A stretch of 39,860 bases of DNA, from NCBI GenBank assembly GCA_020060625.1, contig JAGUZU010000011.1:1-39860 (forward strand). Direction: 5' to 3'. Shown here piece after piece: positions 1 through 39,860 of the stretch (the first letter of the stretch is position 1; every line of letters begins with the position of its first letter). Made by a program: the position numbers and the translations under genes. A model generated the notes under the pieces. That model saw only the letters and a list, made by a program, of their open reading frames with translations, had not been told where the DNA came from and did not search any database. The stretch comes from Anaerolineales bacterium. Its GTDB lineage: Bacteria; Chloroflexota; Anaerolineae; Anaerolineales; Villigracilaceae.

Positions 1-567
1 ATACCAATCAAAGATTTTCCTGACCCAGCTCGCTTCTTCTTCGACAATGTGGATATTTTCACCTACACGAATATACCCATAGCGATCTTGCCCGGTATTT
101 GCTTTACCCGCTTTCAGTCGAGCTTTGACACCCATCCCCAATCGCTCTTTCATTCCATCCAGTTCCATCTGAGCTGCCCAGGCATGGACCGGAGCGATCT
201 TGGAATCAAAATTTTCTTTTGCCAGTAGGATTTCGATCTGATAGTCCTGGACGGTTTCCAAGACCATCAACATGGAGCGCAATCCTCGGTACAGCCTGTC
301 CTCCCGCCAGGCGAGAATGACATCGAATTCGTCTTTGGCGGCATCGTTGAGCATTGCTAACAAACCGGGTCGATCTGAGCGGCTACCCGATGGTTCGACC
401 AGTTTATTGCCAGCGCGATATTTTTCCACATCGCGATAAACACGCACTACTTGCAATCCCATTTCTTCTGCCAGACGGCGACAATCTGTTTCCTGCTCAA
501 TTGGGCTGGAATTTGCCCCTTGCGATTCTGAAGAGGTGCGGATGTAGATCACTGCTCTGCGAGACAT
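1..567 (-). CDS. Serine recombinase (resolvase/invertase family), 3' end cut by the window edge
   Basis: Reading the minus strand from an ATG at 565-567 gives 189 codons with no stop before the window edge, so the C-terminus is missing. The protein starts MSRRAVIYIRTSSESQ, the beta-1 strand and catalytic-serine region of serine recombinases (YxRxS), followed by PIEQETDCRRLAEEMG, a RPGLLAMLNDA segment and DVILAWREDRLYRG, which matches the conserved D-x-L-R motif of the catalytic domain. The visible part covers the resolvase domain (about residues 5-150) and the start of the recombinase domain. Such enzymes excise, integrate or invert DNA; large ones belong to phages, ICEs or transposons. The neighbourhood (decayed genes, direct repeats) fits an accessory region. 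The family call is secure; the element it belongs to cannot be seen. Confidence 0.85.
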   Translation of the reverse strand, partial: MSRRAVIYIRTSSESQGANSSPIEQETDCRRLAEEMGLQVVRVYRDVEKYRAGNKLVEPSGSRSDRPGLLAMLNDAAKDEFDVILAWREDRLYRGLRSMLMVLETVQDYQIEILLAKENFDSKIAPVHAWAAQMELDGMKERLGMGVKARLKAGKANTGQDRYGYIRVGENIHIVEEEASWVRKIFDWY

Positions 568-735
568 TTCAATTCCTTCAAAAAGAAAATATGGAACTAC
601 CAGTTCAACTATATCGAAAATAATAAATGGGTGGTACCAAAGTGTCGCTAAGAAATTCCCGAGCGTTGCCGCGATGAATCCATGTGTTCAAGGGTACTAC
701 GGCGATCCCACTAAACTCTCTATTCAAAGTCTTCA

Positions 736-764
736 TTGACACCGAAAACTTCTTGAGTTATTAT
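736..764 (+). promoter_or_regulatory. Sigma-70-type promoter giving a probably leaderless ATPase mRNA
   Basis: TTGACA (736-741) and TATTAT (759-764) are separated by exactly 17 bp. The -10 box ends six bases before the ATG at 771, so transcription would start at or within a base or two of the start codon. No Shine-Dalgarno sequence precedes that ATG. The box lies inside the longer reading frame that could begin with GTG at 684, which argues against that longer start. Confidence 0.6.
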
Positions 765-770
765 TTCAAC

Positions 771-2060
771 ATGAGTGAAAACATATGGAAATCCAGATGG
801 ACCAAGGATCAAATCAAATCCATGTTGTTGGAGCAATTTGATTCCTTTTGGAGCCTTGATTTGGGAATCGTACGCACGCAACTCGCGGGAGTGGAGCAGG
901 CAAGCAGGGTTCCCCATGCTGTAATCATCTCCGGGTTACGTCGGGCAGGGAAGTCGACACTATTGTTACAATTGGCTCATCGGTTAGGGCGGGAACAATT
1001 CTACTATCTCAATTTTGAGGATGATCGCTTTTTAGGCTTTTGTGCAGAAGATGCCAACGATCTTTACCAGACACTGATCGAAGTTTTTGGTGAACGCAAA
1101 ATTTTCATTATTGATGAAATCCAGAATATTGATGGTTGGGAACATTTTGTTCGCCGCTTTATGGATATGGGGTTTAAGTTTTATATTACAGGATCAAACG
1201 CCTCCCTGCTCAGCCGGGAGCTGGGAACGCGTCTTACCGGCCGGTACGTCCCGATCGAGCTGTTTCCGTTTTCTTTCAAGGAGTTCTTGCTGTTTCGTGC
1301 AGAATCCTTGCCTGACCTGGACCGTATGACAACCGTGGACCATGCCCGCTTGCAAAATTCCCTTCAATCCTATTTGCAATTCGGCGGCATTCCAGATGCG
1401 CTAAAATATCCAGAACTCCCCCTCTTGCGTACACTCTATGATGATGTTTTATACCGAGATATTGCAACACGTTACCGGCTTGAAGCGGTGACAGCCATCA
1501 AAGAACTGGCTTTCTTTCTGATGAGCAATCCCGCCAATCTGATATCGTTTAATAAACTCAAAGACCAGTTTCGGGTTGGTAGCGTAAACACAATCAAAAA
1601 TTATATTGGTTACATGGAGAACAGTTGGCTGCTCTTTACGTTGAATGTCTATGATTACTCAGTGAAGCGCCAACAGATCGCGCCCAAGAAGATATATGGG
1701 ATCGATACCGGTTTGATCAACACCATCGGGTTTGGTTTTTCACCAAACACCGGAAAACTCCTCGAAAACCTTGTTTTTTTGGCACTCAGGCGAAAAACAA
1801 AGGAGATCCATTATTTCTCCTCACCAGGCGGGTATGAGGTGGATTTCTATTTGCCCGAGCAGCGTCAGCTTATTCAGGTTGCCGGGAACTTGGCTCAATC
1901 TACAACGCGGGATCGGGAAGTACGCGCTCTTAAGGATGCTATCGGGACTGTAAAAGTACAAAGCGCCTTAATTCTGTCGGACTCCAACGAGGATTCATTC
2001 GAGATCGACGGCATCCCAGTGCAGATACGATCCACGGCAGAATGGCTGCTTGCAGAATAG
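771..2060 (+). CDS. AAA-type ATPase with DUF4143 C-terminal domain
   Basis: A 429-residue protein starting MSENIWKSRW. It has a Walker A motif GLRRAGKS (about residues 55-62) and a Walker B strand IFIIDE (111-116), followed by a sensor-like FYITGSNASLLSREL stretch and the TGRYVPIELFPFSFKEF motif typical of the AAA_14/DUF4143 ATPases. The C-terminal third (KIYGIDTGLIN, LLENLVFLALRRK, EVDFYLPE) resembles the DUF4143 nuclease-like fold with an E-V-D-F signature. The biological role of this widespread family is unknown; defence or toxin-like roles have been suggested. A longer frame opens with GTG at 684, but the promoter at 736-764 and family length favour 771. The gene stands alone in the accessory region. 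Family confidence is high, function unknown. Confidence 0.85.
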   Translation: MSENIWKSRWTKDQIKSMLLEQFDSFWSLDLGIVRTQLAGVEQASRVPHAVIISGLRRAGKSTLLLQLAHRLGREQFYYLNFEDDRFLGFCAEDANDLYQTLIEVFGERKIFIIDEIQNIDGWEHFVRRFMDMGFKFYITGSNASLLSRELGTRLTGRYVPIELFPFSFKEFLLFRAESLPDLDRMTTVDHARLQNSLQSYLQFGGIPDALKYPELPLLRTLYDDVLYRDIATRYRLEAVTAIKELAFFLMSNPANLISFNKLKDQFRVGSVNTIKNYIGYMENSWLLFTLNVYDYSVKRQQIAPKKIYGIDTGLINTIGFGFSPNTGKLLENLVFLALRRKTKEIHYFSSPGGYEVDFYLPEQRQLIQVAGNLAQSTTRDREVRALKDAIGTVKVQSALILSDSNEDSFEIDGIPVQIRSTAEWLLAE

Positions 2061-2239
2061 ATGAATCTGGCTAACTTCCCAAAATTTCATCTCACGCGAT
2101 AACAACTCATTGTAATTCTTCTCGCAGTGATGGATATGGGCTGTTTGCCGTGTTTATGAAGTATGTGTGAAAACGACTCCAGCAAACAACAAATCATTTT
2201 GCTATCGCACCTTGAGATTACAACACCACCAAAATTTGC

Positions 2240-2288
2240 CCAGCAGGGTACATATCTGGTATACGGGTATAAATTCAGGCCCGCCTGG
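2240..2288 (+). repeat. Structured repeat, copy A (direct repeat of 9072-9120)
   Basis: Positions 2246-2275 are identical over 30 bases to 9078-9107 (core includes CTGGTATACGGGTATAAAT). Left arm 2240-2248 and right arm 2280-2288 can pair at 7 of 9 positions around a 31-nt loop. The arms differ in sequence from those of copy B but remain complementary in both. It sits 180 bp downstream of the ATPase gene. The repeat is seen directly; that it forms a structured RNA or recombination site is inference. Confidence 0.7.
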
Positions 2289-2329
2289 ACTATACCCACC
2301 AAATAGAGAGCAAAACCCAAGAAATGAAC

Positions 2330-2354
2330 AAACACCCCACGTATAGGGGTGTTT
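2330..2354 (+). terminator. Hairpin with T-rich tail, probable intrinsic terminator
   Basis: AAACACCCC (2330-2338) and GGGGTGTTT (2346-2354) form a 9-bp perfect stem with a 7-nt loop, followed by T, CG and TTT. It lies after the ATPase gene and repeat copy A, with no gene until 2476, so it probably ends plus-strand transcription. The A-rich left side also allows function on the other strand. Confidence 0.5.
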
Positions 2355-2475
2355 TCGTTTAAAACATTCCCGTAAACAATCAATCAACTTTTGCTATTTA
2401 CCGACAGATTGTCTGATCCCAGAACCTGCCTGTTTTATACTGATCCTGTCAATTCATTACTTCAGGCAGGTTCCT

Positions 2476-2877
2476 ATGTAGAATCATTCGACCATCCTAG
2501 ATCAAACCACATGGGAAATCCATCTCAACTTTGAAAGACACTTCGCTCCTCCGCCAAACTCTCCCTCTTGGCTTGTTCAACTTCAGCAGCAAGGCTGGCA
2601 GCGGCAAGGAATTGTCCTATGGGATGCAGATACTCGCATCATTACCCATCCATATGCAGGTTATGCGCTTGAACTTCTTGACCACCTGCAAGGCAATGAT
2701 GTATGGAAGACCGAAGGCTTGGTCATCGGCTCACCAGCTTTCAAACTCTCCGCCAATCATGTGAGCACTCCATCTACAAAGATTGTAGGGAATTGGGTGC
2801 TGAAAACCCAAATAGAACTTGGCGCAGATCAAGCAATAATCCTTGTTGAACTCCTGAGCGCGCAGAGAGTTTGTTGA
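2476..2877 (+). pseudogene. Small unknown gene with a TAG stop directly after its ATG
   Basis: ATG at 2476-2478 is followed immediately by TAG (2479-2481), then 131 sense codons run without interruption to TGA at 2875-2877. The composition looks like real protein: SPSWLVQLQQQGWQRQG, IVLWDADTRIITHPYAG, YALELLDHLQ, VWKTEGLVIGSP. An AGGCAGG stretch lies at a suitable distance before the ATG. No other ATG, GTG or TTG in this frame occurs near the 5' end. A single base change (for instance CAG or AAG to TAG) would explain it. I do not recognise the family. Alternatives are a sequencing or assembly error, or a non-canonical start. The intact long frame suggests the loss is recent. Confidence 0.6.
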
Positions 2878-2907
2878 AGCGCACTTCTCAACACAACGAT
2901 CTGAATT

Positions 2908-5436
2908 TCAATAAACAAAACGTGCAATAACTTCCCCCATTGTTTTTCCCTCCATTATCTTCTCGAGATCGACACTATCCATTTTTTGCGTAATGATCTC
3001 ACCCAGCTTCACCGCACGTTGTTTGGCAGAGTCTGTGCTGGCGGGATGACCTGTCGCAGGCAGGATCAACTCCGCCGCTTTTTCAAACTTGCCTTGCTGG
3101 ATCAAACATTCCGCCAGTTCGAGCGCGGCATCGATTGCCTGCGGCATGGCTTCCGCTTCGAGCGAGAGTTTCATGGCACGCTTGAGCAGGTCTTCTGCCT
3201 CCTCCCATGCTCCAGACGCGATGGCGACTTTTCCCAACTGAGTCAATGCCCAAGCAATATCCCAATGGGCGCCCAGGTCGGTGAACAAGCCCAGGCTTTT
3301 TTCGAGCATGGTCTTTGCGAGAGGCAGGTCGTTTTTTAGAAGAGCCAATCCTCCCAAGCGACCGAGTGCCGTGCCCATGCCCCAGCGATCATGGATCTGT
3401 GTGCCGAGCCGTAAACTTTCCTCAAGGTACGCCTGCGCATCGTCCAACCTGCCCAACTGGATCGCGATGGGACTGAGAAAATTCAACGCGAAAGCGATAA
3501 AACGCGAATTCCCCAGTTCGCGCCAAATGGACAAACCCGCCTGCATCCGCTCGTAGGCGTGGTCAAGATTCCCCTCCTGCCCGGCGATAAAACCCTGATC
3601 GAATTGACCGAGCGCCAGGAACCAGCGGTCGCTGTGTTCTTTTGCCAGTTCCACACCCTCATCCATCAACCGCCGCGCATACAAAAAATCGCCCATCAAT
3701 GAAACCACGATGCCGTTGAAAATCAGGGCAGGCGGTAAATATTTGGTTTCATTCATTCCCTGCAGAATCTCGATACCTTCTTCAAATGCCTTACGCGCCC
3801 GAATGTAATCGCCTGCGCGGAAAATCAACATGCCATGAAATGTCAATGCGCGTCCAAGATAAATCTGTGCATCTGTTTCCACTCGTAACACATCGATCAA
3901 TTCACGTGTCTGTTCGATGCCGTCGACAAGCCAGCCATGCACATCGTACAGCATCCACAAACTTTCGAGCGCGGCATCCATCAGCGCAAATCGTTTTTGC
4001 GACAATGCCCATTCCCACGCTCCGTTCAAATTTCCCAGCTCATCGAACAGCCTGCCCAACAGGATGGTCTTGTCCGCGCCGAATAGATCCGAACTGCTTC
4101 GATGCAGCAGACCGAGATAATGCTCGCTGTGCCGGTCACGTAAAGCGGATTCGTCTTTCAGATGATTCTTTGCATACTGGCGGATGATTTCATGCAGGTC
4201 GAATCGGCCGCCTGCGGAACGGCGCAGCAGCGATTTGGATTCCAGTTTCGACAGCACGCCTCTTCCCGCGCCGGTCACTGCCTCTGCCGCCTCGGGGTCG
4301 AAGCCACCCTGGAAGATGGTCAACCGGCTCAAGGCGGATTGTTCCGCTCCGGTGAGGCGCTTCCACGAATGCTCGAAGGCGGCGCGCAGACTGCGATGAC
4401 GTTCAGGGGTATCACGCAACGTTGACGAGAGAAAATCGAACCCGCGCTCAATCTCGTTTGCAATTTCCTCGCATGAAAGCACATTGACCCAAGCCGCAGC
4501 GAGTTCGATGGCGAGCGGCATCCCATCTACCCGCTGACAAATGCGGATGACAGCTTCGCGTTCCGATCCAACCAGTTGCAGGTCAGGGCGGATGCGATGG
4601 GCGTGAAGTTCGAAGAGTTGCAGGGCGCTGTAAACGGCTTTGCCTTCGTCCGCCTGAGGCGGAACGGTCAAACCACCGAGTTCAAACGTCCATTCGCCTT
4701 GCAGGTTGAGCCGTTCACGTGAGGTGACGAGTAGTTTCAAGTGCGGCAGTTTTTGCAGCAGTTCGGAAAGCAGCGGCGCGCCTTCGATGAGATGCTCGAA
4801 GTTATCCAGAACCAGCAGTGCTTTTTTATCGCGCAGGTAATCGATCAAGCGCGTTTTGAGTTCCTCTGCACTGGCAGATGGAATATTGAGCGTGGCTGCG
4901 ATGGCGGGCAGGATCGACTCTGCGGTCTGGAAGGCGGTGAGTTGGATGAAGTAGACCCGCTGATCGAAGGTTGCCAGATGCAAGTTGGCAGCTTCCATTG
5001 CCAGGCGCGTCTTGCCGATGCCGCCTGGTCCGAGGATGGTGATCAGGCGCTGGCGCGGGTCGGTCAACATGCGGGCGAGGGAGTCGCTCTCTTGCTGGCG
5101 GCCGATGAACGGGGTGGCGGAAGCGGGAATGTTCGAGGCGGGAGAAAGGGATTCAGTAACGGCGACCAGTTTCCCGGTCGGGGCTGATGCGTTGCCCAGA
5201 CGCCGGAGATTGCCCTCGCCACGTGCCGTCTGGAGGAAGAGAGTCCGCTCTTCGGGCGGGACTTCCAAATGAAGCGCGAGCAGTTCGGCGATCTGACGCG
5301 AGGGGCGGCGCTCGTCCTTCTCGATCTTACGGATGGCTGAGAGCGAACAACCGATGCGTTCGGCGAGCGCCTCCTGCGTGAGGTCGAGCTGTTTACGGCG
5401 CGCCTTGATCCACATTCCGAACGTATCCGTGTTCAT
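2908..5436 (-). CDS. XRE-type HTH / NB-ARC ATPase / TPR signal-transduction regulator
   Basis: An 842-residue protein. Residues about 5-60 form a Cro/C1-type helix-turn-helix (LTQEALAERIGCSLSAIRKI). A STAND-class NTPase follows: Walker A GPGGIGKT (about 136-143), hhhhD Walker B ALLVLDNFEH, an LVTSRERL sensor and the GMPLAIELAAAW (GLPL-like) motif. The C-terminal half consists of tetratricopeptide-like helical repeats (GDYIRARKAFEEG, GNLDHAYERM, GRLDDAQAYLEES). This is the AfsR/MalT-like architecture: the TPR part senses a ligand or partner, the ATPase acts as a switch and the HTH binds DNA. The TTG seven codons upstream is a possible start, but ATG at 5436 begins right before the HTH. It is divergent from the cupin gene 106 bp away and may control it; that is inference. 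Confidence 0.88.
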   Translation of the reverse strand: MNTDTFGMWIKARRKQLDLTQEALAERIGCSLSAIRKIEKDERRPSRQIAELLALHLEVPPEERTLFLQTARGEGNLRRLGNASAPTGKLVAVTESLSPASNIPASATPFIGRQQESDSLARMLTDPRQRLITILGPGGIGKTRLAMEAANLHLATFDQRVYFIQLTAFQTAESILPAIAATLNIPSASAEELKTRLIDYLRDKKALLVLDNFEHLIEGAPLLSELLQKLPHLKLLVTSRERLNLQGEWTFELGGLTVPPQADEGKAVYSALQLFELHAHRIRPDLQLVGSEREAVIRICQRVDGMPLAIELAAAWVNVLSCEEIANEIERGFDFLSSTLRDTPERHRSLRAAFEHSWKRLTGAEQSALSRLTIFQGGFDPEAAEAVTGAGRGVLSKLESKSLLRRSAGGRFDLHEIIRQYAKNHLKDESALRDRHSEHYLGLLHRSSSDLFGADKTILLGRLFDELGNLNGAWEWALSQKRFALMDAALESLWMLYDVHGWLVDGIEQTRELIDVLRVETDAQIYLGRALTFHGMLIFRAGDYIRARKAFEEGIEILQGMNETKYLPPALIFNGIVVSLMGDFLYARRLMDEGVELAKEHSDRWFLALGQFDQGFIAGQEGNLDHAYERMQAGLSIWRELGNSRFIAFALNFLSPIAIQLGRLDDAQAYLEESLRLGTQIHDRWGMGTALGRLGGLALLKNDLPLAKTMLEKSLGLFTDLGAHWDIAWALTQLGKVAIASGAWEEAEDLLKRAMKLSLEAEAMPQAIDAALELAECLIQQGKFEKAAELILPATGHPASTDSAKQRAVKLGEIITQKMDSVDLEKIMEGKTMGEVIARFVY

Positions 5437-5542
5437 CGGCGGGATTGTATCACCCAATTGTGTCGCTTTTTGTGTTACCTGCCGCCACCCGGGTTGGATC
5501 TGCAGCTCGTATCATGCGGACATTCTTCAAAAGGAGACGAAC

Positions 5543-6019
5543 ATGATCAACCAAACTCAACTTCAACCGCGCTTGCTCAAACCTGGTGCGGGACCGATGC
5601 TCTCGTTTTTAGGCGTGAATTTGTCTTTCAAGGTGGAAAGCGCTGACACAGCCGGGGCGTGGGCTTTGCTGGAATACATTGCGCCGCCCCTCTTTGCAGG
5701 ACCGCCATTACATTGGCATAAGGTGACCAATGAAGCCTTCTATGTTTTAGAGGGCATCATGACCTTTCGCATGGGCGAGGAGGTCTTCAAAGGCACACCC
5801 GGGGCGATGGTCTATATTCCAACAGGCGTTCTGCACACATTTTCGAACCAGGAGGAAGCGCCCGCCCGCTTTCTGACCTTTCTTTACCCCGGCGGTTTCG
5901 AGGAGTACTTCAAGGAACTGGCGGCGCTGGCGCAATCGGAGCCGAGTTGGCCTCCCAGGGAGTTGAGCAAGCTGCAAATGTTGTATGCAAAGTATGACAA
6001 TTTTTTCCCAGAGAAATGA
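5543..6019 (+). CDS. Cupin-domain protein
   Basis: A 158-residue single-domain cupin. The first cupin motif is visible as PPLHWHKVTNEAFYVLEGIMTFRMG, which gives the usual two His, Glu and later His (GVLHTFSN) metal ligands. AAAGGAG lies 7 bases before the ATG at 5543, which decides the start over longer upstream frames. Cupins of this type are quercetinase-like dioxygenases or small-molecule-binding proteins, and the substrate cannot be told from sequence. Its TGA overlaps a possible ATG of the next gene, and both probably share a transcript. The divergent neighbour is the HTH/NB-ARC regulator. Confidence 0.85.
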   Translation: MINQTQLQPRLLKPGAGPMLSFLGVNLSFKVESADTAGAWALLEYIAPPLFAGPPLHWHKVTNEAFYVLEGIMTFRMGEEVFKGTPGAMVYIPTGVLHTFSNQEEAPARFLTFLYPGGFEEYFKELAALAQSEPSWPPRELSKLQMLYAKYDNFFPEK

Positions 6020-6042
6020 AATCTATCAATTGGAGATCAAGC

Positions 6043-6987
6043 ATGAAAACAATGAAAAATCTATTTTGGAACGCCGATGAAAACCGCTTACGGGCAGGCT
6101 GGCGATTGTTGATCCATCTCATCGTTTTCCTGTTCTTTACTGTGGGTCAGGATGCCCTGAATTTAACGTATGGAGCGCTGCCCGCAGCCGGGGTAATCAT
6201 CAACCTGCTTTACCTTGCGAGTGGTCTCGGTTCGACCTGGCTGATCGCGCGCTTCATAGACCGTCGGTCATTTTCCGATTTTGGCTTCCATTTCGATCGG
6301 AAGTGGTGGCTGGACCTTGGTTTTGGATTGGCTCTGGGCGGTTTAATGATGACCGGCATCTTTCTTACGATGAAAACCCTGGGCTGGCTTGTCATCACCG
6401 GACCTGCCAGCACCAACTACGATGTGCCCATTGTCCTGGCATTTCTCCTGCGGGTCGTCAAGCATTTTGTGGTGTCGATCAATGAGGAGCTGGCGTTTCG
6501 CGGGTACCAACTAAAAAATCTTTCTGAAGGATTCTCGTACAAACGGGTGGGTCCGCGCGGCGCGATCCTGCTTACCTTTCTCGCATCTTCCATCTTGTTC
6601 GGGATGATGCATCTAGCCAATGGGAATGCGACCGTTTTCAGCACGCTCACCACGATCTGCGCAGGGTTATTGTTCTGCCTCCCGTTCCTATTGACCGGGG
6701 AGATTGGTGTTCCGATCGGTTTTCACTTCACATGGAATCTGTTCCTTGCCACCGTGTACGGATTCGCCCTCAGCGGCGCCGCTCAGGGAACCCGTCTTAT
6801 CTCAATCCAAATCACGGGACCAGACGCCTGGACAGGCGGAGCCTATGGACCGGAGGTCGGACTTATCAGTCTCGTGTGGGCGCTTGCGGGTTGCGGCTTG
6901 ATCTTCCTGTGGAACAGATGGTTGCGCGGACGTGTTGAACTGCATCTTAAATTGGCAACGTACTCACCACCCAAGGACAGCCTGTGA
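6043..6987 (+). CDS. CPBP-family intramembrane glutamic endopeptidase
   Basis: A 314-residue polytopic membrane protein. The three CPBP (Abi) signatures are present: NEELAFRGYQ (EExxxR, about residues 148-153), FGMMHLANG (FxxxH, His about 190) and GFHFTWN (HxxxN, about 228-232). Several hydrophobic segments precede and separate them. These enzymes cut membrane-embedded substrates such as CAAX-type peptides; bacterial roles include bacteriocin self-immunity. TGGAG at 6031-6035 precedes the ATG at 6043. An in-frame ATG at 6016 would overlap the cupin stop but has no ribosome-binding site. The active site looks intact. Confidence 0.88.
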   Translation: MKTMKNLFWNADENRLRAGWRLLIHLIVFLFFTVGQDALNLTYGALPAAGVIINLLYLASGLGSTWLIARFIDRRSFSDFGFHFDRKWWLDLGFGLALGGLMMTGIFLTMKTLGWLVITGPASTNYDVPIVLAFLLRVVKHFVVSINEELAFRGYQLKNLSEGFSYKRVGPRGAILLTFLASSILFGMMHLANGNATVFSTLTTICAGLLFCLPFLLTGEIGVPIGFHFTWNLFLATVYGFALSGAAQGTRLISIQITGPDAWTGGAYGPEVGLISLVWALAGCGLIFLWNRWLRGRVELHLKLATYSPPKDSL

Positions 6988-7219
6988 GCAGTGTTTCCAC
7001 ATCGAATCCACCGCGCTTGATTCATACGATGTTTGGATTTTCCACCTGCAAGTCCTGCGTAGAGAGTACCTTCAAGAGTCTACTGATTCTTGCGGCTGGC
7101 AATGCAGAGGTGCGCTCCGACAAGAACACAGAAGAAGCGATTGACCGGCTCGGCAGGGAACAAAGACTGCGCAATATCGTCAAACCGCATGTTTGTTTGC
7201 CAATCAAAAAGGATCTTTT
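6988..7219. other. 232-bp gap with no recognisable gene
   Basis: Open frames exist on both strands, including one from about 6984 on the plus strand with a CKSC motif, but none resembles a known family and codon use is irregular. It may hold the worn-down remains of a gene. AAAAGGA just before 7220 is the ribosome-binding site of the next reading frame. Confidence 0.3.
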
Positions 7220-7702
7220 ATGGAAACCCAAAACACCTGCCAAAAACTCATTGCCCTGCTGGATCAAGCGAACGCCCGCTACCGTATAGTGGAACACGCT
7301 CCTGAAGGCCGAACCGAACTCGTGAGTCAGATGCGCGGCAACCTGTTGTCGTAAGCCGTCAAATTGCTGGTAGTGTTGGTCAAAATTGGCAAAAAGGAGA
7401 GCCGCTACTTCCTGGTCAACATCTCCGGCGACCGCCGCGCCAACCTGGACGCCGTCAAAGCCCTGTGCGGAGGCACGCATGTCATGTTTTCGCCCGCTGA
7501 AAAAGCCTGCGAACTGACTGGTTGTGAAATGGGCGCGGTGCCACCATTTACGTTCGATTCCAGCCTGACACTGGTGCTCGACCTCGCCCTGCTCGAACAC
7601 GAAGAACTGGTCTTCAACGCCGGGCGGCTCGACCGCTCGATTTTCATCCACAAGGATGATTACCTCAAAGTTGCCAGCCCCATGCTGGCGCAGGTCTCAT
7701 AA
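7220..7702 (+). pseudogene. YbaK/EbsC-family aminoacyl-tRNA deacylase, interrupted by one TAA
   Basis: From ATG 7220 the frame encodes a YbaK-like protein: CQKLIALLDQANARYRIVEH, HAPEGRTELVSQMRGN, then TAA at 7352-7354, then without frame change AVKLLVVLVKIGKKESRYFL, VNISGDRRANLDAV, FSPAEKACELTGCEMGAV, and an HEELVFNAGRLDRS segment near the end. Intact relatives carry a residue (often Gln) at the stop position, so CAA to TAA is the simplest lesion. A total of 160 codons matches the family. These proteins hydrolyse mischarged tRNA in trans. A shorter product could restart at TTG 7364, but would lack the N-terminal part of the fold. An assembly error is the alternative. Confidence 0.75.
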
Positions 7703-7719
7703 CACAAGAAAGGAAAACC

Positions 7720-8574
7720 TTGAAACAACTCTCTCCACAATCGCGCATCGCCATCTACCTTATATTCCTGCTGCTGGCAACCATCGCTGCCAACGTCATT
7801 GCCGCCCGGCTGACAGATTCGCCCGTTGCCGGGTTGATTCTGATGACCAGCCCGGCACTGGCAGCTCTGCTGGCAAGCCTGGTTACCCGCCACTCGTTGA
7901 TAGACATTGGCTGGCGCGTGACACCGATCAAGTGGCTGGGGCTGGGCTGGATTCTGCCCATTTTGTATGCCATGCCTGCTTATGCCGTCCTATGGCTGAC
8001 GGGACTGGGCGGCGTTCCCAATCCAACCTTTCTGGAACGCGCCCGCTTCACGCTGAATATGCCCGATGTGCCGACACACCTGCTCATCCCCGCCGCGTTT
8101 TTCTACATTACCATCATCAACCTGCTTCCGTCCATGCTGTTGAGTCTGGGTGAAGAAATCGGCTGGCGCGGCTTTCTCGTTCCCGAACTGACAAAGTGGC
8201 TGGGTGTGCGCAACGCCGCCTGGCTGAGCGGAGTAATATGGGCAGCCTGGCATTTTCCGGGTATCCTTTCTGGCGAGTATGGCGCACAAGGCACTCCGCT
8301 GGCATACAGGCTGGTCTGCTTTACCCTGATGGTGTTTGCCAGTGGAATGGTCATGGCGTGGCTGCGGATGAAATCAGGCAGCATCATCCCGGTTGCCATC
8401 ATGCACGCCACACACAACGGCGTCATTCAAACCTTTTTAGAACGCATCACCTATAACACCGGTCACACCGCTTACTTCACCGGCGAATTTGGCGTGGCAT
8501 TGTTGCCCATTTTGCTGCTCATGGCGTGGGTTGTCTGGAAGCAAATGGCAAAAATGGAATCGCAAGTAGCATGA
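7720..8574 (+). CDS. CPBP-family intramembrane metalloprotease (second copy)
   Basis: A 284-residue membrane protein starting with TTG at 7720 behind AAGAAAGGA. Signatures: GEEIGWRGFLVP (EExxxR at about 145-150), WAAWHFPG (His about 178) and IMHATHNG (His 229/232, Asn 233). Around eight hydrophobic segments are visible. It is clearly distinct from the CPBP protein at 6043-6987 (different spacing and motif context), so it is not a recent duplicate. Its stop overlaps the ATG of the next gene by four bases (ATGA), indicating translational coupling. The family cleaves peptides inside the membrane; the substrate is unknown. Confidence 0.88.
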   Translation: MKQLSPQSRIAIYLIFLLLATIAANVIAARLTDSPVAGLILMTSPALAALLASLVTRHSLIDIGWRVTPIKWLGLGWILPILYAMPAYAVLWLTGLGGVPNPTFLERARFTLNMPDVPTHLLIPAAFFYITIINLLPSMLLSLGEEIGWRGFLVPELTKWLGVRNAAWLSGVIWAAWHFPGILSGEYGAQGTPLAYRLVCFTLMVFASGMVMAWLRMKSGSIIPVAIMHATHNGVIQTFLERITYNTGHTAYFTGEFGVALLPILLLMAWVVWKQMAKMESQVA

Positions 8575-9029
8575 ACAATGTCCTCGCCATCCAGGACGTG
8601 ATTGCCCGCTTCGCCAATAGTTTTGACCAGAAAAACTGGTCAGCGTTGGAAGACTGTCTCGCCCCGCAAGTTTTCACCGATTACTTCGACCTACGCGACA
8701 CACCGCCTGAAATGCTCGCCGCCGCCGAATATATTCGCTTGCGAAGGGAAGCGCTCACCCCGCTGATCACGCATCACCTGCTGGGCGGGCTGGAGATTCA
8801 ATTCACCACTGCCGAAGGTGCTCTGTGCCGCACTTCCATGCTCATCTGGCGCGTACAAAACACTCCGAAGGATGCGACCCTTTGGAATGCAGCGGGCGAA
8901 TTTCACACCCACTGCCATTATACGTTCCACCTTGTAAAAGAAACAGAAACATGGAAAATCGGTGGCGTCATACAAAAGGTCTTGTGGAACAGCGGGACTC
9001 ACGAGATTCACAGCGGTGCCAAGTATTAA
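8571..9029 (+). CDS. SnoaL/NTF2-like domain protein
   Basis: A 152-residue protein. MNNVLAIQDVIARFANSFDQKNWSALEDCLAP is the typical first helix pair and strand of SnoaL-like proteins, with FTDYFDLR following, and a later curved sheet (CHYTFHLVKE, WKIGGVIQKVLWNSG). Members of this fold are ketosteroid-isomerase-like enzymes or ligand-binding proteins, and a specific function cannot be assigned. The ATG overlaps the stop of the CPBP gene upstream. Repeat copy B begins about 45 bp after its stop codon. Confidence 0.75.
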   Translation: MNNVLAIQDVIARFANSFDQKNWSALEDCLAPQVFTDYFDLRDTPPEMLAAAEYIRLRREALTPLITHHLLGGLEIQFTTAEGALCRTSMLIWRVQNTPKDATLWNAAGEFHTHCHYTFHLVKETETWKIGGVIQKVLWNSGTHEIHSGAKY

Positions 9030-9071
9030 GTTATGTATCCTATTTTGCTTCACAACCGCAATCGGATCTGT

Positions 9072-9135
9072 CCTGCGGGGTACATATCTGGTATACGGGT
9101 ATAAATTTCGCCCCGCCTGGAATATGCCGCGGGGC
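9072..9135 (+). repeat. Structured repeat, copy B, with two mutually exclusive hairpins
   Basis: Positions 9078-9107 repeat 2246-2275 exactly. GCGGGG (9075-9080) pairs with CCCCGC (9111-9116) around the conserved core. The same right arm (GCCCCGC, 9110-9116) can instead pair with GCGGGGC (9129-9135). Two exclusive foldings of one arm resemble an attenuator or switch, but there is no T run after it. It is in the same orientation as copy A, so the pair brackets about 6.8 kb as direct repeats. Confidence 0.65.
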
Positions 9136-9198
9136 TAAGGTTCTCCAAACCTGCATCTTGATCGAGAATCTTTTGTAAATCCAAGCGAATCACAACAT

Positions 9199-9468
9199 TT
9201 AGTAGTAGTGTAGGATTGTTTCTGTAAATTTAGAATAGAACGTAAGGGAATCATTGGCAAATTTCAGCGGATCGAATGTCCCAGGTTGCAGGGATCCGTC
9301 CAGCCAGCGCAAGCCGTGTCCCAGCGCGACGAATAGCAGGGTAGCCAGCACATAGAATGCCCATGCGGGACCTGGCAGGCGCTCGATCCACGCCATCAAC
9401 CGATCCACAAAACTGGTTGGATACGCCTTCGCCTCACTCGCGGACTTGGGGCTGGATTCTGTTTTCAT
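9199..9468 (-). CDS. Short membrane protein, possibly a truncated larger gene
   Basis: An 89-residue reading frame from ATG 9468 behind AGAGGAG. An acidic/serine-rich start is followed by FVDRLMAWIERLPGPAWAFY, one strong hydrophobic segment (VLATLLFVALGH, about residues 40-52) and a WLDGSLQPGTFDP loop. The C-terminus ends abruptly in ILHYY. The WIERLPGP and LDGS motifs give the impression of the N-terminal part of a larger multi-pass protein whose remainder has been lost. No homologue can be named with confidence. It follows the DinB gene on the same strand and could be the last cistron of nar operon 1. Confidence 0.5.
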   Translation of the reverse strand: MKTESSPKSASEAKAYPTSFVDRLMAWIERLPGPAWAFYVLATLLFVALGHGLRWLDGSLQPGTFDPLKFANDSLTFYSKFTETILHYY

Positions 9469-9574
9469 TGCTTCATCTCCTCTTTGGCGAACTTTCTTCG
9501 GGTGAATCCTTCATTTACTTTTCCAAAAACGCGGTGAGTTCTTGCAAATTCCTGAATCCGATACGCGCCTCCTT

Positions 9575-10291
9575 TCACTTTACCTGCTTGACCAACCGTT
9601 CGATCTGCGGCAGATGCGTCAACTCGTGCGACGCGAAATAACTGGCTTGTTGCTTGATGGATACAACCCCAAACTCTTCATGGCGTCCCGTGCGCCACCA
9701 ATCGGCGAGGGGGATGGTTTCGAGTTTGGCGATCACTTCGCGGCGCGTGGATAGATACGTCTCGAAAATCTCGCGCGTGGAGGGCGGACGTTCGGTCTCG
9801 TCCTTCGCCCACTTCCAGACTTGCTTCATCTCCAGCACGGGATTTTTCTCTTTGAGGAACAGGTCAATTCGGAAATCAAGCACGCCCTGCGCGTCGCGCA
9901 AATGCGAGACGACATTGCGGATCGCCCAGCCGCCGTCGGGGGCGGGACGCGTCAGCGCCTCTTCGCTCAGACCTTCGATCAGCGCGGCGACTTCGAGCGG
10001 AGTCTTGCGCAGGCGCTCCAACGCTTCGGCGGGGTCGAGCGCTTCGAGCCAGTAGACGGGCGGGAACCATTGGAACGTCCCGCCCCACGCGCCGCAGGTT
10101 GGACATTTTTCGGGGGCGTTGGTGAGAGTCTCTTTATCGTTGGGCAGGTTCATTTCCCACGCGGCGCGGCGGGAGATTGAGTCCGCTGTGGCGCGGGCGA
10201 TCTTGGCGATGTTGTATTGCCCTTCGTTTTCCAGCCGTAGGGCGAGGGAGAGAATCTGTACGAGGGTATCTGTCACATGTGAATTTTGCAT
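9575..10291 (-). CDS. DinB-family protein with an N-terminal CxxC motif
   Basis: A 238-residue protein. The C-terminal half is a DinB/YfiT-like four-helix bundle: GGWAIRNVVSHLRDAQ supplies the first His, and SYFASHELTHLPQIERLV carries the H-x3-H pair, the usual three-His metal site. An N-terminal extension includes EKCPTCGAWGG. Family members act as thiol-dependent transferases or remain uncharacterised. GAAAGGA precedes the ATG. It lies 47 bp after the hemerythrin gene and is probably co-transcribed with nar operon 1. After the TGA, 19 sense codons continue in frame (ending QELTAFLEK, TAA), which may be a worn gene end. Confidence 0.78.
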   Translation of the reverse strand: MQNSHVTDTLVQILSLALRLENEGQYNIAKIARATADSISRRAAWEMNLPNDKETLTNAPEKCPTCGAWGGTFQWFPPVYWLEALDPAEALERLRKTPLEVAALIEGLSEEALTRPAPDGGWAIRNVVSHLRDAQGVLDFRIDLFLKEKNPVLEMKQVWKWAKDETERPPSTREIFETYLSTRREVIAKLETIPLADWWRTGRHEEFGVVSIKQQASYFASHELTHLPQIERLVKQVK

Positions 10292-10338
10292 GTTGATTTC
10301 CTTTCACGTCTTCCCCGCAACTCGCTTAGCCGCAAGGA

Positions 10339-10845
10339 TTACGGCATATCCAGCCCAACCAAAGGCGTTCGCTGTTTTGCCCATTCCGCGCCGAGGGCAG
10401 AGAGTTCCTCTTCGCTCAAAAATTGACGCGCCATGCGGAAGAGGATTTGTTCCTCCTTTTGGAAATGTCCGCGTGTGACTTGGATCATCTGTTTGGCGAA
10501 GGCGCGGGCGGAGTCGAGGTCGCTCGCGGAGTGGATGTTGCCGAGCAGGTCGGTGATCTGGTCGTGTTCCATGCGCATGACCGCGAGAGGTCCGCTTTGC
10601 GTGCCGAAGTGGGGTTCGAGGGCGTTGAAGAGCAGTTCGTCTTCGAGACCCGCGTGGGATTCAAGCGCGAAGGCGAAGGCGGCGATGCGGTTTTGGAGGT
10701 TGGAAAGGGAATCGAGCGCGGGAAGAGATTGCTCGATGCTGCCGAGCATGAGATGAAATACGGCGTGCTCGCCGAGGAGGGCATCTGTGATTAACATATC
10801 TGTACCGCACACTTGCCCTGGCGTGCAAGTGCCAGGGAAATTCAT
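10339..10845 (-). CDS. Hemerythrin-domain protein in nar operon 1
   Basis: A hemerythrin-like four-helix bundle with the expected iron ligands in order: LLGEHAVFH, LESHAGLEDELLF, MRMEHDQI and TRGHFQKEEQILF. Proteins of this type bind a di-iron centre and handle oxygen, nitric oxide or iron-sulfur repair (the YtfE/RIC family). The ATG at 10845 overlaps the FmdE-like gene's TGA. However, the first 14 or so codons fall in a palindromic repeat (10810-10837), so the original start may be ATG at 10797, which begins MLITDALLGEH. Neither start has a clear ribosome-binding site; coupling to the upstream gene would favour 10845. A role in nitrogen-oxide stress is inferred from context. Confidence 0.82.
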   Translation of the reverse strand: MNFPGTCTPGQVCGTDMLITDALLGEHAVFHLMLGSIEQSLPALDSLSNLQNRIAAFAFALESHAGLEDELLFNALEPHFGTQSGPLAVMRMEHDQITDLLGNIHSASDLDSARAFAKQMIQVTRGHFQKEEQILFRMARQFLSEEELSALGAEWAKQRTPLVGLDMP

Positions 10846-10890
10846 TTTGCGTGCTTGTTTGTGGAAAACTCTCGCAACATGAATGTTGCG
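10810..10890. repeat. Two short palindromes spanning the fmdE-like/hemerythrin junction
   Basis: CCCTGGC (10816-10822) pairs with GCCAGGG (10831-10837), and the overlapping CACTTGC (10810-10816) pairs with GCAAGTG (10825-10831), so two foldings exclude each other. CGCAACAT (10873-10880) and ATGTTGCG (10883-10890) form an 8-bp stem. The latter palindrome recurs at 22260-22277. Both lie in coding sequence: the end of the FmdE-like gene and the start of the hemerythrin gene. Confidence 0.75.
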
Positions 10891-11459
10891 CTACTGTAAT
10901 ACGACTCCTCCGCGCAGGACTTGCACAACACCGTCCCTTCGCGTAGGACTTCGCGCTGGTTGATGATCTCTTCGCCGCAGATTTCGCAGTCGGCGCGTTT
11001 GCCAGGCTGACCGATGATCTGTTTGATGGGTGTCGTCAGTTCGATGTGCTGCCAGTCGAGCAGGAGGTCGTCGGGGATGTGCTGGTAGCCGATGAGTTGC
11101 GCCTCCCAGCGGTTGCGCGCGGACGGGGCGTAGTCCCATGCCAGTTCGCGGATGTCGGCGCGCGGGACGACGCGGATGGCTTGCTCGGTGAGCGAGTCAA
11201 TGAAGGAGGCGGCGGTCTTGCCGAAGTCTTCGATGCGGAGGGTGCGCCTGCCGACGTAGCAACCTGTCGCGGCGGAGATTCCGTCTACGAAACAGCCGTC
11301 CGTTTCGGCAATGGCAATGAGACGCTTTTCGGGCTGAGGTAAAGGCAGGTCGAGCAGGAGTCCAGCCAAAAGTCCGATGCGAGCGCCGAGCACCTGGCGC
11401 GGGCAGAGGCGGTGGTGGTGAGTCGCACTGAGGGCGAGGAGGTCAGTCAGGGAGATCAT
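10842..11459 (-). CDS. FmdE-like protein with C4 zinc motif, nar operon 1 copy
   Basis: A 205-residue protein from ATG 11459 (a GTG seven codons upstream is possible but falls in a repeat). HHHRLCPRQVLGARIGLLAG matches the HxxLCPxxxxGxR signature of FmdE (formylmethanofuran dehydrogenase subunit E-like), and GCFVDGISAATGCYVGRRTL its second conserved block. The C-terminus has a four-Cys zinc motif, CEICGEEI and VLCKSCAEES. The biochemical role of FmdE-like proteins is unsettled; they are found near molybdenum/tungsten enzymes. A paralogue ends nar operon 2 (28259-28873), which links the family to nitrate reductase here. The last 15 or so residues are encoded by a palindromic repeat. The symbol is left empty because the function differs from methanogen fmdE. 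Confidence 0.82.
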   Translation of the reverse strand: MISLTDLLALSATHHHRLCPRQVLGARIGLLAGLLLDLPLPQPEKRLIAIAETDGCFVDGISAATGCYVGRRTLRIEDFGKTAASFIDSLTEQAIRVVPRADIRELAWDYAPSARNRWEAQLIGYQHIPDDLLLDWQHIELTTPIKQIIGQPGKRADCEICGEEIINQREVLREGTVLCKSCAEESYYSSATFMLREFSTNKHAK

Positions 11460-11476
11460 CTTTTTGTACACGGATG

Positions 11477-11543
11477 ACACGGATTACACGGACGGACACG
11501 GACTTTCTTTAAAAAATTTCCGTGCGTTCCGTGTAATCCGTGT
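11477..11543. repeat. Inverted repeat between narI and the FmdE-like gene
   Basis: ACACGGATTACACGGA (11477-11492) is the exact reverse complement of 11528-11543, giving a 16-bp stem with a 35-base A/T-rich loop. Extra partial copies of the CACGGAT unit sit inside the left arm. It fills most of the 90-bp intercistronic gap and could stabilise or attenuate the nar operon 1 transcript. Similar ACGGATTACACGGA units are common dispersed repeats in bacteria. Confidence 0.75.
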
Positions 11544-11549
11544 ACCGAA

Positions 11550-12221
11550 TTAATGCCGCGCCTTGTTCCAAATCACGACCTGGTGTTCGCGCCAGAGATA
11601 CGAGAGCGGGTAGACCAGCAGATGCACAAGGCGCGTGAAGGGGAGCAGGAAGGCGATGGTGAAGCCGTTGAGGAAGTGGAACTTGACCCAGAACGGCAGG
11701 GCGGTGACGTAGGTGATGTCGGGTTGGAATTTGAGGAGCGAGACCAGCCACGGCACGGCGGTATGCAGGTACCAGTCCGAACCCCAGCGGTAGTAGTAGG
11801 CGACCCAGAAGCCGAGACCGACTTGCAGGAAAAGCACGACGAGCAGAATCCAGTCGAGTTCGGATGTGACGGCTTGGGAACGGGCGTCTGCCATGCGGCG
11901 GTAAAACAGTATGACAAGCCCGACCGTCGCCATCAGTGCGAGCGCAAGCCCCGTGATTTCAAGGACGTAGAGGCGGGTCTGGTTGGCGGTGAACAGTCCC
12001 CACAGCCTAGAGAAAAGCAGGGCGGTGAGATGTCCGAGCAGGATCGTGATCAGTCCGTAATGCCAGGGAACCGAGCCGAAGAACAGTTTGCGATTTTCGA
12101 GAAACTGCGACGACTGGCTGGAGACCGAATAGGGGTCGAAGAAGAATCGGTAGATGGTGACGGCAATCGAGATGGTGACTGCCGCATAGGGAAAGCCGAT
12201 GAACAGGGCGTTATCGAACAT
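11550..12221 (-). CDS. narI: Respiratory nitrate reductase gamma subunit (operon 1)
   Basis: A 223-residue, five-helix membrane cytochrome b. The four haem ligands of NarI align: His54 and His64 (WHYGLITILLGH) and His182 and His200 (FHFLNGFTIAFLLPFTRLVH), with the same 10- and 18-residue spacing as Escherichia coli His56/66 and His187/205. It oxidises quinol on the outer face and passes electrons through two b haems to NarH. AAGGAG precedes the ATG at 12221; longer upstream frames run through the repeat and are not used. It follows narJ and precedes the FmdE-like gene. The active-site residues are intact. Confidence 0.95.
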   Translation of the reverse strand: MFDNALFIGFPYAAVTISIAVTIYRFFFDPYSVSSQSSQFLENRKLFFGSVPWHYGLITILLGHLTALLFSRLWGLFTANQTRLYVLEITGLALALMATVGLVILFYRRMADARSQAVTSELDWILLVVLFLQVGLGFWVAYYYRWGSDWYLHTAVPWLVSLLKFQPDITYVTALPFWVKFHFLNGFTIAFLLPFTRLVHLLVYPLSYLWREHQVVIWNKARH

Positions 12222-12246
12222 GGGTTGCTCCTTGTCGAATGATTCT

Positions 12247-12324
12247 GTCATTGCGAGCGAAGCGAAGCAATCTCCTGTTGCGTGGGGATTGCTTCGTCGG
12301 GAAGTGCGCCCTCCTCGCAATGAC
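12247..12324. repeat. Long palindromic dispersed repeat forming the 3' end of narJ
   Basis: GTCATTGCGAG (12247-12257) and CTCGCAATGAC (12314-12324) are inverted ends, and GAAGCAATC / GATTGCTTC form an inner inverted pair. The unit matches 12935-13026 in opposite orientation (shared GTCATTGCGAGGAGGGCG and TTCCCGACGAAGCAATCCCC). The narJ stop codon at 12248-12250 is inside it. Confidence 0.85.
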
Positions 12325-12916
12325 GGGAAACTTGAAATTGATTTTGCAGAACGGAGCGCAGCGCCTCCAACACGCCGTGGAACTGGGTGCGCTTCTCGGA
12401 CTCTTCCTCCGCTTTGGGCGCGTCCGCGTTTTCGTCTTCGTCGAAGCCTTCGGATTTGGCGCGTCCCGTCATGCGGTCAAGAACTGGGAGCATGGCGTCG
12501 CGGGCAATTTCCTGCGCCTGCGTTTCGTCGCGCGTGGCGGCAAGGAAGTGCAGGATGACGGCGAGATGGTCCGCCAGTTCGTTCTCAGGGAAGACGAAGC
12601 CTTCGGCGGCATAGCGCTGTTTCAGCTCGACGAGAAAGACGCTGCGTTTGTAGGTCTCGCCGAAGAGGTGATAGCCGACGTAAGGATGGCATGCCGCGTC
12701 CAGATCAAATGTGCCTGTGTACACTTCTTCGAGTCGTCCAGGCGGCAGGGACTCGGCGTAGTCGTGAAATTCCTTCAACTGCGCGGCGGAAGCGGGGTCT
12801 TCGTCCAGCAAGAGTCCCTGCGCTTTGATGGCAGCTTGGAGCGTGCCGCCCGCGGGGTATTCCAACATGCGGGCAAAACATTGGTAGAGGCTTCGCATTT
12901 CGGTTTCGGTGTACAT
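12248..12916 (-). CDS. narJ: Nitrate reductase molybdenum-cofactor assembly chaperone (operon 1)
   Basis: A 222-residue NarJ/TorD-family chaperone. CFARMLEYPAGGTLQAA, ACHPYVGYHLFGETYKRS and ADHLAVILHFLAA are family landmarks. NarJ binds the NarG N-terminus and is needed for cofactor insertion; it is not part of the final enzyme. GGAGACTC precedes the ATG at 12916. An acidic, low-complexity linker (DEDENADAPKAEEESEKR) precedes the C-terminus. The last 25 or so residues (RHCEEGALPDEAIPTQQEIA...) are translated from the palindromic repeat, so the native C-terminus was probably shorter. Compare narJ of operon 2 at 183 residues. Repeats in inverted orientation flank the gene at both ends. Confidence 0.93.
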   Translation of the reverse strand: MYTETEMRSLYQCFARMLEYPAGGTLQAAIKAQGLLLDEDPASAAQLKEFHDYAESLPPGRLEEVYTGTFDLDAACHPYVGYHLFGETYKRSVFLVELKQRYAAEGFVFPENELADHLAVILHFLAATRDETQAQEIARDAMLPVLDRMTGRAKSEGFDEDENADAPKAEEESEKRTQFHGVLEALRSVLQNQFQVSRHCEEGALPDEAIPTQQEIASLRSQ

Positions 12917-12934
12917 TAATGAGTCTCCGTTTAT

Positions 12935-13026
12935 GTCATTGCGAGGAGGGCGATCTTCCCGACGAAGCAATCCCCGCGTCGTGTTGGAGATTGCTTCGTC
13001 GTCGCTCCGCTCCTCCTCGCAATGAC
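12935..13026. repeat. Long palindromic dispersed repeat between narH and narJ
   Basis: GTCATTGCGAGGAGG at 12935 and its inverted end CTCCTCGCAATGAC at 13013-13026 bound a 92-bp unit with internal GACGAAGCAATC / GATTGCTTCGTC arms. It is the opposite-orientation partner of the repeat at 12247-12324 and fills most of the 119-bp narH-narJ gap. Strong RNA structure here could lower narJ and narI expression or stabilise the upstream message. Confidence 0.85.
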
Positions 13027-13035
13027 ATACGTTTC

Positions 13036-14550
13036 CTAGAACTTCCTCTTCGCGATCTTGTTGCGGACGCCGAAGCCCGCTTCGCGTTTGTGGTCGAGCG
13101 GGACTTCCCATGCTTCGACGGCGACTTCACGCCCGAGCGGCGGGACGACGAAGCGTTCTTCGTAGGTCGGGAGCGCCGTGAGGCGGAAGATGGCTTCGAC
13201 TTCTTCGGCAGTGGTCTTGCCCTGCGAAAGAGCCGCGTCTACATCGGCTTGCTGGTAGTCCTTGACCTTTTGCGCGCGCTTGAAGATACGCACGGCGATC
13301 AGTTTGCGGTACACATCTTCCACTTCCTGCACATTGCCCGCCGAGAACATGCTCGCCATGTATTTGATGGGCATGCGCGCCTTCTCCAGCGAACTGAGCA
13401 TGGCGGGCAAGCCTTCCTTTTCCAAACCGTCCACGTCGTAGTTGCCGTCCTTGGTCTTGGCAAGGACAGGCAGCATCGGCGGGACGTAGTAGAGCATGGG
13501 CAGGGTGCGGAAGTCGGGGTGAAGCGGAAGCGCGATCTGCCATTTCTTGACGAACTTGTAGACGGGCGAATTCTGCGCGGAGGTGATCATCGCGTCGGAG
13601 ATTCCGTTCTTCTTCGCGGCAGCGATGACTTCGGGGTCGAACGGGTCCTGGATCATGTTCCGTTGCGCAGCGACCAGTTCATGGTCAGGGACTGAGGCGC
13701 ATTTTTCGATTTGATCCGCGTCGTAGAGCAAAACTCCCAGATAACGGATGCGTCCCACGCAGGAGTGGAAGCAGGCGGGGGGTTGTCCCGATTCGAGACG
13801 CGGGTAGCACAAAATACATTTTTCGGACTTGCCCGACGCCCAGTTGAAGTAGGTCTTTTTATACGGACAGCCCGAAATGCACATGCGCCAGGCGCGGCAT
13901 TTTTCCTGCGAGAGCAAAACGATTCCGTCTTCGCCGCGTTTGTAGATCGCGCCCGCGGGGCAGGCAGCGACACAGCCAGGGTTGAGACAGTGGTTGCAGA
14001 TGCGCGGCAGGTAGAAGAAGACGACGCGCTCCAGTTCGTTGAGTTGCTCGCGCTCGTCGTCGGTGAGTTCGTCGAGATTGACGTCGTTGCGGGCGTAGAG
14101 GGGCGAGCCGCCTAGGTCGTCGTCCCAGTTGGGTCCCGCTTCGATGGAGTCCATCGGCTTGCCCGTGATCATCGAGATGGCGCGGGCGGTGGGCTGGTCG
14201 TCGCCTTCGGGCGCGTTGAAGAGATTCTCGTAGTCGTACGTCCACGGCTCGTAGTAATCGTCAATGGTGGGCAGGTAGGGGTTGTAGAAGATGTTGCCCA
14301 GCCCGCCAAGTTTGCTGTGCAACTTCAACTTGAGTTCTTCGTTCTTCTTTTCCCAGCCGCCTTTGTATTTTTCCTGGTCTTCCCATTGCGTGGGATAACC
14401 CGTGCCAGGCTTGGTCTCGACGTTGTTCCACCACATGTACTCGGTGCCTTTGCGATCCGTCCAGATGTTTTTGCAGGCGATACTGCACGTGTGACAGCCG
14501 ATGCACTTGTCGAGATGGAAGACCATTGAAACGTGTGCGCGAATATCCAT
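13036..14550 (-). CDS. narH: Respiratory nitrate reductase beta subunit (operon 1)
   Basis: A 504-residue ferredoxin-like subunit. Cys16, 19, 22 and 26 (CIGCHTCSIACK) open cluster one; CNHCLNPGCVAACPAGAIYK, CRAWRMCISGCPYKK and CILCYPRLESGQPPACFHSC supply the remaining clusters. The Trp in CRAWRMC replaces a Cys, as in known NarH proteins that carry one 3Fe-4S cluster. It relays electrons from NarI haems to NarG on the cytoplasmic face. The protein aligns along its length with the operon 2 NarH at roughly two thirds identity by eye, so the copies are old paralogues. The C-terminal extension (AEEVEAIFRLTALPTYEERF) is normal for the family. A lipoprotein gene separates it from narG. Confidence 0.96.
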   Translation of the reverse strand: MDIRAHVSMVFHLDKCIGCHTCSIACKNIWTDRKGTEYMWWNNVETKPGTGYPTQWEDQEKYKGGWEKKNEELKLKLHSKLGGLGNIFYNPYLPTIDDYYEPWTYDYENLFNAPEGDDQPTARAISMITGKPMDSIEAGPNWDDDLGGSPLYARNDVNLDELTDDEREQLNELERVVFFYLPRICNHCLNPGCVAACPAGAIYKRGEDGIVLLSQEKCRAWRMCISGCPYKKTYFNWASGKSEKCILCYPRLESGQPPACFHSCVGRIRYLGVLLYDADQIEKCASVPDHELVAAQRNMIQDPFDPEVIAAAKKNGISDAMITSAQNSPVYKFVKKWQIALPLHPDFRTLPMLYYVPPMLPVLAKTKDGNYDVDGLEKEGLPAMLSSLEKARMPIKYMASMFSAGNVQEVEDVYRKLIAVRIFKRAQKVKDYQQADVDAALSQGKTTAEEVEAIFRLTALPTYEERFVVPPLGREVAVEAWEVPLDHKREAGFGVRNKIAKRKF

Positions 14551-14575
14551 AATTGACTCCTTGTAGTTTGCAGTT

Positions 14576-15619
14576 CTAAGGCGTAGAAGAATAGGTCGAA
14601 GTGAACGGTGCGTTCAGTCCGCAGACGCGGATGTCGTCGAAGTATACGAGGGTATCGGGGTCCTGCGGCGGAAACAGTTCAATGCCAATCGTTCCGGCTG
14701 GGAGCGGGTTGGAATCGATGTGATCCATGTTGAGAACACCGTCAATCCAAATCTGAAGGGAATCTTGGAAGAGACTGATCTCAATTAAGTGCCAGCCCGG
14801 GGTTTTCACCGCGTAACCGCGATCGACAGTTCGGTTCGAAGAAGGCAAAATCAGGCGATGGACTTCATTGCTGCTCGCGCCAACAATGATTTGATAGCGC
14901 ATGTCATCTGCAGCTTGCCCATCAAACTCAATACCCCAATTCTGGAGCCAGTTGAAGGATATACCACGACGCCCGATCACAAAGTAGCGCACCCGCCAGA
15001 CGGTTTCCTGAAATTGCCACCCGCCATCGAGATTAGCGCCAATATGGTCCGGTGAATTGTTAATCGCAACATAATTCCCGGGCTCCTCCGGATGCTCACC
15101 AACCGACCAACCATCCATCTGAGATTCGATCGAACCCCATTGATCCGTGCTGCCCCTCTGGAAATCCTCCACATAGAGCAGGGATTCGTTTTCCGTACAA
15201 GCCGCGGAGGACAGGAGTCCGAACGGGTCGCGTTTGAGTGCAAACACAACTTCATTCGGGCCGCGTTCGAGAGTGAGGGGCTGCTCACTGGGGAAATATC
15301 CCTGCATGGTGGCAGTGATGGAGCCTGTTGAAGTGCTTAAGTCTGTCCACGAGACTTGCCCCTCTTCATTTGTAGTGAATGGCTTGCCTCCCCCCACACT
15401 GGGGAAGAGCACATTCGCCCCCATGATTGGATTCCCCTCGGCATCCGTCACTTTGACCGTCAGATCGTACGGCAAAGGTGTGGCAGTCGGTGTGGGCAGT
15501 GGGGTAGGCGTCCACGCGGCGGCGGTCATGGTGGCAATCTGCTCAGGCGAGGGTCCACAAGCGCCTGCGAAGATCAATAAGATGATCGCGATAACGAAGG
15601 AAAGTTTTTTCTTATTCAT
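14576..15619 (-). CDS. Lipoprotein with CNA-B-like and LamG-like domains, inserted between narG and narH
   Basis: A 347-residue lipoprotein: signal peptide with lipobox FAGA-Cys21, a Thr/Pro linker (TPTPLPTPTATPLP), a carboxypeptidase-regulatory/CNA-B-like beta domain (LTVKVTDAEGNPIMGANVLF, VSWTDLS) at about 45-130, and a concanavalin/LamG-like domain (VEDFQRGSTDQWGSIES ... WHLIEISLFQDSLQIWIDG ... DDIRVCGL) at about 150-340. AGGAGC precedes the ATG at 15619. It starts 13 bp after the narG stop and ends 25 bp before narH, so it must be co-transcribed. Operon 2 has no such gene. The domains bind carbohydrate or protein in other contexts; a role in nitrate reduction is not known. It would be outside the membrane while NarGH is cytoplasmic. 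Confidence 0.8.
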   Translation of the reverse strand: MNKKKLSFVIAIILLIFAGACGPSPEQIATMTAAAWTPTPLPTPTATPLPYDLTVKVTDAEGNPIMGANVLFPSVGGGKPFTTNEEGQVSWTDLSTSTGSITATMQGYFPSEQPLTLERGPNEVVFALKRDPFGLLSSAACTENESLLYVEDFQRGSTDQWGSIESQMDGWSVGEHPEEPGNYVAINNSPDHIGANLDGGWQFQETVWRVRYFVIGRRGISFNWLQNWGIEFDGQAADDMRYQIIVGASSNEVHRLILPSSNRTVDRGYAVKTPGWHLIEISLFQDSLQIWIDGVLNMDHIDSNPLPAGTIGIELFPPQDPDTLVYFDDIRVCGLNAPFTSTYSSTP

Positions 15620-15632
15620 GATGAGCTCCTTT

Positions 15633-18600
15633 TTACCACTCCAACTTTTCCATCTTCCGTACCACGCAGTACGTATCGCGCGTGAAGACGCCGATGGGTC
15701 CCCAGTAATTGAAGCCGTAGGTGAACTGGGCATAGCCGCCCGCGAGTTCGACGGGATTGATGCGCGTGCGCGTCAGGCTATTGTGACCGCCCGCGCGTTT
15801 GCCCTTTCGTATCTGCGACTTGGGGATGAAGACCGTGCGCTCGACCGCGTGATAGTACAGGCACGTCCCAGGCTGGACGCGGGCGCTGACCGCCGCGCGG
15901 GTCACGACCACGCCGTTGTCGTTGTGGATTTCGACCCAGTCGTTGTCCACGATGCCGACGCTTTCGGCTTCCTTGTCGTTCAGCCAGACGGGATCCATGC
16001 CGCGCGAGAGCGTCAACATGCGATGGTTGTCCTTGTACGTCGAGTGGATGTTCCACTTGCCGTGCGGCGTGATGTAGTTCAGGATCAGGCTCTTGTCGTC
16101 CACCTGACTCTTCACGATGTCGCCGATCTTCTTCCAGTCGCCAGGCTTCGCCACGAGTTTCGGCTTGAACGTCGGTAGGTTTTCGCCGAAGTCCATGTAA
16201 TAGGGATGGTCAATGTAGAAGTGCTGGCGTCCCGTCAACGTGCGCCAGGGGACGCGGCGCTCCACGCTCATGCACCATGCGGAGTAGGCGCGTCCGTCGT
16301 TGACGATGCCTGACCAGCATGGACTGATGAGCGTGCGCCTCACTTGCCGCGTCAAATCGAAGAACGTCATGCGGACGCCGCGCACATCCTCAGCCAAATC
16401 TGCCAGCGGCATTCCGACTCTTTCTTCTTCGTGCTTGAACGCCGCGTACGAGACTTCGCCATTCGTTTCGGGCGCGAGATACAAGAGGACGTTCGCCGCG
16501 TCGAGCGCATCTTCCAACGACGGATATTTGTTCCCGCCCCATTCCACGCATCGCATGTGACGCGGATCGGGCGAGCCTCCGACGGGATTCTTCAGCAACT
16601 CGTCGTAGAACTCCGCGATGGGGATTTGCACGCCGTTGCCGCTGATGCCATCGGTGCGAAGGTTGGGTCCCAGCGAGATGAACTTGTTGTACAGGTTGGC
16701 GTAATCGCGCTCCACCACGCGGATGTGCGGCATGGTCTTGCCAGGGATGGCTTCGCACTCGCCCGCGCGCCAGTCCTTCACTTCGGCTTGCGAGAGTTCG
16801 TCGGGCGTGTCGTGCATGAGCGGACCCGTCACCACGTCCCTGAGCGGTTCGGGGAAGATATCGGGCGCGAGTTCGCTGACTTTCTTCGCAAAGGCTTTGA
16901 AGATTTCCCAGTCTGTCTTCGATTCCCACACGGGCGGCACAGCCTGTCCGAGCGGGTGAACGAAGGAATGAAGATCGGTCGAGTTCAGATCGTTCTTCTC
17001 GTACCAGAACGCGGCGGGCAGGACGATGTCGGAGTAGAGAGCCGACGAGTCCATGCGGAAGTTGAGATCAACCACCAAATCCATCTTGCCGCGCGGGGCG
17101 GGTTCGCGGAACTTGACGGTCTTGACTTTATCTCTTGCGTGTTCCTCGGCAATGATGTTGTCGTGCGTGCCGAGATAGTGACGCAGGAAGAACTCGTGTC
17201 CCTTCGCGCTGGATTGAATGGCGTTGCCGCGCCAGATGATCCACACGCGGGGCCAGTTCTCTTCCGCGTCGGGGTCGTCCACCGCGAATTCGAGTTTCCC
17301 ATCCTTGAGTTGCTTCGCCGTCCATTTGGAGACCTCATCCGCAGACTTCGCGCCCGCGGCTTCGGCTTGACCCACCAGGTCGAGCGAATTCGTTTTGAAC
17401 TGCGGGAAGTACGGCATCCAGCCCATGCGAACAGCCATCGCTTCCAAATCCATCGCGTGACCCTTCGCCCATTTCGTCTCAGGCGGGACGGGCGCGTAAT
17501 CGGTAAAGTCGCCTTCGTAGCGCCACTGGTCGCTATTGACGTAATGCCAGGTCGGGGATTGCTGTCGGCGCGGCGGCTTCTGCCAGTCGAGCGCGAATGC
17601 GAGAGAAGTCCACGGCGCGACGAGAGTCAGTTTCTCCTGACCGACGTAATGATTCATCCCGCCGCCGTTGACTCCGCAGCAGCCGCACAAAATCAGCGCG
17701 TAGATCGGGGCGCGATAGACGAGATTATTGTTGTACCAGTGATTGATACTCGCGCCGATGATGATCATGGACTTGCCGTTGGTCGCTTCGGCGTTAGACG
17801 CAAACTCGCGGGCGAGACGAATGATCGTGTCGCGCCCGATGCCCGTATAGGATTCCTGCCACGCGGGCGTGTACGCGCCGATCTCGTCGTAACTCTTCGG
17901 GTAATCGCCAGGCAGTCCGCGGCTCACGCCGAACTGCGCCACGACCAAATCAAAGACGGTCGTGACAAGTTTCTTCCCGCCCTCGGTCTCGATCCACTTC
18001 GCGGGGATGCCGCGCATGGCGGTGGTCTTTTCCGCGAACTCGTAGAACGCGACATCCACCGTCTCATCCTGCGAGCCGAGAAACGACAGGGTCGGCTCGA
18101 TGGGAGAATCATCCAACCCGTCTTCCATCTTGATATTCCACTTGCCCTTTTCCTGGCTCCAGCGGTCGCCCACCGCGCCCTTCGGCATGCGCGGCGCGTT
18201 CGCCTTCGTATCGTGAACAAGGAACTTCCATTCGCCGTTCTCGACATCTTTATATCGCTTCACGGTGTTGGCGCGGATGTAACGTCCCGCCTTGTAACCG
18301 TCGCCTTCCTTTTCCAACTCGATCAGGAACGGCATGTCGGTATTTTCTTTCAAGTAATTGATGAAGTACGGCACCTGCCGATCCGTGTAATATTCCTTGA
18401 TGATGACGTGATTGACCGCCATCCAGATCGCCGTATCCTGCCCCGCCTTGACGGGGATCCACCAATCGGAATATTTCGCCACCTGTGAGAAGTCTGGCGC
18501 AATGACGACGAACTTCGCGCCTTCGTGCCGCGCTTCCGAAATGAAATGCACATCAGGCGTGCGCGTCATGTTCAGGTTCGCGCCCATCGAGACGATGTAT

Positions 18601-19292
18601 TTGCTGTTGAACCAGTCCGCGCTTTCGCACACGTCGGTCTGGTCGCCCCAGATTTCGGGGAAGGCGTTCGGCAGGTCGGCGTACCAGTCGTAAAAACTCA
18701 TGTTCACGCCGCCGAACAATTGCAGGAAGCGCGACCCAGCCCCATACGAGAGATACGACATGGCGGGAATCGGCGAGAAGCCGAAGACGCGGTCGGGACC
18801 GTACTTCCGCGCAGTGTAGATCATCGAAGCGGAGACTATCTCCAACACTTCGTCCCAGTTCGTGCGGCGGAATCCGCCTTTGCCGCGCGCCTTCTGGATG
18901 CGCTTCCGCTTCGCCTCATCTTCCATGATGGAAGCGTACGCGTCCACGGGATGTAGGTGCTTCTGCTTGGCTTCGCGCCAGAAATCCAGCAACACGCCGC
19001 GCGCGTACGGATACTTGACGCGGATCGGGCTGTAGACGTACCACGACGCGGAAATGCCGCGCTGGCATCCGCGTGGCTCGTAAGGCGGCAGTCCATCCTC
19101 CAACAACGGATAATCCACCTGCTGCATTTCCCAGGTGATGATGCCGTCCTTGACGTAGACCTGCCACGAACATCCGCCCGTGCAATTGACTCCGTGCGTA
19201 CTGCGGACGATGTTATCGTGCTGCCAGCGGTTGCGATAAAACTCCTCCCACTGGCGGGCTTGCGGGTTGATCAAATCCTGAATCCAACTCAT
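15633..19292 (-). CDS. narG: Respiratory nitrate reductase alpha subunit (operon 1)
   Basis: A 1219-residue molybdopterin (bis-MGD) oxidoreductase. His33, Cys37, Cys41 and Cys76 ([14 protein letters not shown]) form the FS0 4Fe-4S site characteristic of NarG. Asp206 in FYDWYADLP is the predicted Mo ligand. The protein starts shortly before [12 protein letters not shown] and lacks any twin-arginine signal, so the active site faces the cytoplasm. Reaction: nitrate to nitrite. Flanking residues differ from operon 2 and E. coli ([21 protein letters not shown] against [21 protein letters not shown]), which may reflect altered substrate or direction. Upstream is a diheme cytochrome c; downstream, unusually, a lipoprotein gene precedes narH. 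Confidence 0.96.
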
Positions 19293-19323
19293 GTTAGATG
19301 CCTCCGTTTTGCCCTCACCCTAA

Positions 19324-19371
19324 CCCTCTCCCGCAGGGAGAGGGAACTCCCTTCCCCCTTCGGGGGAAGGG
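19324..19371. repeat. Double hairpin of a common dispersed repeat between cytochrome c and narG
   Basis: CCCTCTCCC / GGGAGAGGG (19324-19332, 19336-19344) and CCCTTCCCCC / GGGGGAAGGG (19349-19358, 19362-19371) form two adjacent perfect stems with 3-nt loops. They occupy the 101-bp gap before narG. This class of palindrome is widespread in bacteria; here it may set the cytochrome:NarG ratio. Confidence 0.8.
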
Positions 19372-19393
19372 CTGGGGATGAGAGAGTGTGTGT

Positions 19394-20257
19394 TTATTTC
19401 TTCGCCGCCAGCGTCCGTTCGATCATCGGCTTGCGCACACCCTTCGAACGTTTACCCCAATAGACCTGTGCCAGTCCGATCAACACCGCCGCGCCGACTA
19501 CGCTCAGTAAAGTGATCTGCAACAGCGCGCTTGGGTCGCGCTTCGTCACCGAAGCCTTGCTCAGGAACGCGTACAAATCGGCTTGCTCCTGCGCGGTCAA
19601 CGGTGTGTTCGCCCAGACCGCGCCCATCGTCTGCGTGGACGGCGCGCCCATGAACGAAGCGAACGCCGCATCCGATTGGACGAAGCCGCTCGTCGTCAGG
19701 TCAGGACCGAGCGAACCGCCACCCAACGCCGCGCCGAGTCCCGCAACGCTGTGACAGGACATGCACTGCGGTCCGCCGTTCTCGAAACGTTTATCGCCCA
19801 CGAAATACGCCTTGCCGCTCGTCGCATCCCCCGTGGGGAGTTCTGCTGTTGCGCCGCCCGTCGTCGCCCCGCCACCCATGTAAGCAATCAACGCCGCCAC
19901 CTCATCGGGGGTCAATCCCAAATTCGGCATGGGGACGTTGTTATATTGCGCCAGCATCGCCTGGGCGTCTGGGTCGCTCGCCAGCATCTGGTCGGGCGCG
20001 GTCAGCCAGTTCGTGAGCCACTCCTCCGTGCGGCGCTCGGTCACGCCCGCAAGGTCGGGTCCCACCAGATCGCCGCCGCCGATGGTGTGGCAGGCATTAC
20101 AGCCTTTTGCGGTGAACAACGCCTCCCCGTCTGTCTGATTCGGCGGCATGGCGGAGACAACGCGAAACGTGCCTGCCATGAACGCCAGCCCCGCCCCCAG
20201 AATCAAAAACGGCATAATGCGCCTGAAAATGGGGGAAGGCTTTTTGTCTTCGGTCAT
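19394..20257 (-). CDS. Membrane-anchored diheme cytochrome c of nar operon 1 (NarC-like)
   Basis: A 287-residue protein with an N-terminal hydrophobic anchor (FLILGAGLAFMAGTF, about 17-31), a haem c site CNACH (53-57), a NMPNLGL-type Met region (VPMPNLGLTPDEV), a Gly/Thr-rich linker, a second haem site CMSCH (165-169) and a C-terminal membrane helix (LLQITLLSVVGAAVLIGLAQV). In Thermus thermophilus a diheme cytochrome NarC is encoded just before narGHJI and links the enzyme to the chain; position and architecture agree. The C-terminal haem domain (RFENGGPQCMSCHSV) is closely similar to the monohaem cytochrome of operon 2. It lies 3 bp after the receiver-like gene. Confidence 0.9.
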   Translation of the reverse strand: MTEDKKPSPIFRRIMPFLILGAGLAFMAGTFRVVSAMPPNQTDGEALFTAKGCNACHTIGGGDLVGPDLAGVTERRTEEWLTNWLTAPDQMLASDPDAQAMLAQYNNVPMPNLGLTPDEVAALIAYMGGGATTGGATAELPTGDATSGKAYFVGDKRFENGGPQCMSCHSVAGLGAALGGGSLGPDLTTSGFVQSDAAFASFMGAPSTQTMGAVWANTPLTAQEQADLYAFLSKASVTKRDPSALLQITLLSVVGAAVLIGLAQVYWGKRSKGVRKPMIERTLAAKK

Positions 20258-20259
20258 TG

Positions 20260-20640
20260 CTATTTGCTCCTCTCGTTGGAAGGTTTACCCGCAAAGACAG
20301 CGGGCAGGTTTCGAATGGTTTCGAGCAGGTCGGCGCCGCTGGCAGGCAGCACATGGGTGGAGTGGACGCGGACGACGTTTTCCGTCAACCCCGCTCGGAT
20401 GATGGGCAGATTCGGATTCTTCTCCATGATGGAGGATGTGAGTGTCGCCGCCTCGCTCTGGGAATCCTCGTCCGCGATCAGGACTACATCGGGGTTTGCC
20501 TCAGTTATCTTCTGGCAGATGTCCTCCCCCCAGCCCCACGGTCCGACCAGTTCCACATCCGCTTCGGCACGCAAAATCTTCTCCATGCTCTCGCCGAAAA
20601 GATGTTCCGAACACACCAGCAGCACCCGTCGTTTTGGCAT
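20260..20640 (-). CDS. Degenerate receiver-domain protein, first gene of nar operon 1
   Basis: A 126-residue single-domain protein with a CheY-like pattern: RRVLLVCSEHLFGESMEKIL, VELVGPWGWGEDI, NPDVVLIADEDS, PIIRAGLTEN. In normal receivers the first strand ends in two acidic residues (VDDHxLF) that bind magnesium; here they are Cys-Ser. A phospho-acceptor-like Asp remains in VVLIAD, and the C-terminal conserved Lys is not evident. Phosphorylation is therefore doubtful. It has no output domain. Being the promoter-proximal cistron (3 bp before the cytochrome gene), it may sense or scaffold rather than relay phosphate, for instance by binding a NarL-type partner. The fold assignment is moderately secure, the role unknown. 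Confidence 0.7.
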   Translation of the reverse strand: MPKRRVLLVCSEHLFGESMEKILRAEADVELVGPWGWGEDICQKITEANPDVVLIADEDSQSEAATLTSSIMEKNPNLPIIRAGLTENVVRVHSTHVLPASGADLLETIRNLPAVFAGKPSNERSK

Positions 20641-20668
20641 GACCTGTTCTCATTAAAAGTAAAAACCA

Positions 20669-20697
20669 TCTCTAGGGTAACGGAGAAGACAGTGCAA
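20669..20697 (-). promoter_or_regulatory. Possible sigma-70-like promoter of nar operon 1
   Basis: On the minus strand TTGCAC (20697-20692) and TAGAGA (20674-20669) are 17 bp apart, about 30 bp before the receiver-like gene. The -10 match is weak. No FNR-type inverted repeat is evident between 20641 and 20839. Confidence 0.3.
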
Positions 20698-20801
20698 TGT
20701 CATCCTTCGCAAGCGAATCCATGGAATGAAAAAGGAATGATATTTTCCGCGCGGGAACTAATTCTTTTCCAGGCATTTTCCATGCCCGCCTTTCCCGCCG
20801 C

Positions 20802-20830
20802 TTGCGTTCAAGTCAGGTGTGCGGTACAAC
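20802..20830 (+). promoter_or_regulatory. Possible promoter of the beta-propeller lipoprotein gene
   Basis: TTGCGT (20802-20807) and TACAAC (20825-20830) have a 17-bp spacer and end nine bases before the ATG at 20840, so the leader would be very short. A small palindrome CTTG-CGTT-CAAG (20801-20812) overlaps the -35 box. Confidence 0.35.
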
Positions 20831-20839
20831 AGAAACGCG

Positions 20840-21952
20840 ATGAAAAAACTCCTGCCCCTCATCCTTCTCCTCCTTGTCGGCTGCGCATCCCCTCCCCCCG
20901 CGCCCGATTCCGGCATCACCCTCGCATGGACGATTCAAACCGACGGAGCCATCAACCAGACTCCGCTCATCGTCGGGGATGTGATACTCCTCGCCCCTTC
21001 TTCCGCGCCGCTTCGCGCCCTGGACCTTGAAACTGGTTCTGAACAATGGGCATTTTCCCCGCCCGAAGGAATCTGGGAACGCGCCTACGCCAGCGACGGG
21101 GAGCGCGTCTTCATCGGCGTGAAAAATAAGACCATCGCCGCGCTGAATATTTTGGACGGCAAGGTCGTCTGGCAAAAGGATTTGAGGATCAACATGCAAG
21201 TCCCGCCACTGGTCAGCGATGGAATCGTCTACGTCCCCACCGCCTTCGTCGGTCCTGAACTCGCACCCGACGTTCACGGTCGCGCCAAACTCTTCGCCCT
21301 CGACGCGCAAACGGGAAAAGAGATTTGGGCCTTTGAATCAGACAATTACATTTTGCAAACCCCCGCCATCCACGGCGACATGCTCCATCTGGGCGGCAAC
21401 TTCTACGACCCGCGTCCCATTGACGAAGGCGGTCACACGCGCATCTACGCCTTGAATCTTGCGGACGGTTCCCCCCTCTGGGATTACGAATCCGAAGACG
21501 GTTTCCCAAAACGACTCTACGCCACACAAGAGACCGTCGTCTTCGTCGCCTACCAGGACTTCATGAACGGCGTGGACGCGCAAACGGGCGAACTGCGCTG
21601 GCGCTTCGACACAGGCAACTGGACTCCCTCCTTCCTCGGCGCGGGTGAAGCGGTCTATTTCAGTTCCGCCAACACCCAGGTCTTCGCGGTGGACGCCAAC
21701 ACGGGCGAAACGCTCTGGCAATTCGACATCCCCGAAGGCACGTTCAACTACCTGCTCGACGTCCCCGTCCTGCGCGATGGCAAACTCTACTTCCTCACCC
21801 AGCAGGGAGACTTCTTCGCCCTTGACGCGGCGACAGGTGAATTGCTCTGGCAATCCAAAACCGAAGTCAGCGCCGCGCGCATGGGTCCCGCCATTGAAAA
21901 CGGCTGGGTGGTGATCGGCGATATCGAAGGGAAGGTGTATGGGTATAAGTAA
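20840..21952 (+). CDS. PQQ-type beta-propeller lipoprotein
   Basis: A 370-residue exported lipoprotein: signal peptide MKKLLPLILLLLVG with lipid-modified Cys15. The rest is a series of PQQ-like/BamB-like blades recognised by repeating A-L-D-x-x-T-G-x-x-x-W motifs: ALDLETGSEQWAF, ALNILDGKVVWQK, ALDAQTGKEIWAFES, ALNLADGSPLWDYE, GVDAQTGELRWRFD, AVDANTGETLWQFD, ALDAATGELLWQSK, and a GYK end strand that can close the ring. Such proteins are usually scaffolds rather than dehydrogenases, and the key PQQ-binding residues are not obvious. It diverges from nar operon 1 with a 200-bp shared promoter region, so co-regulation is possible. Confidence 0.85.
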   Translation: MKKLLPLILLLLVGCASPPPAPDSGITLAWTIQTDGAINQTPLIVGDVILLAPSSAPLRALDLETGSEQWAFSPPEGIWERAYASDGERVFIGVKNKTIAALNILDGKVVWQKDLRINMQVPPLVSDGIVYVPTAFVGPELAPDVHGRAKLFALDAQTGKEIWAFESDNYILQTPAIHGDMLHLGGNFYDPRPIDEGGHTRIYALNLADGSPLWDYESEDGFPKRLYATQETVVFVAYQDFMNGVDAQTGELRWRFDTGNWTPSFLGAGEAVYFSSANTQVFAVDANTGETLWQFDIPEGTFNYLLDVPVLRDGKLYFLTQQGDFFALDAATGELLWQSKTEVSAARMGPAIENGWVVIGDIEGKVYGYK

Positions 21953-21970
21953 CGCAAGATTTATCTTGCG
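21953..21970. repeat. Short perfect palindrome directly after a stop codon
   Basis: CGCAAGAT-TT-ATCTTGCG begins one base after the TAA of the beta-propeller gene. It belongs by design (8-bp arms, 2-nt centre) with 22242-22257, 22260-22277 and 10873-10890. It may act as a 3' processing or termination hairpin, though no T run follows. Confidence 0.7.
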
Positions 21971-22013
21971 TCTTCCAATCGTAAAATAATTCGTGTCTTG
22001 ATTACCCTACACT

Positions 22014-22137
22014 CTTAAAATCGGGACGCAGACACTTGCACCGAACGCAAGTGCGATGTGTACGCTGAAAACGCTGATTTTGGGTGTTTTCTCGGCAGAA
22101 TTTTCAAAAAAATCTGCGTCCAATAAAAAAGTTTAAG
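22014..22137. repeat. Nested inverted repeat in the 334-bp gap 21953-22286
   Basis: GGACGCAGA (22024-22032) is complementary to TCTGCGTCC (22113-22121), with outer CTTAAA / TTTAAG (22014-22019, 22132-22137) and an inner ACTTGC / GCAAGT hairpin (22034-22039, 22047-22052). The bounded 124-bp unit has no coding potential I can support and looks like a small non-autonomous element or structured RNA. Confidence 0.55.
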
Positions 22138-22192
22138 GTAATCAGATTCGTATCTTAAGATGTCGCAAGATTTTGGTATATTTGGCAAATAG

Positions 22193-22226
22193 AAGGAGGC
22201 AGCCATTGAAAAGTGACTGCCTCCTT
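22193..22226 (-). terminator. Hairpin, probable terminator for the duplicated-haem lipoprotein gene
   Basis: AAGGAGGCAG (22193-22202) and CTGCCTCCTT (22217-22226) form a 10-bp perfect stem with a 14-nt loop, 60 bp beyond the minus-strand gene end. On the minus strand it is followed by CTATTT, a weak T-rich tail. It could also stop the plus-strand gene ending at 21952. Confidence 0.45.
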
Positions 22227-22241
22227 GCTTTACACAGTGCC

Positions 22242-22277
22242 GCGAGATTTATCTCGCCACGCAACATGAATGTTGCG
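22242..22277. repeat. Tandem pair of short palindromes
   Basis: GCGAGAT-TT-ATCTCGC (22242-22257) is followed two bases later by CGCAACAT-GA-ATGTTGCG (22260-22277). The second is identical to 10873-10890, where it lies in coding sequence. The pair ends nine bases before the stop codon of the minus-strand lipoprotein gene. Confidence 0.75.
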
Positions 22278-22286
22278 GTACTGGAT

Positions 22287-23321
22287 TTACTTCTTCTTCC
22301 CCGCCATCACCAGCGGACCGTTGCGGTTGCTTTCGGTGATATCGAACTCCCAGCCTGGAGCCATGCGGTTGTTGCGAAGCCGCTCCCGCAGTTTGGAGTG
22401 ATCCCAGTCGAAAGGACCGACGCCCGGCTTGCTCTGTCCGAGAATGGACACGCCGGGAGGTTCCTCCAGCGAATCCGCGCCGGCGATGATTCCTTCGTAG
22501 GTGGACAGATCCATCTGGTGATACGAACTTTCGCTGGCGGCAAAGTGACAGCCTGTGCAGGCTTGCGATCCGTCGAACCACATGCCGTCTTGTGTGAAGA
22601 ACGGCAGGACGTCGCGCTCGAAAGTCAACGTCGTGTCGCCATACGTGAACTCGCCGTTCGGCGCCTCTGCTTCGACCCACGCGCCGATCAAGCCGACTGC
22701 GTGCAGGTCACAGCCATATTCGCCGAGTTTGACCGTCACGCCTTCCGCGCCGACTTCCACGCACGGACCGTTGCGATTCTCCTCGGTGATGTCGAACTCC
22801 CAGCCGGGCGGCATGCGGTTGTTGCGAAGCCGCTCGCGCAGTTTGGAGTGATCCCAGTCGAAGTCGCCCACCCCGACCTCAGCCTGTCCAAGAATGGATA
22901 CGCCGGGAGGCGACTCGAGCGAATCCGCGCCGGTCATGATCCCTTCGTAGGTGGACATGTTCAACTGGTGATACGAGTTTTCGCTCGCCGCGAAGTGACA
23001 GCCCACGCAGGCTTGCGATCCCTCGAACCAGGCATTGTTCGATGTAAATAACGGCAGGATGTCCACTTCGAAGGTGGCTTGGTAGGTGTTGCCGTCCACG
23101 CCTTCGTAGTCGAACGCGTCCGTTTCAGGCGAACCCGCATTCACCCACGCGGCGATCAGGTCCACGGCGTAGGTTGCCGCGCCGGATTCGTTTGGTGGCT
23201 CCGTAGATGCTTCGGTGACGCTTGGCGCTTTGGTCGCCTCTCCGCCGCAAGCAGCCAATGTGGCCGCGAGCAAAATCAAAAATACGCCGCCCAGAATAGA
23301 CACAAACGCTTTTCGTTTCAT
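22287..23321 (-). CDS. Lipoprotein with an exact tandem duplication, two CxxCH haem motifs
   Basis: A 344-residue lipoprotein (signal peptide, lipobox LAAC with Cys25). Two nearly identical domains follow with a period of exactly 150 residues (450 bp): CVGCH at 105-109 and CTGCH at 255-259, each followed by FAAS-SYHQ, STYEGI-GADSLE-PPGVSILGQ, DWDHSKLRERLRNNRM and PGWEFDITE. The CxxCH ... LDLSTYEGLMxG ... RMPPG pattern resembles planctomycete-type cytochrome c domains (PSCyt1). The Met of NNRM in each repeat may be the distal haem ligand. AAAGGAG precedes the ATG at 23321. It probably carries electrons on the outer face, perhaps near the nar enzymes. No family member with a set function is known to me. 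Confidence 0.85.
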   Translation of the reverse strand: MKRKAFVSILGGVFLILLAATLAACGGEATKAPSVTEASTEPPNESGAATYAVDLIAAWVNAGSPETDAFDYEGVDGNTYQATFEVDILPLFTSNNAWFEGSQACVGCHFAASENSYHQLNMSTYEGIMTGADSLESPPGVSILGQAEVGVGDFDWDHSKLRERLRNNRMPPGWEFDITEENRNGPCVEVGAEGVTVKLGEYGCDLHAVGLIGAWVEAEAPNGEFTYGDTTLTFERDVLPFFTQDGMWFDGSQACTGCHFAASESSYHQMDLSTYEGIIAGADSLEEPPGVSILGQSKPGVGPFDWDHSKLRERLRNNRMAPGWEFDITESNRNGPLVMAGKKK

Positions 23322-23514
23322 AATAAGCAATCTCCTTTTCTCCTTAATAATGAAACTTGCATACGCAAAGTCGCAAGCCTTTTCGATATAGCAAAAGCGC
23401 GCAATGAAAATCTTTAGTTGTGGCAATTTAAGGGTAGCACACTCAAGGACAAGGTCAATCACCCCACGCCCCGCAAGCAGACGGATAAAAGAACGATTTT
23501 TTAGCGCAAAAGAA

Positions 23515-23787
23515 TTACTCCGCGCCCTGCTGAGTCATCTCTGCGCAGTTGTTTGGGACCAGCGCGATTTCGGGGTCGGGATTTTGCGCGGCGAGTTTCA
23601 GCACACGAAAACGGTCCACAGGGATATTCGGCAGCAACACAAACCCGTCCGCGGGGTCGGGTGGCGGCAGGATGTTTTCATAGGGGTTTCCATCAACGCT
23701 CAACGGACTGACCGCATACAACGAAACGCCGCCGCTGGAATTGTCCCCCGTAATTGAAAAAAACGTCCGAAGGCTGGCTGTCAGGCG
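23515..23787 (-). pseudogene. 3' remnant of an unrecognised gene
   Basis: An open frame of 90 codons (stop TGA at 23788-23790 upstream) ends at 23515. It reads TASLRTFFSITGDNSSGGVSLYAVSP, then LSVDGNPYENILPPPDPAD, GFVLLPNIPVDRFRVLKL, and ends NNCAEMTQQGAE. (These pieces are consecutive.) There is no ATG; the first usable codons are CTG (near 23784) or TTG at 23721, without a ribosome-binding site. The sequence looks protein-like, so I read it as the tail of a gene whose 5' part is gone. CCGAAGGC and GCCTTCGG about 35 bp apart sit at the break. The family is unknown. Confidence 0.4.
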
Positions 23788-23856
23788 TCAAAATTGCTCG
23801 AAACAAGCCTTCGGGTTGGTGGTTGGATGTTATTTTGGAGAACGCTAACATCTCGC

Positions 23857-24183
23857 CTATTTTTGCGCGTCTGGCGCGCCGTGCAAAACTCCAACAAAGA
23901 CGAGTTTCTCGGGCGCGCGGACTGTGTGCGATTCGCCCGCATCGAACACCAGCAGCATGTTTGCTCCACATGTGCGCTCGACACCGTCGCCTTCCGTAAA
24001 GACGCCTTTGCCTTTGGGCACGACCATAAAGAAAGTGGAACTCGGCGCGTTATGCTCACGGATGGATTGACCCGCCTTGAGCGTATAGAGAATCGCCCTT
24101 CCTTGCGGATCGGCATGAAGCGGTTCGGCGTGGGAGTCGTCTTTTCCAAATTGCTGGTTCTCCAACAGGTTTGCGATTTTCAT
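23857..24183 (-). CDS. Small cupin protein
   Basis: A 108-residue one-domain cupin starting MKIANLLENQQFG. AGQSIREHNAPSSTFFMVVPKGKGVF supplies the first motif, and FDAGESHTVRAPEKLVFV the second. Metal-ligand His residues are present (SIREH, GESH), but the usual second His of motif 1 is replaced, so metal binding may be altered. Small cupins beside DUF2249 and hemerythrin genes are common in denitrification-related clusters. It lies 72 bp after the DUF2249 gene on the same strand. The start at 24183 is chosen because the domain begins there; an ATG ten codons earlier overlaps nothing useful. Confidence 0.75.
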   Translation of the reverse strand: MKIANLLENQQFGKDDSHAEPLHADPQGRAILYTLKAGQSIREHNAPSSTFFMVVPKGKGVFTEGDGVERTCGANMLLVFDAGESHTVRAPEKLVFVGVLHGAPDAQK

Positions 24184-24255
24184 TTGCAACTCCCTACAAA
24201 AGATGCCAGGCACACAAGGGGAATTACCTGCTCTTGATGTGCCCAGCGTTGGCGT

Positions 24256-24495
24256 TTAGTTTGACTCCGTGCGCCCGATCTGCACCCGCCAGATGTCGGG
24301 ACTTTCCTCGAGATATTCCCAGGTGAACTGCCCCGCATGTTCGTGGACGAACTGGTAATACAGCGGCTTCGGATTGTGATCGTTGAGCAGGATAAACCCC
24401 TGTCCAGGTGCCAGGCTGGCAAAGGTCTGGAAGATCGTCGGGTGTTTTTGCGGTGGGGGGATCTGCCGTACGTCAAGAGTGGTCGTTATGTTCAT
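24256..24495 (-). CDS. DUF2249-domain protein
   Basis: A complete 79-residue protein made entirely of a DUF2249 domain: LDVRQIPPPQKHPTIFQTF, LAPGQGFILLNDHNPKPLYY and FTWEYLEESPDIWRVQIGR match the signature (LDVR at the start, NDHdP..L, P..W.v.I at the end). The fold is related to TusA/SirA. DUF2249 genes commonly accompany hemerythrins and denitrification genes, and a role in nitrogen-oxide metabolism or metal-centre repair is proposed but unproven. AAAGGAG precedes the ATG. It is 57 bp after the hemerythrin gene, likely the same transcript. Confidence 0.88.
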   Translation of the reverse strand: MNITTTLDVRQIPPPQKHPTIFQTFASLAPGQGFILLNDHNPKPLYYQFVHEHAGQFTWEYLEESPDIWRVQIGRTESN

Positions 24496-24552
24496 TGCGT
24501 GTCTCCTTTGAAAGATGGTGGGCGGATTATACGCCGAATGAATCTTTCAGCG

Positions 24553-25062
24553 TCACACGTGCGCGGCGTGTTTGGCTTTGTGCGCCGCGTCCTCCATCGC
24601 TTCGAACATCTCCTGCGCGGATTCGGGCGTCAGGCGCTGATCGAGAATGGGCAGGTAGACTTCCTCCTCCTTCGCAAAGTGGACTTTGACCAGCGCGTAC
24701 ACGCCGTACAACACACGCCGCAGGGATTTGACCTGCTCCGCGGTCAACGTCGCGCCGCCGATGTCCTTCTTCAGCGCAGCCAGTTCTTCGATGTAGCGAC
24801 CGACTTCCACGTGGTCGCGACTCATGGTCTTGGTGACGTCGGGACTGCCGAGCACGTTCTGCACCACGGGGTAAAGCGCGGCTTCTTCTGCTTCGGCGTG
24901 GGGCTTGAGGTGATGGGCAAGAAAGTCGTAGACTTCCTCCACGCCGCGCCGAATTTCGGCAACAGGTGCGTCGCCGATCCGTTCCGCCGCCTGGCGGATC
25001 TGGTCAACAGACGGGAACAATTCTTTGTGCTCATCGCGCAAGGGTTGGGTCAGGGTGGTCAT
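24553..25062 (-). CDS. Hemerythrin-domain protein in the Crp/Fnr cluster
   Basis: A 169-residue hemerythrin-like protein. Ligand motifs in order: LRDEHKELF, FLAHHLKPHAEAEEAAL, MSRDHVEV and VHFAKEEEVYLPIL. It is expected to hold a non-haem di-iron site that reacts with oxygen or nitric oxide. It is clearly diverged from the hemerythrin of nar operon 1. AAAAAGGAG precedes the ATG at 25062. An FNR/DNR-like box lies about 70 bp upstream, overlapping the end of the Crp/Fnr gene; with the TACAGT at 25097-25102 the box would be centred near -41.5, the classic activator position. Confidence 0.87.
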   Translation of the reverse strand: MTTLTQPLRDEHKELFPSVDQIRQAAERIGDAPVAEIRRGVEEVYDFLAHHLKPHAEAEEAALYPVVQNVLGSPDVTKTMSRDHVEVGRYIEELAALKKDIGGATLTAEQVKSLRRVLYGVYALVKVHFAKEEEVYLPILDQRLTPESAQEMFEAMEDAAHKAKHAAHV

Positions 25063-25124
25063 GGTTAATCTCCTTTTTGGTTTGGATTATGCCCCTACTG
25101 TACTCCTCCCCCTGATAAATTTAC

Positions 25125-25138
25125 ATGACGCGCATCAA
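25125..25138 (-). promoter_or_regulatory. FNR/DNR-like binding site overlapping the Crp/Fnr gene's stop codon
   Basis: On the minus strand TTGAT-GCGC-GTCAT (25138 to 25125) matches the TTGAT-N4-(A/G)TCAA consensus at 9 of 10 informative positions. A TACAGT -10-like box starts 30 bases from its centre, which gives a class II arrangement for the hemerythrin operon. Binding by the adjacent regulator is inference. Confidence 0.5.
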
Positions 25139-25890
25139 TTAACTGCACCCATTTCCGCCAACTTCTTCAAACGCTTCGCGTCCGTAATCGTCACCCACTT
25201 GCGCCCCGACTTGATCAGTTTGTCTTCGGCGAAGCGGCTCATCACGCGGCTGACCGTCTCGGTGGTCGCGCCCGTCATCGCCGCCAAGTCCTGCCGCGAA
25301 AAGGGAAGTTGTATCAAAACGTTTTCCCCGCGCGTCTCGCCCAATTTTCCCGCCAACCGCAACAGCGCCGCGGCAATGCGCTGTTCGGTGGTGTAGGCGC
25401 TTAATTGCTTGACCACTTCCTGCGATTCCGCCAGACGCTGGCTGACCACTTCCAGCGCACGCCGCGCAACTTCGGGATGTTCAGAAAGAATCGCATCGAA
25501 GTCGGCAGAGGAGATTTGCAGGATGCAGCAATCGGTTTGCGCGATGGCGGTTTCCGCGTATGCGCGCCCACCGAACATTGTCAGCAAGCCGAAGTATTCG
25601 CCGCCACGTAGAATATCCAGCAACACTTCGCGCCCCGAGGCGGCGTTGCGAATCAGTTTGACTTTTCCCATCGCGACGAGATATAAACGTTCCGCGTCGT
25701 CCCCTTCATGATAAATCCGCTCATCCGCACGCACATTGCGGTCATGGAAAAGGAGATTGATTTTGGAAATCGCTTCGGCGGGCAAATGTTTGAAGAACGG
25801 CAAACGCCCGACGATCTTCAAACGATAATCCAGTGAACAATCTGCGGGGTCAACCCAATCCAGCCGCACGGGAGATTTTGGACGCGCCAT
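25135..25890 (-). CDS. Crp/Fnr-family transcription regulator
   Basis: A 251-residue protein. The N-terminal cyclic-nucleotide-binding fold (LPFFKHLPAEAISKINLLF, IYHEGDDAERLYLVAMGKVKL, GEYFGLLTMFGGRAYAETA) is followed by the long dimer helix and a winged HTH (LPFSRQDLAAMTGATTETVSRVMSRF), which contains the E-T-V-S-R recognition pattern that reads TTGAT-type boxes in FNR and DNR. It lacks the four N-terminal cysteines of FNR, so it is not a 4Fe-4S sensor; a haem- or effector-type (DNR/NnrR-like) mode is possible. AAAGGA precedes the ATG at 25890. It likely regulates the hemerythrin/DUF2249/cupin genes downstream through the box at 25125-25138. Confidence 0.9.
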   Translation of the reverse strand: MARPKSPVRLDWVDPADCSLDYRLKIVGRLPFFKHLPAEAISKINLLFHDRNVRADERIYHEGDDAERLYLVAMGKVKLIRNAASGREVLLDILRGGEYFGLLTMFGGRAYAETAIAQTDCCILQISSADFDAILSEHPEVARRALEVVSQRLAESQEVVKQLSAYTTEQRIAAALLRLAGKLGETRGENVLIQLPFSRQDLAAMTGATTETVSRVMSRFAEDKLIKSGRKWVTITDAKRLKKLAEMGAVN

Positions 25891-25907
25891 GTTGTATCCT
25901 TTCCATT

Positions 25908-26282
25908 TCAAGAGCGGCGCTCAGCCTTCGCCCGCCCTTCCCAAAACTCGAGCCGATTCCCTTCGGGATCGCGCACATAGACCGCCTTTGCGCCCCACAC
26001 CTCTTTGACTGGCGACGAATTGATTCCCGCTTCCTTCAGCTCTGCCAGCGTCTGTCCCAAATCCGCGACCTGGAGGCTGATCGTGATGCCTTTTCCGTCG
26101 CCGCTTTTTATGGATGCGCGGGCTTCGTCCGCAACGCTCAATCGCGACGTTTCGTTGAGTTTGAATTCCACGAACCAATCATTGGACAAAAGCGCCAATA
26201 GCTTGATGCCATCCCTGTAAAACGCAACAGTTTCCTGCCATTGCTTGCAATATAAAATCGTATTGGTGGATTTAATCTTCAA
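25908..26282 (-). CDS. VOC-family (glyoxalase/bleomycin-resistance fold) protein
   Basis: A 124-residue protein beginning with TTG at 26282 behind GAGG. STNTILYCKQWQETVAFYRDG is the first beta-alpha-beta module, and VYVRDPEGNRLEFWEG the typical C-terminal DPxGNxxE motif with the Glu metal ligand. Such proteins are metal-dependent lyases, dioxygenases or drug-binding proteins. The substrate is unknown. It precedes the Crp/Fnr gene by 17 bp and may share its transcript; it diverges from the membrane-protein operon starting at 26396. Confidence 0.82.
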   Translation of the reverse strand: MKIKSTNTILYCKQWQETVAFYRDGIKLLALLSNDWFVEFKLNETSRLSVADEARASIKSGDGKGITISLQVADLGQTLAELKEAGINSSPVKEVWGAKAVYVRDPEGNRLEFWEGRAKAERRS

Positions 26283-26313
26283 CTGCGATTCCTCGATTCA
26301 AGAATGATGATAA

Positions 26314-26342
26314 TTGACAAACCATTACAAGGCATTAATACA
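26314..26342 (+). promoter_or_regulatory. Probable promoter of the three-gene membrane operon
   Basis: TTGACA (26314-26319), 17 bp, AATACA (26337-26342), about 54 bp before the ATG at 26396. A second A/T-rich -10-like box, TATAAT, lies nearer the gene in TTATAATCG. Confidence 0.4.
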
Positions 26343-26395
26343 CAGAAAGAAATAAAAGGTTGTATAAAAATTATAATCGTAAGTAGAATAAAGCC

Positions 26396-27478
26396 ATGAA
26401 ATCACTTCCCAATCGTTTCCCCCTTCCGTTCCTCGCGCTCGCCATTCTTGCCCTGCTCGCCGCGCTCTGGGCGGGGCTTATGCGTCTCGGTTGGCGACTC
26501 CCCACTTTGACTCCCTCGCTTGCATTGGCGCATGGTCCACTGATGATCTCTGGATTCTTGGGGACTCTGATCACGCTTGAACGCGCCGTTGCGTTGAAAC
26601 AGAAATGGATGTATATCCCTCCGCTACTGGCGGGACTGGGAGGTCTGCTCACGCTCCTTTTGCCTTCTTCTCCACTGGGACCGATTTTGCTCACTCTCGC
26701 CAGCTTCGGGGGCGTCATGATCCTAATCGAAATCACACGCCGCGAGACCGCGCTCCACACCGTGACCATGCTCCTTGGCGCGTTGACCTGGTTCGCAGGC
26801 AATCTACTCTGGCTGTTCGGATGGCAGATCTTTCAAGTCGTCTTCTTCTGGCAGGGTTTTTTGGTACTAACCATCGCGGGCGAACGCCTGGAGTTGAGCC
26901 GCGTTCTGCGTCCCTCGCGGCAGCAACAAATCCTGTTTGGTGCGGTCATCGTCATCTTTCTCAGTGGAACGATTACTACCCTGTTCAACTTGCAGATCGG
27001 TACACGACTGAACGGATTTGCCTTGCTCGCCATCGCGCTCTGGTCGATTCGTAATGACATCGCGTGGAGAAACATCAGGCACAAACTCCCACTCACACGT
27101 TACATCGCGTGGTGTCTCGCGTTGGGATTCGTGTGGCTCGGTGTCGGCGGCGGATTAAGCCTGGGGTTTGGCGCGCAGGTTGCGGGTCCAAGATATGACG
27201 CGGTACTGCACGTCGTCTTTGTAGGCTTTGTCATTTCCATGATCTTCGGTCATGCGCCGATCATCTTTCCCGCCCTTCTCGGCGTGCCGATCAATTTCCA
27301 ACCTGTGTTTTACGTCCAACTGGTTTTGCTGCATGCCTCCCTGGCGTTGCGCGTGATCGGCGATTATGCCAACCTGCATTCGCTCCGCATGTGGGGCGGA
27401 TTGTTGAACGAGATCGCCATCTTGTTGTTCATCGGGTTGACGGCGTTCTCCATCCGCAAAAGTTTGGCAGGGAAATAA
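26396..27478 (+). CDS. Polytopic membrane protein, NnrS-like
   Basis: A 360-residue protein with about ten to twelve hydrophobic helices. Conserved-looking polar landmarks within helices are LAHGPLMISGFLGTLITLERAVAL, a VLHVVFVGFVISMIFGHAPI helix with two His, and a further VLLHASLAL. Intramembrane His residues suggest haem or copper binding, as in NnrS, a membrane haem protein linked to nitric-oxide resistance. The match to NnrS is by pattern and context only and the sequence is divergent, so the symbol is withheld. It leads a tight three-gene operon (2 bp to the next gene) next to the nitrogen-oxide-response cluster. Confidence 0.65.
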   Translation: MKSLPNRFPLPFLALAILALLAALWAGLMRLGWRLPTLTPSLALAHGPLMISGFLGTLITLERAVALKQKWMYIPPLLAGLGGLLTLLLPSSPLGPILLTLASFGGVMILIEITRRETALHTVTMLLGALTWFAGNLLWLFGWQIFQVVFFWQGFLVLTIAGERLELSRVLRPSRQQQILFGAVIVIFLSGTITTLFNLQIGTRLNGFALLAIALWSIRNDIAWRNIRHKLPLTRYIAWCLALGFVWLGVGGGLSLGFGAQVAGPRYDAVLHVVFVGFVISMIFGHAPIIFPALLGVPINFQPVFYVQLVLLHASLALRVIGDYANLHSLRMWGGLLNEIAILLFIGLTAFSIRKSLAGK

Positions 27479-27480
27479 CC

Positions 27481-27879
27481 ATGCCACTGCTCACACGCAC
27501 ATTCATCAAAACTGCGATGATCTGTTTTACATTGGCGCTGACGCTCGGCATTACGCTGGCGGCGGGCGTTACGAGCGGATTGTTTCCCATCTATATTCAT
27601 CTGCTCGTCTTCGGCTGGCTGACGCAGTTGATCTTCGGCGTGGTCTTCTGGATGTTTCCAAAATATTCCGTCGAGCAGCCGCGTGGCAGTGAAACACTTG
27701 GCTGGTGGACGTACGTCCTGCTCAACATTGGTCTGCTCCTTCGCGCGATTGCCGAACCAATCCAATCAACCGAGTCCAATCCGTTCAGCGGCTGGATGCT
27801 GGTGTTTTCGGCGATCCTGCAATTCGTGGCGGGGCTGCTGTTCGTGGTCAACACGTGGGCAAGGGTCAAGGAAAGGTAA
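27481..27879 (+). CDS. Four-helix membrane protein, haem-copper oxidase subunit I-like (A)
   Basis: A 132-residue protein of four hydrophobic helices. IYIHLLVFGWLTQLIFGVVFWMFPK recalls the helix of cytochrome oxidase subunit I in which a His is followed by a GW...G.....P pattern. The start at 27481 lies two bases after the upstream stop, and the frame ends where the next gene begins. It is a paralogue of the following gene (shared HLL-FGW.-Q and G-FW--P- patterns). Likely a small haem-b-binding membrane subunit. No function is known to me; the operon partner is NnrS-like. Confidence 0.6.
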   Translation: MPLLTRTFIKTAMICFTLALTLGITLAAGVTSGLFPIYIHLLVFGWLTQLIFGVVFWMFPKYSVEQPRGSETLGWWTYVLLNIGLLLRAIAEPIQSTESNPFSGWMLVFSAILQFVAGLLFVVNTWARVKER

Positions 27880-28281
27880 ATGCCGCGACTCAGCGTTTGG
27901 TTTGTGCGCGCTTCATTGATTTATCTTTTGTTGGGATTTTTCATCGGCGCGCTAATTCTCGCCCACAAAGGGATTCCCTATTACGCGCCCATCTGGAATC
28001 TCTTCCCCCTTCACATGGAATTCCTGCTGGCGGGCTGGCTCGTACAACTGGCGATGGGCGTGGCGTTTTGGATCATTCCACGCTTCAGTAGCGGCTCCCC
28101 GCGCGGACCTGTGGGCTTGGTCTGGCTTTCTTTTGCCTTGCTCAACGCTGGAATTTTAATTACCGCACTTCAATGCTGGTTCCCCGTTTCCGTTTTGATC
28201 GGACGAACAGCTGAGGTTGTTGCAGGGACACTGTTTGTCGTCGGTTCCTGGCTGCGTATCAAGCCGCATGGGGTGATGTAG
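27880..28281 (+). CDS. Four-helix membrane protein, haem-copper oxidase subunit I-like (B)
   Basis: A 133-residue protein starting at ATG 27880 directly after the stop of its neighbour. Four hydrophobic helices, with LFPLHMEFLLAGWLVQLAMG and VAFWIIPRFSSGSPRGP aligned to the H-x-x-x-x-x-GW and FWxxP segments of the preceding gene, so the two are tandem paralogues that could form a heterodimer. The His in PLHMEF is the best haem-ligand candidate. The last 23 bases overlap, tail to tail, the end of the FmdE-like gene on the other strand. Confidence 0.6.
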   Translation: MPRLSVWFVRASLIYLLLGFFIGALILAHKGIPYYAPIWNLFPLHMEFLLAGWLVQLAMGVAFWIIPRFSSGSPRGPVGLVWLSFALLNAGILITALQCWFPVSVLIGRTAEVVAGTLFVVGSWLRIKPHGVM

Positions 28282-28873
28282 CAATTTGTATTGAACGGCA
28301 ATAAGAATCACCCGCACACGACCTGCAAACTACCGCGCCTTCGCAAATGACCTCTCTTTGGTTAATGATTTCCTCCCCGCAGATTTCACACTCGGCGCGC
28401 CTGCCTGCCTGACCGACGATTTGCTTCACGGGGATGGTCAATTCCACCCATTGCCAGTGAAACAATAATTCGTCGGGGATGTGCTGGTAGCCGATGAGTT
28501 GCGCCTCCCATTTGTTGCGCGCGGAGGGGGCGTAGTCCCATGCCCCGTCGCGGGCGCTGATCTTGGGGTGAATGCGGACGGCTCGTTCGGTGAGCGTGTC
28601 CACGAAAGCAGCGGCAGTCTTGCCGTAGTCTTCGATGCGCAGGGTGCGCCTGCCGACGTAACAACCTGTCGCGGCAATGAGTCCGTCTATGAAGCAGCCG
28701 TCCGTTTCGGAGATGGCGATGAGGCGTTTGTCAGATTGAGGTAAAGGCAGGTCGAGCAGGAGTCCAGCCAAAAGTCCGGCGCGAACGCCGAGCACCTGTC
28801 GAGGACAGAGGTTGTGATGCTGAGCCGCGCTGGCTTTCAGCAGTTCATCCATGTAAGTCAAAGAGGCGTTCAA
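28259..28873 (-). CDS. FmdE-like protein with C4 zinc motif, nar operon 2 copy
   Basis: A 204-residue paralogue of the protein at 10842-11459, about two thirds identical by eye. HHNLCPRQVLGVRAGLLAGL carries the HxxLCPxxxxGxR signature, and GCFIDGLIAATGCYVGRRTL and GYQHIPDELLFHW follow in the same order. The zinc motif is CEICGEEI ... VVCRSCAGDS. The start may be TTG at 28873, which aligns best with the other copy, or ATG at 28852. It is the last gene of nar operon 2, 15 bp after the TDT channel gene. Its recurrence behind both narI genes, with different neighbours, points to a function tied to nitrate reductase, perhaps maturation or cofactor handling. Confidence 0.82.
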   Translation of the reverse strand: MNASLTYMDELLKASAAQHHNLCPRQVLGVRAGLLAGLLLDLPLPQSDKRLIAISETDGCFIDGLIAATGCYVGRRTLRIEDYGKTAAAFVDTLTERAVRIHPKISARDGAWDYAPSARNKWEAQLIGYQHIPDELLFHWQWVELTIPVKQIVGQAGRRAECEICGEEIINQREVICEGAVVCRSCAGDSYCRSIQIATSPHAA

Positions 28874-28888
28874 GAATCACTTGCTGGT

Positions 28889-29944
28889 TCAAGGAGTGGG
28901 CTGGCTGGCGGCGCGAAATGAGATGACCAAATGGCGGGCTAACCCATAGGCGGTGAGGAGCCAGGCGAAAAGTGCAAGGTAGATAAAGTATTGCGGGATG
29001 ACTTTGAGGATATCCAATTGGAGGGCTTCGGCGAGGCGGAAAGTGCAGACGGTGTACATGCCCATGGGGAAGACCAAGCCCCAATAGGCGGGATGATACG
29101 TGAGCGGGAAGCGTTTGTAAATGTGACGCCACGCGCCGAAGATGAGCAGGAGCGGAATCCACCATGTCCCCGTCGCCCAGAAGAAGAGGGTGAAGCCTTT
29201 GATAAACGGAATCAGGTCGGCGAGGAAGGCGGAGTCTCCTTTGAGGAGGATGTTCGCGCCCGCAAGGGTGGTGATGGCAACCGCGCCCATGTTGATCCAG
29301 TAGGGCGGCGTGAGTTCCTGCGGGTCCACTTTGAAGAACATGAAGCGGTAAAAGATGAGCGAGATGATCAGGATGTAGAGCATACAGCCAAGCAGGTAGA
29401 AGCAGACCACAGCGAAGAGGAAGGCGTCTTTCCATACGCCGAAGCGGGAGGCGATCAGCGCGCCCAGCACAGCCAATGATTGCGTTGAGACGACCACCAC
29501 CAGCCACGCGCCATTGATGCCTTTTTCGAGAGGCGGTTTCTCCTCTTTGAGCGTCATCACCGCGAAGAAGGCGTAAATCAAGACGAGCCAGAGCGCCAAG
29601 CCGAGAATCCACAGGATGGTGGCGGTCTGCCCGTCGGCGTTCAGGATGGCGAACTGACTGCCCAGCACGTTTGTCCCTGCCACGAGGGTGAAGAAGCCCG
29701 CGCCCGCGCCGTGATTCGAGAGGTCGGCGAGGAAGCGCGGGAAGTGAAGGAACAGACGCGCCAGAGTCAACAGCCACAGCACAACGTAGAAAAACTGGTT
29801 GAGGTAAAACAACGGGAAGGCAAGGAAATCCATTTCCAAAAGATGCGTGGCAATGGAGACAATGCCCGTCGCCATGACCAATGCAAAGTAGGCGGGGAAC
29901 AGGTCGCGGATCGCGCTTTGAATCAGGCTGGTCGCTTTACCCAT
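28889..29944 (-). CDS. TDT/SLAC1-family anion channel or transporter
   Basis: A 351-residue, ten-helix membrane protein. [22 protein letters not shown] is the typical opening of the TehA/SLAC1 family, with [28 protein letters not shown] and the [20 protein letters not shown] motif near the end. The family covers bacterial TehA (tellurite, C4-dicarboxylates), Mae1 and plant SLAC1 channels that pass chloride and nitrate. It sits 9 bp after narI and before the FmdE-like gene in nar operon 2, where narK normally stands. Nitrate import or nitrite export is an attractive inference; the sequence alone does not set the substrate. Confidence 0.85.
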
Positions 29945-29953
29945 GAGATTTGC

Positions 29954-30628
29954 CTACACCACGCGCCGCCGCGTCCAGATGACGCGCTGGAAACTGCGCC
30001 AGAGATATTCCACGGGGACGGTGATCATGTGGACGAGGCGGGTAAACGGGAACAGCAATATCAGCAGGGTCGCGTTGAGGAAATGCAGTTTGGGGATGAG
30101 CGGCAGAGCCGAGACAAACTGCGGCGCGGGTTGGAAGGTCGCCAGCGAGACCGTCCAGGGTGTGACCGTGTGAACGAACCACGTCGCGCCCCAGCGATAG
30201 CCGAAGGCGATCCACAAGCCGAGAACGACCTGGTTGATTAACAGGGCAATCACCAACCAGTCGGCGGGCGTGGTGACGACGCGGATCTTGCTCTGCGACA
30301 GCCGCCGATACAACAAAATCAATGCGCCCGCCAGCGCCATGATGCCCAAAATCTTGCCAGCGATTTCCGCGAGGTAGAGCGTTTCTGGCGTGCCGTGCAG
30401 GGCTTCCATCAATTTCGGGAAGACAAAACCCATCATGTGGATGACCAGCGTGGGGATGATGCCGTAGTGCCAGAGCGTCGAACCCCAGAACTGGAGGTCT
30501 GATTCCATGAACTGCGAAGACAGGCTGGTGAACGAAAATTGGTTGGTGAGGAAGCGGTACACCGTCCCGACGACCGCCACCGCGACTGCTACATAGGGGA
30601 ATACAACGAAGAGCAGGTTGTCAAGCAT
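29954..30628 (-). CDS. narI: Respiratory nitrate reductase gamma subunit (operon 2)
   Basis: A 224-residue, five-helix cytochrome b. Haem ligands His54 and His64 (WHYGIIPTLVIH) and His182 and His200 (LHFLNATLLILLFPFTRLVH) keep the spacing of the operon 1 copy and of known NarI. It oxidises quinol and feeds NarH. The first eight bases overlap the end of narJ. The VVTTPADW and GYRWGATWFVHTVTPW segments match the equivalent helices of the other copy. All haem residues are intact, so the subunit is expected to be functional. Confidence 0.95.
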   Translation of the reverse strand: MLDNLLFVVFPYVAVAVAVVGTVYRFLTNQFSFTSLSSQFMESDLQFWGSTLWHYGIIPTLVIHMMGFVFPKLMEALHGTPETLYLAEIAGKILGIMALAGALILLYRRLSQSKIRVVTTPADWLVIALLINQVVLGLWIAFGYRWGATWFVHTVTPWTVSLATFQPAPQFVSALPLIPKLHFLNATLLILLFPFTRLVHMITVPVEYLWRSFQRVIWTRRRVV

Positions 30629-31172
30629 GGCTCAATTCCTTTTCGGGCGTTTGCGTCAGGACAAGTTGCAGCGCCTTCAACAAACGGACGTACGGATTCT
30701 GCGACTCGGCAAACGCCTTGAGCATTTTATCGAGCGCGGGGATGACTCCCTGAACGAGCAGGGTCTGGCAAAATTCGCCTTCGCGGTCGGCAGAATCCAA
30801 ACCGAGAAAGCGCAGGATGACGGGCAGGTGGTCGGGCAGTTCTTCGCCCGCCGAATACCCGATGGCGTGATAGGCTTCGTTCAACTGCGCCATGAACGCG
30901 CCGCGTTTGTAACTCTCGCCGAACAATTGATAGCCCGCATACGGATAACAAACGGGCTGCATGTCGAAGGTGGTGGTGTACAACTCTTCGACCTGTTGAA
31001 CGGATAGATTTTGGATGGCGGCGCGGAAGGTTTCCAACTCCGCGGCGGATTCGGGATTCACGCTTCGCACCCCGCTCAGGCAGGATTCCGTTATGGAGAA
31101 CAGGTCGCCGCTGGGATAATCCAGCAAGTCCGCGAACTGGGTGTAGAGGAGACCCGTGATGTCTTTGCTCAT
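30621..31172 (-). CDS. narJ: Nitrate reductase assembly chaperone (operon 2)
   Basis: A 183-residue TorD/NarJ-type chaperone, a typical family length. FADLLDYPSGDLFSI, VCYPYAGYQLFGESYKRGAF, EELPDHLPVILRFLGL are the landmarks shared with the operon 1 copy. It ends without the repeat-derived extension seen there, so it shows the natural C-terminus. It overlaps narI by 8 bases and lies 2 bp after narH, an arrangement that suggests translational coupling. Role: binding of apo-NarG for cofactor insertion. Confidence 0.93.
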   Translation of the reverse strand: MSKDITGLLYTQFADLLDYPSGDLFSITESCLSGVRSVNPESAAELETFRAAIQNLSVQQVEELYTTTFDMQPVCYPYAGYQLFGESYKRGAFMAQLNEAYHAIGYSAGEELPDHLPVILRFLGLDSADREGEFCQTLLVQGVIPALDKMLKAFAESQNPYVRLLKALQLVLTQTPEKELSHA

Positions 31173-31174
31173 GA

Positions 31175-32665
<1,491 letters not shown>

Positions 32666-32690
32666 GATGTTTTATCCTTTTTCGCCACGA

Positions 32691-32717
32691 GTAGGTCACG
32701 CTTCAAGCGTGACCTAC
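32691..32717. repeat. 27-bp perfect palindrome between narG and narH (operon 2)
   Basis: GTAGGTCACGCTT (32691-32703) and AAGCGTGACCTAC (32705-32717) form a 13-bp perfect stem around one C. In the transcript this is a very stable hairpin in the 59-bp intercistronic gap; it lacks a T run, so it is more likely a processing or stability element than a terminator. Confidence 0.85.
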
Positions 32718-32724
32718 AACTCAA

Positions 32725-36350
<3,626 letters not shown>

Positions 36351-36354
<4 letters not shown>

Positions 36355-36926
36355 AGCAACTCCTTTTGCGCTTCATTGACCAACGGTCTACGCACGCCGC
36401 GCAAACGTCCACGATACAAGAATCCGAGCGCTATAGCCGCCCCCACAGTTCCAGCAAGGCTGATGCCAACCACAATCATCTCTTTGTCAGTTTCGGATTG
36501 TCCTTCGGAAGAAATCATAAAGGCGATCAAATCCGCCTGCTCACGCACAGTCAGGGGATGCGCTGTATAGATAGGCTGCATAACAGGTGAAATTTCCGAT
36601 CCGCTATTCGCCAACAGAAATGCCATCTCATCCAGTGTTAGGCGCTCGGAAATGTCGGTCAAATTGGGACCCATACTCCCCCCGCCAAGCAACCCATTAT
36701 CTCCAACACTGTGACATCCCATGCAGGGCGGACCTTCGTTCTCAAAGTGGGCGTAGCCCATGAATAACTTCCGCCCGTTCTCGGCATCCCCCGCCTCGAT
36801 GGCTTTGGTGGAGACCGGTATCGCCCCCTTCCCCGGCGCGGACGCGCAACCTGATAATACAACGGCGAAAAGCAATACGATAAAAAGAGTCATACTCCCT
36901 TTCGATTTGCCTTTTTTATTCGTCAT
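36351..36926 (-). CDS. Monohaem cytochrome c lipoprotein, first gene of nar operon 2
   Basis: A 191-residue protein: signal peptide with lipobox LSG-Cys27, one haem c motif CMGCH (68-72), [17 protein letters not shown] after it, a Met region (ISPVMQPIY) for distal ligation, and a C-terminal membrane helix ([20 protein letters not shown]). The haem domain corresponds to the second half of the diheme cytochrome of operon 1 ([14 protein letters not shown] against FENGGPQCMSCHSV), so one arose from the other by gain or loss of a domain. CAGGAGGC precedes the ATG. It probably exchanges electrons with NarI or a bc complex outside the membrane. Confidence 0.9.
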
Positions 36927-36994
36927 GGGTTCCAGCCTCCTGATAATGAAGGGAACAAAGCATGGGACGGCGTCTCCTATAAAGAGTTTGAGTT

Positions 36995-37023
36995 ATTTTA
37001 CCTATATGTGAAAAAATGAACAA
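36995..37023 (-). promoter_or_regulatory. Probable sigma-70-type promoter of nar operon 2
   Basis: On the minus strand TTGTTC (37023-37018), a 17-bp spacer and TAAAAT (37000-36995), about 70 bp before the cytochrome gene's ATG at 36926. No FNR-type site is seen nearby. A NarL heptamer match was not found by eye, though such sites are degenerate. Confidence 0.5.
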
Positions 37024-37088
37024 TACCTCCTCCAAGAATACTGTAATTCCCGCCTCATTCCCATCCCCCGCCATCCTGACTCGGGAAT

Positions 37089-37122
37089 GAAAAAAGAGTG
37101 ATTAATTAATCACTCTTTTTTC
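37089..37122 (-). terminator. 34-bp perfect palindrome, bidirectional intrinsic terminator
   Basis: GAAAAAAGAGTGATTAA is the exact inverse of the following 17 bases. On the minus strand it forms a GTGATTAA-type stem ending in TTTTTTC, 24 bp after the response-regulator gene. The symmetrical A/T runs make it work on either strand. It separates narXL from the nar operon 2 promoter. Confidence 0.8.
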
Positions 37123-37145
37123 AAAAAGAATTAGTTCTTTTCAGC

Positions 37146-37796
37146 CTACAATATCCCCTTTGCATGGGCTGCTTTTGCCGCCTCGCGCCGCGTGCGGACG
37201 TGCAGTTTGGAGAGGATGTTCCGCATGTGGGTTTTCACCGTGTTTAGGCTGATATTCAACTCGGCAGCAATCTCTTTGTCTGTGGCGCCTTTTGCCGCCT
37301 GCATCAATACTTGTTGCTCCCTTTCCGACAAGCCGCCATCGTCCTCCGACTCAAAAACACTACCAACACTCAAGCGCCGAAACTCCGAGAGGACACGCCC
37401 CGCCAGGCTAGGCGACAACGCAGCTTCACCACGCAATGCGCCGTGTAGCATTTCCAATAAATCCTGTGAGCGAATGTCTTTTAACAGATAGCCCTGCGCT
37501 CCATTCTTGAGTGCATCAAAAAGCATGGAATCATCGCCGCGAATGGTCAACATGACTATAATCGTCTCTGGCTGGGCATGACGAATCTGCCGCACTGCTT
37601 CAATACCATCCATGCCAGGCATTTGCACATCCATGAGAATCAAATCTGGTTTCAATTCCTTCGTCTTGACGAAGGCTTCCAGTCCGTCGCTGGCTTCGCC
37701 AACTACCTGCATATCGGGCTGCGAACTGATGATACCCGCCAACCCTTCGCGGAAAAGCGCATGATCATCTACCAACAATACGCGGACTTTTTCCAT
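37146..37796 (-). CDS. NarL-type response regulator
   Basis: A 216-residue NarL/FixJ-family regulator. Receiver: Asp10-Asp11 (LLVDDHALF), phospho-acceptor Asp56 (DLILMDVQMPGMDG), MLTIRGD switch and LLKDI with the conserved Lys. Output: LuxR-type HTH (LSEREQQVLMQAAKGATDKEIAAELNISL is the first part; VKTHMRNILSKL the recognition helix). ATG 37796 is chosen since the receiver begins right there. Its first 32 bases overlap the end of the sensor kinase gene, so the two are one transcript. Likely activates the nar operons in response to nitrate or nitrite. The exact gene symbol (narL) is not claimed because other NarL-family members look alike. Confidence 0.9.
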   Translation of the reverse strand: MEKVRVLLVDDHALFREGLAGIISSQPDMQVVGEASDGLEAFVKTKELKPDLILMDVQMPGMDGIEAVRQIRHAQPETIIVMLTIRGDDSMLFDALKNGAQGYLLKDIRSQDLLEMLHGALRGEAALSPSLAGRVLSEFRRLSVGSVFESEDDGGLSEREQQVLMQAAKGATDKEIAAELNISLNTVKTHMRNILSKLHVRTRREAAKAAHAKGIL

Positions 37797-39708
37797 GTTC
37801 GCCTCTTTCTGCCTGCCACCATAAAGTAACTCGAGTACCTTGTTCCAACGCGGATTGAATCTCGATCCGTCCACCAATGTGTTCGGCGCGCGCGCGCATG
37901 ATCTGTAAACCAAAATGCCCGTTGGGAGCGGGTTGGGATGAATCAAATCCACGACCATGATCTTCAACTGCCACAAAATTTTCTTCGCCGCGCCTGCCTG
38001 CAAACACAAAAACCCTTCTATCCTGAGCGTGGCGGGCAGTGTTGATCAACGCCTCGCGGGTGATGTTTATGACCTGCTCTGTGGTGGTGGAAGAGCATTC
38101 GGGCGCAGAATCAGGCTCGGGTTGCCAGACCAATTCAAGGTCATGTTGTGAAGCGATCTCATCCAATGTTGTGCGCAAGCGGTCGTACAGATTCTGAGCG
38201 GGCAGCGGATCTTCCATCAAACGATTAATGGCGCGGCGGACGTCGCTGGTGGCCATGTTGATCGTCTCGCGCGTTTTGCCAAGATGATCCAGTGCCGCGC
38301 TCTCCCTTCCATCGGCGAGGAACTCCACCACCTGATCGGTCATCAAACCGAGATAGGAAAGAGTCTGTCCGAGACCATCATGCATTTCTGCGGCAACGCG
38401 GCGGCGTTCTTCCAGCGTTGCCACACGCTCGGCTTGCGCAAACAGCCGAGCATTTTCCAGCGCAATCGCGGCGACGTTCGCCAGTTTGGTCAACATCTCG
38501 GCTGACTCATGTGCAAATTGATTCTGCGAGGGGCTTCCCACGCACAATGCGCCAATCACACGGTCACCAACGCGTAACGGCGCCGCCAGATGACTGGCGA
38601 GATATTCATCCAAAAGCATACGGCACCCGCCCTTGCACGAATCCATGCCACAGATCATGGTATGGTCGCTTGCCAAAACCGCCAGTGCAAATTGCTCATT
38701 AGCTGGTATCGCCTTGCGGGCAATGGCCTTTTGTGGTCCGCTCAGTGCCTGAAGCTTCAACCAATATTGGTTCTCATCCACAAGGCACAACGAAGCCACT
38801 TCGCCGCCCAACAAAGTCCGCGCCTTTTCGGTGACAGAGTTCAGCACCTGTTGAATATCGAGTCGCGACGAAATCTCACGACTGACTTGATTTAGCGTTT
38901 CCAACTCTTGCGTGCGTTGGGTGACCCGCTGCTCCAACTCCGCGTTCCAGTGGATAAGTTCGCTGCGGGCGGATTGAAGACTGATTCGCATATCATCAAA
39001 TGCATGCGACAACGCCCGCATCTCCTCGGGACCTTGAACCTGCACCGCCCCGTCGAGTTGATTTTCCCCGAGTCTTTTTGCCGCCACGCCCAACGCCTGC
39101 AATGGCTTCAACAAGGAATGACGCGTGAGCCACGCGCCCATTGCCAGCAATGCCAGCGCAGAGATCAAAAAAATAAATTGAATCACGCGCAAGCGATTCA
39201 CCTTGGCAATCGAATTGGATTCATATAAATGTACAACTGTATCCGCCTTTTGAACCAAGTCCTCAGATTGGGATTCAAGATTGGTTTGCAACAAACCCGT
39301 CTCGGGTGCAGCGACAATTGCATCCAATGTGGAAAGATATTGCTCCCAACCAGTCTCTACTTCGCGCAATGCAGCAAGGATTTGCGTATTATTTGTCGCA
39401 GGCAGATTCACGACACTATCGGTCAGGTATGGGGCATCCCCTCCATGCTGCAAGGCAGACAAGGTTTCACTGAATATCCGCTCCGACTCCTGCAAGTCCG
39501 CTAACGCAGAGCTGTCTCCGCTTTTCAGTTGAAGCGTGAGCCGTGTTATCTGTTGAATCAACATTCGTTGACGCCCAGAAAGGTTGACGAGAAGGGCGTC
39601 TTGCCTTTGTGTCTCACTCCCCCACAATGTCGCGGCTACAGAAACAACCACAAGTAGGGCGAAGACTGTAAAAAGAAGGGTTAATCTTCCCTGAAGACTT
39701 TTAGGCAT
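37765..39708 (-). CDS. NarX-type nitrate/nitrite sensor histidine kinase with Cys-rich GAF domain
   Basis: A 647-residue membrane kinase. Domains: TM1 (about 10-29); periplasmic PilJ/NarX-like four-helix sensor with the P-box-like VNLSGRQRMLIQQ (41-53); TM2 (about 175-194); HAMP (195-250); coiled coil; GAF (about 285-420); HisKA_3 dimerisation helix with phospho-His443 (AAEMHDGLGQTLSYL); HATPase with Asn-box TREALINTARHA and G1 VEDHGRGFD. The GAF domain carries Cys353, Cys358 and Cys362 (ICGMDSCKGGC) plus Cys308, a possible metal or redox site. No ribosome-binding site is seen and the promoter leaves about a 10-nt leader. It partners with the overlapping NarL-type regulator. Confidence 0.9.
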   Translation of the reverse strand: MPKSLQGRLTLLFTVFALLVVVSVAATLWGSETQRQDALLVNLSGRQRMLIQQITRLTLQLKSGDSSALADLQESERIFSETLSALQHGGDAPYLTDSVVNLPATNNTQILAALREVETGWEQYLSTLDAIVAAPETGLLQTNLESQSEDLVQKADTVVHLYESNSIAKVNRLRVIQFIFLISALALLAMGAWLTRHSLLKPLQALGVAAKRLGENQLDGAVQVQGPEEMRALSHAFDDMRISLQSARSELIHWNAELEQRVTQRTQELETLNQVSREISSRLDIQQVLNSVTEKARTLLGGEVASLCLVDENQYWLKLQALSGPQKAIARKAIPANEQFALAVLASDHTMICGMDSCKGGCRMLLDEYLASHLAAPLRVGDRVIGALCVGSPSQNQFAHESAEMLTKLANVAAIALENARLFAQAERVATLEERRRVAAEMHDGLGQTLSYLGLMTDQVVEFLADGRESAALDHLGKTRETINMATSDVRRAINRLMEDPLPAQNLYDRLRTTLDEIASQHDLELVWQPEPDSAPECSSTTTEQVINITREALINTARHAQDRRVFVFAGRRGEENFVAVEDHGRGFDSSQPAPNGHFGLQIMRARAEHIGGRIEIQSALEQGTRVTLWWQAERGEHGKSPRIVGR

Positions 39709-39725
39709 GATAACGATTGTTTGAT

Positions 39726-39753
39726 ATTATACATCCTAACCATGATGCAAAAA
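39726..39753 (-). promoter_or_regulatory. Promoter of the NarXL-type operon
   Basis: On the minus strand a perfect TATAAT (39731-39726) is preceded by TTTTTG (39753-39748) with a 16-bp spacer. Transcription would start about 10 bases before the ATG at 39708, leaving almost no leader. Confidence 0.5.
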
Positions 39754-39860
39754 CGTAATTTTATAGGGCAATCGCATCTTGCTGTCTAAACAATCGGATA
39801 TATGGGCAATTTCCCATCAAACCGATGATTCTGCCCAAATGTGGAAATCCATATATGGGC
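39754..39860. other. Upstream region of the NarXL-type operon with repeated ATATATGGGC words
   Basis: ATATATGGGC occurs at 39796-39805 and 39851-39860, and GGGCA (39802) and TGCCC (39833) are inverted partners. These may be operator half-sites. No gene is seen, and the sequence is cut at the window end. Confidence 0.3.

Follow-up and report, generated by a model that had tools for sequence, protein, structure and literature searches.

By common expectation, two subunit genes of one respiratory enzyme stay close together so that the stoichiometry of their products is preserved. In the narCGHJIKT operon of Thermus thermophilus, narGHJI share the operon with a gene for an exported cytochrome c that stands before narG, its product, the periplasmic NarC, being an extra subunit, and narG is followed by narH, with no lipoprotein gene between them mentioned in the accessible part of that account (PMC7694296). 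The locus described here likewise places a cytochrome c gene before narG, but differs in carrying a lipoprotein gene between narG and narH. Our literature search found no account of such an insertion, and the accessible part of PMC8756737 contains no occurrence of narG or narH. Based on comparisons of gene order, protein family and spacer sequence, we propose, with a probability of roughly 0.6, that an envelope-lipoprotein gene was relocated or acquired into the narG-narH boundary of one species, where it came under nar control without being a subunit or chaperone of NarGHI, as one case of a recurrent uptake of genes at this position.

The window, i.e. the whole stretch of DNA analysed, is an entire contig (C147, 39,860 bp) of a 3.67-Mb Anaerolineales genome in 155 contigs. 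Its nar operon 1 runs in the order cytochrome c, narG, lipoprotein, narH, narJ, narI (Table 1) and qualifies as narGHJI, with NarG and NarH above the NCBIfam cut-offs and with NarJ and NarI domains found. The original prediction, a lipoprotein gene with its own ribosome-binding site and gaps of 13 and 25 bp on either side, is borne out in its coordinates: the narG stop codon begins at 15633, narH starts at 14550, AAGGAG precedes the starts of both the lipoprotein gene and narH, and the plus strand over the same interval is interrupted by stops. The two subunit genes are 1,082 bp apart including one gene, and are hence not directly adjacent, whereas they are so in operon 2, where the spacer is empty as had been predicted. 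Its N-terminal segment, together with the c-haem domains, suggests that the cytochrome c is exported. An exported product had been considered unexpected in such an operon; it is not strange here, because operon 1 already starts with a cytochrome c gene, as in Thermus (PMC7694296).

Table 1. Features of the two nar operons in the window
Feature	Position	Strand	Remarks
c-type cytochrome, first gene of operon 1	19394..20257	-	PF00034
narG, operon 1, 1219 aa	15633..19292	-	TIGR01580, 1488.7 bits, cut-off 1084.15
13-bp spacer narG/lipoprotein gene	15620..15632	-	with AAGGAG
Lipoprotein gene, 347 aa	14576..15619	-	between narG and narH, nar operon 1
25-bp spacer lipoprotein gene/narH	14551..14575	-	with AAGGAG
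narH, operon 1, 504 aa	13036..14550	-	TIGR01660, 653.1 bits, cut-off 524.05
narJ, operon 1 (start approximate)	12248..12931	-	PF02613
narI, operon 1 (start approximate)	11550..12227	-	PF02665
narG-narH spacer of nar operon 2, 59 bp	32666..32724	-	geneless

Several further features surround the two operons. Hemerythrin-like and FmdE-like genes lie near both of them (10339-11480 and 24553-28873, the hemerythrin of operon 2 being recognized by eye), and a NarX/NarQ-like histidine kinase and a NarL-like regulator, named after their best NCBIfam matches below cut-off, are found near operon 2 (37146-39708). The spacer between narH and narJ folds at z -10.7. Frames upstream of narJ and narI (12931-13111 and 12228-12320) read CHCEEERSDDEAI and GDCFASLAMT, which we take to be translations of a widespread dispersed repeat.

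As read from its sequence, the inserted gene appears to encode a bacterial lipoprotein, with a hydrophobic N-terminus and a lipobox cysteine, Cys21, followed by a T/P-rich linker, and all 15 relatives in the alignment have this cysteine. Residues 53-127 match CarboxypepD_reg (PF13620) at 35.2 bits, above the Pfam gathering cut-off of 32.3; 14 of 15 relatives match the domain at E ≤ 0.01. The C-terminal region, which may be concanavalin-like, reaches 18.8 bits against 3keto-disac_hyd (PF06439), below the cut-off of 26.8, while 13 of 15 family members match that domain at E ≤ 0.01, the best at 3.9e-9. The CNA-B/LamG label given originally was near in kind, but neither family is among the seven Pfam families listed at E ≤ 0.1. 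In a PDB profile search the best match was 4jqt, a putative glycosyl hydrolase, with a whole-sequence E of 0.00024 and single stretches at only 0.3 and 5.9, and a single-sequence AlphaFold2 model was unusable (mean pLDDT 36.2). A weak NCBIfam match, to a model for an anammox S-layer and at 27.5 bits against a cut-off of 1400, was set aside. Foreign composition was rejected as well: the GC3 of the gene, 0.609, is lower than in narG, narH and narI of operon 1 (0.78-0.80) and in narJ (0.69), yet ordinary for a genome in which other genes range from 0.42 to 0.78, and recent transfer is not indicated.

To place the insertion in context, 86 narG-narH junctions were compared (65 + 8 + 13, the last 13 lying outside the order and taken from coordinates without reading the sequence), with 400 genomes drawn for each of the order and phylum searches from larger groups. 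Left out were cases in which narG or narH is truncated where a contig stops, is split, or occurs by itself (G083, G135, two in G045, G044 C111, G244, G386, G398 C37, G651, G240 C230, and G436 C226 with no junction) or in which narH occurs without narG (G010, G530, G572). The two genes are adjacent in most junctions measured, in line with the expectation stated at the outset, and the present lipoprotein is absent from all 85 others. Occupied gaps, defined as at least 320 bp, are concentrated in narG1-type junctions, i.e. those with a NarG at least 72% identical (7 of 22, as compared to 1 of 64 others; L169, at 315 bp and read as sequence only, counts as empty). Counted by junction, this difference has a Fisher p of 0.0002, which becomes 0.0025 with three FKBP genomes counted once, values to be read in the light of related, hence not independent, genomes and of a window chosen for having an insert.

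The other guests encode proteins unrelated to the lipoprotein: a DUF4440 protein and a 1077-aa NHL-repeat protein in G032, with a 26-codon narH stub between their genes, a protein of 587 aa in G052 that has a beta-helix match below threshold, a hemerythrin in G126, an FKBP-type protein in G703, G527 and G588 (by Pfam in the first two, alike by eye in the third), and a NIPSNAP-like protein in G540, the only occupied one of the 64 other junctions. Like the gene in the window, all are co-directional with the operon, so that 9 of 9 inserted genes point in the nar direction. The genomes of the three FKBP cases (L219, L220, L221) all belong to a single family that is not part of the order, and the protein is possibly a Nar folding helper. 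The stub in G032 (L064:8550-8627) is, over ~92 bp, 88% identical to the start of that genome's own narH and 90% to those of the present genome and of G017, which, on little sequence, hints at recombination with the narH of another lineage; no trace of the route of insertion is visible in the window. In G017, narH1 (L066:8527-10039) is split over two frames by a frameshift or a sequencing error.

Control gaps in the same operons, at the same threshold of 320 bp, are occupied in 0 of 60 cases between the cytochrome gene and narG, in 0 of 59 between narH and narJ, and in 4 of 58 between narJ and narI; because of the last figure, narG-narH is not the only permissive gap. The narJ-narI inserts in L168:9745-10299 and L176:9574-10134 are hemerythrin-like, as confirmed by Pfam for L168, and L172 and L174 have gaps equal in size to these. 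Taken as gene order, the position between narG and narH seems, in this NarG clade, to be one at which genes land repeatedly and not one that supplies a new part of the enzyme.

The lipoprotein itself belongs to a family that is usually found elsewhere. A match at E ≤ 0.001 is present in 30 of 101 relatives, this genome counted, although in roughly half of these it covers no more than the signal and linker. The genes of fuller relatives lie outside nar, mostly at two positions, and the copies there have in common with the protein encoded in the window the lipobox, the linker and the two-region layout, at about 35-53% full-length identity. Locus A, SAM-cycle-like, was seen in seven genomes (G054, G037, G029, G032, G046, G022, G368), and locus B, where Pfam assigns a regulator of BTAD type, a GAF histidine kinase and an amylase-like protein, likewise in seven (G032, G001, G017, G050, G046, G058, G005). 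The markers are not universal, as G037 lacks adoK within the stretch, the G368 gene is on the opposite side of mtnB, and the G005 locus lies where its contig ends. We presume the names mtnA, mtnB, adoK, ahcY and GNAT from the appearance of the sequences. Relatives more distant than these have other surroundings.

In the present genome, locus A (C21) has mtnB and mtnA, another lipoprotein, adoK and ahcY but not the gene found in narGH, and locus B (C129) has the amylase-like, kinase and GNAT genes but neither that gene nor the regulator. Because both loci exist without it and its sole full-length copy is the one in narGH, the gene was presumably relocated or acquired. In the tree, the narGH lipoprotein is on its own branch of 0.61, grouped with G054_A and G251 at weak support (81/75), a placement that fits relocation within the genome as well as acquisition from another lineage. 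The comparison with relatives proposed along with the original prediction returned no second instance of the arrangement, which counts against a conserved role, and the hinted partnership with NarG finds no counterpart in the 85 other junctions or in the loci where the relatives reside. In G356 (L215:2014-10452) and G260 (L218:2205-10733), distant relatives (27-31% identity) directly precede a gene for a GAF histidine kinase, whose domain was checked in G356, together with a response-regulator-like gene and an operon for a molybdoenzyme, DmsABC-like by eye; as two genomes of one divergent branch, they represent a lead rather than support for a functional link.

Where narG1-type spacers of at least 40 bp are unoccupied, all 14 fold strongly (L065-L067, L069, L071, L072, L142-L148 and L151; z -2.8 to -10.2 relative to simple shuffles), while L149, at 22 bp, is too short to score. 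Their hairpins fall into two unrelated palindrome families, CCGCAA..TTGCGG and CCCTCACCC..GGGTGAGGG. Hairpins as the cause of insertion were rejected, since strong folding is also found in many other nar spacers. The flanks of the lipoprotein gene are too short to accommodate either attC or terminal repeats of any length, and a single gene makes up the insert; those of the G052 insert are faintly attC-like by eye. No promoter-like site in the nar direction was detected in 10200-20700, where the 4 sites found (3.2 expected) are all on the other strand. In the same region 18 terminator-like matches were found as compared to 10.9 expected, none of them in the two spacers flanking the lipoprotein gene, and three on the nar strand inside its reading frame, which could weaken read-through into narH.

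Could the junction be an error of assembly, with the lipoprotein gene wrongly joined into narGH? The fragmentation of the assembly and the lack of the arrangement in any relative would fit such a chimaera, an alternative also raised with the original prediction. However, contig QZIJ01000116.1 of Anaerolineaceae bacterium SURF_68 (15,702 bp) is 100% identical to 8579-21367 of the window, over 12,789 bp that span narG, the lipoprotein gene and narH, and as this contig is broken at other places than the window, a chimaera is very improbable. The contig represents a second assembly, which may derive from the same sample or reads, and is not proof of a second population; both joins, moreover, lie between whole genes with ribosome-binding sites. 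With the junction taken as genuine, the protein might work in nitrate respiration, e.g. by keeping the cytochrome c of the operon at the surface, or as the external component of a signalling pair. The tight fit and the ribosome-binding site are compatible with such an accessory, as are the regulatory and molybdoenzyme neighbors in G356 and G260 and the FKBP and hemerythrin guests of other nar junctions, which could plausibly serve the enzyme. Yet G032, G005, G017 and G050, of the same genus and in possession of a narG1-type operon as well as the lipoprotein family, keep the lipoprotein elsewhere, many lipoprotein-bearing relatives have no narG at the threshold used, and none of the 85 other junctions measured shares the insert, making a function in nitrate respiration unlikely.

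A neutral passenger, i.e. an insertion that drifted in, is tolerated without any nar-dependent role and may decay, is likewise doubtful, though somewhat less so. Its restriction to one species in the survey, the different guests of neighboring lineages and the broken narH stub in G032, as expected of an untidy insertion, speak for it; the frame of 347 codons is nonetheless whole and retains the invariant residues of the family, the ribosome-binding sites are good, and every guest follows the nar orientation. More tentatively still than our preferred reading, but as a fuller version of recurrence, the gap may be a true expression dock, in which exchangeable genes are repeatedly placed and made whenever nitrate respiration is on, with the NarG:NarH balance independent of adjacency. 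We consider this possible, at odds clearly below even.

We favor the reading of a relocated or acquired guest, which would operate as follows. A gene of the Anaerolineales envelope-lipoprotein family would have moved within the genome, or arrived from outside, into the narG-narH spacer of operon 1, at the position where related operons carry a hairpin-bearing spacer. Probably co-transcribed with its neighbors, it would be translated off the nar mRNA via its own ribosome-binding site, and the product would be exported and, after lipidation at Cys21, stand on the outer side of the membrane. There the Ig-like stalk and the concanavalin-like domain would most likely bind a glycan or another polymer. 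The lipoprotein would be produced while nitrate respiration is on, as neither a subunit nor a chaperone of NarGHI. It is one case among several, as unrelated genes oriented with nar have entered the same spacer repeatedly within this NarG clade. The weakly supported placement of the gene in the tree, its ordinary GC3, the three terminator-like matches inside its reading frame, the permissiveness of narJ-narI, the relatedness of the sampled genomes and the choice of the window for its insert count against this proposal.

In conclusion, we regard the lipoprotein as most likely a guest specific to this lineage, an envelope protein that is produced under nar control and is not a NarGHI subunit. 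The surprise of its presence is modest, and the interesting part is the recurrence of guests at narG-narH: among the junctions measured, unrelated genes entered this boundary on at least five occasions in one NarG clade. An odd neighbor in an operon need not be a functional partner, and these operons are natural examples on which to test whether NarGH assembly depends on adjacent genes.
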